This document shows, in pieces, positions 1 to 44,577 of a DNA stretch of 44,577 bases; position 1 is the stretch's first letter; each line of letters starts with the position of its first letter. The stretch covers positions 1-44,577 of the forward strand of contig JAOAPR010000202.1 in assembly GCA_025463005.1 (NCBI GenBank), read 5' to 3'. Under the pieces are notes generated by a model, which was not told where the DNA came from, ran no database searches, and was given only the letters and a program-made list of their open reading frames with translations. The stretch comes from Bryobacterales bacterium (GTDB lineage: Bacteria > Acidobacteriota > Terriglobia > Bryobacterales > Bryobacteraceae). Made by a program: the position numbers and the translations under genes.

Positions 1-1106
1 TGGGCCTGGCGCTCGCTGCACTGGACGATTCGGACGCCAAAGCTCGGCTCGACGCGATCGCGACACTGAAGTCGAGCGTTAGCCAGGATGTGCGGAACAA
101 GTTAGCACTCTTGATCGAAAAATCTCCTGATGGGGGCTTCGCCGAAAAAAACGAGAACGTGCGACGGGCTGCTGCCACGGCGGTAGCGACTATTGACCAG
201 TGGCGCACCTTCTATTCGGGCATCGAGACGTTGTTTTTTGGCCTGAGCCTGGGGTCGGTGCTGGTTCTGATCGCCATCGGGCTGGCCATTACATTTGGCG
301 TCATGGGCGTCATCAACATGGCTCATGGCGAACTGATGATGCTGGGCGCGTACACCACTTACGCGGTGCAGGCGGCTATGCCCGGCCACATCGGGATCTC
401 CATCCTGGTGGCCATTCCCGCAGCGTTTATCGTTGCGGGGCTGACGGGCGTCCTGATGGAGCGCACCATTATCCGATTCCTTTACGGAAGACCTCTGGAA
501 ACACTGCTGGCGACGTTCGGCGTGAGCCTGGTCCTGCAACAAACAGTCCGGTCGATCTTTTCGGCACTCAACCGATCGGTGGTGACGCCCGACTGGATGA
601 GCGGCTCGCTGCGCCTGAACGACGCGCTCGCGATCACCTATAACCGGCTGTATATCGTGATCTTCACCCTGGTTGTCTTCACTCTGATTCTGGCGGTGTT
701 GAAGCGCACCCGCATCGGTCTCGATATCCGGGCCGTTTCGCAGAATCGGGCCATGGCCAAGGCGATGGGTATTAGAACCGAATGGGTAGATGCGGCGACG
801 TTCGGGCTCGGATCGGGTATCGCTGGCGTGGCGGGCGTCGCGCTGAGCCAGTTGACCAACGTCGGTCCGAATCTGGGGCAATCGTACATCATCGATTCGT
901 TCATGGTGGTTGTTTTTGGAGGCGTCGGCAATCTCTGGGGCTCACTGATCGGCGGAATATCGATGGGGATCGTCAACAAACTGTTGGAACCCTATGCCGG
1001 GGCTGTGCTGGCAAAGATCTTCGTCCTGGTCGCCCTGATTCTCTTCATTCAGAGCCGGCCGCGTGGACTGTTCCCGCAAGCCGGTCGCGCGGGAGATGAC
1101 AAGTAG
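1..1106 (+). CDS. urtB: Urea ABC transporter permease UrtB (5' partial)
   Basis: Inner-membrane permease of the urea importer UrtABCDE. The reading frame is open from base 3, so this is the end of a longer gene: UrtB proteins usually exceed 500 residues with an N-terminal extracytoplasmic domain, and only its tail is present before the membrane part starts near base 220. The GTG at base 90 is not a credible start. The membrane part has about eight hydrophobic segments and the branched-chain/urea permease pattern (ITFGVMGVINMAHGELMMLG, later GGVGNLWGS). It abuts urtC directly (TAG then GTG). urtA would lie left of the window. Confidence 0.95.
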   Translation, partial: GLALAALDDSDAKARLDAIATLKSSVSQDVRNKLALLIEKSPDGGFAEKNENVRRAAATAVATIDQWRTFYSGIETLFFGLSLGSVLVLIAIGLAITFGVMGVINMAHGELMMLGAYTTYAVQAAMPGHIGISILVAIPAAFIVAGLTGVLMERTIIRFLYGRPLETLLATFGVSLVLQQTVRSIFSALNRSVVTPDWMSGSLRLNDALAITYNRLYIVIFTLVVFTLILAVLKRTRIGLDIRAVSQNRAMAKAMGIRTEWVDAATFGLGSGIAGVAGVALSQLTNVGPNLGQSYIIDSFMVVVFGGVGNLWGSLIGGISMGIVNKLLEPYAGAVLAKIFVLVALILFIQSRPRGLFPQAGRAGDDK

Positions 1107-2218
1107 GTGTTTCGTCTCTGGACTGGGGGCATAGGCGGTCTCCATAAAGATAAAGGAGGCACAACGTTTCTGGCGGTGCTCGCCTTGGTGGCTATCGCCG
1201 TTCCCATCTTCAACCAAGCTGTGCCGGCGTCCTCGGCGTTTCACCTTTCGCCCTTCGGCATCACCCTCATCGGAAAGTACCTCTGTTACGGAATGCTGGC
1301 CCTTGCGCTGGACCTGATCTGGGGATACTGCGGCATATTGAGCCTGGGGCACGCGGCTTTTTTTTCGTTGGGCGGCTACGCCATGGGCATGTACCTGATG
1401 CGGCAGATCGGCCCCAGGGGCGTGTACGGCGATCCCATTTTGCCGGACTTTATGGTGTTTTTGAACTATAAGGCTCTGCCCTGGTTCTGGTACGGCTTCA
1501 ACCATTTCCCGCTCGCGCTGCTTATGGTGGTGCTGGCGCCGGCGCTGCTGGCGGGGGTCTTCGGGTGGTTCGCATTTCGATCCCGCGTTACCGGCGTGTA
1601 CTTTTCGATCATCACCCAGGCGCTGACCTACGCCCTGATGCTCGCGTTCTTCCGCAACGACATGGGATTCGGCGGCAACAACGGATTCACAGATTTCAAG
1701 GAAATCCTGGGCTACGACCTGCATTCCGATCGCACTCGAGTTGTGCTGCTGGTGGTGACCGCCGCCGCGCTTGCGGCCAGCTACATGGCTTGCCGAGCGA
1801 TTGTCGAATCCCGAGCGGGGCGCGTGATCCGTGCCATCCGCGATGCAGAGAGCCGGACCCGTTTTCTGGGCTATCCAGTCGAATCCTTCAAGCTTTGGCT
1901 GTTTGTGTTCTCAGCCGTTGTGGCAGGCATCGCAGGCGCACTGTACGTTCCGCAAATCGGAATCATCAACCCCAGCGAGTTTGCGCCGATCAATTCGATT
2001 GAGGCCGTTATCTGGGTGGCAGTGGGAGGGCGGGGCACGCTCTACGGCGCGATCGCGGGCGCTGTGCTGGTGAACTACGCGAAGACATATCTTACCGGCG
2101 CGTTTCCTGAAGTGTGGCTCTTCGCGCTAGGCGCTTTGTTTGTGCTGGTGACGCTGTTTCTGCCGCGCGGGATCATCGGCCTTGTGACGGCAAGAGATAC
2201 GGAGCGCGGTAAACCGAA

Positions 2219-2222
<4 letters not shown>
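1107..2222 (+). CDS. urtC: Urea ABC transporter permease UrtC
   Basis: Second inner-membrane permease of the urea importer, 371 residues, normal for the family. About nine to ten hydrophobic segments are visible, with LDLIWGYCGILSLGHAAFFS near residue 70 and the loop GGRGTLYG near residue 302 that typifies LivM/UrtC permeases. The start is GTG immediately after the urtB stop, and its 3' end overlaps urtD by four bases (ATGA), showing one operon. It should pair with UrtB to form the channel energised by UrtD and UrtE. Confidence 0.95.
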
Positions 2223-2961
<739 letters not shown>

Positions 2962-2965
<4 letters not shown>

Positions 2966-3663
2966 GCGTGCTCGCAGTCAAAGCTCTCAACCAGTTCTAC
3001 GGCGGCAGCCACACGTTGTGGGATGTCAATCTGGACGTGCCCGCCGGATCGCGTATGTGCCTGATGGGCCGCAACGGCATGGGCAAGACCACGCTCCTCA
3101 AATGCATCATGGGGCTGCAGGCGGCGAGCTCCGGCGACATCACGTTCGACGGGAGCGATTTGCTCAAGTGCCCCGCCGAACAGCGGGCCAGACTGGGCAT
3201 CGGCTATGTGCCGCAAGGTCGCGAAATCTTTTCGCATCTGACCGTCGAGGAAAATCTGCGAGTGGGTCTGGGCATTCGCAAGAACGGCGCCCGTACAATC
3301 CCAAGCCGTATCTACGATTTGTTTCCCGTGCTCAAGCAGATGCTGAACCGGCGTGGCGGGGACCTTTCGGGCGGCCAGCAGCAGCAGCTCGCGATCGGCC
3401 GCGCCCTGGTGCTCGAACCGAAGCTGCTGATTCTTGACGAGCCGACCGAGGGGATTCAGCCGAACATCGTCCACGAAATCGGCGACATTGTCTTGAGGCT
3501 GAATAAGGAAGAAGGCCTGACTGTGCTGCTGGTCGAGCAGAAGCTGCCGTTCGCACGCCGCGTGGCCAGCGAGTTCTTGATTCTCGACAAGGGCCGGGGC
3601 GTGGCTGCCGGACCCATTGACGCCCTAACGGATGAGGTCGTACGCGCGCACCTGAGTGTGTGA
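2962..3663 (+). CDS. urtE: Urea ABC transporter ATP-binding protein UrtE
   Basis: Second ATPase of the urea importer, 233 residues, LivF-like. Walker A is GRNGMGKT at residues 36-43, the signature is LSGGQQQQLAI, and Walker B is LLILDEP followed by TEGIQP, typical of UrtE. It is the last gene of the urt operon; its stop lies only seven bases from the stop of ureG on the other strand, so the uptake and hydrolysis operons converge with almost no spacer and no clear intrinsic terminator. Confidence 0.95.
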
Positions 3664-3670
3664 CGCCGTC

Positions 3671-4339
3671 CTATGCTTCAGCTTCGTGGTGGTGATGATG
3701 CTTGTGCGTGCCCGCTGCCGGCGTACCTGAGGCGGTGAGACCGTGGGCTCTCTGGTGCTCCAGCCACGCAACGACGTCGTCCAGTCCCTCCCCGCTCATT
3801 AGGTTCGTGAACACGAACGGCCGGTCACCGCGCTGCCGCCGCGCGTCTCGGTCCATAACTTCGAGAGAGGCCCCTACATGCGGGGCAAGGTCGATTTTGT
3901 TAATCACGAGCAATCCGCTGCGCTTGATGCCGGGCCCTCCTTTGCGCGGAATCTTGTCGCCGCCCGCCACATCGATCACGTAAATGAAAGCGTCCACCAG
4001 CTCGGGACTAAAGGCCGCCGCCAGGTTGTCGCCGCCGCTTTCGACGAAGATCAGCTCCATCCCGGGGTGGAGCGCCTCAAGCTCGGCAATCGCCTCCAGG
4101 TTCATCGAAGCGTCTTCGCGAATGGCTGCGTGAGGGCAACCACCGGTCTCGACGCCCAGCACGCGGTCAGGAGGCAGCGTGCCCTGGCGGATCAGGAACT
4201 CCGCGTCCTCCTTGGTGTAGATGTCGTTCGTGACGACTCCCAGATTCAAGCGCGGCCAGAGCCGTTTGCTCAAGCGATCCACCAGGGCCGTCTTTCCGCA
4301 ACCAACCGGACCCGCGATCCCTACTCGAAATGCCCTCAT
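3671..4339 (-). CDS. ureG: Urease accessory GTPase UreG with histidine-rich C-terminal tail
   Basis: SIMIBI-class GTPase that drives nickel insertion into apo-urease with UreD and UreF. The P-loop GPVGCGKT is at residues 10-17, followed by [12 protein letters not shown] and the metal-site region [15 protein letters not shown]. The core is normal, but the protein (222 residues) ends in a tail with [11 protein letters not shown], six histidines in seven positions. Histidine-rich ends are better known in UreE or at UreG N-termini. No ureE is present in this cluster, so the tail may store or deliver nickel (inference). Last gene of the ure operon, 13 bases after ureC. Confidence 0.95.
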
Positions 4340-4352
4340 TTTGTGATTCTCC

Positions 4353-6065
4353 TCAGAACAGAAAATACCGTTGCGCCAAAGGCAGGACCTGTGCCGGTTC
4401 GCAAGTCAACAACTCACCGTCGGCTCGCACCTCATAAGTCTCCGGATCGACCTCGATGTTGGGGGTCGCCGAATTGTGAATCATGTCGCGTTTGCCGATT
4501 GTTCGACAGGCCTTCACAGCCACAGCGCGCTTACGGAACTTATCGGCGATTCCCGCGTCGAGCGAAGCTTGCGAAACAAAGGTCGCCGAAGTGGACGCCG
4601 TGGCCCCGCCGAACGATCCGAACATCGGCCTGTAGATTACCGGTTGCGGTGTTGGAATGGAAGCGTTGGCGTCGCCCATCACGCTCCAGGCGATAAAGCC
4701 GCCCTTGATCACCATTTCTGGCTTCACGCCGAACATGGCTGGTTTCCAGAGCACAAGATCGGCGAGCTTTCCGGGCTCGATCGATCCCACCTCTTGTGCG
4801 ATGCCATGCGTCACGGCCGGGTTGATGGTGTACTTGGCGACATAGCGACGGACACGAAAATTATCGTTGCGGGCGGAGTCCTCAGCCAGCGCGCCGCGCT
4901 GGGTCTTCATCTTGTGCGCCGTCTGCCAGGTGCGGGTGACCACCTCGCCGATCCGGCCCATGGCCTGCGAATCGCTCGAGATCATGCTGAACACGCCCAG
5001 GTCGTGAAGGATATCCTCGGCCGCGATGGTCTCGGGACGAATGCGGCTCTCGGCGAAGGCGACGTCTTCCGGCACCAGCGGATTCAGATGATGGCACACC
5101 ATCAGCATGTCCAGATGTTCGGCGATGGTGTTCACGGTGTAAGGCCGCGTGGGATTGGTCGACGACGGCAGAATGTGCGGCAGCGCGGCGATACGAATGA
5201 TGTCGGGGGCATGGCCGCCGCCGGCACCTTCTGTGTGATAGGTGTGAATGACGCGCCCGGCGATCGCCGCGATGGTGTCCTCGACAAAGCCAGCCTCGTT
5301 GATGGTATCGGTGTGGATGGCGACCTGCACGTCCATGTCATCGGCAACGCGCAGGCAGGCGTCGATGGCGGCCGGAGTCGTACCCCAGTCCTCATGCAGT
5401 TTCAGACCGCAGGCCCCCGCGCGCACTTGTTCGATAAGCGGCTCAGGGGTGCCGGCATTGCCCTTGCCGAGAAATCCGAAGTTCATCGGCCACGCGTCGG
5501 CGGCTTCGAGCATTCGCGCGAGATTCCAAGCTCCGGGAGTACAAGTGGTGGCGGCGGTTCCGGTGGCAGGCCCCGTGCCGCCCCCGATCATGGTTGTGAT
5601 CCCATTCGAGAGCGCCTCATAAATCTGCTGCGGCGAAATGAAATGAATGTGGCTATCGATGCCGCCCGCCGTCACGATCATGTTTTCACCGGCGATCACT
5701 TCAGTGGAGGCGCCGACCACCAGTTCCGGATCGACGCCCTGCATCGTGTCGGGGTTTCCGGCCTTACCCAGCTTGACGATTCGCCCGTCGCGGATTCCGA
5801 TGTCGGCCTTCACGATGCCCCAATGATCGATGATGAGAGCGTTTGTAATTACCAGATCCAGAGCGCCTTCCGCACGCGTGGCGCGCGCACTCTGGCCCAT
5901 GCCGTCTCGAATGACCTTGCCGCCTCCGAAAGTGATCTCGTCGCCATAAGCCGCGAAATCTTTCTGGACTTCAATGATCAGTTCGGTGTCGGCCAACCGC
6001 ACCCGATCGCCCTTGGTCGGCCCATACAGGTCCGCGTAGGTCTTTCTGGGAATCGAAAGACTCAT
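4353..6065 (-). CDS. ureC: Urease alpha (catalytic) subunit UreC
   Basis: Catalytic subunit hydrolysing urea to ammonia and carbamate, 570 residues. The dinuclear nickel ligands are all visible: H139 and H141 in DSHIHF, the carbamylated lysine K222 in [10 protein letters not shown]251 in AIHTDT and H277 in HTYHTEG, and the aspartate in [11 protein letters not shown]. The mobile-flap histidine is in MVCHHLN. The start overlaps the ureB stop (ATGA), so beta and alpha subunits are translationally coupled. The complement also holds a long open frame that is only a shadow of this gene. Confidence 0.97.
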
Positions 6066-6364
6066 TTACTTCCTCTGCCTTTGTGGCCCAGCACCACGCG
6101 TTCACCGGCGAATTCCACTAAACGAACCTCTTTCTCCTCGCCTGGCTCAAACCTGACCGACGTACCGGCGGGGATGTTCAGCCGCATGCCGCGGGCGGCA
6201 TCTCTTCCGAAATGGAGCGCGTCGTTGACTTCGAAAAAGTGATAGTGGCTGCCGACCTGCACCGGGCGGTCCCCGGTGTGCCGCACGACAAGCTTCGCCG
6301 TCTTTCGCCCCACATTGGCCTCGATAGCCCCGGTTTCAAGAAAATATTCGCCAGGTTTCATCAT
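6062..6364 (-). CDS. ureB: Urease beta subunit UreB
   Basis: Small structural subunit of the (alpha-beta-gamma)3 urease, 100 residues, the normal size. It begins MMKPGEYF, so either of two adjacent ATG codons could be used, and it carries the conserved patch [16 protein letters not shown] and the later [16 protein letters not shown]. It lies seven bases after ureA and overlaps ureC by four bases. The three structural subunits are separate genes, as in most bacteria and unlike fused ureAB in Helicobacter. Confidence 0.95.
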
Positions 6365-6371
6365 TGTTTCG

Positions 6372-6674
6372 TCATTGGATCGGGTCGTGCACCGTCACTA
6401 GTTTTGTTCCATCGGGAAACGTGGCCTCCACCTGGACTTCGTGAATCATACCTGCGATCCCTTCCATCACGTCGGCGGCACCCAACACGGTGGCTCCTAA
6501 CGTCATGATCTCGGCCACGGCCTTGCCGTCCCTGGCCCATTCCAGAATGTCGGCGGTGATGATGGCGACTGCCTCCGGATAGTTCAGCTTCAGACCCCTT
6601 GCTCGTCGCTTGCGCGCCACATCAGCGGCCACGTAAATCATGAGTCGCTCTTGCTCTCGAAGTGTCAGGTGCAT
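6372..6674 (-). CDS. ureA: Urease gamma subunit UreA
   Basis: Smallest urease subunit, exactly 100 residues, beginning [14 protein letters not shown] and containing [21 protein letters not shown] and [18 protein letters not shown] as expected. The reading frame stays open far upstream, but the start at 6674 is fixed by family length and by overlap of its ATG with the ureD stop (TAATG). The upstream part of the open frame is a shadow of ureD. Confidence 0.96.
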
Positions 6675-7558
6675 TAGTAGATCTTTCTCGGCGGCACTCC
6701 ATCCTTGCCGGTAATCGCCAGCCGCGCAGCGCTCCAGAATTCGATCAGCGTTTCCGGGATGAAGCATCCGCTCATACTCAATCCCCGTACGACAACTCCG
6801 TCCGAAGCGAGCATGCTCGCGCCCCAGAGGGCTTGCCCAGCGTGCGTTCGTCGTCGGGCGATTTCGTTCAACCGGTCCTCCAACGTTCGCCAAAATGCCG
6901 GTGGCCGCCCCTCCTGAACTGCGCATAGGCTGGCCATGTGTGAGTATTTGAACATCCGTGCCGTGGCGGATAGGGCTTTCCGTTTGGGTTCCAAAAGATA
7001 ATCTTCCCGCAGCACAGGCCGCGGCCCAGCGTAGACTTCGGTTTGGACCCGCAGCCGCTCGAACGCGAACCGCTCGCCCGCAGCCAGCCTGCCGGGAGCG
7101 AGGACTTCCCACCAAAACAATGTCGATCCGCGACCCAGCCTGATCTCTGTCCGTTGTACGTGGCGCGATCCCATGTAGGGGATCACGGCATCCGGAAGAT
7201 ACTCCAGCAGGGCTGCGTCGCCGACCGAGAATCTCGCATGCTGTTCGGAATCCGCAGCGCCGGCACGATGGCGGTACAAGCGAGTGGCTCCCGTTGTAGT
7301 GATTTGCGCGGCCGCGCCGGCCTCGACCTCGACATCCAGTGCCAAGCGATCGCCGGCAAGCACGCCTCCCGAGACGTTGTTCAGATGTACCAATGAACCG
7401 GAGACCGGAAGAGCGAACGCCCGCACTACCTTCCACGGAGGATCCTGCCGCTTCACCCGGAACCGGTTTTGCTCGAAGCACAGGCTTAGCTGATGAACAG
7501 GCGTGTCTCGAGCGACCCGTGCCGCATCGATGCCAGTTCCAGGTACGGACTGAAGCAA
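6674..7558 (-). CDS. ureD: Urease accessory protein UreD
   Basis: Scaffold chaperone that binds apo-urease and recruits UreF and UreG. The conserved core follows the pattern [26 protein letters not shown] and [14 protein letters not shown], then a region ending in the UreA junction. The start is uncertain. An in-frame ATG at 7657 would give 327 residues and a 172-base overlap with ureF. I prefer TTG at 7558 because AGGAGG stands four bases before it, giving about 294 residues, close to the family norm. Even so the overlap with ureF is 73 bases. A later GTG is also possible. Confidence 0.88.
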
Positions 7559-8112
7559 GAAGCCTCCTCGGATTGACAAACACGCACGATCGCTGGTTTT
7601 AGATTCCACAAGATCCGGCTCGCAGCCGCCTGGCCTAGAGGCATGAGCCGTTGACATGACGAAACCAGCCCGGTGATCGACTGATTCAAGTAAGCCAGGA
7701 CTACGGCGTCGACCGGAATCGCAAAGGCGGCTCCGGCAGCGCCAAAGGCGATGCAGTAATGCAGCCCGGTTTCAAGCAACTCGTGTTCTACCAGCCCGTT
7801 CACCAGTTCGGCGAATCTGCGCCCAAGTTTCAGGCTCGCTTCCCGCGATTCCCTCGCCAGCTTGCGCGCGCTCAATCCTTCGCTTAACGCCCGCAAATCG
7901 CGCCGTTTCCAGGACTTACGAACAAAGACAGCCTCCAGGGCTCCGGCTTCTTCGAGATACGCGCCTAGGAAAGCCTCCACGTCTCGCTGAGTCAGGTCTC
8001 CTTCGTCGGCTAGCGTTTCGAGTCCGAAGGAGTGCGCTGTCGCGCCGATGGGGAGAGCGGAGTCAGCCAACTGCAGCAATCGCAGGAGTGCAGTTTCCCC
8101 GATCGGCATCAT
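7486..8112 (-). CDS. ureF: Urease accessory protein UreF
   Basis: Helical chaperone, 208 residues, that acts with UreD as the platform for UreG. Conserved blocks are [20 protein letters not shown] near the N-terminus, [21 protein letters not shown] and the later [13 protein letters not shown]. It starts MMPIGE after an AAGGAG ribosome binding site. It is the first gene of the minus-strand operon ureFDABCG; having ureF and ureD ahead of the structural genes is less common than ureDABC(E)FG. Confidence 0.94.
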
Positions 8113-8477
8113 GTTGCTGTCACTCCTTTCATTCCTGCTGGCAGATCATACCTGCACAACGACGGAGTGCATACGCGGCGTGGCGATGACGAATCGTGCC
8201 CGGATCGTTCCACGATTCTCAGACACGGTATCTCAGTAGTCTATACGTCCGCCTTGCCGGTAAGCAAATCTTCCCGCCGTTCTACGCGGTTTATATATTT
8301 CTGCTATCCCCGTCTGATGAACGACTAACAGAGCACGAAACGCAATTCACTTCGGGTGAATCTACACAGTGGGCCGGACAATTCGGTAATGCCTCCCATA
8401 GCAGTCCCCTGGCTACTACATGGGAAAGGTTGCCCGGCCCCGCACTCCAATTAACGTTGCGGCGCGATGACTCCGAA
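8113..8477. other. Non-coding stretch upstream of the ure operon
   Basis: This 365-base stretch separates the PQQ dehydrogenase stop from ureF, both on the minus strand. No convincing gene was found. It contains the likely ure promoter (separate entry) and an AT-rich patch near 8290. No strong intrinsic terminator for the upstream gene is visible. Confidence 0.5.
8240..8267 (-). promoter_or_regulatory. Candidate promoter of the ureFDABCG operon
   Basis: On the minus strand TTGCTT (8267-8262) and TATAGA (8245-8240) are separated by 16 bases, 128 bases before the ureF start. Four or five positions of each hexamer match the sigma-70 consensus. Found by eye only. Confidence 0.3.
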
Positions 8478-10136
8478 TTATTCGGGCATCAACGCGAACG
8501 TCCAGACGGACCCGCCCGCTGGCACTGCATGCGCCGCATAACGAGTGGCAACAATGCCGCCGAGTCCCGACGCGATGGTCACATATTGGCGACCCTTGTG
8601 CGTGTAGGTAATCGCAGTCGAGTTGACGCTTGAGCCGGTCTTGAACTGCCACAGTGTCTTGCCGGTGTCCTGATCGAGCGCAATAAACTCACCCGTCATT
8701 TTACCGGTGAAGAGAAGCCCCCCTCCGGTCGCCAGCATGCCGGCTGCACTTGGCAGATCGGTCAGGGGGATCTCCCATTTCTTCTCGCCGGTAAGTGGAT
8801 TGATCGCCGCGAAGTGACCGACTACATCGCCGGGTTTGACTTCCGGGACCCTGGAAGTCACTCCGGTGGATGTCCCGCCTCGTATGGTGGGTTGTGGCGC
8901 CGCGAGTTTCTGTATACGCGCTATGTTCCATGTGCTCGCGAATACCAAGCCTGTAGTTGGATTGAACGCGACAGGTGTCGCGTTAGTGCCGCGCGACGGC
9001 CAGATCTCGACCTCTTCGCCGGCAGCAAAGCGCTTGTATACGTTGGTCAAAGCCGGCCGGCCGGTTTTCAAGTCGATTTCCGTGGCCCAATTGACCTTCA
9101 CGTACGGGTGCGCGGCGATCAATTTGCAGTTGGTGCGATCGAGCACATACAGGAAGCCGTTCTTGTTGGTCTGGATCATCACCTTTCGAAGCTGGCCGCC
9201 CACCTGGAGATCCGCGAGCACATTCTCGTCGGTGGCATCCACGTCGTACACGTCGTTGGGCGTGTATTGGAAATAGCAGGCGATCTCGCCGGTTTTCGGC
9301 CGGATCGCGAGCACGCTGTTGGTAAACAAGCTATCCAGACCCTCGCGAGGCCTGGGATCGTAAGGCTCCGCGTTGCCCACTCCCCAATACACCAGATCGA
9401 GTTGCGGATCGTAGGAGCCCGAGCGCCATGTGGGACCTCCGCCTTGAGACCAGGCGTCGCTATTTTTCGGCCAGGTCTCGGACCCGGGCTCGCCTGGCGC
9501 GGGGATAGTATATCTGCGCCACAATTTCTTTCCGGTGTCGGGATCCCATCCATCCAGGAACCCGCGTGTGGTGGACTCGCCGCCGGCCACGCCGGAAATC
9601 AGCACACCGTTGGCGACGATCGGCGCGCTGGTGGAGTAGTAGCCGTCCTTTGCATCCGCGAATTTCTGGTTCCAAACCTGTTTGCCCGAATTCATGTCGA
9701 TTGCAAGCACGTGGTTGTCGACTGTAACGCGAAAGAGCTTGCCGTTATAGATCGTCGCCGCGCCTCTGTTGAAAGCGGAGCGCTGGACTCCCGATTCGAG
9801 TTCTACCGGCGTGCGCCAGATCTGCTTGCCGGTTTCAACGTCGATGGCGAAGGTCCATTTGCCGTTGATCACGTACATGACTCCGTTGTAAATCGTCGGC
9901 GCTGCCAGTTCACCCTGGTCATTCATGAGGCTCGTGCTCCAGATGGGCACCACTCGCTTAACGTTGGATTTGTTGATTTGCTTTAGGGGACTGTAGCTCT
10001 TCCGGTCGTAGCCCATGCTCTGGGTAGTGACGTTTTCCGTGTTCTTGCCGTCGTTAACCAGTTCTTGCGTCGTTTGAGTCCATCCTGGCGCAGCCCCGAG
10101 ACCGAGTAGCGTTGCACACAGCCAAATGTTTTTCAT
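8478..10136 (-). CDS. Secreted PQQ-dependent alcohol dehydrogenase-like quinoprotein
   Basis: Periplasmic eight-bladed propeller dehydrogenase, 552 residues, beginning with signal peptide MKNIWLCATLLGLGAAPGWT. Tryptophan-docking repeats such as DVETGKQIW, DMNSGKQVW, DPDTGKKLW and DQDTGKTLW recur, and GVAGGESTTRGFLDGWD is a PQQ-site block. Around residue 298 the sequence PNDVYDVDATDEN aligns with the catalytic WDYxGVNE region; D298 would be the catalytic base and D300 the extra aspartate found in lanthanide-dependent (XoxF-type) enzymes. No cytochrome c domain is fused. Substrate is unknown. It stands alone, ending 365 bases before ureF. Confidence 0.85.
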   Translation of the reverse strand: MKNIWLCATLLGLGAAPGWTQTTQELVNDGKNTENVTTQSMGYDRKSYSPLKQINKSNVKRVVPIWSTSLMNDQGELAAPTIYNGVMYVINGKWTFAIDVETGKQIWRTPVELESGVQRSAFNRGAATIYNGKLFRVTVDNHVLAIDMNSGKQVWNQKFADAKDGYYSTSAPIVANGVLISGVAGGESTTRGFLDGWDPDTGKKLWRRYTIPAPGEPGSETWPKNSDAWSQGGGPTWRSGSYDPQLDLVYWGVGNAEPYDPRPREGLDSLFTNSVLAIRPKTGEIACYFQYTPNDVYDVDATDENVLADLQVGGQLRKVMIQTNKNGFLYVLDRTNCKLIAAHPYVKVNWATEIDLKTGRPALTNVYKRFAAGEEVEIWPSRGTNATPVAFNPTTGLVFASTWNIARIQKLAAPQPTIRGGTSTGVTSRVPEVKPGDVVGHFAAINPLTGEKKWEIPLTDLPSAAGMLATGGGLLFTGKMTGEFIALDQDTGKTLWQFKTGSSVNSTAITYTHKGRQYVTIASGLGGIVATRYAAHAVPAGGSVWTFALMPE

Positions 10137-10370
10137 GATCGGCCTACCTTGGTTAGAATTCCTGCAAACTTGTCAAACGAGTCTATCGCAAAGGAACGGA
10201 GACTGGGTCAAAAGGAATTGTATGGTGTTGGTCTTTGTAGGCATAGGTTTGCTTAAGGATGCGATCCGGTAACATTGAAAGCCTCAAGGTTATATTCGTG
10301 CCGGGTGGGCGACTCAATACCGGCAACATCTCAGGAGCGTGGTCACGCGTCGCAATTCCGGTAAATACGA

Positions 10371-10376
10371 TACAAT
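10371..10376 (+). promoter_or_regulatory. -10 element implying a leaderless mRNA
   Basis: TACAAT ends seven bases before the ATG of the duplicated cupin gene at 10384, so transcription would start at or next to the start codon. There is no Shine-Dalgarno sequence in the gap. The same arrangement occurs before the Kelch gene at 17354. Confidence 0.45.
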
Positions 10377-10383
10377 CCCAGCC

Positions 10384-11073
10384 ATGATCAACCGCCCCAT
10401 ACTGATGTGCGTGTTGCCCGGCGCCGTGTGGCTCTGCGCCGCCCAGGTACAACCGAACGCCGGGCTGCAGAAAGTCGTCTTGGAAAACGACTTTGTGCGT
10501 GTGGTAGAACTCCGGATCCCGGCCGGCGTTTCCGAAGCCCGGCATAGTCATGGCCGCGGAGTGACTATTGCCTTGAGCGACTATAACAACGAGATGACAG
10601 ACTACCCAGCCGGGACAGTGACCAGGAGGCACACGAGGTTTGGCGAGGTACGCTGGGCCGAGCCGGTTACACATGAGGCGCGCAATACCGGAACCACCGA
10701 ACAGCACGTTCTGCGGGTCGAGTTGAAGCATGAAGCGCCGGGCGAGCTCTCCGGTGCAGCCAAGGCGAAGCCCGACGCGCTGGATTCACTGATCGTCTGC
10801 AAAGACACGCAGAAGCTGATCTTCGAAAACCAATTCGTGCGCGTGATCGAAGAGAGAGTGCCCCCAGGCGTTGCCCAAGCTAAGCACCGCCACGCACACG
10901 GCGTGCTGATTCCGCTTGCTGATTCCGATATCGAGGCCGTGGATGATCCTGGCGGTCAACCCACCCGGCGACACTTGCAATTGGGCGATGCGGGCTGGAG
11001 GGAGCCGGTGGTTCACGCGGTACGGAACGTTGGCACGACGGCGCTGCTCAATATCAGGATCGAGCTGAAATAG
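10384..11073 (+). CDS. Secreted protein of two duplicated cupin-like domains
   Basis: 229 residues with a short signal peptide (MINRPILMCVLPGAVWLCAA). Two halves of about 90 residues are clear duplicates: LQKVVLENDFVRVVELRIPAG and TQKLIFENQFVRVIEERVPPG, each followed by a His-x-His pair (ARHSHGRGV / AKHRHAHGV), a TRRH motif, a WxEPV.H motif and a closing RxELK. The paired histidines suggest a cupin metal site in each half (inference). No enzyme activity can be assigned. The start at 10384 is preferred over an upstream in-frame GTG because of the signal peptide and the adjacent -10 element. Monocistronic. Confidence 0.75.
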   Translation: MINRPILMCVLPGAVWLCAAQVQPNAGLQKVVLENDFVRVVELRIPAGVSEARHSHGRGVTIALSDYNNEMTDYPAGTVTRRHTRFGEVRWAEPVTHEARNTGTTEQHVLRVELKHEAPGELSGAAKAKPDALDSLIVCKDTQKLIFENQFVRVIEERVPPGVAQAKHRHAHGVLIPLADSDIEAVDDPGGQPTRRHLQLGDAGWREPVVHAVRNVGTTALLNIRIELK

Positions 11074-11242
11074 ATGGGCCGCTCGTCCCAGTTCTCTCAG
11101 CCGAGCTTTCTTCCTGCCCTGATGCTCCGCCCGCCACACACCTGACCATTTGTTGCCGGGTGGAGGTGAGTTCTTTTCGTCGTGAAATGCGCTTGAATGA
11201 AACGAGGCATTCCCCACGCCTCTTTATTCAGAGAGGAGATTT

Positions 11243-11601
11243 ATGAAAACATATTGGTTGGTGGCGGTGAGTGGCGCAGCCAAAACCAGCAAGGGCATAC
11301 CCAGTTCGACGCGCACGACCAACAGGTGACGCGAGACTGGTATAACCAGAATCAGGCTCATCCGCCGTCAGGGTTCAGGGACCAAGACCGGCTGTCCGCC
11401 GACGAGGAATCGCGCCTGCATGACGGAGCAGTATTAGATAAGGGTCTTCGAAGGAAGGTGCATCCGGCGCCTCCAGACCTAGCGCGCCGCTTGCCTCCTC
11501 CGCCAAGGGATCACCGATACGTCGCGATCGGCGGTCATGTCGGTCTGATTGATAACAAATACCAAGTTAAGTCCGTTATCCACCTCCACGATAACCACTG
11601 A
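11243..11601 (+). pseudogene. Frameshifted RcnB/CigR-like secreted small protein
   Basis: A strong ribosome site (GAGAGGAG) precedes ATG at 11243, which encodes MKTYWLVAVSGAA, a signal peptide. That frame stops after 28 codons. The frame one base away continues with QNQQGHTQFDAHDQQVTRDW, then PPGFRDQDRLS-like and LARRLPPPPRDHRYVAIGGH, ending at 11601. This matches the RcnB/CigR periplasmic family (FxxxD...YxxH...LPPGxRxRDxLPPG...LPPPPxGYRYVxVGG). Adding one C in the GCAGCCAAAACC stretch near 11280 would join signal peptide and body exactly, so one base has been lost, either in the genome or in sequencing. Confidence 0.7.
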
Positions 11602-11959
11602 GCCGATGCACATCGCGTCGGGTGGTGGGGTCCTTGTGGCCACGCTTGCTTGCGAGGCTCCGACGTGAATCGCTACCGATATTGGGCATTGTCACGAAGC
11701 GAGCCTATTCTTGCACGCTGCTGGTTGCCGTAACGGTCTATCGGGAGCTTAGAATTGGAACCGCACTACGGCAGTCCCGTTGTGAGGCGGACGGAGAGTC
11801 GTGCTGATCGCGTTTAGGGCGCCGAATCCTGAAACAACGAACTGAACTGAATGTCACTGACAGGAAATGTTTCATGGGCTCGCTTGATCACTGACACATA
11901 AACGGCATCTGGCGTTACGCGAGGACATCATTAAAAAGACGGTGCTGTTCGCCCACTGA
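11602..11959. other. Intergenic stretch without a recognised gene
   Basis: About 360 bases between the RcnB-like gene and the promoter of the tannase-family gene. Short open frames are present but none has a ribosome site or a recognisable product. No repeats or hairpin terminators stood out. Confidence 0.4.
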
Positions 11960-11965
11960 TATAAT
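11957..11965 (+). promoter_or_regulatory. Extended -10 promoter of the tannase-family gene
   Basis: TGATATAAT (extended -10, TGnTATAAT) lies 22 bases before the preferred ATG at 11988. The upstream ATG at 11967 begins only two bases after the hexamer, so the transcript would start inside that codon. This favours the downstream start, which also has a GGGAGAGCAGGA ribosome site. No good -35 was seen. Confidence 0.5.
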
Positions 11966-11987
11966 CATGTCCCGAGGGAGAGCAGGA

Positions 11988-13490
11988 ATGACAACTCAAT
12001 GGTTGGCGTTGGCATTGATCTCGGTGGCCTACGCGCAGACTTCGAGCAAGTGCGCGGACCTGACCAAATTCAAGATTCCCGGCGTGGCGATGGTGATCAC
12101 GAAAGCGGAAACGATTCCTGCCTCGACCTCCGGAACATCCGGCAATGTCCCGGCGCACTGCCAGGCTGAGGGCACGATTAATGAGCGCACCGGCGCGGGT
12201 GGAAAAACCTACGGGATCGGCTTCGCGGTCGCGCTACCCGACAACTGGAATAATCGGTTCCTGTTCCAGGGCGGCGGCGGATATAACGGAAGCGTTCGGC
12301 CCCCCGTGGGCGGCGCAGCCGCTGGCGACAGCCCCGCACTGGCGCGGGGATTTGCCGTCGCCTCTACCGACAGCGGCCATAAGGGCACCACGTTTGACAC
12401 CAGCTATAACGTCGACCAACAAGCCAGTCTTGATTTTGCCCAGGTCGCCGTCGGCCGCGTTACGGAACTCGCCAAACAGATTGTCGCCCAATACTACGGA
12501 CAGCCGGCCCGCTACTCCTACTTTGTCGGGTGCTCCACCGGCGGCCGGGAGGGTATGCTCATGACGCAACGCTATCCCAGCTATTTCGACGGCGTTGTCT
12601 CCGGAGATCCCGCCATGCGCACCGGCTTTTCGCAGATAGGAAACAACTGGGCCGCGGTTGCCTTCAATCAGATTGCTCCCAAGGACGACGCCGGAAGGCC
12701 GCAGCCGAACAAAGTCTTTTCCGAGAGTGATAAAAAGTTGATCGTCAACGGAATCCTCAATGCTTGCGACGCCAACGACGGATTAAAAGACGGGATGGTC
12801 TTCAACACAAAGGCCTGCAAGTTCGATCCGGAGGTTTTGACCTGCAAAGGAGCGAAGACAGACGCCTGCCTGACGTCACAGCAAGCGGGAGCGCTCAAGA
12901 AAGCCTTCGCAGGGCCCAGGAATTCCAAAGGCGACCTGGTCTATCCCATGAACGCTTATGACGCGGGCATCGCCAACCTGCTGCCCAGTTCTAATCCATC
13001 CGCGGCTGGCGCTCCTGCGCCGCCGGTGAGCATTGATGTCGACCAGCGGCTCTTTTCGCTGCTGGGAAATCCGCTGGAAGCGGTGACCGATACCACCTGG
13101 ACCAACTTGAGCAGCTTCTCAGCGCATGGTGGCAAGTTGCTGTTCTATCACGGCATGAGCGATCAAGCGTTCTCCGCCATGGATACCCTCGATTACTACA
13201 CAAGAATGGCCAAGGCCAACGGTGGGGCGGACCAGGTGCAGAACTGGAGCCGCATTTACCTCGTCCCGGGCATGTACCACTGCCGGGGCGGCGAGTTCGC
13301 GCTCGACAATTTCGACCTCCTGACCGCCGCAGTCAATTGGGTGGAGAAGGGCAGCGCTCCGGAATCAGTCGTCGCGACGGGCAAAGCGTTCCCCGGCCGC
13401 AGCCGGCCGTTGTGCGCTTATCCCAAGTACGCGCATTACAACGGCCAGGGTGACCCGGAAGACGCGAAGAATTTCGAGTGTCGCGAATGA
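11988..13490 (+). CDS. Secreted tannase/feruloyl esterase family protein
   Basis: Serine esterase of the tannase family (PF07519), 500 residues, exported by MTTQWLALALISVAYAQ. The catalytic serine S183 is in GCSTGGREG, the aspartate D392 in HGMSDQAF and the histidine H431 in MYHCRGG. The cysteines next to Ser and His (C182, C432) form the family's characteristic disulfide that links the catalytic residues. Members split aromatic esters of plant phenolics, so a role in plant-matter breakdown is likely, but the exact substrate cannot be read from sequence. Confidence 0.88.
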   Translation: MTTQWLALALISVAYAQTSSKCADLTKFKIPGVAMVITKAETIPASTSGTSGNVPAHCQAEGTINERTGAGGKTYGIGFAVALPDNWNNRFLFQGGGGYNGSVRPPVGGAAAGDSPALARGFAVASTDSGHKGTTFDTSYNVDQQASLDFAQVAVGRVTELAKQIVAQYYGQPARYSYFVGCSTGGREGMLMTQRYPSYFDGVVSGDPAMRTGFSQIGNNWAAVAFNQIAPKDDAGRPQPNKVFSESDKKLIVNGILNACDANDGLKDGMVFNTKACKFDPEVLTCKGAKTDACLTSQQAGALKKAFAGPRNSKGDLVYPMNAYDAGIANLLPSSNPSAAGAPAPPVSIDVDQRLFSLLGNPLEAVTDTTWTNLSSFSAHGGKLLFYHGMSDQAFSAMDTLDYYTRMAKANGGADQVQNWSRIYLVPGMYHCRGGEFALDNFDLLTAAVNWVEKGSAPESVVATGKAFPGRSRPLCAYPKYAHYNGQGDPEDAKNFECRE

Positions 13491-13517
13491 CACGGCTTGT
13501 GGGTCGATATCGCGCCG

Positions 13518-13974
13518 TTACTTGGCAAACGTGATTCCAAGCCCGGTGGTGAAGAGAGAGTCGTTGGTCTTGCGGCCCGGAGCCGGGTTGCTCAGAGAAC
13601 GCTCGCTCAGCGGTACGTTCCAATCGAGCCATTTCGAGACCTTGGTCGACGCGCCGACATCGAAGTTTACGCGCTAGTCGCCCGTGTTCGTCAGGTCATT
13701 GAACATCCGGAAACTCTGCACCAGCGATGTCGCGGCGCGGTCTTGTCAGTTCTCGTGACCCGCGCGGCGTTGACATGCCTGTAGTGAAAGTCAGAGTCCT
13801 CGCGTTCCCGCTGGTACCCGCAAAGCCCACAGTGCCGGTGCCGTTCCAGAGTTCGCTCCACCTTGGCCTTTGCAGACCCTGATAAACCCTCTGTTCGTCA
13901 GCATCGCGGATGGCAGTGATCTCAGCGGGCGTACAGTCGGGAATCTCCATGCGTCGATATTTATAAGGGAACAC
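13518..13974 (-). pseudogene. Decayed DUF481 outer-membrane-type protein
   Basis: Reading the minus strand, one frame gives CTPAEITAIRDADEQ and then WNGTGTVGFAGTSGNARTLT; a shift leads to NAARVTRTDKTA; a third stretch gives SLVQSFRMFNDLTNTGD, an in-frame TAG, then RVNFDVGASTKVSKWLDWNV and RSLSNPAPGRKTNDSLFTTG to a TAA at 13518. Together these are the two ends of a DUF481 (YdiY-like) protein. The middle of about 130 residues, and the signal peptide, are missing. Frameshifts, a nonsense codon and an internal deletion make this a real relic rather than a sequencing slip. Confidence 0.75.
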
Positions 13975-13990
13975 TTTACGCCGGGAACCG

Positions 13991-13996
13991 TATAAT
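13991..13996 (+). promoter_or_regulatory. -10 element of the DUF6152 gene
   Basis: A perfect TATAAT lies 52 bases before the ATG at 14049 and on the gene's own strand. It sits directly beyond the truncated start of the DUF481 relic. No convincing -35 was found. Confidence 0.4.
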
Positions 13997-14048
13997 CGAG
14001 AGCGTGGAGGCGCAACTGCGCGAGCGAAAGATTAAAAGGAGCGTTCCC

Positions 14049-14441
14049 ATGAGTCACCGGATTAGTGTTTCCGTCGCCCTCGGCATCATGCTGGCGGCAA
14101 GCAACGCTTGGCCACACCACAACATGACCGCCCTGTTCGACCTGAACGATCGCGTTACCTTCACAGGCACCTTCACCAAGGTGGACTGGAGGAATCCGCA
14201 TATTCAGTTTTTCGTGGAGGCGAAGAACGACAAAGCGCAAATGGAGACCTGGGCCATCGAAGGACCACCCCCCAGCTTCTTTCGGACACGCGACATAGGC
14301 AAGACCGACTTCGAAGGTGCAGTAGGCAAGACAGTCACCGTGGAGGCAAGCCGCGCCCGTGACCACTCCACATCCGGACTCCTGCGAGTCCTCACGCTGC
14401 CGGATGGGAAGGCTATATCGGCCTGTCCTCAGAATTGTTGA
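14049..14441 (+). CDS. DUF6152 family secreted protein
   Basis: 130 residues with a signal peptide MSHRISVSVALGIMLAASNA, then the DUF6152 pattern of HHNMTALFD, VTFTGTFTKVDWRNPHI and SFFRTRDIGK. The N-terminal histidine pair and the WxNPH motif are typical of this family of periplasmic proteins of unknown function. The ATG at 14049 has an AAAAGGAG ribosome site; an earlier in-frame start lacks one. It ends 32 bases before the PD40 gene and may be co-transcribed with it. Confidence 0.8.
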   Translation: MSHRISVSVALGIMLAASNAWPHHNMTALFDLNDRVTFTGTFTKVDWRNPHIQFFVEAKNDKAQMETWAIEGPPPSFFRTRDIGKTDFEGAVGKTVTVEASRARDHSTSGLLRVLTLPDGKAISACPQNC

Positions 14442-14473
14442 CTCATTAAATAACGCTTCCCTAGGAGGCTCCG

Positions 14474-16321
14474 GTGAAGAATACGTACAAGGTTGCCATT
14501 ACAACCACGGCGGCTGCGTTCTGTACCGCCTTGCTTTTAGCCCAGGGCCAGAATCCGCAGGATGAAAAATCCAAGCAGGCCAAGGCCCAGAATATCGCGC
14601 GAGCCTTCGATTTAAATGCCCGCACCATTACTCTGTTCGACCGCCAGGGCAAGGAGCTGAACAGAGTAGGATCTCGCGCGATGTACGGCAGTGTGGTGTT
14701 GTCTCCCAACGGCAAGCGGCTCGCGGTCGTCAAGACCGATTTAGAGAAAGAGAACCAGGACGTGTGGGTGTTGGATCTGGCCACTGGCGCCAGCACGCAG
14801 ATCACTTCAGGGCAATCGCGGGAATTTTCTGCGGGGCCAGTCTGGTCGCCGGATGGCAGCGAGCTTGCCTATGTCGCTTTGCGCGGTGGCAACTTCGAGA
14901 TTTGCCGGAAAGCTTCGAGCGGACAAGGCAGCGAGGAACTTCTGTACAAACTTCCCGGCATAGCCACCACTACCGACTGGTCCTCGGACGGACGGTTCCT
15001 GAGTATCTCGTCGAGCGATCTGAGCGGCAGCGTCTTGTCCGCACTGCCGGTAAATGGGTCTGGAGAACGGAAGCTCATCGAAGTCTTCCGCAGTCCCAAG
15101 CAGGTACAGGCCGGGAGGTTATCTCCCGACGGCCGGTTGCTAGCGTACTTTTCCAACGAATCCGGAAAGAACGAAATGTACGTTCGGCGATTTGATCCTG
15201 GCGCCCGTCCCGTTGACCCCGCGGGGCCTTGGCAGATCTCCGATCAGGGCGGCTTGGGCGGCGGCTTTTGGCGCGCGGACGGCAAAGAGCTCTACTATTT
15301 GGCCGCGGATCGGAGCATTATGGCCGTTGCTGTCAGCGCTTCGCCGACGGTCGTATTCGGAAAACCCAAGGTTCTGTTCCGCATTCCCGATTCAATTGGG
15401 GCCACGGCCGGTGATATCAGCCGCGACGGTGAGTTAATGGTGATGGCGGTGCCTCCGCCGCAGCTCAGGCAGCTCACAATATTCGACCGCCAGGGCAAGG
15501 TGGTGAAGACGGTAGGAGAGCCTGGACTGTACCTCCAACCGCACCTTTCCCCGGACGGGAGCAAGATTGCCGTGATGAGGACCGACCCGGAAACTTCAAA
15601 TCAGGACATCTGGACGTACGATGTCGCGACCGGCGCGGGCCACGCGGTTACACATGACACCTGGCCGCACAACGCACCCGTCTGGTCACCAGATGGCAAG
15701 AGCGTGCTGTATGTGTCCACGCGCGAGAGCTACTCGAGTATTTATCGGAAAGCCTGGGACGGAACCGGCAATGAAGAAATGCTTTTCCGTTACACGCCGG
15801 GAGCGGGAATGGTCCTTACGGACACGTCGGCGGACGGAAAGTTCGTGACATTCTACACCGGGGTTATGGTGCTGGTGCAGCTCCGTCCGGAAGAAAAGGC
15901 GCTGGACCGCAAAGCCATTGACTGGCTGCGCGAGGACTACGACGTGGTGGGTGGACGTTTCTCCGCCGATGAGCGATCGGTTGCGTACCTGTCCAACGAA
16001 ACCGACGTCAATTCCCTCGAAGTCTACGTGCGGTCTTTTGATGCCAGCAAGCCGGATGCTCCGCCGCCTGGCAAGGCAGTTCAAGTTTCGAAAAACGGCG
16101 CGGTGGGCATGATTAACTGGCGGCAAGACGGCAAGGAGCTGTACTACCTGACTCGCGACTGGGAGGTGATGGCGGTGGACATCTCGGCGACTCCAACGCT
16201 GCAGGCAGGGAATCCCAAGGTTCTGTTTAAGATCCCGGGGCCGCTGGTGGGGAATCCTCCGCAATGGAAGAACGCCAGTAGCGACGGCCAGCGCTTCGTG
16301 TTTGCGATGCCCGCCCGCTGA
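14474..16321 (+). CDS. Secreted TolB-like PD40 beta-propeller protein
   Basis: 615 residues with an N-terminal signal (KVAITTTAAAFCTALLLA) and two propeller-like halves. PD40 repeats recur: LSPNGKRLAVVKTD, WSPDGSELAYV, LSPDGRLLAYFSNESGKNE, LSPDGSKIAVMRTD and WSPDGKSVLYVSTRE. FDRQGKELNRVG and FDRQGKVVKTVG mark the start of each half, pointing to internal duplication. The start is GTG at 14474 with AGGAGG five bases upstream. Such proteins are abundant in acidobacteria, often without the fused serine/threonine kinase seen in other members. Role unknown, probably protein or ligand binding outside the cytoplasm. Confidence 0.8.
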   Translation: MKNTYKVAITTTAAAFCTALLLAQGQNPQDEKSKQAKAQNIARAFDLNARTITLFDRQGKELNRVGSRAMYGSVVLSPNGKRLAVVKTDLEKENQDVWVLDLATGASTQITSGQSREFSAGPVWSPDGSELAYVALRGGNFEICRKASSGQGSEELLYKLPGIATTTDWSSDGRFLSISSSDLSGSVLSALPVNGSGERKLIEVFRSPKQVQAGRLSPDGRLLAYFSNESGKNEMYVRRFDPGARPVDPAGPWQISDQGGLGGGFWRADGKELYYLAADRSIMAVAVSASPTVVFGKPKVLFRIPDSIGATAGDISRDGELMVMAVPPPQLRQLTIFDRQGKVVKTVGEPGLYLQPHLSPDGSKIAVMRTDPETSNQDIWTYDVATGAGHAVTHDTWPHNAPVWSPDGKSVLYVSTRESYSSIYRKAWDGTGNEEMLFRYTPGAGMVLTDTSADGKFVTFYTGVMVLVQLRPEEKALDRKAIDWLREDYDVVGGRFSADERSVAYLSNETDVNSLEVYVRSFDASKPDAPPPGKAVQVSKNGAVGMINWRQDGKELYYLTRDWEVMAVDISATPTLQAGNPKVLFKIPGPLVGNPPQWKNASSDGQRFVFAMPAR

Positions 16322-16403
16322 GAACCGCAGCCAAATCGGGGCTGTTCCAGTGCGCTGATAATCAGCGGCGAGCGTGCTCTTTCCGTCCTCCAGACCAAAC
16401 CTC

Positions 16404-17354
16404 TCACTTCTGCGCGGGGCGCTCGAACGTTTCCCACGTATCGCCGAGCGGCAAAGAACTGGGATTCTGACCTCCAAAGAGCACCACTCTTTGGCGAACG
16501 CTGTCGTAGGTCATGCCAGCGTAGGAACGCGGACCAGGGCCAATATCCTGCAGTTGAGTCCAGAGCTTCCCATCCCACACCCACGTGTCGCCAAAGGATC
16601 CGGATCCCAGCCCGCCGTAGAGTAGGACGTGAGTGCTGTCATAGTCCATCCCGTACGCGCGGCGTGGTGAGGGGCCGATATCGCCAACCCTTGTCCACTG
16701 CGTGCCGTCATATTCCCATGTGTCGTTCAGCGGGTTGAAGTTGTATCCGGTTTGTGTCGTATAGCCACTAAACCAGTTGCCAGTCTGATAGGTATAGGTG
16801 CTGACTGTGGTGCCGCCAAACAGGATGACGCGATCTCGAGCGCTGTCGTATGCCAGTCTGTGATCGAAGCGCGCAGGCGGCCCCGCGTCCTGTTCCTGCG
16901 TCCATTCGTTGCCGTCCCAGACCCACGTATCGGCAAACGCCAAATTGTTCTGGTTAACGCCCCCAAAGAGGACCACTCGCTGGCGCTTGTTGTCGAACGT
17001 TAGGGCGTGACCCTGCCGGGGGGCGGGGCCAGTGTCGCCGATCTGGGTCCACTCCTGGCCGTCCCATTCCCAAGTGTCACCCAAAACACTTGAACCGGAA
17101 CTCCCGCCGAAGAGTACGATTCGCTTTCGATTGCTGTCGTAGGCCAACGCGAGCCCGCTGCGCGGCGACGGGCCGATATCCGCCGTTTGCGTCCAAATCT
17201 CGCCATTCCACTCCCACGTGTCGTTCGTTCGCGCCGACCCAGCAAGGCCGCCACATAAGACCACGCGGCCGCGCACCACATCGAACGCCATGCCAAAGGC
17301 ATAGCGAGCGGCCGGGCCTATGTCCTGTTTCTGTGTCCAGAAAAGCTGCGGCAT
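16404..17354 (-). CDS. Kelch-repeat beta-propeller protein
   Basis: 316 residues made of six regular Kelch-type repeats, each following WTQ..D.GP.PR, AYDS.R.RVVLFGG and GDTWEWDG. The fourth repeat carries an insertion with YTYQTGNWFSGYTTQTGY. The open frame extends 25 codons upstream, but ATG at 17354 is preferred because TGATACAAT ends seven bases before it, implying a leaderless transcript. No signal peptide is visible at this start, so it may be cytoplasmic. A binding scaffold is likely; partners are unknown. Confidence 0.75.
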   Translation of the reverse strand: MPQLFWTQKQDIGPAARYAFGMAFDVVRGRVVLCGGLAGSARTNDTWEWNGEIWTQTADIGPSPRSGLALAYDSNRKRIVLFGGSSGSSVLGDTWEWDGQEWTQIGDTGPAPRQGHALTFDNKRQRVVLFGGVNQNNLAFADTWVWDGNEWTQEQDAGPPARFDHRLAYDSARDRVILFGGTTVSTYTYQTGNWFSGYTTQTGYNFNPLNDTWEYDGTQWTRVGDIGPSPRRAYGMDYDSTHVLLYGGLGSGSFGDTWVWDGKLWTQLQDIGPGPRSYAGMTYDSVRQRVVLFGGQNPSSLPLGDTWETFERPAQK

Positions 17355-17361
17355 ACGCGCG

Positions 17362-17370
17362 ATTGTATCA
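17362..17370 (-). promoter_or_regulatory. Extended -10 of the leaderless Kelch gene
   Basis: On the minus strand TGATACAAT ends seven bases before ATG 17354. The spacing is identical to that before the cupin gene at 10384, with no ribosome binding site between. Confidence 0.45.
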
Positions 17371-17594
17371 GTCTCCCAGCGCCAGGATTCCGGGGCCGCG
17401 AGTTCGGCTAGCGCGGGGTGCAGGTCCAACCGTATTCTTTCGGGCTCGCAAAAACTCCCTGTATCAGGGATTCGGCCTACTGGGGAAGGGTCCCATTGAC
17501 ACAGGCTGGAGTCCGACCTTCAAGGCCCGCTCAGTCACATAGCGGCTTAATATTGTGACAATTGCACAGTGGGCCGGTCCCTCCAGGCAGACTA

Positions 17595-18604
17595 ATGCAT
17601 CTTTCCCACCAGCTTGCGCCCCTCAGCGTTCTCGGGAACAGGATAGTCAATACGCGTACGCGTGACGCAGTCACTCTGCGTGGCGTGAACCGTTCAGGTT
17701 TGGAATACTCCTCTCCGGCCCATGGGAACCCGCTGATCAACGCTGGCATAACCGAACGAGAAATAACCGAGATTGTGGAGCAGTGGGGGCTAATATCATT
17801 CGCCTACCATTCAATCAGGAATGGGCCCTTGCGACGCCCGGATATGATCCGCAGCCCTATCGATCTGCCATCGAAGCTGTAGTGGAAATGGCGGCTCGGC
17901 GGGGAGCCTACACATTACTGGACTTGCAATGGCTCGACGCTCGCACTGCGCGAGGTACTGTAAGCGGACAGTCTAACTACGTTGCCCCACTCCCAAATGT
18001 GGATTCGATCTTGCTTTGGAAACAACTCGGCGCATTGTGGCGGGACGAGCCGGCCATCCTCTATGACGTCTTTAATGAACCCCACGACGTGCTTCCGGAC
18101 GACCCGGTTCCAGTGCTGGGCATCAGCGAAGATCAATCCACGTTTCAACTGCGGCAGAAAAGGGTGAGCATAGCAGAATGGCACCCTTGGGTGCGTCAAT
18201 TGATTAACGCTATACGAGGCGTACATGCAGACGCATTAATTTTTGTGCCAGGCACCGAGTGGGCTTACGACCTGCGCGGGAATCCCTTGCCTGGAATCTC
18301 AAACATCGTTTACTCCACCCATGTCTATCCCGACAAGCGGATCCCTTGGAATGAAGCCTTTGGATACTTGGCCGACATAGCACCAGTATTTGTGGGCGAA
18401 TGGGGCGGTGGTGGTGAGGACCTCGCTTGGGGTAACGATTTGATTGCCTACCTTGAAGCGCGACAGATTGGGTGGACAGCGTGGAGCTGGAGCGATTACC
18501 CGCGTCTGATTGAGCCCGCAAGTGAGTACGCGACGACACGATTTGGCGAAGTGGTTAAGACTGCTTTGCGTACACATAGCCAAAGCTATCCGCTAATCTC
18601 TTAA
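17595..18604 (+). pseudogene. GH5-family glycoside hydrolase split by a -1 shift
   Basis: From ATG 17595 one frame encodes LSVLGNRIVNTRTRDAVTLR, GVNRSGLEYSS and ITEREITEIVEQWG, the start of a GH5 cellulase-type barrel. The next frame continues without a gap as ANIIRLPFNQEWAL and carries the acid/base glutamate in YDVFNEPHD and the nucleophile in VFVGEWGGGGED, then AWSWSDYP. The junction is a five-G run at about 17784; six G would restore one protein of about 336 residues. There is no obvious signal peptide. Either one base was lost from a homopolymer or this is a young pseudogene. Substrate: probably a beta-1,4-glucan (family knowledge). Confidence 0.75.
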
Positions 18605-18692
18605 AAACTTGATTCCAGAATGCCCTGCGACTCGCCCTTAGCTGGCCAGATGCTCGAAGAACTGCTGGAGGCTTGAGCCGGGAGGAAGTAGC

Positions 18693-19291
18693 CTATGGGG
18701 GATCGACGATTTGGCCCTGCGTCGACTCAGCCGCGCTTCGGACAGCAGCCAGCATCTCGAGCCGAATCAGGCCGCTGAATGGTTTGATCAACGTCCAATA
18801 CGCACCAAAGCGCCGCCGGGTCGCGACATCCGCGCACAATACACGGGTCTCGGTCCTTAGCTCGGTAGCGCCGTCTGAACGTCGCCCCACGACGAAGTTC
18901 CATGCTGCCTTTGCGGTTCCTGGAGGAGCGGGCTCACGAAAGTGCGCTGGACTGGTTGCGCAGAGTTCTCCGCGGGCGCGCCAAAACGACCCACCGTGCC
19001 CAGCACGAGTTCCTCACCGGGCCGCTCTCCAATCACGGTGAAGCCACTCGCCAGCATTTCCTCGAGCGTAAAGCGGTGTTCCCAGAGTTCCCTACGGAAG
19101 CGGCGCCAAGTCTCCCGCGGGGCCGCAGGAAACGCTGCCAGCGCGCGCACTGCATAGAGTGCCCGCGTGAGCCCCCAATGGTCGAAGTCGGCGGTCCGCA
19201 GGCTTGCGTACGTCCGCTGCGGGGACGCGGCGATGCGAGTAGCATAGCTCGTCCGAACATCAAACTCAGGCAAGCAGTCGTCCAGGAGCAT
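18693..19291 (-). pseudogene. Conserved hypothetical (SRPBCC-like) split by a single-base shift
   Basis: The first frame runs from ATG 19291 as MLLDDCLPEFDVRTSYATRI through ERPGEELVLGTVGRF. The second continues WRARGELCATSPAHFREPAP, WNFVVGRRSDGATELRTETR and GAYWTLIKPFSGLIRLEML to the stop at 18693. The frames meet at an AAAA run (18983-18986, plus strand); five A would restore one protein of about 199 residues. The layout resembles SRPBCC-type START-like proteins found as lone genes in acidobacteria and actinobacteria (from memory, moderate certainty). No function can be given. Confidence 0.65.
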
Positions 19292-19395
19292 GCGGCACTC
19301 TAGTCCATACTCGCAAGAGGCAACACGGGCCCGTTATGACGTAGTATCGGTCGCCCCATTGAACTTCCAGAGGCCGACTAGCGGGTCCAACGGGA

Positions 19396-20532
19396 TCACA
19401 GAAAACCGCGGGCTTGGTCCCATATTTGTTTCAAGAGATCGCCAGCCGGAACCGGTTTGGCCATTGCGGCCGACTGGCCTGCCCATACCTGCATGCGATG
19501 GTAGTCGTGAGCAGCGGCACCGGCTTCTTTCATAGGCGCCGTCAGACCTCGTTGAACCGGATACGGCGCGGGTGGAGGCGCGTCGTGCGACCCAGCCGCG
19601 CGTACAAAGTCGGTGGCGATGGCACGCCCCAGTCGCCCGGTGAAGGCCCTAGTAAGAGTAGTGCCCTCGGGTTCGAGGCACTCGAGGGCATTGGCCCATG
19701 CTGGATGTGTCCTTGCTTCCGGACACCTCAGAAAGACCGTCCCGAGCATCGCCGCGCTCGCACCTAATGTCAAAGCGGCCGCTATGCCGCGACCGTCGCC
19801 GATGCCGCCGGCGGCAATGATCGGGAGGTCGATGACATCGGCAAGTCGCGGGACTAGCGCAAACAGGCCCACACCTTGTCTCTCAGCGGCTGCCTGATCA
19901 AACGCCCCGCGGTGCCCGCCGGCTTCATAGCCCTGCGCGATGATCGCATCCGCGCCAGAATCTCGGGCGATCTTCGCCTCCTCAATCGTTGTGACGGTCG
20001 CGAACCACGCAATACCGCGCTCCTTCAAACGACTTACAAAAGTTCCTGGGAAAACACCCATGATGGACGACACTGCTCTTGGCACAATCTCCAGGAAGGT
20101 CTCACATTGCGCATCGAAGTCCGGCAGGCCCGCAGCATCACCGGCAGCGGTTGGTACTGATGGCCCCCACGTCTCAAGGAACTTTCTTACTCGTTCCTCA
20201 CCATGTGGATCTCGTCGCGATCTAGGATCCGGAATCCACACGTTCAACTGGAAGGGACCGTTACTGTTAGATCTGAACTCCTGAACCCATGAGCGGATGC
20301 CAGCGGGCGGCGTGAGCAGAGCGCCCATCGCCCCCATCCCGCCCGAGTTCGCCACAGCGATCGACAAACTCGAGGGGCACGCACCGGCCATCGGAGCAAG
20401 CATTATGGGGAGCTTGAGTCCGTATTCTTCGCAGAACGAAATGGCGCGATCCAGCGAACCCGGTCTCCCCGCGGAGCGTAATTTGGCGCCGCCCTCGCCC
20501 ATCATGCCCTCAATATAACGCGCACTCGGCAC
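19396..20532 (-). CDS. Nitronate monooxygenase / 2-nitropropane dioxygenase family
   Basis: FMN-dependent TIM-barrel oxygenase, 378 residues; three methionines (M1, M10, M11) could start it. Family motifs are [48 protein letters not shown] with the catalytic histidine, and [19 protein letters not shown] for the FMN phosphate. Such enzymes oxidise toxic alkyl nitronates such as propionate 3-nitronate to keto acids and nitrite. It stands alone between the SRPBCC-like gene and the divergent SDR gene. Confidence 0.88.
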
Positions 20533-20680
20533 CGACAGAGTTCACCAAATCGCGACCAGAGCCCGCTTGCCGGCTTCGATGGGCAGTTCTACTGATCCGG
20601 CGTTATCGGGCCGGGATTGCGCGACGTTTTTTGAATCGTAGGGCCACGTTTCGCCTTCTTATAGTTGAGAGGAACACGGC

Positions 20681-21421
20681 ATGGCGGCACAGAATCATAA
20701 AGGCAAGATCGCCCTGATTACGGGCGCGAACAAGGGGATTGGGTACGAATTAGCCCGTCAACTCGGTAAAGAAGGCGTTACCGTGCTGATTGCCGCGCGC
20801 AACGCGGAATTGGGAAACGCTGCAGCGGGAAAATTAAAAGCGGACGGCGCCGACACGTACTTCATCGAGCTTGACGTCACGAAGCCCGAGACAATTGCGA
20901 AGGCGGCCCAGACCATTCGAACGCGATACGGCCGGCTCGACATTCTCGTAAACAATGCGGGGGTTGCCGACAGCGGTGACGGACCGCCCAGCACTGCTGA
21001 TCCTGAAGCTGTCCGGCGTGTCCTTGATGTCAACTTTTTCGGCGTCCTGGGTGTTACACAGGCTATGCTGCCGCTCGTGCGGAATTCGGCGGCGGGGCGT
21101 ATTGTGATGATCTCAAGCGGTCTGGGTTCGCTCACCTGGAACGCGGACCGGAAATGGCCTTTCGCCGCCTTCAAGCCGCTTGGTTACAACGGCTCAAAAG
21201 CAATCCTGAACATGATGACGGTACAACTTGCATGGGAACTGCGCGATACCCCGATCAAAGTGAACACCGTCAATCCCGGTTATACCGCGACCGATCTGAA
21301 CGGCAACAGGGGCACGCAAACGCTTGCAGAAGGCGCCGCGGAGGCGTTCCGACAGGCTCTTGCTCCCGATGACGCTCCCACGGGGAGCTTCTTTGAAACA
21401 GGGGGCGTCGTTCCCTGGTGA
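20681..21421 (+). CDS. Short-chain dehydrogenase/reductase (SDR)
   Basis: 246-residue Rossmann oxidoreductase. The cofactor motif TGANKGIG is at residues 14-21, NNAG at 91-94, the catalytic serine in MISSGLGS near 146, and YNGSK (Y169, K173) completes the triad. K18 in the glycine-rich loop and R40 after the second strand favour NADP(H). Carbonyl-reductase-like SDRs of this type act on small aldehydes, ketones or quinones; the substrate is unknown. A GAGAGGAA ribosome site precedes the ATG and a strong terminator follows. Confidence 0.9.
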   Translation: MAAQNHKGKIALITGANKGIGYELARQLGKEGVTVLIAARNAELGNAAAGKLKADGADTYFIELDVTKPETIAKAAQTIRTRYGRLDILVNNAGVADSGDGPPSTADPEAVRRVLDVNFFGVLGVTQAMLPLVRNSAAGRIVMISSGLGSLTWNADRKWPFAAFKPLGYNGSKAILNMMTVQLAWELRDTPIKVNTVNPGYTATDLNGNRGTQTLAEGAAEAFRQALAPDDAPTGSFFETGGVVPW

Positions 21422-21441
21422 CGCCAGTCTAAAATTCCGAT

Positions 21442-21470
21442 ACCAGGAACGAAGTCGTCGTTCCTGGTTT
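21442..21470 (+). terminator. Intrinsic terminator of the SDR gene
   Basis: A perfect 11-bp stem (ACCAGGAACGA / TCGTTCCTGGT) with loop AGTCG is followed by further T residues, 20 bases after the SDR stop. Confidence 0.7.
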
Positions 21471-21597
21471 CCGGCTAGTCGCTGATGTGCTTTTGAGTTT
21501 TACACAAGTCGGCTCATCCTCCCAACTGGAATGGTTGCCCAGACGGAAACTCATTTCCTAACCGATTGCCATCGTACATTTGCGTCGTCGCGAGGGG

Positions 21598-21634
21598 AGG
21601 GGAGCACCGGTATCAGCCTGAGCTGCTCCCCTTT
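21598..21634. terminator. Hairpin at the 3' end of the secreted propeller gene
   Basis: A 9-bp perfect stem (AGGGGAGCA / TGCTCCCCT) with a 17-base loop lies 15 bases beyond the stop of the minus-strand gene ending at 21649. The U-run is weak on both strands, so it may only slow polymerase or protect the mRNA end. Confidence 0.35.
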
Positions 21635-21648
21635 CGCGAGATGCTCGT

Positions 21649-22788
21649 TTAGTTGTCCGGTCCTTCGCCGTTATCCCGGTCGTCGGTAAAGACCAGGACA
21701 CCTACATTGGTGACGGGGAGGAAGATGTGGTTGTTCTCACTGTCTGCTGCAATCGAGTGACTGAACTGGGCAGGTGGTGGCGTGAAATGTCCAGTCCAGG
21801 GCAGGGTACCAATCACGCCATAAGGAGCCACTGCACTGACCACGGGCACGCTGATAAAACCGCCGAAATAAACACGCTCGTCTCCTGGATTGAACCAGAT
21901 CTCGTCGGCGCTAACTCCAGGTACTGTGTGTACGACCGACCCGGTTGCGATGTCGAGGACATCACCGCAGCTCGTCATCAGGCGCTGAGCGGGAATCAGG
22001 GCCAACCCAGCCGGACCGCAGGTGGTCGGGAAGATCCTCGTCACCATTCTCGTTAGGGGATTGATCTCATCGACCTCCCCGCTATTGTGCGCGCTCGTCC
22101 CCGGTACAGCAAGGTAGAAGCGTCTCGTTACTCCATCCCACACAGGTTGTTCGAGGCCATGATTCGTGGCCGGAGAGCCAAAGACCACCTGCGGATAGGA
22201 AAGCTTGCCCAAGACCGTGCGAGTCGTTGTGGAGATAAACGTTATAAAGGGCGTCGCATCTCTATCGTTAGCAATCAGGATGATGTGATCCATGGGGTCG
22301 TAAGCCAATTCATCCGCCCGAGCGGTCCCGCCAGTGCTTACTAATAGAGCGGTGGAGAAGGGGTGGTTCAGGTCGATGATTCTTACGGTGCTGTCGGCGG
22401 CTCCCACCCACAGCTCCCTGGCGCCTTCGTCGTTCTCGTCAGCGTCGTCCGACTTGCGAATCGCGACTACCCCATTTCCTGCGGCGGTTGGAGGGAGGGG
22501 AATGGCGAATAGGAATTTATCGTGTTCGGTGTCAATTACGTCGATCGTCGGGGCGACGGGGGGCGTGGCCTTGGCGTTTCCCCGGTTGGCAAGATAGTAC
22601 CGTCCGCTCTCAGAATCGACCCAACTGATGTCGAAGCCCACCAGGCCTTCCGGGATTGTAATCGTGGTGAGTTGTTTGTAGGGCGCCAGCTTATCCTTGT
22701 CCGAGTCGTCCGCGTATGCGGTTGCAAACAGCGCCAGTAGAGCTGGTAGTGCCAAAAGGGGTAATGCGAACAGTTTCTTTTGCTTCAT
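21649..22788 (-). CDS. Secreted YncE-like beta-propeller protein
   Basis: 379 residues with signal peptide MKQKKLFALPLLALPALLAL ending ATAYA. The body has YncE/40-residue propeller repeats such as RYYLANRGNAK, TIDVIDTEHDKFLFAIPLPP, STVRIIDLNHPF and DEIWFNPGDERVYFGG. The start at 22788 has AAGGAG nine bases upstream; an in-frame upstream start would spoil the signal peptide. The N-terminus is rich in Asp and Lys after cleavage. Function unknown; probably extracytoplasmic binding. Confidence 0.75.
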   Translation of the reverse strand: MKQKKLFALPLLALPALLALFATAYADDSDKDKLAPYKQLTTITIPEGLVGFDISWVDSESGRYYLANRGNAKATPPVAPTIDVIDTEHDKFLFAIPLPPTAAGNGVVAIRKSDDADENDEGARELWVGAADSTVRIIDLNHPFSTALLVSTGGTARADELAYDPMDHIILIANDRDATPFITFISTTTRTVLGKLSYPQVVFGSPATNHGLEQPVWDGVTRRFYLAVPGTSAHNSGEVDEINPLTRMVTRIFPTTCGPAGLALIPAQRLMTSCGDVLDIATGSVVHTVPGVSADEIWFNPGDERVYFGGFISVPVVSAVAPYGVIGTLPWTGHFTPPPAQFSHSIAADSENNHIFLPVTNVGVLVFTDDRDNGEGPDN

Positions 22789-23129
22789 GGCAAATGTCTC
22801 CTTATCTATTTCTAGCGAGATAACACAGACTGCCGTTGGTTGAAAAAGAGGTCGTTCTGAAACCAACTGGATCTGTTTGTACAGTACCGTCCCCGATGAT
22901 GTGTAGCCGACTAAAACGTTTCACTCCGACTGGGAATTTTGGGAAAGGGCGATAACACGGCCGAAACCGTATAAAGAGTCCATAAGGATTTTATAAACAC
23001 TTCAGTCCGCCGGGCATTTTCACTTGACGCAAAACGTCGGACGCTCGCTCTCGCCGAGCGCAACCGCAATTCTCACAGCGGGGCAGAGCTAGAATAGTGA
23101 TCGAAGAAGCGCTTATAGGGAGAATCGGA
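22789..23129. promoter_or_regulatory. Divergent intergenic region
   Basis: This 341-base region separates the secreted propeller gene (leftward) from the secreted hypothetical gene (rightward) and must hold both promoters. A TAGAAT at 23090-23095 is a candidate -10 for the rightward gene. No gene was found inside. Confidence 0.4.
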
Positions 23130-23846
23130 ATGAAAACCGTTATCTCAATGGCATTCGTGCTTGCGTGCGCCTTCTCCTTGGACGCGCAAATCACTACGAC
23201 GCTTAACGGCGGTCAGGTCAGAATCAAGAACAATTCTTCGACCGACTTGGTGGCATTTGTGGTGGCCATGAAGAGAGTAGCGCGGACCAGCGATATTGGG
23301 CCGACTACTGCCAATCGACCGAATATTGTCTATTCTGACCCCCTGATTGAGACGACGGAGACGCCGCTTTTGGCGAACCAGGAGCGCATTGTTCAACCTC
23401 TGACCCCAAGTGCTTTTTCAATTGAGCAACCAATTCTGACTGCTGGAGTCTTTGCTGACGGCTCCATCGTGGGCGACGCGGGCTTACTTACCAGGCTGAT
23501 GTTGCGTAGAAGTAACATGCTAATCTCGGTCGAAACCGCTTTGGAAGCGCTATCCGATGCGGGACGACATAATGTGCCTAGGGATCAGCTAGTCGCACAG
23601 TTTAAGAAAATGGCAGACTTCGTGAGCCGTAGGTATCTTCTTCAAGAGCAGAAGATAGGGCTCGGCATATATCAACCGATCATCGGTAAATTGATAAAGT
23701 TGCCGGAGATGAAGGATGGGTCGCCGTTCCCTCCGGCTGGTTTCGTGGAGCAGGAAACGGCAGTCCTGAGACAGCGTCGCATTGCACTGCTAGACTCGCT
23801 ACCCAGCTTATTCACTTTGGCTGATGAACCCCTCATTTCAAAGTAG
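23130..23846 (+). CDS. Secreted hypothetical protein
   Basis: 238 residues with signal peptide MKTVISMAFVLACAFSLDAQ, followed by a region QVRIKNNSSTDLVAFVVAMK that reads like a beta-sandwich strand pair. The C-terminal half is helical and charged. I do not recognise a family. The start at 23130 is preferred for the signal peptide and a GGGAGAATC site; an upstream GTG exists. It ends 80 bases before the PepSY gene on the same strand. Confidence 0.6.
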   Translation: MKTVISMAFVLACAFSLDAQITTTLNGGQVRIKNNSSTDLVAFVVAMKRVARTSDIGPTTANRPNIVYSDPLIETTETPLLANQERIVQPLTPSAFSIEQPILTAGVFADGSIVGDAGLLTRLMLRRSNMLISVETALEALSDAGRHNVPRDQLVAQFKKMADFVSRRYLLQEQKIGLGIYQPIIGKLIKLPEMKDGSPFPPAGFVEQETAVLRQRRIALLDSLPSLFTLADEPLISK

Positions 23847-23926
23847 CCACTGCCGTGGGTTATCCTGGCTGCCATGAAACGTCTTGCAGTCGTGATGCCG
23901 ATGGCGTTCCTGCCGGCGACGATGTG

Positions 23927-24913
23927 ATGACGTATTGGCAACGATGGACTCGGAAACCGCAGACTGTGTGGTTGCGTAAGGCGATCTTCCAACTTCACCT
24001 ATGGAGCGGGATCGGTCTCGGCCTATACGTGCTCCTAGTCAGCGTGACCGGCAGCATTCTGGTCTACCGTAATGAGCTCTACAGGGCAGCGACCCACGAT
24101 CCTATCATCGTGACTGAGTCGGGTCCACGGTTAACCGATGATCAATTAAAGGGTGCCGCAACACAGGCGTATCCGGGATACACGGTCCTCAGCTTCAGTC
24201 TCGTGCAGAGTCCCGGTCAAGCCGTCAGCATTACCCTCAAGGCCGGCAGCAAACTTAAAAATCGCTTCTTCAATCCGTACACGGGAGCAGATCTGGGCGA
24301 TGCGGTGCCGTTGGGCATCCGGCTGGTTTCCAAACTTATCGAGTTACACGATGATTTGCTCGCCGGGAAAACGGGTCGCATGGTCAATGGCGCCGGCGCG
24401 CTCCTGCTTGTAGTCATCGCATTCACGGGAATGGTCGTTTGGTGGCCGGGGGTTAAGACCTGGCGACAAGGTCTTACCGTTCAAAGGAACGTGGGGTGGC
24501 AACGCTTTACCTGGGATTTGCACAAGGCGATCGGCTTCTGGACCCTTGGATTCACCTTGGTGTTCGCGGTGAGCGGCGCCTATCTCGGCAACCCTCAGGC
24601 GTTTCAAGACCTGGCCGACCGAATCGAGCCTCTTACTGACGCCAACGCCAGAACGCGTATCGTAGACCAAGTTATTTATTGGCTCGCCTATTTGCATTTC
24701 GGCCGCATTAACGGCATAGGGATTCCTTGTAGCGGCCCCGGATTCTGCGACTCGACGACGAAGTTGATTTGGGCCGTGTTCGGACTCGCGCCCGCCGGCA
24801 TGGTCGTAACCGGTGCCGTGATGTGGTGGAACCGGGTGGTCCGAAAGAAGCCAGGACGAATCTCTCGGCACTCGCCCGTGCGAGCAAGGACGAAAGAACT
24901 TCCCTTACGTTGA
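23927..24913 (+). CDS. PepSY-associated transmembrane protein
   Basis: 328 residues. The N-terminal segment FQLHLWSGIGLGLYVLLVSV followed by GSILVYRNEL is the hallmark of PepSY_TM proteins. A PepSY-like globular stretch, two central membrane segments (LLLVVIAFTGMVVWWPG and DLHKAIGFWTLGFTLVFAVS) and a C-terminal membrane segment ending MWWNRVVRKKPGR follow. Family members are often linked to iron uptake or periplasmic reductases. The start ATG 23927 is chosen because the upstream in-frame extension is not membrane-like. It is the last chromosomal-style gene before the tRNA fragment. Confidence 0.8.
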   Translation: MTYWQRWTRKPQTVWLRKAIFQLHLWSGIGLGLYVLLVSVTGSILVYRNELYRAATHDPIIVTESGPRLTDDQLKGAATQAYPGYTVLSFSLVQSPGQAVSITLKAGSKLKNRFFNPYTGADLGDAVPLGIRLVSKLIELHDDLLAGKTGRMVNGAGALLLVVIAFTGMVVWWPGVKTWRQGLTVQRNVGWQRFTWDLHKAIGFWTLGFTLVFAVSGAYLGNPQAFQDLADRIEPLTDANARTRIVDQVIYWLAYLHFGRINGIGIPCSGPGFCDSTTKLIWAVFGLAPAGMVVTGAVMWWNRVVRKKPGRISRHSPVRARTKELPLR

Positions 24914-25032
24914 ATGGCAATAGACGGTTCAACCTTTGCAACGGGTGTCGCGTAGATCTTGAGAGCGTTAATGATGCCCCGGAGTACCGCCCAGGAGTGC
25001 GCCGTTAGACGCACAATCCTTTTTATTTTGAG

Positions 25033-25077
25033 TGGTGAGCGCGGAAGGAATCGAACCTTCAACCTACTGATTAAGAG
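25033..25077 (-). other. 3' half of tRNA-Lys(CTT): putative attachment site
   Basis: On the minus strand this reads from the anticodon loop CTCTTAA (anticodon CTT), through the 3' anticodon stem TCAGT, variable loop AGGTT, a perfect T-arm GAAGG-TTCGATT-CCTTC, acceptor half CGCGCTC, A and CCA. On its 5' side TGCGT cannot pair with TCAGT, and no D-arm or 5' acceptor follows, so it is a fragment cut exactly at the anticodon loop. That is the usual crossover point of tyrosine integrases. The geometry puts the inserted element to the right, with the intact tRNA-Lys at its far end beyond this window (inference). Confidence 0.75.
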
Positions 25078-25175
25078 ACGCAGAAATCAGCGCCTGCAAC
25101 TATCAATGAAATCAACGTATCTTCCTCTGCGGCAAGGGGATCCGCTCTAAAGACGTTGCTGCCCATTACTCTGCA

Positions 25176-25494
25176 TTAACGGGCATTTCTGGCTCTGACT
25201 GCTAAAGTTCCCGCTAAAGTGGAACCGCGCTTCCATCGGCGCCACCGTGCCAGTCTATCCCTTAGCGCGGCGATGCAGGTGCCCGCGTTTAGACGCGGGC
25301 CGGGATAGCCGCAACGTCGGCAGAGATCAGCGGGGACTACATCTTGATCGTCGCTGCCAGCCGCTGCAGAGCTTGGCCGACAGTCCGCGACGGCAAGGAG
25401 GATACGGCAGGGGCATGCCCGCAGCCGCGGCGGGCTTGTTGCGCTTCCACTGGGTCGAACGCGAAGGAAGAACAGCCGGCGCCGGTGCGCTCAT
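25176..25494 (-). pseudogene. Remnant of a CxxCG zinc-ribbon family protein (copy 1)
   Basis: One minus-strand frame gives DLCRRCGYPGPRLNAGTCIA followed by ALRDRLARWRRW and a stop at 25176. A start-like ATG at 25494 (MSAPAPAVLPSRSTQW) lies in another frame, so at least one shift separates N- and C-terminal parts. The CxRCGYPGPR..AG.CI.ALRDRLA pattern recurs at 27.5 and 36.4 kb, and the matching stretch shows mainly synonymous differences from the 27.5 kb copy, so it was coding. It lies next to the attachment-site fragment. Confidence 0.4.
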
Positions 25495-25538
25495 GGCGTC
25501 AGGATATCAGGGGCGGAACATTTCAGCAATCCGCCGTT

Positions 25539-25832
25539 CTAACTGAACAGCTTCCTGGATGCGTCTGGCCACCCATAATTCACGGTCCCGCGATTACCGG
25601 GATTTCCAGGATTACCCGAATTTCCAGGATTCCCAGGGTTGCCAATGTTGCCAGGGTTGCCCATACCCATATCGACAATCATGTCGCGATGAAGCTCTCC
25701 TACATACTCGCCTGAAAGTGTGTGTACGTGACTTCCGCGAATCTGCCCGACGGCCTGACCGGACATTTCGTGGATGTAGTTCCCCAACACGTAGCCGACA
25801 GCGCTTCCGCCAGCCTCGTAAATGTACTTCAT
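25539..25832 (-). CDS. 4-fold beta-flower domain protein with Gly-Asn-Pro repeat tail
   Basis: 97 residues. The first 55 form four short strand repeats (KYIYEAGGSAVGYVLG, NYIHEMSGQAVGQIRG, SHVHTLSGEYVGELHR), the pattern of the 4-fold beta-flower family. Residues from about 56 to 80 are a collagen-like tract of NPG/NxG triplets beginning GNPGNIGNPGNPGNSG. The tail ends in ASRKLFS. GGGGAGGAA before the ATG is an excellent ribosome site. It is the last of three minus-strand genes (26394 to 25539). Function unknown. Confidence 0.75.
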   Translation of the reverse strand: MKYIYEAGGSAVGYVLGNYIHEMSGQAVGQIRGSHVHTLSGEYVGELHRDMIVDMGMGNPGNIGNPGNPGNSGNPGNPGNRGTVNYGWPDASRKLFS

Positions 25833-25862
25833 GTATTATTCCTCCCCTAAGGCTCGGTTCGG

Positions 25863-26126
25863 TCAATGCTTTCCAATGAGACCCCTGAGCCACGGCGCGA
25901 AATATGGCCACGCAGTGGCGAGGGCGTTAAGCATTCCCACGAAAAGAGCGGCGATAGCGATTTTACGCGTGGAACTGGTCTCGGCGAGTCCTTCGTTCCT
26001 CAGTCTAATTTTTAACTCGCCCTGTAGTAAATCATGGGTTACCGAGCCCGGTGGAATACCAGCAAGGCGATCTAGAATTTCGTCCGTAGTCAGCTTCTTA
26101 AGCGCCTCGCGCGAGAGGTCCGACAT
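25863..26126 (-). CDS. Small membrane-anchored hypothetical protein
   Basis: 87 residues: an acidic/helical N-terminus (MSDLSREALKKLTTDEILDR) and one C-terminal hydrophobic helix (IAIAALFVGMLNALATAWPY). The start at 26126 has a GAGGG site and lies four bases after the upstream gene's stop; the frame is open further upstream but that part is a shadow. Probably inner-membrane anchored. Not recognised. Confidence 0.6.
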   Translation of the reverse strand: MSDLSREALKKLTTDEILDRLAGIPPGSVTHDLLQGELKIRLRNEGLAETSSTRKIAIAALFVGMLNALATAWPYFAPWLRGLIGKH

Positions 26127-26130
26127 GCCC

Positions 26131-26394
26131 TCAGTTCCCCTGCACTTCCGGCGTCGCTTTCGATGTGCGCAGTTCCGCAGCGCCGAGAATACTTCGGAGG
26201 GCTGATAGATAGTCCTGATCAATCGCGATCGTTATCTCGGCAGCGTATTCGACGCCCTGATGCTGCTGCTTGTTAGCCGCGACACCTTGTCTGATGGCCT
26301 CCATGAGCCATGGCCAACGCGGATCCTCAAGTTTCCTAATCTTCTGTTCGCACTCAGCAATTGATTCTTGGAGCGGCGATTGGTTGGGACTCAT
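26131..26394 (-). CDS. Small hypothetical protein
   Basis: 87 residues, soluble and mostly helical: SIAECEQKIRKLEDPRWPWL, then a Gln/Glu-rich stretch and a C-terminus ending TPEVQGN. Tightly spaced with the next gene (four bases), so the two are probably one operon with the beta-flower gene. No known family recognised. Confidence 0.55.
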   Translation of the reverse strand: MSPNQSPLQESIAECEQKIRKLEDPRWPWLMEAIRQGVAANKQQHQGVEYAAEITIAIDQDYLSALRSILGAAELRTSKATPEVQGN

Positions 26395-26418
26395 TTGGTT
26401 CTTCCCCCTGCACCAGCT

Positions 26419-26615
26419 TCACGGTCTACAAACCGGCGCGCTCGTCTTATCCTTAAGCTTCCTCGGCAGTCGGCCGCTGCATGTTTGCCGGGGCATGGGC
26501 GCCGATTCGATCGTCCTCATGGTGTTCTGATTCCGGCGTGCGTACTCTCGCGGTAGCGCCTCCCCTTGAAAAGGAACTCGTACCAGTAGGCGTCGCCGCG
26601 TGTGTAAATGGCCAT
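26419..26615 (-). pseudogene. N-terminal remnant of a tyrosine integrase
   Basis: From ATG 26615 the minus strand reads MAIYTRGDAYWYEFLFKGRR then YRESTHAG, matching the arm-binding N-terminus of phage-type tyrosine recombinases (MAxYxRGxxWWYxFxxxGxxxRESTxxxN). A one-base shift near 26533 carries it into NQNTMRTIESA, again integrase-like, after which similarity ends. The catalytic domain is absent. It lies 1.5 kb from the tRNA fragment, so it may be the dead integrase of the element that used that site. Confidence 0.55.
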
Positions 26616-26642
26616 CAGTTCTACCTGTAATTCTTCCCACCA

Positions 26643-27038
26643 CTAAGCCGATTCAGGGAGTCCTATTTGCAAGAAAACTTCCTTGAGCCACTGTACGCCG
26701 TCCATCGGCATCCCCTCCGCTGGCTTTTTCACGGCTGCGTCAGCACCGAGCAAAATAGCAGCATCCAGAACCTTTTCACGCCCTGCTGAAATAGCTATGA
26801 TTTTGAGATTGGTCCTGTTTTCGCACAACCGGCGGATTAACTCAAAACCGCTGACGAGCGGCATAAATACGTCAATGATAGCGAGTGAGATGTCCAGCCG
26901 ATGTTGATTCAGTAGCTCCATGGCCGCTTTCCCGTCTCTCGCGCCAAGGACCAAATAGCCACGATCCAAAAGAATTTTGGTTAGGTGAGAGATAAACTCA
27001 GGATCGTCATCCGCGATCAATACAAGACCTTGGCTCAT
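26643..27038 (-). CDS. Stand-alone response-regulator receiver protein
   Basis: 131 residues, CheY-like, with no output domain. The acidic pocket is D10-D12 in LIADDDPEF, the phosphoacceptor D56 in IIDVFMP, the switch serine S84 in IAISAG and the lysine in AAVKKPAEG. No histidine kinase is nearby. It is an orphan receiver inside the putative island and could act by phospho-dependent protein contact. Confidence 0.85.
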   Translation of the reverse strand: MSQGLVLIADDDPEFISHLTKILLDRGYLVLGARDGKAAMELLNQHRLDISLAIIDVFMPLVSGFELIRRLCENRTNLKIIAISAGREKVLDAAILLGADAAVKKPAEGMPMDGVQWLKEVFLQIGLPESA

Positions 27039-27295
27039 TTAATCTCGGCTCCGCGCCACCGCGCCATCATAGGGATCAGCATATCACCTAGTGTTGGAAC
27101 CTTCGGCGATGCGTAACCTTGCTATTCCAGGACCGTATTCTCTGTACGCGCGGTGAGAAACAGCCGGGCGTCCTCAATGCCCCCCCCAACGCTGGCCGAA
27201 GAGATGCTCAGGCTGCACGGCTATCGTCGTTTTGAATCATTGTACTTGGAACGGTAGCCGGCTAAATTCAGCTCCGGCGCGTGAAAGAGCCAGAA

Positions 27296-27391
27296 TCACG
27301 CTTCCTTCCTCGCTTTGGCCTTCGCGCTGCGCACCTTGGCTGATGCAGCCGCGGAAACGGAGAGCGTCCAATGAAATGCTGGCGCCTAAGG
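27296..27391 (-). pseudogene. Remnant of the C-terminus of the 35.2 kb ART-like protein family
   Basis: After a stop codon, one minus-strand frame reads APAFHWTLSVSAAASAKVRS and AKAKARKEA then stop. The end of the gene at 35204-36035 reads VLAFWRASSSAKVRSAKAKA and KRKDAS then stop. The shared SAKVRSAKAKA tail and the aligned F-W residues point to a lost paralog whose body is gone. Short and basic, so similarity by composition cannot be excluded. Confidence 0.35.
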
Positions 27392-27500
27392 GGTGCCCAT
27401 GTGACTGGCACGTTTGTGGTTGCGGGTTAGCGGCTTCACTCATTTGGTCAGGAACCATGAAATCGAATCGTTTCCGGCGAGGACGCCCTGACGGTGCGCT

Positions 27501-27756
27501 CTACTCCGACCGAGCCTGCCGATCCCCCAGCCCGGCGATGTATGCGCCGGCGTCCCGACGTGGACCTGGATATCCGCACCTGGAAGCACTGCTTCGACGG
27601 GATCCCGTCGCCCGGCCGCGATTCGGGAATCGTCGATCGGTGCGAGCGCCGGCGGTCAGAACGCTCGGCTTCGCCTTCGATGGCATGATCGGCGCACATA
27701 CGCGCGGCGCTGCCGATCATGCTGGAATCCGCGAACCTGGCCACGGCTGGGATCAT
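27501..27756 (-). pseudogene. Zinc-ribbon family protein (copy 2), frameshifted
   Basis: From ATG 27756: VARFADSSMIGSAARMCADH, then a basic linker to SKQCFQ, where the frame changes; the next frame continues CGYPGPRRDAGAYIAGLGDR and stops at 27501. Removing one G from CAGGTGC near 27580 gives C-F-Q-C-G, restoring a CxxCG motif. The N-terminus matches copy 3 (VATFADSSMMGCAVSLCADR at 36.4 kb) in both DNA and protein. Function unknown; zinc binding is inferred from the cysteines. Confidence 0.55.
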
Positions 27757-27869
27757 CGTATCACCCGTTGGAACGTATCAGCAACGAAAGCGTTGCGGCG
27801 GAAGGAACCAGAGGGTCGGGCCTTGCTTACGATTACCGACGTGGTCGAGACCGAGCCAGCGCGGCAGGA

Positions 27870-29060
27870 TCACGTTCGCATCTCGTAGACGTCCAGTGTA
27901 AGGCGACCGTTCGAAACTCTCAGCATCTCTGGATTTGTAATTGCGAGACTCTCGCAGTTCAAGAGGTTCTCATGTTTTGTGCGGAAATAGCGAATTTGGG
28001 AAAGCGGTGGCAACGCGGCACCAGAGAGGTCAATCTCGATGGCGATCCGATCATCATTGTGCACGATGCTGGTTTCTCCCAGATTGAATTGCTCGACCGT
28101 GGCCGGACGCTCGGTAGCGGTCTGCGTGGGTTCGCCGTAACCGAACACTCGAGGTGAACTGATGATCTGCGCAACAAGGCGAGCCTTTCCCTCCAGTCCG
28201 ATCTCCAAAACCCTCTCGCCGCACAAATCAACCATCTCTGGGCGAACGCGAACGCCGAAACGAATTGTGCGGGTGTCCTCCCTGGCCAACAGGTTTAGCG
28301 TGTCGAGTTGGGAAGAAGCAGCGTTGAAGACTGATTGCAGCACGGCGTGCCGCCGAAGCTCTTGGACTAGGACCCCTGGGTCGATATTCTGAAAGCTCTG
28401 AGGAGCGAACCCTACACTAACGTTCACATCGGAATACTGGTAGTAGTACAAGATCAACGCGACTTGGTCGCCCCAGTTCGCCACTTCCTGTTCGGTGAGG
28501 TGTTTCAGGTCGCGTAAATGGACTCGATAGCGCGCAGCCTTAAGTTGGGCACCTTTTGTGAATCCAGCCGAGGCGACCGCAATGATCGTATCCGCTCCAA
28601 GCGACTGCCGACGACCCATGAGTTCTTCGATCCACTTAACGTTCTGTCGGTTACGTGACAGCCGACATTCGATGATCGTCAGCTTGCCGTTCCGGCGGAC
28701 CGTGATATCGATTTGGCGTAATCGTTCAGGATTGTCGGGATCAGGAATATGATCGTTCCACGTCACATCATCATGTGAGCGTTCAAGTAACTCGTGGATG
28801 CGGTGGATTTGTCGTTCGAGTGCTTCTGACGTCTCCATACGTTTGCTCAGACGACCGTCATCGTTACTTCTATTGTCTCCGAAGGTGGCTTTCTGAGCCG
28901 AGAGTTTAATCCCCGACCGGCTGTGCACGTCGATTAAACGACGGTAGTTGTCAGCCGTGATCAGAATAGGCGTGTCTGCCTCGGAAGCCTGGCGCGCCGC
29001 AGCCGAGAGGTGAACGCTCAGCTCGAAATCGGCCTTTCCTACGAGTTCCCAGCGAGTCAA
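27870..29060 (-). CDS. Restriction-endonuclease-like (PD-(D/E)xK superfamily) protein
   Basis: 396 residues from a TTG start at 29060 that has no clear ribosome site; METSEAL (residue 75) is an alternative start. Residues 112-200 look like the Mrr-type nuclease core: RQIDITVRRNG (D118), LTIIECRLSRN (E131-C-R133), ELMGRRQSLGADTIIAVASA and GFTKGAQLKAA. In active members the last motif residue is lysine (ExK); here it is arginine, so activity is doubtful. The C-terminal 180 residues are not recognised. No methyltransferase is nearby. Possible island defence gene. Confidence 0.65.
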   Translation of the reverse strand: MTRWELVGKADFELSVHLSAAARQASEADTPILITADNYRRLIDVHSRSGIKLSAQKATFGDNRSNDDGRLSKRMETSEALERQIHRIHELLERSHDDVTWNDHIPDPDNPERLRQIDITVRRNGKLTIIECRLSRNRQNVKWIEELMGRRQSLGADTIIAVASAGFTKGAQLKAARYRVHLRDLKHLTEQEVANWGDQVALILYYYQYSDVNVSVGFAPQSFQNIDPGVLVQELRRHAVLQSVFNAASSQLDTLNLLAREDTRTIRFGVRVRPEMVDLCGERVLEIGLEGKARLVAQIISSPRVFGYGEPTQTATERPATVEQFNLGETSIVHNDDRIAIEIDLSGAALPPLSQIRYFRTKHENLLNCESLAITNPEMLRVSNGRLTLDVYEMRT

Positions 29061-29156
29061 GCCACTCGACCCGAATCCACTATCGCCCTTCGTTCTATGC
29101 CCGCAAAGCGGGCAATCGATTTCGACCGGTGGTCGGAACCGGGATCATCCCGGAAG

Positions 29157-29525
29157 TCACGGCGCGCACCCCGCGCGCTCCGTCTTATCCTTAAGCTTCG
29201 CCTCGGCCGTGGTCTGCCATTGCAAGTTGCTTGCAGCGTCGGCGCCGCCGCATGCCAGCGGAGTCTTGTGATCTACAACGTAGCCCCTGCACCCGCCCGA
29301 AGTCTTACCGGTGGCCGGACATGGATTCGACGCCTGGAAGTTCCGTTTCGCGGACGCGTTGCGGACATTCTTCAGCGAGCTATGATCGACCGCGGGATGC
29401 TTCGTCACCTTGTAGGTATTCGTGACGTGCGACGGCTTGGGATGCGATGAACTGGAGTGTGAACCCTTAGCCGTGACGATCGTCGGAAGGAATGCAATTA
29501 GGATGAAAGCGGCGAGACGGTTCAT
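29157..29525 (-). CDS. Secreted HNH-type nuclease-like protein
   Basis: 122 residues with a signal peptide (MNRLAAFILIAFLPTIVTA), a Ser/His/Lys-rich linker and a C-terminal HNH-like module: FQASNPCPATGKTSGGCRGY, VVDHKTPLACGGADAASNLQ and WQTTAEAKLKDKTE. The DH dyad, the downstream N and the paired cysteines fit small exported HNH nucleases common in soil bacteria and prophages. It precedes the restriction-like gene on the same strand. Confidence 0.75.
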   Translation of the reverse strand: MNRLAAFILIAFLPTIVTAKGSHSSSSHPKPSHVTNTYKVTKHPAVDHSSLKNVRNASAKRNFQASNPCPATGKTSGGCRGYVVDHKTPLACGGADAASNLQWQTTAEAKLKDKTERAGCAP

Positions 29526-29636
29526 GGCGACCAGATCTATGCTACCAACTGCTGCACCCGCTATCGCTCAACGCTGGCCGGCTTCAGGACCTCATAGCGA
29601 GAATTGAAAGATCGAACTGGCGTGAAGGGCATGGTG

Positions 29637-30059
29637 CTAGTCCCTCTGCGGCGCAACGTCCACTTTGCCGAATCGTTCGTCGCTGATTTTGCGCCTGTAG
29701 GGTTCAAGCAGTGCTTCGACCTCGGCCGGGCTGGCCCCTCTGATTTGTTCGCCAAAAGCCATCATTGCCACACAGAACCAGATGTGCGCGTTTTCCGGCT
29801 GTGCGCAGATGGCGGTCACCCCTTTCGAGATCTCGCCGTATGTGGCGTCCGGCACCGTGCTCTCGGCTTGTTGCACCGCCTCGAAGATTTTCTGCATCTC
29901 GATGAACCCGATGACGAAGTTTATGCGCTCCGGCTCCGACGGCCGCGCATTCCAGAAGCTGCAGTTGAGGAGCCCGCCCGTTTTCTGGATTTCAGGGATC
30001 TGGGCCGCGCTTGGAAGCTGGGCGGCCAGCGCGATCAGGCAGGCCAGAATCAGTTTCAT
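29637..30059 (-). CDS. Secreted hypothetical protein
   Basis: 140 residues, signal peptide MKLILACLIALAAQLPSAAQ, then a compact helical domain with three cysteines (LLNCSFW, TAICAQP, IWFCVAM). GAGGGG precedes the ATG. The size and the helices FVIGFIEMQKIFEAVQQAES suggest a small periplasmic protein. Upstream neighbour of the secreted HNH gene and possibly co-transcribed with it. Not recognised. Confidence 0.6.
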   Translation of the reverse strand: MKLILACLIALAAQLPSAAQIPEIQKTGGLLNCSFWNARPSEPERINFVIGFIEMQKIFEAVQQAESTVPDATYGEISKGVTAICAQPENAHIWFCVAMMAFGEQIRGASPAEVEALLEPYRRKISDERFGKVDVAPQRD

Positions 30060-30133
30060 GCTTTCCCCTCGTCAGTTTTGGGCCTGGGCTTTAACGGCCC
30101 TGGAAGCCGCGCGCGGGAACTCCGCACCCTCAC

Positions 30134-30247
30134 TCAGCAGCCACGCTCTCGCTTGTGTTGCTCAAGAGCGAGACGAGTCGCGTCGCGAGCGTTCCTGGCG
30201 TCATTCCCCAGCCCGCGTAAGTGATGGTATTCCGCTCTGGATGCCAT
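30134..30247 (-). CDS. 'HGC-tail' helical family protein (copy 4, short)
   Basis: 37 residues from ATG 30247: MASRAEYHHLRGLGNDARNA, RDATRLALEQHKRERGC, then stop. The end matches the other three copies (SEAARLELERHVREHGC, YEDSRQKLDAHIANHGC, ERAFGALAQHCKEHGC). The frame is open upstream with TTG codons in reach, so the true start may be earlier, or this copy has lost its N-terminal half. It lies 26 bases after the preceding gene. Confidence 0.45.
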   Translation of the reverse strand: MASRAEYHHLRGLGNDARNARDATRLALEQHKRERGC

Positions 30248-30273
30248 GCCGTGCAACCGCCCGGCGGGCAAAT

Positions 30274-30558
30274 CTACCGGACCCTGAGGGTAGTGGGAAT
30301 GTGCGATCTTAGCCTGTGGCTTTCGTAAAGATCCTGGGTTTGAGCCCGCGAGGTAAACAACTCGGCCAGCAACCGCTGGGATTCCCTCGACTCTTCGACG
30401 CTTGAGAAACCGTTCTCGCGTTTCCCGTTCTCGCGAAGCAGCGCCATTAAGTTGGTAAGGAGCAGGTTGGCATTTTCCAGCGCCCGCCGCCTCTGGCCAT
30501 TCGGCTTGAGATGTTCCAGAACGCGGTCGATCGAGCCAGCGATGTCTGGCGGGGTCAC
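30274..30558 (-). CDS. Small helical hypothetical protein
   Basis: 94 residues, soluble, helical, charged: VLEHLKPNGQRRRALENANL then LLTNLMALLRENGKR. The ATG overlaps the stop of the upstream GGKAR gene (ATGA), so they are translationally coupled. No known family recognised. Confidence 0.55.
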   Translation of the reverse strand: MTPPDIAGSIDRVLEHLKPNGQRRRALENANLLLTNLMALLRENGKRENGFSSVEESRESQRLLAELFTSRAQTQDLYESHRLRSHIPTTLRVR

Positions 30559-30743
30559 TTGCCCTTCTTGCCGCGCGACAGGTTCTTCGGCGCGTGTAGC
30601 TTGTCCCCGCGCACCTTCAGGGGCTCATCCTGCAGCTTCGCTTGGCCCCAGCGAGCCGCGGCGCCTTTCTTGGCGAGCTCCTTACGCTGTCGCTCGGTCA
30701 GGCTGGCCATGCGTGCCTTGCCGCCTTTCTTTCCGCCTGTCAA
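30555..30743 (-). CDS. Small basic GGKAR-motif protein (copy 1)
   Basis: Up to 62 residues, very rich in Lys/Arg, with GGKARMASLTERQRKELAKK and GAAARWGQ. The same pattern occurs in copy 2 at 34998 (GGKARAAKMTAKQRSAAASK, AVKARWKK). This Lys/Arg/Ala helix resembles DNA-binding tails of histone-like or phage proteins. The start is unclear: TTG at 30743 lies inside an inverted repeat shared with 32.8 kb, and ATG at 30710 would remove the GGKAR motif. The 5' end may therefore be rearranged. Confidence 0.55.
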   Translation of the reverse strand: MTGGKKGGKARMASLTERQRKELAKKGAAARWGQAKLQDEPLKVRGDKLHAPKNLSRGKKGK

Positions 30744-30996
30744 CGCAGCGGGAGATATGTTTCATTGATCCACTGCCGCGCCGGGGCAGCGCGAAAACGG
30801 CCCGGTGCAAAGCAACCAAGGGCTTGATACAATCTTTCGACCACAAGACAGCTTTGGTGTTGACCTCCCACGCGGCGAGTTGGTTAAACCTTACGACTCG
30901 CCGCGCCCCTTCCTGGATTCCCGTTACGTAGGGATAGTGGCCAAATGCAGATCGGGAATCTACGGGCAGGTAACGGTCAATCATGGTATCCGACAT
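30682..30996 (-). CDS. Hypothetical protein with possibly altered 3' end
   Basis: From ATG 30996: MSDTMIDRYLPVDSRSAFGH, YPYVTGIQEGARRVVRFNQL and AAWEVNTKAVLW, with a composition (W, Y, F, balanced charges) typical of real coding sequence. After about residue 80 the frame runs through the shared inverted repeat and into the GGKAR gene's DNA, so the natural end was probably lost by recombination. No family recognised. Confidence 0.4.
   Translation of the reverse strand: MSDTMIDRYLPVDSRSAFGHYPYVTGIQEGARRVVRFNQLAAWEVNTKAVLWSKDCIKPLVALHRAVFALPRRGSGSMKHISRCVDRRKERRQGTHGQPDRATA
30736..30770. repeat. Inverted repeat, left copy (partner 32803-32836)
   Basis: The plus strand here matches the minus strand of 32836-32803 over about 34 bases with one substitution and a 2-base AT insertion. 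At 32.8 kb the sequence is the end of the HNH gene plus the start of the next; here it lies at the GGKAR gene boundary. It suggests past recombination between the two loci. Confidence 0.65.
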
Positions 30997-31238
30997 ATAG
31001 TCCGTCAAGGAACTTCATTTCCACAAGTTTTTCAACGGGTTTTTTTCCCAGATTGCGTGACTCACGCGGCTGCCTTTGCGGACGCACGACGGTGCTAATA
31101 TCTACTGGGGCCGGGGAGTAGTCGGAGGAGACGTGAGGTGCAGAACGCGCCCGCGCTGGCTACGCGACCGGCCCTAACCCGATTGCGAGTAGCCCGGCAT
31201 CACTTAGATGGCAAACTTTGACCTGCTAGGATGGTCGA

Positions 31239-31412
31239 TTGGCAAAAGAAGTCCCCGATCCGAAGCCGGAAACGCCAAACCCAACGCATTGGATGAAAGA
31301 CGGTAAGCCAGCGTGCGGGGCAAATATGACGTTCTGGTCATCGTTCAGCGGGCCAGAGTTTGCCACCTGCGAAGAGTGTCTAAGGATTCGCTCAGAGAGC
31401 GACTCAAAGTAA
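31239..31412 (+). CDS. Small cysteine-rich (zinc-binding-like) protein
   Basis: 57 residues from TTG 31239 (an AGGATGG site stands just before it): MAKEVPDPKPETPNPTHWMK, DGKPACGANMTFWSSFSGPE and FATCEECLRIRSESDSK. H-x9-C and a CxxC pair suggest a small zinc knuckle. It ends one base before the GTG of the next gene (TAAGGTG), so the two form an operon. Confidence 0.5.
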   Translation: MAKEVPDPKPETPNPTHWMKDGKPACGANMTFWSSFSGPEFATCEECLRIRSESDSK

Positions 31413-31413
31413 G

Positions 31414-31623
31414 GTGCCGTGTCACGAAAGAAACCGGCTGCTCACTCTCTACAAGGCCGAAGTTACGCGTTACGCAGAGGCCGTTGACAGCTTAAAGCTC
31501 ATCCGAGGGAAGACACTTAAGCCAGATTACGTTCACATGCTGTCGCTTTCGGATGAAGCTAGAATGGCGTCTGAAGCGGCCCGCCTTGAGCTTGAGCGAC
31601 ACGTCAGAGAGCATGGCTGTTGA
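31414..31623 (+). CDS. 'HGC-tail' helical family protein (copy 1)
   Basis: 69 residues from GTG 31414: RNRLLTLYKAEVTRYAEAVD, then LSLSDEARMASEAARLELER and HVREHGC. The build is two helices ending in a strictly placed HGC. Copies 2 and 3 are at 41294 and 41554 and a short copy 4 at 30134. Sequences between copies differ greatly, but length, the conserved E/R..C/R-x-E start and the HxxEHGC end agree. Function unknown. Confidence 0.6.
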   Translation: MPCHERNRLLTLYKAEVTRYAEAVDSLKLIRGKTLKPDYVHMLSLSDEARMASEAARLELERHVREHGC

Positions 31624-31877
31624 GCGCCGAATCGAACAGGGGCGTATACTCCAAGGTGTTGTGGAAGTTTACAAGCGGGAGACCAAGCGCGTAATCTGGC
31701 GTCTCCGCAATCGGCAACTCAGCATTGCGACGGTGCATCGCTCGTTTAGACCCTCCTCTCGCAAAGCTGATCCCCAAGCTACAACCAGGGCAACTCGACG
31801 AGTTACGGGCCGTCATGCTGGCGAACAACGAAAGGGTCATGGCGGAAATGGAACGGTGGGCATCCGTTAGTGGCTGA
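31613..31877 (+). pseudogene. Hypothetical small helical protein, probably frameshifted
   Basis: ATG 31613 overlaps the end of the HGC gene and opens MAVERRIEQGRILQGVVEVY then KRETKRVIWRL. Another frame then reads RRCIARLDPPLAKLIPKLQP, GQLDELRAVMLANNERVMAE and MERWASVSG to a stop at 31877. The second half has strong coding character but no start codon of its own, so a shift around 31700 is likely. Not recognised. Confidence 0.4.
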
Positions 31878-32127
31878 AACAGGGTTTTGGCATTGGGTTC
31901 GCCTGTTGATTGAGAATTGGAAGCAGCTCCGTCTTGCGCGGCGGTTCATTCAGCCCCGGCCCCGATACCGTCGCCGCCGTCATTAGAACCGCCTAAAGCG
32001 GGCGTGTTTGCACCTGTCATCCCGGTGATTACCTATTAACTCGTGTACGCTGTATTGCGTGCACTGGTCGGAGCTTCGCGAGCGCTTGAGACTGCAGCCG
32101 CGCCCGCGCCTAGCTTTGGGGCTTCCT
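31878..32127. other. Stretch with no recognised gene
   Basis: About 250 bases between the frameshifted gene and the zinc-ribbon relic. Short open frames without ribosome sites only. Confidence 0.35.
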
Positions 32128-32250
32128 TCATTCGCTCGGGCTACGGATCGGTCGCCAGATCCCTGCGCGCGCATTAACCCTGGGGTTCGGAGCCTCGATG
32201 GGTTCGACCAACTCACCGCAGTTTTCGCAGCGAACTTCCGTGGAAGATAT
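32128..32250 (-). pseudogene. Start-less CxxCG fragment
   Basis: After a TAA at 32253, the minus strand reads SSTEVRCENCGELVEPIEAP, NPRVNARAGIWRPIRSPSE, then TGA. CENCGE..EP is a typical half zinc ribbon, and the text looks coded, but there is no start codon after the upstream stop. Probably a relic of another small zinc-binding protein. Confidence 0.3.
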
Positions 32251-32276
32251 TTACTGCTGATGCGCGCGAGAGAATC

Positions 32277-32579
32277 CTACGCGCCGTCGGAGCCTTGAAC
32301 CTTTACTAACTTGTTGTACAAGCCAAGAATCAACAGGGTCGGTGCCCACTGACCCACAAAGGTGGCGGCTTTGCCGCGGCCGGTCAGTGCCAAGCCTAGC
32401 GAAATTCCCATTGACCCAAGCGCGGTCCACAAGAATGTGTCGGATGGCAGCTTCGCAGTCTGTTGTTCAATTGTTCGCGCAACCTTGCCTTCTCGGTGCT
32501 CCGGCCGGGGGCTGGTGCGTGGCTCATCGGCAATGCCGTGCTCCATGGCGTCGGTCATCGCGTCTTTCATGTTATGCAT
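32277..32579 (-). CDS. Conserved small membrane protein
   Basis: 100 residues. The N-terminal 45 are polar (DEPRTSPRPEHREGKVARTI), then EQQTAKLPSDTFLWTALGSM leads into two hydrophobic segments (GISLGLALTG and FVGQWAPTLLILGLYNKLVK). I recall near-identical small proteins in acidobacterial genomes, annotated only as hypothetical. Two ATG codons (M1, M4) could start it; GAGGAA lies upstream. Confidence 0.65.
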   Translation of the reverse strand: MHNMKDAMTDAMEHGIADEPRTSPRPEHREGKVARTIEQQTAKLPSDTFLWTALGSMGISLGLALTGRGKAATFVGQWAPTLLILGLYNKLVKVQGSDGA

Positions 32580-32691
32580 ACTACGCTACGTTCCTCTTCG
32601 TCTAGTTCGAGTCAGATGCCGCTCACCTGTTTCGCAAAATTAAACCCCGATTGCGCCACCGGTGGCGTTGGATGGAAGGGATCGAAAGACG

Positions 32692-32808
32692 CTATCTGAT
32701 GACCCTCCGTAGACGTTCAACACGCTCCCGGTGCTTCCGCGCCAGGATCCGGCGCAGCAACACGGCAGCCAAGGCGAGCGAGCTCACGCCGATGATAGCA
32801 GCGATCAA
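32692..32808 (-). CDS. Tiny membrane protein overlapping the HNH gene
   Basis: 38 residues from TTG 32808, which overlaps the HNH stop (TTGA): IAAIIGVSSLALAAVLLRRI, then LARKHRERVERLRRVIR. One membrane helix and a strongly basic tail. GGGAG stands eight bases before the TTG, inside the HNH gene. The size and shape resemble small phage membrane peptides, but no function can be assigned. Confidence 0.45.
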   Translation of the reverse strand: MIAAIIGVSSLALAAVLLRRILARKHRERVERLRRVIR

Positions 32809-32836
32809 TGAAACATCTCCCGCTGCGTCGACAGGA
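32803..32836. repeat. Inverted repeat, right copy (partner 30736-30770)
   Basis: Covers the last codons of the HNH gene and the ribosome site and start of the tiny membrane gene. The opposite-strand copy at 30.75 kb has one substitution and an inserted AT. Confidence 0.65.
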
Positions 32837-33236
32837 AGGGCCGGAGGGCGTTCTGGTAGCTTTCGAACTGGCTGCGCATCGTCGCCTTGAAGCGAACGTC
32901 TTCCAGCGCGCGATTGCAGGCGGAACAGACGAGCCACGTGGCCTCTGGTTCGTTTCTGTAGCGGTTCACCCAATGATCGAATTCGGCGCCCGGTAGCTTG
33001 CCCTCTTCGTTGCACACCTCGGTTTCCTGGCAGGCCGGGCACAGGCCATTCCTCCGAAGCCAGACGACCCGACAATGGAGCATCCGCGCGAAGGGAGTCA
33101 ACGGCCGGCGCTGAACCGGAAGACTGGCGGCGATCTGTGCGACGGTGGCCGCTACGAAAGAAAGATCATGGCGAAGCTGATCGAGGCCGGGGCTTTCGTC
33201 CTCGCTTATCAGCAGATCAAGCTGGTTTTCGAGCAT
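32805..33236 (-). CDS. HNH endonuclease-like protein
   Basis: 143 residues from ATG 33236. A helical N-terminal region (LDQLRHDLSFVAATVAQIAA) precedes the module CRVVWLRRNGLCPACQE, GAEFDHWVNRYRNEPEATWL and VCSACNRALEDVRF. The paired CPxC/CxxC zinc cage, the DH of FDHW and the N of CNR fit an HNH fold of the zinc-stabilised type. Two motif histidines are not obvious. The frame is open upstream, but that part is a shadow of the 33320-33619 gene. Last soluble gene of the operon from 34871. Confidence 0.65.
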   Translation of the reverse strand: MLENQLDLLISEDESPGLDQLRHDLSFVAATVAQIAASLPVQRRPLTPFARMLHCRVVWLRRNGLCPACQETEVCNEEGKLPGAEFDHWVNRYRNEPEATWLVCSACNRALEDVRFKATMRSQFESYQNALRPFLSTQREMFH

Positions 33237-33319
33237 GTAGAATTGTGCGGCAGAACGGCGGGATTTGTCACGCGCGGATATCGGAAGTGGTTGAAACGGG
33301 GACGGTTGACCCTGGGAAT

Positions 33320-33619
33320 TCAGGCGGCGTTGATATCGGAATCTACGGAGGTTATCGCCTCGCGGGCTTGTTCGAGTGCGGCGATCACGCCGGTACGAAG
33401 GGCGGCGCAGGCGCGCTGGTACTTCATGCCTTCGGCGAGGATGGTCAGATCGATGATTCGCTCTGACAGGCCGAATCGGCGCGCTAAGATTGCGGAGAGT
33501 TCCTGCGGCGTTCCTGCGGCAGCCAAGTCGCAAGCCTGCTCCCAGATGAGCTTTCGAACATCCGGGAGAGGCAGGCGAGAACGTCGGCCCGTTTCCGAAC
33601 CGGCAGGTTTGCGGGTCAT
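33320..33619 (-). CDS. Small hypothetical protein
   Basis: 99 residues: basic N-terminus (MTRKPAGSETGRRSRLPLPD), then a helical body VRKLIWEQACDLAAAGTPQE and LSAILARRFGLSERIIDLTI that could be a helix-turn-helix-like fold (RFGLSERIID). Its ATG overlaps the upstream stop (ATGA, 33616-33619). It may be a small DNA-binding protein, but this is only a guess from composition. Confidence 0.55.
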   Translation of the reverse strand: MTRKPAGSETGRRSRLPLPDVRKLIWEQACDLAAAGTPQELSAILARRFGLSERIIDLTILAEGMKYQRACAALRTGVIAALEQAREAITSVDSDINAA

Positions 33620-33846
33620 GCAGGCGGCTTCCTGGGTTTGACGAGAGGAGGCCTGCCGGCGGCCGGCCTCATCGTGGGATTAGCCTCTAAATACCGGACC
33701 AGCTCGCGTTGACGCTTGCGTTTGAACTTGCGTATAAGTTGGATGTATTCTTCGGCCTCTTTCAACCAATCGAGGCGGTCCTCTAGGGTGAGTTCCGGTT
33801 CTGCCGGTTTATCAACGATAAACAGCCGAGGTTTCTCCGTAGCCAT
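33616..33846 (-). CDS. Small charged hypothetical protein
   Basis: 76 residues: acidic helix LTLEDRLDWLKEAEEYIQLI followed by a basic stretch RKFKRKRQRELVRYLEANPT and a Pro/Lys-rich tail. It lies seven bases after the 33854-34438 gene and overlaps the next by four. Not recognised. Confidence 0.55.
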   Translation of the reverse strand: MATEKPRLFIVDKPAEPELTLEDRLDWLKEAEEYIQLIRKFKRKRQRELVRYLEANPTMRPAAGRPPLVKPRKPPA

Positions 33847-33853
33847 GATGAAT

Positions 33854-34438
33854 TCAGGCAGTCTTTCCGTGGCGTTTCCGCGCGCGCTGTCTCTTCGCGG
33901 GCTTGCTAGTGATGGCAGGCTCGGGGGATGTTTCCGGCTCTGCCGGCGGTGCGGGAAAGAGCTTCGGATGCTGCTCTTTCATGTTGTAGGCGTCGTCCAC
34001 GTAGTCCCAAAAGGTGGCGATGCTGTGAGCGATCGCGCCCAGTTCTTGCCGCGGATCTCCGTCATTGCAGGCGAATGGCCCCTCCATGGTCACTTCGTAT
34101 AGCAGATTTTGGACGACCTCATAAACCCAGTTCCCTCCGGACTGGTGCGAATTCTCGCCGGCGTTCAGTAAGTCGATCAAGGCGCTGACTAAGGCCAACT
34201 TATTGGCGTCGAGTTCTACCAGATTTCGCGTCACATTTCCAAGCGTGTTCTGTTCAGTATGTATTTTGCGCAACCTGGTTCGACGCTCAATATCTTCCTC
34301 TGGCCGCTTTCCACCGGTCGTCATTGGCACATCTTCGGCGAGTCCCGCGAAGTAGTAGAAGTTGTCCGCGTCTTGCTCGTCCATTTCCAGGAAGCGCTCT
34401 TTACCTCTGTGGTGTACGGTGATTCCGTTCTCAGGCAT
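33854..34438 (-). CDS. Hypothetical protein with basic C-terminal tail
   Basis: 194 residues from ATG 34438: DEQDADNFYYFAGLAEDVPM, then a helical core KLALVSALIDLLNAGEN and SIATFWDYVDDAYNMKEQHP, and a tail rich in Pro/Lys/Arg (KPAKRQRARKRHGKTA). The start overlaps the previous gene by eight bases. Length and composition fit a phage- or island-encoded cytoplasmic protein; no family recognised. Confidence 0.55.
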   Translation of the reverse strand: MPENGITVHHRGKERFLEMDEQDADNFYYFAGLAEDVPMTTGGKRPEEDIERRTRLRKIHTEQNTLGNVTRNLVELDANKLALVSALIDLLNAGENSHQSGGNWVYEVVQNLLYEVTMEGPFACNDGDPRQELGAIAHSIATFWDYVDDAYNMKEQHPKLFPAPPAEPETSPEPAITSKPAKRQRARKRHGKTA

Positions 34439-34871
34439 GGGCCACCTCCTGGACGGCGATGCCGCGCATCTTGGCGAGGTGGGCCTTGAGTGCAATGAAC
34501 TCTTCGCGGGTGAGTTCCACGTCCTGCGTTTCACAGTGCTGGTTAGGCGCCGTCATTATGAGCGCGTATCCGTGCGGATCGGGCGTGTACTTCGTCCAGT
34601 CTCGCCTCCAATCTGGTTTATGGACCTGAAGCGGTTCGGTCTGCTCAAAAACGTCGAGTCCGGCGATAAGAGCACCGTGCGGGTCTTCGTCGGTGAATTC
34701 GCGCAGTGGATTCAACCCTCCCTCGGTCGTCACCGAGAGTCGTCCTGATTCGATTTCGACTCCTTCGAGTTCGATTCTGCGGCGAATTCCGATCGCCGCC
34801 TTATAAGCAATCTTGTAGGGCTCCAAGACGGACTTCAATTCCGCCTGGGTGATTCGTTTCTTCGCCTGCAC
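34431..34871 (-). CDS. Hypothetical protein, first gene of the island minus-strand operon
   Basis: 146 residues. An in-frame ATG lies at 34919, but GTG 34871 is preferred: AAGGAG stands seven bases before it and the -10 element of the promoter ends only 11 bases before the ATG. The protein reads VQAKKRITQAELKSVLEPYK, IAYKAAIGIRRRIELEGVEI, and ends LTREEFIALKAHLAKMRGIA. No domain recognised. Confidence 0.55.
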   Translation of the reverse strand: MQAKKRITQAELKSVLEPYKIAYKAAIGIRRRIELEGVEIESGRLSVTTEGGLNPLREFTDEDPHGALIAGLDVFEQTEPLQVHKPDWRRDWTKYTPDPHGYALIMTAPNQHCETQDVELTREEFIALKAHLAKMRGIAVQEVAHA

Positions 34872-34930
34872 TTGGTTTCTCCTTTGTGAGTGAAAAGTGC
34901 TCGCCTCTGATGGCGGCATGTATGTGGTAG

Positions 34931-34960
34931 AGTGTACACGTAGGGCCTACGTATAGTCAA
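34931..34960 (-). promoter_or_regulatory. Promoter of the minus-strand operon with operator in its spacer
   Basis: On the minus strand TTGACT (34960-34955) and TACACT (34936-34931) are 18 bases apart. The spacer holds a 15-base palindrome ACGTAGGGCCTACGT (34938-34952, as read on the plus strand), seven-base arms around one centre base. A repressor there would block RNA polymerase. Confidence 0.6.
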
Positions 34961-34971
34961 GAGCCATTCTA

Positions 34972-34981
34972 AGGGCCTACG
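34972..34981. promoter_or_regulatory. Second operator-like half site
   Basis: AGGGCCTACG at 34972-34981 repeats exactly the right part of the palindrome (34942-34951), 30 bases away, about three helical turns, so both would face the same side of the DNA. It lies between the divergent starts at 34871 and 34998. Confidence 0.45.
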
Positions 34982-34997
34982 GAATACCCTTCAGGGA

Positions 34998-35201
34998 ATG
35001 GCTCGGAAGCGGAGAGAATTTGCGTCCATGACGGAGATGCTCGAGTTCTTCAAGAAGACGGGCGCGCAGGGCGGCAAGGCGCGCGCGGCCAAGATGACAG
35101 CCAAGCAGCGGAGTGCAGCCGCCAGCAAGGCGGTCAAAGCTCGCTGGAAGAAAGCCGCATCGGGGAGCTCGAAGGCAAAGGCGAAGAAAGCAGCTAAGTA
35201 A
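34998..35201 (+). CDS. Small basic GGKAR-motif protein (copy 2)
   Basis: 67 residues: EFASMTEMLEFFKKTGAQGG, KARAAKMTAKQRSAAASKAV and a Lys/Ala-rich tail (KAASGSSKAKAKKAAK). It shares GGKARxxxxTxxQRxxxxxKAxxARW with copy 1 at 30.6 kb. The tail looks like a histone-H1-type DNA-binding arm. It is the first gene of the plus-strand run and faces the operator-bearing region, so it may be the regulator or an architectural protein (inference). Confidence 0.6.
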   Translation: MARKRREFASMTEMLEFFKKTGAQGGKARAAKMTAKQRSAAASKAVKARWKKAASGSSKAKAKKAAK

Positions 35202-35203
35202 AA

Positions 35204-36035
35204 ATGGCTCGGCGCGCCCTAATTCTCGATTATCCCGATCGGCACGATCTCGGCAGCTGATATAGACGCTGCCGGGTTTGAAGCGCGCGAAGCGGAGATT
35301 GATCGCGAGCAAGCAGCTCGCCGCGACACTTTCTGGCGGAAGCGCGACTGGCACAACTATATTTTCATTCACGCGCGCGGTCACCGCTGGCACGCGTTGG
35401 AACGCGTTGCTGAGGTTCTAAATCCGGGACAAATCCCAACACTTGCTCGGTTGTTTCGCGCAGTCTGGATTGACGCGGAGGATATCTGGCGACAGCGGCG
35501 AAGGATCAGTAGATTGGTGCGTCTGATCGGGGACGGCCGGGAACGTTATCTCATGACAGCGGAAGATCGGGAAAAGTTCCGCGCGCTGCCAGAACGCTTT
35601 AAAGTTTACCGCGGCGCGAAGCCCTGGAACATCCCAGGCCTGTCGTGGACAACCGACGTTGATCGCGCATGCACGTTTGCCATGCACACGCACGATGGAG
35701 CGTTCCCTGTATCGCTCAGCCGTGAGCACGGTGGCTGTGTTTACGAAAGGCTTCTTAGAAAGTGCGACGTTCTCTTCTACACCAATGCGCGCACTGAGGA
35801 TGAAATTATTACGCGAAGATTTTTGCGCGGAAGCCTCTCGCCAATGGGCGCGATCTCGCTCGCGCTGTATGACGGGCCAGAAGCTGGTCTTGCGGAATAC
35901 GAACTGCAGAAGAGCAAGCTCGATCCCGAGGCGCTTGCGGAGTTAACGCCAGAGGTTTTGGCTTTTTGGCGGGCGTCGTCGTCGGCCAAGGTGCGGAGCG
36001 CGAAGGCAAAGGCGAAGCGGAAGGACGCGAGCTAA
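35204..36035 (+). pseudogene. Possible ADP-ribosyltransferase-like protein, 5' frameshift
   Basis: ATG 35204 opens MARRALILD, while the long frame reads ISAADIDAAGFEAREAEIDR, QAARRDTFWRKRDWHNYIFI and on to a stop at 36035, with no start before a TTG at 35397. Removing one base near 35230 joins them into about 276 residues. The C-terminal half has FKVYRGAKPW, PGLSWTTDVDRACTFA and NARTEDEIITRR, in the order R, S-x-T, E-x-E of R-S-E ADP-ribosyltransferases. That fold call rests on motifs only. The tail is SAKVRSAKAKAKRKDAS. Its stop overlaps the next start (TAATG). Confidence 0.5.
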
Positions 36036-36436
36036 TGGCAGTCCCGAAGAAGAAGGCGAAGAAGCCGGTAAATCGCGTGACCGTGCGCAATGGTGGGGTT
36101 TTGACGCTGCATCTGAACGGTGAGCGCTTCGCTGTTGACTTGGACGACACAATTGAGCTGAACCGGCTTCCAAGCCACTGCGAAGCGGCCGGGGAAACTC
36201 GCCTCGCGCGCGATCTCAAGCGTATCATCGCGCTCGTGACGCGGCCGGCTCCGCGAACAGTAGAAGCTTGGCAGAGCGAAACGGATCTGGTCCGAGAGGA
36301 TGCGGGAAGAGTCGTTTCGGCAACGATCACCGGCCTGATGTCGGTCGAAGATTCAAAGTCAATGACGGCGATCAACGGATACAGACTTAAGAAACTTGAA
36401 CAGCAGCTAGCATTGCTGAAAACTTCCGGCCGGTGA
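36035..36436 (+). CDS. Hypothetical protein
   Basis: 133 residues from ATG 36035: a basic start MAVPKKKAKKPVNRVTVRNG, then VLTLHLNGERFAVDLDDTIE, a helical middle (ETRLARDLKRIIALV) and a C-terminal helix INGYRLKKLEQQLALLKTSG. The start overlaps the previous stop by one base, and its end overlaps the next GTG (GTGA), so three genes are translationally coupled. No family recognised. Confidence 0.55.
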   Translation: MAVPKKKAKKPVNRVTVRNGGVLTLHLNGERFAVDLDDTIELNRLPSHCEAAGETRLARDLKRIIALVTRPAPRTVEAWQSETDLVREDAGRVVSATITGLMSVEDSKSMTAINGYRLKKLEQQLALLKTSGR

Positions 36437-36709
36437 ATACGATGAACCCGGTGGCCACCTTCGCGGATTCCTCCATGATGGGCTGTGCAGTTTCACTGTG
36501 CGCCGATCGCGCGGAGCCAACCTTCGAAGAACGGGCCGCAGCCACTCGCGCCAAGCAGGGGCCGCGGAGAAGGACCCAGGAAGCGCCAGCCATGGCCGTG
36601 GACGCGTTCACCGGCTGTTTACGATGCGGGCTGAAGGGCCAGCACCAGGACGCCGGCAGATTGCATCGATGCTCTGAGATCACGGGTAGCGGATCTCACG
36701 GGCAAGTGA
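36433..36709 (+). pseudogene. Zinc-ribbon family protein (copy 3), frameshifted
   Basis: GTG 36433 opens MNTMNPVATFADSSMMG, CAVSLCADRAEPTFEERAAA and a basic linker to GCLRCGLKGQHQDAG. In that frame it would run on to 36783, but one base away the sequence reads DCIDALRSRVADLTGK then TGA at 36709, matching the family ending CIAALRDRLA of copy 1. Removing one base near 36658 restores CxRCG...DAG.CI.ALR. All three copies are shifted, each at a different place. Confidence 0.55.
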
Positions 36710-36857
36710 AATCCGGGCCCCGCGCGCCAGGCTATGAGCCTTTCGCTGACTTCCAAGTTTCTAAGGATTTTCGAACTGCTTGACGGCCTGAACATCGCCA
36801 GCATCAAAATACCGGGCAGGAATGAATTTCGGGGGGTCTTGATCGCCCGTCCGATCC

Positions 36858-37001
36858 ATGGGAAAGATCCACCGCTCACTTCGCACGACGCCCGCCATGG
36901 CTGCTGGCGTCACAGACCACCTATGGGAAGTGTCCGATTTGGTGGCCTTGCTGGAAGCTGATGAACGGGGGTTAGAAAGAGCGGCTTATCTGACAGAATG
37001 A
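36858..37001 (+). pseudogene. C-terminal remnant of a transposase
   Basis: MGKIHRSLRTTPAMAAGVTD then HLWEVSDLVALLEADERG and a stop at 37001. The KIHxxLRxTPAMAAGVTDHxW ending is the tail of a DDE transposase group (I recall it from IS1-type proteins). Only 47 residues remain and no catalytic residue is present. It marks an older insertion that has been mostly deleted. Confidence 0.55.
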
Positions 37002-37005
37002 GCGT

Positions 37006-37311
37006 ATGACTGTTCCCAAGATATCCACCATCGTAAGTTTGTCCGGACTCTTGGCTGTCGTGGGTGCTAACCCAGGTATTTTCCAGTTGACAGGGAATGC
37101 CCAACTAATCGCGTTCGATACCCTCAGGACGAACGTTCTCCTTTGGGCTTCGTTCCTAGCGGGCCCCCTGTGGATGCTTCTCGCGTTCGTTGCAATCCGC
37201 TCATATGGCAAGCGGGGCCTGTGGGCTCTCGTGGGGTTACCATCCGTTTATCTTCCTCTGTGCATCGCAATTGTTCTAGTCTCTTGCGGGACAGGCAACG
37301 CATGTATCTAA
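37006..37311 (+). CDS. Small integral membrane protein
   Basis: 101 residues with three hydrophobic segments: IVSLSGLLAVVGANPGIF, NVLLWASFLAGPLWMLLAFV and GLWALVGLPSVYLPLCIAIV. It begins four bases after the transposase remnant, has no good ribosome site, and ends in CGTGNACI. Function unknown. Confidence 0.5.
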   Translation: MTVPKISTIVSLSGLLAVVGANPGIFQLTGNAQLIAFDTLRTNVLLWASFLAGPLWMLLAFVAIRSYGKRGLWALVGLPSVYLPLCIAIVLVSCGTGNACI

Positions 37312-37374
37312 ATTCAAAGTAGCCCACTACCGTCCCTTTTGGTGGCGGCCTTGCGAGAGCGGGCCGCCAAGGGA

Positions 37375-37572
37375 TCACACAGACTCCTCTTGTTCCTGGA
37401 ACTGTAAAGTCAGGTTATCGCCCTTCTTGGGGAACGCGATCTGAACCATTCCATAAAACTGTTTCCACGCTTTATCGGGACAGACGCGCATGAAGCCAAC
37501 AAGGGCATAGAGATGCTGAGCTAGCGCAGGATCTCCAATATTCTCGGTGAGCCATTGGGTGTTTGCGGATAG
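37375..37572 (-). pseudogene. C-terminal remnant of a P63C-domain protein
   Basis: The minus strand reads QWLTENIGDPALAQHLYALV, GFMRVCPDKAWKQFYGMVQI, AFPKKGDNLTLQFQEQEE and stops at 37375. This matches the end of P63C proteins (HQWLTxDxGHPxLxxHLxxxxxLMRxSxxWxxFxxxLxxAFP), a domain found in phage and mobile-element proteins of unknown function. An in-frame stop lies just upstream, so most of the protein is gone. It is just outside the IS element. Confidence 0.55.
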
Positions 37573-37662
37573 AAGCTAAGATCACCGATCACATTTGGAA
37601 CGTGCGCGAACTGCTGGGGGCTGCGCAATGCTCAATAGTGACCCTGACCTGCCTCGAATTTC

Positions 37663-38478
37663 TCAGCCAGTCATGACTGAGGATCTCAGCACGTCGGCGA
37701 ACTCGTTCGGCGTCCGGTAGCCCAGACTGCTGTGGGGCCGTTCGCTATTGTACTCGTCTCTCCACGCTGCGATCTTCTCTTTGGCATCGACCAAGTTCCG
37801 AAACCAGTTCGCATTCAGACATTCATCCCGGAGCCGACCGTTGAAGCTCTCCACGTGACCGTTCTGCATGGGCCGCCCCGGCTGGATATGGATCAGTTGA
37901 ATCTTCCGCTCTTCGCACCAGCTCAGAAAATGCCGACTGGTCAACTCCGGCCCGTTGTCACAGCGAATCGCTTCCGGTTTTCCCCGACGTTCGATCACAG
38001 CCTCCAGCGCGCGCGTCACCCGAAGGCTGGATAAACTCCCATCGACTTCTAAGGAAAGGTTTTCGCGCGTAAAGGCATCCACCACCGTTAAGACACGAAT
38101 GCCTCGACCGGTCGCCAGGGCATCACAAACGAAATCCAACGCCCATTCCTGGTTGGATCGCACCAGATGCGAAGCCACGGCCACGCGTGAGAGTCTTTTC
38201 CGCCTGAGCCGCCGGACCATCAGGCCCTCGGCTTTATACACCCGATACACGCGCTGCGGGCTCACCGGAGATCCGCGCCGGCTCAGCACCGCGTGCAAGC
38301 GCCGGTAGCCGTACCGCGGTTTCTGCCGAGCCAGTTCGACCAGCTCTTGGCGCAGTTCCGCATTGTGATCCAGCCGCGGCTCATACCGGTAACTGCTGCG
38401 ATCCAGGTCCACGAGCTTGCAGGCCTGGCGCTCGCTCATCTCGTACTGCTCCATTGCGAACGCCACATCCGTCCTCAA
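37663..38478 (-). CDS. IS3-family transposase OrfB (DDE catalytic)
   Basis: 271 residues with HTH_21-like PRYGYRRLHAVLSRRG and an rve integrase core. The DDE triad is D115 (EWALDFVCDAL), D174 (IRCDNGPELTS) and E210 (QNGHVESFNGRLRDE), with the 35-residue spacing between D and E usual for IS3. It ends PHSSLGYRTPNEFADV. The start overlaps the orfA stop (ATGA); IS3 elements usually make an OrfAB fusion by frameshifting. Confidence 0.92.
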   Translation of the reverse strand: MRTDVAFAMEQYEMSERQACKLVDLDRSSYRYEPRLDHNAELRQELVELARQKPRYGYRRLHAVLSRRGSPVSPQRVYRVYKAEGLMVRRLRRKRLSRVAVASHLVRSNQEWALDFVCDALATGRGIRVLTVVDAFTRENLSLEVDGSLSSLRVTRALEAVIERRGKPEAIRCDNGPELTSRHFLSWCEERKIQLIHIQPGRPMQNGHVESFNGRLRDECLNANWFRNLVDAKEKIAAWRDEYNSERPHSSLGYRTPNEFADVLRSSVMTG

Positions 38479-38756
38479 ACCGGCAAGCTCCAGCCGTTTT
38501 TTCGCACGATCCCCTTGAGCGCTTCCTTGTCCAGGCTCAGGTCGGCCACCAGTTGCTTCAACCGCCGGTTTTCGTCCTCCAAACTCTTGAGGCGCTGGGC
38601 TTCACTGACATCCATCCCGCCGTACTTCGACTTCCAGGTGTAAATGGTCGCCTCACTGACGCCGATCTCCCGCGCCAGTTCCTGCACCTTCCGCCCCGCT
38701 TCGTGCTGCTTCAGCACCCCGATGATCTGCTCGGGGGTGAATCGCCCTTTCTTCAT
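38475..38756 (-). CDS. IS3-family transposase OrfA (DNA-binding)
   Basis: 93 residues beginning MKKGRFTPEQIIGVLKQHEA; helix-turn-helix LAREIGVSEATIYTWKSKYG and a leucine-zipper segment LKSLEDENRRLKQLVADLSL. It binds the IS ends. An in-frame ATG at 38810 is less likely: the 38756 start has a GAGGA site, and MKK(R/G)RFTPEQ is the usual N-terminus. Confidence 0.9.
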   Translation of the reverse strand: MKKGRFTPEQIIGVLKQHEAGRKVQELAREIGVSEATIYTWKSKYGGMDVSEAQRLKSLEDENRRLKQLVADLSLDKEALKGIVRKNGWSLPV

Positions 38757-38840
38757 CTCTAGATCCTCCTTCGTCGTCGTTTTCACCACGCCGACACCGA
38801 AGATCCTCAATTTTATCTGGTAGAGATTATCGAGGGCAGG

Positions 38841-39635
38841 TCAACCCGAAGCAGCGGCCAAATGCTGCTCGATCTGAGTAATGAGTTTTTGGCTCTCCGA
38901 TTCAATGTTGAACACTGCGTCGGAAGATGCCGCGATATGGGCAAGCTCCCAACCCGCATCAACGCCATTCGTCTTCACGGCAGCGTACCGCGTGACATTC
39001 TGTTTCAACTTGTCACGCAAGAATTGAAACTTCCCGGCGGCAGGACCAACTTCTTCTAAACGTTCTTCGCGGCCCGGCAGTGTCAAATCTAAAGCCTCAA
39101 TAGCAACATGACCTGCTTTGAGGGCGTAACCGAAATCCAGCTTCACTTGATCGCTCTCATTTATTCCAATCGTATAGTGGCGTTTAACCTTGTACTTGCC
39201 CAGCAGCTTGTTCTCCCGAAGAATCAAATTAAGGTCCTTAGCAGCTCCCTTCTCCGGGCCTCGGACGCCTTTTATGCGTGGGTGAGCCACAAAAGTTTGG
39301 AAGAGGCTATCGACCTCGGACTGGACGTCTTCCGCCAAGCCACCCCGCACTTCCGTAATCTGGATCTTGCCTCTGTACGAAGCTGACAACTGATCGAGTA
39401 AGGTCAACTGGACTGAATCTTTTTGCACTACATCGCGGAGTTGATTCAAGCATGCCTCAACTGCTCGATACTCAATCTGATCGAGTTTAAGCACACTTTT
39501 GATGCTTGGTTCCAACTTTACGAAGGACTGATGATTACCAGCTACGACGAGCAGGCCAAGATTGAAAGGCTCACCACGGAGAGGATTGCGGTGGAACTGG
39601 ACCACCGCGTATTTGAAAGGAGTTAGTTTACTCAT
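38841..39635 (-). CDS. DUF3037 protein, stop codon supplied by the IS element
   Basis: 264 residues, DUF3037: KLTPFKYAVVQFHRNPLRGE then PFNLGLLVV at the N-terminus. The last codons read GCT-TCG-GGT and then TGA, which is the first triplet of the IS inverted repeat. Joining the flanks across the 4-bp duplication restores ...SGHY-stop, so the insertion removed only two C-terminal residues and the gene may still work. It lies 15 bases after the HipA-like gene with an AGAGGA ribosome site. Confidence 0.8.
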   Translation of the reverse strand: MSKLTPFKYAVVQFHRNPLRGEPFNLGLLVVAGNHQSFVKLEPSIKSVLKLDQIEYRAVEACLNQLRDVVQKDSVQLTLLDQLSASYRGKIQITEVRGGLAEDVQSEVDSLFQTFVAHPRIKGVRGPEKGAAKDLNLILRENKLLGKYKVKRHYTIGINESDQVKLDFGYALKAGHVAIEALDLTLPGREERLEEVGPAAGKFQFLRDKLKQNVTRYAAVKTNGVDAGWELAHIAASSDAVFNIESESQKLITQIEQHLAAASG

Positions 39636-39650
39636 TGTCGCTATTCCTCT

Positions 39651-40427
39651 CTACTTCCAATTAGGGAAGCTACCCCTGTGAGCTTCGAGCAATTGATCGA
39701 CCGTTTGCAGCCGGTTCAGGAGGTATTGCCGGATGGCTGTGGACTTCGGAGCCGAGAGATTCCAGCTTGCCGGAATCGCATCTACAATCGCATCCACGGT
39801 CCCCTTTGGGATCTTTTTACACGCGTCTACAGGGCCTGCAAACGGTTGTGTACCGGCGATGAATGGATTCATTTCGGGGAGCATATTACCGCACCAACCG
39901 CTTTGGTTGACAATGGATTCGTCCCATGCGTGTCCGAAGCAATGTCCGAAATCAATGGCAATGAACTCAAGACGGCGGGGGTTTTCGGCAATCACTCGGA
40001 TGAGAAAGTTTCCGGGATTGTTCCTGTCGCTGTTATTTGTAACCACGTCAGACGTGACGACGTGGACGAACTGGTGCGTGTTGTCTACAAGCGGGATCAT
40101 CGCCTTGGCGGGTCCTACGATGTCAGCAACACATTTGCTGCCAAAGTGAAGCCCCAATGGAACACCGGGCAGGTTGGAGACTGCCAAGAAGTCCGGTTCC
40201 ACCTCGATTAGAACACTTTCAGCCGTTGGCGCACCCGTCAGACGTGCAATGCTCGATCCGATGACCTCGTTCACTAGGGTATTGATACCTTGTGGATTGG
40301 TCTGGTTCTTCAATAAGTAGGTCTCTCCATCGTCGGCCTTGACAAAAAACGATTGCGAGCTTCCCGCAGGAGCAGGTCCGATATAAATGCGAGCTTTGAC
40401 CACTCGGACAATTGGTGGGTCCAGCAA
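39651..40427 (-). CDS. HipA-like kinase-domain protein
   Basis: 258 residues from a weak TTG start (a GTG eight codons on is possible). The N-terminal lobe has a glycine/serine loop and lysine (APAGSSQSFFVKADDGETYL); the catalytic loop is NNSDRNNPGNFL (D134, N140) and the metal motif IAIDFGHCF (D159). This is the short HipA_2-type kinase domain, lacking the HipA N-terminal domain and any HipB partner. Short HipA-like proteins are often followed by DUF3037 genes (from memory), as here. A kinase of unknown target; a stress or defence role is inferred. Confidence 0.75.
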   Translation of the reverse strand: MLDPPIVRVVKARIYIGPAPAGSSQSFFVKADDGETYLLKNQTNPQGINTLVNEVIGSSIARLTGAPTAESVLIEVEPDFLAVSNLPGVPLGLHFGSKCVADIVGPAKAMIPLVDNTHQFVHVVTSDVVTNNSDRNNPGNFLIRVIAENPRRLEFIAIDFGHCFGHAWDESIVNQSGWCGNMLPEMNPFIAGTQPFAGPVDACKKIPKGTVDAIVDAIPASWNLSAPKSTAIRQYLLNRLQTVDQLLEAHRGSFPNWK

Positions 40428-41293
40428 CTTAGAGATTCTCCGACTGGATTGAAAGACCTCAATCTATCACAGGCGGAGCGCTCGCCGTCAGACTGCCTCA
40501 AACCAGGGACACACAAATTATCTGACTACCCGGTGGCCGTTGCAGGGGGCAGCGGTGATAGAGTCTGTAGCCATGGCGAAATGCGTTGAGTGCCGCGCCG
40601 AAACGCAGTTTCATTTCAATGGCTAAGAACACTCCGCCGAAGAACCCTCAACAAATGGTGCCGAAGGCGAGTTAAGCGTCCAGGGAACGGCGGTCTTTAA
40701 AGATGCGAACCGCCGCGGAGATCCCCGGATTCGGCGAGAAAGCTCGTCGGAGAGAGAAGCCTTCAGGCCCTATCAGGATTCTATGTCCCAACACACCGAC
40801 GGGTCAATCGAGCTATCGAAAGGTAGCCCCACAAATAGCCTAATTTCCATAGGTTTCTTCGCAGATTACGTGGGGACAGAGAGGATGGCTAACCCAATCC
40901 CGAAGGTATACGATAAGCGTGGGTTTTGCCAAGCCGACATGGACACGATGACAGCGTTTTGCGGAGAGTATGTGGGCTCAGAGGTCGTGCGTCACGACGA
41001 TCCCGCACACTGAGGATTTCCGTTCATTTGCCGCCTAGGGAATTCCGGGATTTATACCTTTAACAAATCACCAACTGGTGGTTCTAGCCGTACTATCGGC
41101 GGAAACAAGAACCGGCTTAATGGTTCTTTACAACGGTCCTTGGGATGCTCTAGAGTGGGGCGATTCAGGGGAGTGAGACCGTAGTGACTTCCCATTTTGT
41201 GCATTTTAGAAGTCCGGCTAGCTGGCCCCAGCGCAGAATCATGCGCAAGGAAATAGCAGTACTGTAGTTTTGTCCGCCGTAAGCGACCCCGCG
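40428..41293. other. Gene-poor stretch with tiny frames and relics
   Basis: No convincing full gene in 866 bases. At 40573-40626 MAKCVECRAETQFHFNG ends early and looks like the start of a CxxC protein. At 40619 MAKNTPPKNPQQMVPKAS is an 18-codon frame. A frame at 40783-41013 lacks a ribosome site; it contains MANPIPK, resembling MSDAIAK at about 41790 and MDNPIAK at about 41955. A 7-bp hairpin (AAGAACC/GGTTCTT) is at 41107-41128. Confidence 0.4.
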
Positions 41294-41530
41294 ATGTCCG
41301 AGCGATGCAAAACGCGAGAGATGCTTAAGGCGCGGGTGCGGGCCGAACTGAAAGTCTACGGCGATGCGATAGCCGTCCTCCAGAAGCATTCAATAGACGC
41401 GTTATTGGCCTTGGACGATCCGGGCGATGGCTTCAAGAGGGCTCAGGGATTAGCCGAGCACGCCCGGCTCGCCTATGAAGACTCACGCCAGAAACTAGAC
41501 GCGCACATCGCCAATCACGGCTGCGAGTGA
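41294..41530 (+). CDS. 'HGC-tail' helical family protein (copy 2)
   Basis: 78 residues from ATG 41294: MSERCKTREMLKARVRAELK, VYGDAIAVLQKHSIDALLAL, and LAYEDSRQKLDAHIANHGCE. It is helical, with the family ending HGC one residue before the stop. The next copy starts 24 bases later, so copies 2 and 3 are a tandem pair that has diverged. Confidence 0.55.
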   Translation: MSERCKTREMLKARVRAELKVYGDAIAVLQKHSIDALLALDDPGDGFKRAQGLAEHARLAYEDSRQKLDAHIANHGCE

Positions 41531-41553
41531 TGGGCCATGGTACTCTGTGGCCC

Positions 41554-41811
41554 ATGGAACCCTGTGCCGAGAGAGACAAACTAAAAAGTGCTGCCGCTGA
41601 CGCCTTGAAGGACATTATCAATTTCACCGAGCGACTACTCAAGGCGGTCAGGAGCGAAGACCCTTGTGGGTCGCTCACGCCGCTGGACAAGGATCTAGAG
41701 AACGCCGTGGGAAGCAAGGAACGGGCTTTTGGAGCGCTGGCACAGCATTGCAAGGAACACGGCTGCGACGCGGGGACAGAGAGCAAAATGTCCGACGCAA
41801 TCGCGAAGTAA
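41554..41811 (+). CDS. 'HGC-tail' helical family protein (copy 3)
   Basis: 85 residues from ATG 41554: MEPCAERDKLKSAAADALKD, IINFTERLLKAVRSED, and SKERAFGALAQHCKEHGC followed by an extra tail DAGTESKMSDAIAK. The extra tail after HGC is unique to this copy and may come from a lost downstream start (MSDAIAK). Function unknown. Confidence 0.55.
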   Translation: MEPCAERDKLKSAAADALKDIINFTERLLKAVRSEDPCGSLTPLDKDLENAVGSKERAFGALAQHCKEHGCDAGTESKMSDAIAK

Positions 41812-42051
41812 TTTCTGACTTCGCCATCTTGAGGTGTGGCTAGGCAGACACGTACAATCAGAACGGCCTCGCAGGACCGCCGATCAATCCCCCGGGGGGG
41901 GGCAAAGGCGCATCGGAGGAAGCAGCCCTCAGCCGCCGATCCTGGAGCCGCTGGATGGACAACCCGATTGCGAAGTAGCGGAGCGGATCAGGAAGGCGGT
42001 TGAATAGCAGCGCGGTGCCGGGCAATCTTTCCCCGCCCGCTGGTAGCCAAC

Positions 42052-42192
42052 CTACTTCTTCGGCTTGCGATCTGGTCTCGTCGGTCGCTCTGGCACGATC
42101 TCAATTCTGACTGCTTTACCGGTCTGCCTGTAGAGTCCGACCCGCTTAGCCGCTGCTCTTTTCCGCCGAACAACCTTCTTTTTTGTCGTCAT
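42052..42192 (-). CDS. Tiny basic protein
   Basis: 46 residues from ATG 42192: MTTKKKVVRRKRAAAKRVGL, YRQTGKAVRIEIVPERPTRP, DRKPKK. About 40% Lys/Arg. The central VGLYRQTGKAVRIEIV could be a small beta element; the end IVPERPTRP resembles IVPVDPTRP in the upstream partner. Last of three overlapping or adjacent minus-strand genes. Confidence 0.5.
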   Translation of the reverse strand: MTTKKKVVRRKRAAAKRVGLYRQTGKAVRIEIVPERPTRPDRKPKK

Positions 42193-42199
42193 TTGGCTT

Positions 42200-42340
42200 T
42201 TACTTCGGGGGTTTCGGCCGAGTTGGATCGACGGGCACAATACCACCTTTGCGGAAGCGGTCTGGCTGCGGAGTCGGAGGCTGAGATGGCGGTTTCGGTG
42301 GCTTCGGCTGTGGCGCAGGTTGCTTTTGTTTTTCAGGCAT
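42200..42340 (-). CDS. Tiny proline-rich protein
   Basis: 46 residues: MPEKQKQPAPQPKPPKPPSQ, PPTPQPDRFRKGGIVPVDPT, RPKPPK. The first half is almost only Pro, Lys and Gln, so unstructured. The ATG overlaps the end of the SLATT-like gene by eight bases and the stop is seven bases before the tiny basic gene. Linker or adaptor roles are possible; nothing specific is recognised. Confidence 0.5.
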   Translation of the reverse strand: MPEKQKQPAPQPKPPKPPSQPPTPQPDRFRKGGIVPVDPTRPKPPK

Positions 42341-42872
42341 TCTCCGGATAATAATACGAATCCGGTAGCTCTCGCTCGGCAGCCCTCTGCGCTTTTGCCA
42401 TTACTTTTTTGTCAGGCCCGATTTCATCCTGCGGGCCAAGGCTCGCGAGTTGCAATTCTAGCATCGAAGCGACCGCGTCCTGTTCCGGGCTTAGGGCTTC
42501 CGCACCAATCGTCTGTTTAGCCAGGGTCTCAGCAGAGTGGTACAGCAATTTGTAGGCGGCATGCATTCGCTCAAGCCTGGCGATCGATTCGCTTAGATTA
42601 TAGACAGCCACTATCGATGCGGCGATCGCTGATATAAGCGAAATGCCAATGCTCGCAGCTTTCCACCCCGGTGGTATGTCGCGCACAACCGCCGTGACCG
42701 TGCCAGATGCGGCAAGCGCCGTTACTAATTGAAAAAATCGGTTGACTTTAGTTAACCAGCAGGAGCGTTCAGCATAGTAGTGTACGTTGATCAATGAAAC
42801 GCGCTGAAGTTCATATACTTGGCTCAGACGTATTTTGGGCGGCACCGTTTTTATTATCCTCCAAAGCATCAT
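42333..42872 (-). CDS. SLATT-like two-helix membrane protein
   Basis: 179 residues. Two membrane helices (about 45-63, VNRFFQLVTALAASGTVTAV; about 71-91, KAASIGISLISAIAASIVAV) separated by a short turn and followed by a long charged helix LSESIARLERMHAAYKLLYH. This build matches SLATT (SMODS/SLOG-associating two-TM effector) and DUF4231-like proteins. SLATT proteins are membrane effectors in nucleotide-signal defence systems, but no cyclase or SLOG gene is next to it here, so the role stays open. Confidence 0.5.
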   Translation of the reverse strand: MMLWRIIKTVPPKIRLSQVYELQRVSLINVHYYAERSCWLTKVNRFFQLVTALAASGTVTAVVRDIPPGWKAASIGISLISAIAASIVAVYNLSESIARLERMHAAYKLLYHSAETLAKQTIGAEALSPEQDAVASMLELQLASLGPQDEIGPDKKVMAKAQRAAERELPDSYYYPENA

Positions 42873-42967
42873 TTTCGAGTCAGACCATGGGCGCCGCCGC
42901 CGCGATCCCGAATCGTGATGGTTGACCGCTCGGATCGCAGCGCCAGCAGCTCACAATTTCTCGCGCT

Positions 42968-43978
42968 CTAATTTGTCCCCTGCGTCCAATCCCACCAGGT
43001 AACCTGGTTCTGGTTCGTAGACCATGCGAGATCGACAAAACCAACCTGATCGGCGGTGAAGTTCGTGGTTCTCGCTTCTAGGTACAAAAGCATGAAGTTT
43101 ACGCCGTCACCGGACCAATAGTATTTTCGATTCGTTCCATCATCTAGAATCTTCAGCGTGATCACCCCAGCTGAAGAGATCCCGCCAATGGTCGCCAGAG
43201 TGGTGAGCGACCCGCCATCTGTAGTTGTCGCGCTCCAGTACTCGACGCGAAGGGTCTGGTTGTAGAATTCAAGCGCTACGGCCTTACCGCTAGAGCTATT
43301 TCTGAAAATGATTCCCGCGTTGAGGAATGCCGCGTTGCCATTGCTGAAGTTCATCCTCGTGGTGAAGCTATAAGGAGTAGCTGGGGCCGTCTGAACACCG
43401 AACCAGTTTTGACAGCAGCTCGCGCTCCCGGGAGTGACCGCAAAAGTTAGCGCCGGTCCTGTATTGGTGCAGGTATTCGTCGTGTTTCCGCCTTGGTTAA
43501 TCATCGTGAGCGCCGCGCACGTGGGCGGAGCGGTCACGTTGTAATTGTTCCATTTGAGCTGCCAGGTATTCGTCGCGGTGCAGACAGCGACATATGGCGC
43601 GTCGGTGATGTAGTACATATCGCTCTGCGTGCTGGTGTGCGTGCAGGTCCCGGGAAGGCTGGAGTACGCGCCGGAAGTGATTGATGGTCCGCCCGCTGCT
43701 GCTGTACAGTTCTGCGCATTGCCTCCGGTGTCCACGCCGAGAGGATAGTTTCCGGCGCCACACTTTGAAGGTGTTGATGCGAGAGCCGTAGCCTTCGCCG
43801 CGGTCCCGCTCGTATCCAGCTTCGCAGCGAGTGCAGAAGCCAAATCAGCCTGAGCGCTCAGCGTGCCGGTAATCGTTCCCCACACACCGCCACCGGATGA
43901 TGGAGGGAAGGAGCTCTGCGCGATCAGGAGTGCCAACACGCCCAACGTGCCGAGAAGAACAGCATAGATTCGTTTCAT
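42968..43978 (-). CDS. Secreted fibre-like protein
   Basis: 336 residues with signal peptide MKRIYAVLLGTLGVLALLIA. Residues 25-60 read GGGVWGTITGTLSAQADLAS and ALAAKLDTSGTAAKATALAS, the stem pattern of phage tail fibres. The rest is Thr/Asn/Gly-rich beta sequence with several Cys (CTHTSTQSDMYYITDA, NTCTNTG, SASCCQNW) and a lectin-like end (GGISSAGVITLKILDDGTNR). Fibre stems with an export signal are unusual for a virion protein. Possibly a prophage-encoded surface protein or a receptor-binding protein. Confidence 0.6.
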   Translation of the reverse strand: MKRIYAVLLGTLGVLALLIAQSSFPPSSGGGVWGTITGTLSAQADLASALAAKLDTSGTAAKATALASTPSKCGAGNYPLGVDTGGNAQNCTAAAGGPSITSGAYSSLPGTCTHTSTQSDMYYITDAPYVAVCTATNTWQLKWNNYNVTAPPTCAALTMINQGGNTTNTCTNTGPALTFAVTPGSASCCQNWFGVQTAPATPYSFTTRMNFSNGNAAFLNAGIIFRNSSSGKAVALEFYNQTLRVEYWSATTTDGGSLTTLATIGGISSAGVITLKILDDGTNRKYYWSGDGVNFMLLYLEARTTNFTADQVGFVDLAWSTNQNQVTWWDWTQGTN

Positions 43979-43983
43979 TCGAT

Positions 43984-44199
43984 TTATCCTTTCGCGTCAG
44001 CCGCAAGCAAAAAACTGACCCAGACCATGATCAAGCCGGCGGACAGATAACCGAGCGGCTTGTAAACCAACCCGGCGCCGACAACGATCGAGCCGAGCCC
44101 AGTAAAGAACATCAGGTGCGCGACGTTCGACGCCCGCAACGCAGCGCGACAGCGCGCCTGGAGACTTACGCGGAGGTGGTATAGATGCCGGCGCATCAA
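43984..44199 (-). CDS. Small membrane protein
   Basis: 71 residues: basic N-terminus (RRHLYHLRVSLQARCRAALR) and two hydrophobic segments (LMFFTGLGSIVVGAGLVY, LGYLSAGLIMVWVSFLLA). Start overlaps the upstream stop (ATGA, 44196-44199). It lies five bases before the fibre-like gene. Holin-like size and shape, but not assignable. Confidence 0.55.
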   Translation of the reverse strand: MMRRHLYHLRVSLQARCRAALRASNVAHLMFFTGLGSIVVGAGLVYKPLGYLSAGLIMVWVSFLLAADAKG

Positions 44200-44387
44200 T
44201 TCACGCCCCGATGCTTCTGATCGTTCGTAAAGGCCGTTCCAACCAAGGGCGCATTGATGGCCGGTGACGCGGCCTGTGCACGCTTCCCGGCGCGCCAGGC
44301 GGACCTCGCAATGAGCGCCGCCAGCAGTAGCACGCCGAAAACAGGGATCGTCAAAAGCCCGAGAATATACGCCAGAATCAGGTTCAT
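44196..44387 (-). CDS. Small membrane protein
   Basis: 63 residues from ATG 44387 (the codon before it is also ATG): NLILAYILGLLTIPVFGVLL, LAALIARSAWRAGKRAQAAS, then a polar tail. One membrane helix. Overlaps the upstream stop by one base (TGATG) and the next gene by four, so this block is tightly coupled. Confidence 0.55.
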   Translation of the reverse strand: MNLILAYILGLLTIPVFGVLLLAALIARSAWRAGKRAQAASPAINAPLVGTAFTNDQKHRGVN

Positions 44388-44577
44388 CAACTCGCCTTCT
44401 GTTCCGCCGCGCGTTCTCTCAGTAAGCAGATGTACAGTGCCGCAAACGTGGCGTAGAACGCCGAAAGGGGTTCAACCTTCACGCCGACGAGCTTCTTCGG
44501 GTCCTCTCCATCTACGGCCGCAATGATCTTGGCGCGAAGCTGATCGCCGGGAACATCGAAGGCCCGGGCCGCGGTGT
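44387..44577 (-). CDS. Partial hypothetical protein at the window edge
   Basis: The last 62 codons of a gene starting right of the window: ARAFDVPGDQLRAKIIAAVD, GEDPKKLVGVKVEPLSAFYA, TFAALYICLLRERAAEQKAS and stop. It has one moderately hydrophobic helix near the end. The first gene of the coupled block in this window. Not recognised. Confidence 0.5.
   Translation of the reverse strand, partial: TAARAFDVPGDQLRAKIIAAVDGEDPKKLVGVKVEPLSAFYATFAALYICLLRERAAEQKAS

Follow-up and report, generated by a model that had tools for sequence, protein, structure and literature searches.

The stretch of DNA analyzed here (the window) is the entire 44,577-nt contig C39 of a draft Bryobacterales genome of 6,358,390 bases in 342 contigs. 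At positions 25033-25077 on the minus strand, the window carries a displaced 3' part of tRNA-Lys(CTT), reading CTCTTAATC...CACCA, which spans the anticodon loop (CTCTTAA) to CCA and lacks the 5' half. The preliminary description had reported such a half-tRNA, and its limits proved exact. ARAGORN predicts no complete tRNA in the whole window. A change of gene style had also been placed at the fragment and is seen again here: among ORFs scoring at least 20, coding density is 0.83 on the left (median 822 nt, n = 22) and 0.48 on the right (median 432 nt, n = 20), under a scoring model that favors the left side, having been trained on the left half of the window and the chromosomal part of a second contig, C163. 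G+C content is nearly constant across the fragment (0.586 to 0.569).

The DNA on the 5' side of the fragment (25078-44577), of low coding density, runs to the end of the contig and is the visible distal part of a putative integrated element. Features in this part are on the minus strand unless stated otherwise. Just inside it, 9-bp-period repeats at 25592-25660 encode a collagen-like GNPGNPG tract. At 26517-26615 lies a possible 32-aa relic of an integrase N-terminus, a weak match to an arm DNA-binding domain below the cut-off (PF12167, E = 0.024). In a very permissive tblastn search, this stretch matches two integrases at E values of 0.002-0.004 amid many chance matches, and its place and orientation are similar to those of int1 in a member of the same genus, G015. 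An Mrr-type restriction endonuclease-like protein is encoded at 27870-29060 (PF04471, 8.1e-7, over the cut-off; no PADLOC match). Farther right is a transposase gene pair, presumably of the IS3 type, at 37663-38810 (rve_3, 1.2e-31, at 37663-38466; HTH_Tnp_1, 2.3e-24, at 38475-38810). It is followed by a gene for a DUF3037 protein at 38841-39635 (PF11236, 5.2e-9; PADLOC PDC-M66B, 1.4e-4) and that of its partner, a HipA-like kinase, at 39651-40427 (PF20613, 4.6e-14 for the 39651-40403 version; PADLOC PDC-M66A, 1.5e-7). The latter two genes (38841-40427) match the PADLOC candidate module PDC-M66.

Near the contig end, a weak SLATT-like match at 42333-42872 (PF18181, E = 0.00093, below the cut-off; no PADLOC match) adjoins a gene for a 336-aa tail-like protein at 42968-43978 (phrog_25379 tail protein, 3.8e-7; phrog_19068, of unknown function, 3.5e-11). 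The tail-like gene has a paralogue on contig C57, and its strand matches the expected direction of the element. Beyond the tail and SLATT-like genes, about 17 kb of low-density sequence is mostly without assignment. A small basic GGK-rich protein is encoded on the plus strand at 34944-35198, and short stretches like it recur near 27.3 and 36.0 kb. Relatives of this protein in C57 and at locus L049 are encoded directly upstream of integrase genes, and no integrase gene is recognized behind the window copy at 34944-35198.

Left of the fragment, the ORF at 4353-6065, which we take to be UreC, has relatives 89-96% identical in 6 of 22 kin (the other members of a 23-genome genus sample that includes the present genome, G000), and contig C39 thus fits the genus. 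An Rfam 5' ureB sRNA match (80.8 bits) lies at 5615-5913 on the plus strand, opposite to that of the ORF. The product of 8478-10136 resembles PQQ-dependent alcohol dehydrogenases. Within the first 51 kb of the G014 contig with the tRNA fragment, an 82% homologue of it lies about as far past the fragment as in the window; for 14124-14441, this stretch has only 29-34% paralogues. Two genes on this side are rare in the genus (E 1e-20): 16404-17429 is found in just one of the 22 kin and 21649-22788 in two. Kin loci past the tRNA or fragment have almost nothing in common with the left flank of the window, the exceptions being the 82% gene in G014 and paralogues at 29-36% (51% in one stretch) in G014 and G002. 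A homologue of the window's PepSY gene lies beside tRNA-Thr in G014 (L067, G014:C28:2810-4345), and the same locus has an 80-bp stretch 76% identical to the integrase gene of C163.

A search of the own genome with the 45-nt fragment, allowing up to three mismatches, finds exactly two places, each with no mismatch: the fragment itself and C163:14189-14233. At the latter place, ARAGORN predicts an intact tRNA-Lys(CTT) (C163:14189-14264), whose 3' part gives the match. Chance origin of the fragment is excluded because, when one strand of the window was shuffled 20 times by mononucleotide, the 45-mer matched at best with 18-22 mismatches. No third copy of this core occurs anywhere in the own genome at up to three mismatches, and no additional degenerate copies above chance were found in the window or in the element part of C163. 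In the window, identity starts at CTCTTAA, as in nine other fragments in the genus, which places the junction in the anticodon-loop class.

The element side of C163 is the CCA side of the intact tRNA, and 14,188 bp of the element are visible there, in addition to 19,500 bp on C39. A 399-aa tyrosine integrase (C163:12969-14168; PF00589, 2.2e-27) ends 20 nt beyond the CCA. Inward of it follow genes for an HTH repressor, a small excisionase-like protein (phrog_66, 6.5e-8), a primase, a helicase, an HNH gene, TerS, and TerL (phrog_9, 1.9e-138). Last comes a gene for a tape-measure-like protein, which is cut off by the contig end and has a length of at least 1332 aa. Of the genes of a temperate tailed phage, terminase, tape measure or tail, repressor, and integrase are thus present, although the tape-measure matches are weak (phrog_1538, 1.5e-4; PF20155, 1.8e-9, 38.1 bits vs. 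a cut-off of 41). No relaxase or type IV secretion gene was found in the subset of ORFs whose proteins were scanned. The integrated island of the preliminary description is supported, and the terminase and tape-measure genes refine it to a prophage-like element. It is probably decayed or defective, since no portal gene was recognized among the element proteins scanned (part of the element lies outside both contigs), and the head-like gene at C163:4293-4823 has weak profile matches to a major head protein (phrog_2263, 3.4e-5) and a head protease (1.7e-4), with a C28 homologue that aligns to C163 in two frames.

The two visible ends have a second sequence in common. A 22-bp motif, CACTTTAGCGGGAACCTTAGCA, lies at C163:14123-14144 on the minus strand, 44 nt past the CCA (0 mismatches), and the same motif with one mismatch (21/22) is found at 25200-25221 of the window, also on the minus strand. 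The next best site in the window and C163 has six mismatches, and just 1 of 60 window shuffles (one strand) contains a site with four or fewer. In each copy, ACTTTAGC-like units occur twice at a 12-bp period, in line with arm-type integrase sites, and the window copy is predicted to be the P-side site. In G015, a 16/22 version lies 144 nt from the fragment core, a distance identical to that in the window. At the sequence level, candidate arm-type repeats are therefore found on both sides of the core, a feature of lambda-type attP. Because the repeat occurs once per end and the next best site has six mismatches, the two ends fit one attP; by this predicted arm-type site, the element parts on C39 (from window position 25078) and C163 (1-14188) are assigned to a single kind of attP. 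Such repeats provide a means of pairing element ends across broken metagenome contigs.

The fragment is interpreted, with a probability of roughly 0.88, as the distal attachment junction of a tyrosine-integrase, temperate-phage-like element in tRNA-Lys(CTT). The element would have integrated at the anticodon loop by tyrosine-integrase recombination. Its attP would have carried the 3' part of the tRNA, restoring the tRNA gene at the proximal end, on C163, while the original 3' part of the host would have been displaced to the distal end to become the fragment at 25033-25077. The integrase adjoins the restored tRNA, with predicted arm-type sites on both arms. The two core copies, the integrase, the orientation, the common arm repeat, and the hotspot in kin described below are read directly from the sequences. 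We infer the exact crossover point and that both contig ends belong to one element. The orientation in C163 and C39 fits integration, and the proposed action of a tyrosine integrase at a tRNA gains support from the 45/45 core, this orientation, and the integrase beside the intact tRNA. The anticipated complete tRNA-Lys(CTT), identical in its 3' 45 bases, is present and oriented as predicted, and the integrase adjoins it on the element side. It had been expected at the other end of the element and is found on the separate contig C163, the assembly being broken inside the element.

The two copies have no physical link in the assembly, as would also be the case for a non-integrative tRNA pseudogene that arose by segmental duplication and is unrelated to the prophage. 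However, the 45/45 identity, the anticodon-loop breakpoint seen in other fragments, the common arm site, and the integrase at the intact copy make this origin extremely improbable. The missing join, along with an estimated contamination of 4.32%, could also mean that binning brought together C39 and C163 from different organisms. This is very improbable, as both contigs have close genus kin (the GlgC-like gene of C163 is 77-90% identical in 21 of 22 kin, and UreC of C39 has the relatives given above) and have the exact core and arm site in common.

The window is the whole of C39; thus, a partner farther right could lie only on another contig. There is no overlap between the ends of C39 and C163, nor was a contig found that would join them. 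At its right end (44451-44577), C39 is identical over 127 nt to the beginning of C57 (L162), which marks an assembly fork, and the two contigs remain similar farther on (92.4% over the initial 886 aligned positions). An integrase of its own is present on C57, with enolase among the genes behind it. Additionally, C28 (L167) opens within a sequence 84% identical to the beginning of the tape-measure gene. A second related prophage, indicated by the C57 fork and the C28 copy, probably broke the assembly, which puts the middle of the first element outside view.

The sequence at 25.08-44.58 kb and the C163 prophage could also derive from two elements with integrases of one kind, stacked in the same tRNA as a tandem or composite array whose inner junction falls in the assembly gap. 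In favor are the possible integrase relic on the P side, where G015 has its integrase, and the 17 kb of low-density, mostly unassigned sequence. The two fragments in G002 and the different integrases at the intact tRNA and the fragment of G015 point in the same direction. Nevertheless, such an array is rather unlikely here, as the genome has no third core copy at up to three mismatches, one arm site is common to both visible ends, and a tail-like gene near the end of C39 is compatible with a tape-measure gene at the end of C163. A single element with an unassembled middle is the preferred reading.

The genes left of the fragment had been taken as chromosomal, and this part of the preliminary description is less secure, as the rare genes and a possible arm-type motif on the left suggest that this side may be an older element. 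The motif is a single GGTACT at 24983-24988 on the minus strand, 45 nt past the CCA, a weak candidate for a decayed arm-type site. GGTACT-like motifs lie 43-45 nt past the CCA in seven junctions, including the window, where the copy is single. Past the CCA, 12-bp-period repeats reach at least 9/10 in 8 of 30 junctions (20 at intact genes, 10 at fragments), vs. 1.3% of 3000 control windows, a statistic that was chosen after the repeats had been seen. The junction of C163 scores 7/10 at this period, and that of the window 5/10 (9/10 at period 13). When compared with 19 other junctions, the window's 150 nt past the CCA are clearly similar to those of G007, G015f, G022f, G014f, and G006 (0-4 of 200 shuffles as good), and similarity is absent for most of the remaining junctions. 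The first 12 nt past the CCA of the fragment are identical to the flank of the intact tRNA in G007, and the 29 nt after the G015 fragment have two differences from the flank of the intact gene in G001. Such agreement is expected if fragments keep the original flank.

The left side may thus consist of ancestral chromosome, of an older element, or of one following the other. Given its two rarely shared genes and the possible arm-type motif 45 nt beyond the CCA, the window's tRNA fragment could mark an internal junction of a tandem array and not the outer edge. The offset of the single GGTACT, which agrees with that of the copies in six other junctions, the enrichment of 12-bp-period repeats, and the PepSY homologue of G014 beside tRNA-Thr and an integrase-like stretch all fit an older element. 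However, the odds of this reading are somewhat below even: the window junction reaches just 5/10 in a test picked post hoc, the 12-nt flank agrees with that of an intact gene, UreC at 4.4-6.1 kb is well conserved in 6 of 22 kin, and the 82% homologue of 8478-10136 in G014 is about equally far from the fragment there. The fragment of the window most likely marks one terminus of a prophage-like element in a lineage of uncultured soil Acidobacteriota.

The tRNA-Lys(CTT) site is an integration hotspot across the genus. The intact tRNA is kept in 20 of the 23 genomes; G009, G018, and G019 have no match to the tRNA pattern. Nine genomes have displaced 3' fragments, ten in all, each starting at the anticodon loop, where the search pattern also starts, so that shorter fragments of the T-loop class are outside its reach. 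Nine of them, in eight genomes (G000, G002 with two, G004, G006, G014, G015, G021, and G022), are within three mismatches of the degenerate pattern, and one more, in G003, has seven. Upstream of the former nine, only 5-13 positions match the 31-nt 5' half, vs. 30-31 in intact copies. A candidate on contig C394 of G012 was dropped because the tRNA is cut at the contig edge. A related integrase (about 50%) adjoins the tRNA in G014, and primase and helicase homologues are present in G015. Just before the G002:C18 fragment at 27658-27702, the core motif GACTCTTAATCAGT is tandemly duplicated, and a second fragment lies 0.9 kb away, possibly the scar of repeated events. Three consecutive tyrosine recombinase matches were seen at G000:C132:1990-4333 and G004:C3:36443-38852, loci that presumably resemble a recombinase-in-trio element.

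A scan of genome contigs for the GlgC-like neighbor found 66 loci, and tRNA-Lys(CTT) stands behind the gene in 4 of the 65 scanned (L154 was left out). An empty site was sought with one protein per flank in 61 genomes, and the best matches of genus members were always on different contigs; none of the kin examined showed such a site. In two order-level genomes, G043 and G055, a weak PepSY paralogue (26-28% identity) lies 6-7 kb past the GlgC-like gene on the same contig. These are not empty sites, because no tRNA is present there and the best core match has 21 mismatches in 45.

Within one type of integrase, the gene may sit on either arm of the attachment site. The G015 integrase homologous to that of C163 (72% identical; range 72-74%) is encoded on the P side and directed toward the fragment, which follows after 86 nt, whereas the G000 integrase lies on the P' side, beside the restored tRNA. 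Moreover, G015 has different integrases beside its intact tRNA and beside its fragment. The opposite-arm placement may reflect a composite origin of the element or an exchange of integrase genes between attachment sites. Tentatively, integrases of several types, with differing arm repeats, could use the anticodon-loop site of tRNA-Lys(CTT) as a landing pad in this genus, and one type could have its gene on either arm (P' in G000, P in G015, and a possible P-side relic in G000). Because one integrase type sits on either arm of the same site, sites and integrase genes might be shuffled as separate modules, with islands accreting in tandem. Integrases on opposite arms in two kin make the modular evolution of attachment sites testable.

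Comparisons outside the genus return few relatives of the element. IMG/VR scans with TerL, tail, tape-measure, and helicase proteins found none; those with the integrase gave one close locus (65%) and three distant ones (27-31%). GenBank phage records with a TerL match number 2020, all below 60% identity, the best listed being 39.7%. IMGVR_UViG_3300005573_001618 (L155) resembles the element in its integrase (about 63-65% identical) and in a 17/22 arm-type motif near its end. However, its contig ends at the integrase stop, and no element ORF outside the integrase region matched it (E 1e-4). Prophages are known from the same phylum: 35 putative prophages were reported in 19 genomes of Acidobacteria, of which 6 were called degraded and none clustered with sequenced phage isolates, and the portions of that report available to us describe no tRNA-Lys site or attachment-arm comparison (PMC5900883).

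In Oenococcus oeni, as far as the accessible account goes, prophages have short direct repeats on both attP arms (2/2 for IntC, the tRNA-Lys type; PMC8074189). These prophages resemble the present element in having an integrase at the 3' end of tRNA-Lys and repeats on both arms, but their host belongs to a different phylum; the comparison covers site and arm repeats. The Islander resource, in the part of its description available, lists 3919 tRNA-integrated islands, 2083 of them anticodon-centered (PMC4383910). Like those with anticodon-centered attP, the element has an intact tDNA and a displaced 3' fragment at its ends, a tyrosine integrase inside, and an attachment site of the anticodon-loop class. 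Islander requires both ends on the same replicon, whereas here they are on two contigs of a draft genome, in each of which the orientation of fragment or tDNA fits. The mechanism of tRNA integration is already well known; the present analysis contributes the element itself, the genus-wide hotspot, and the paired arm sites.
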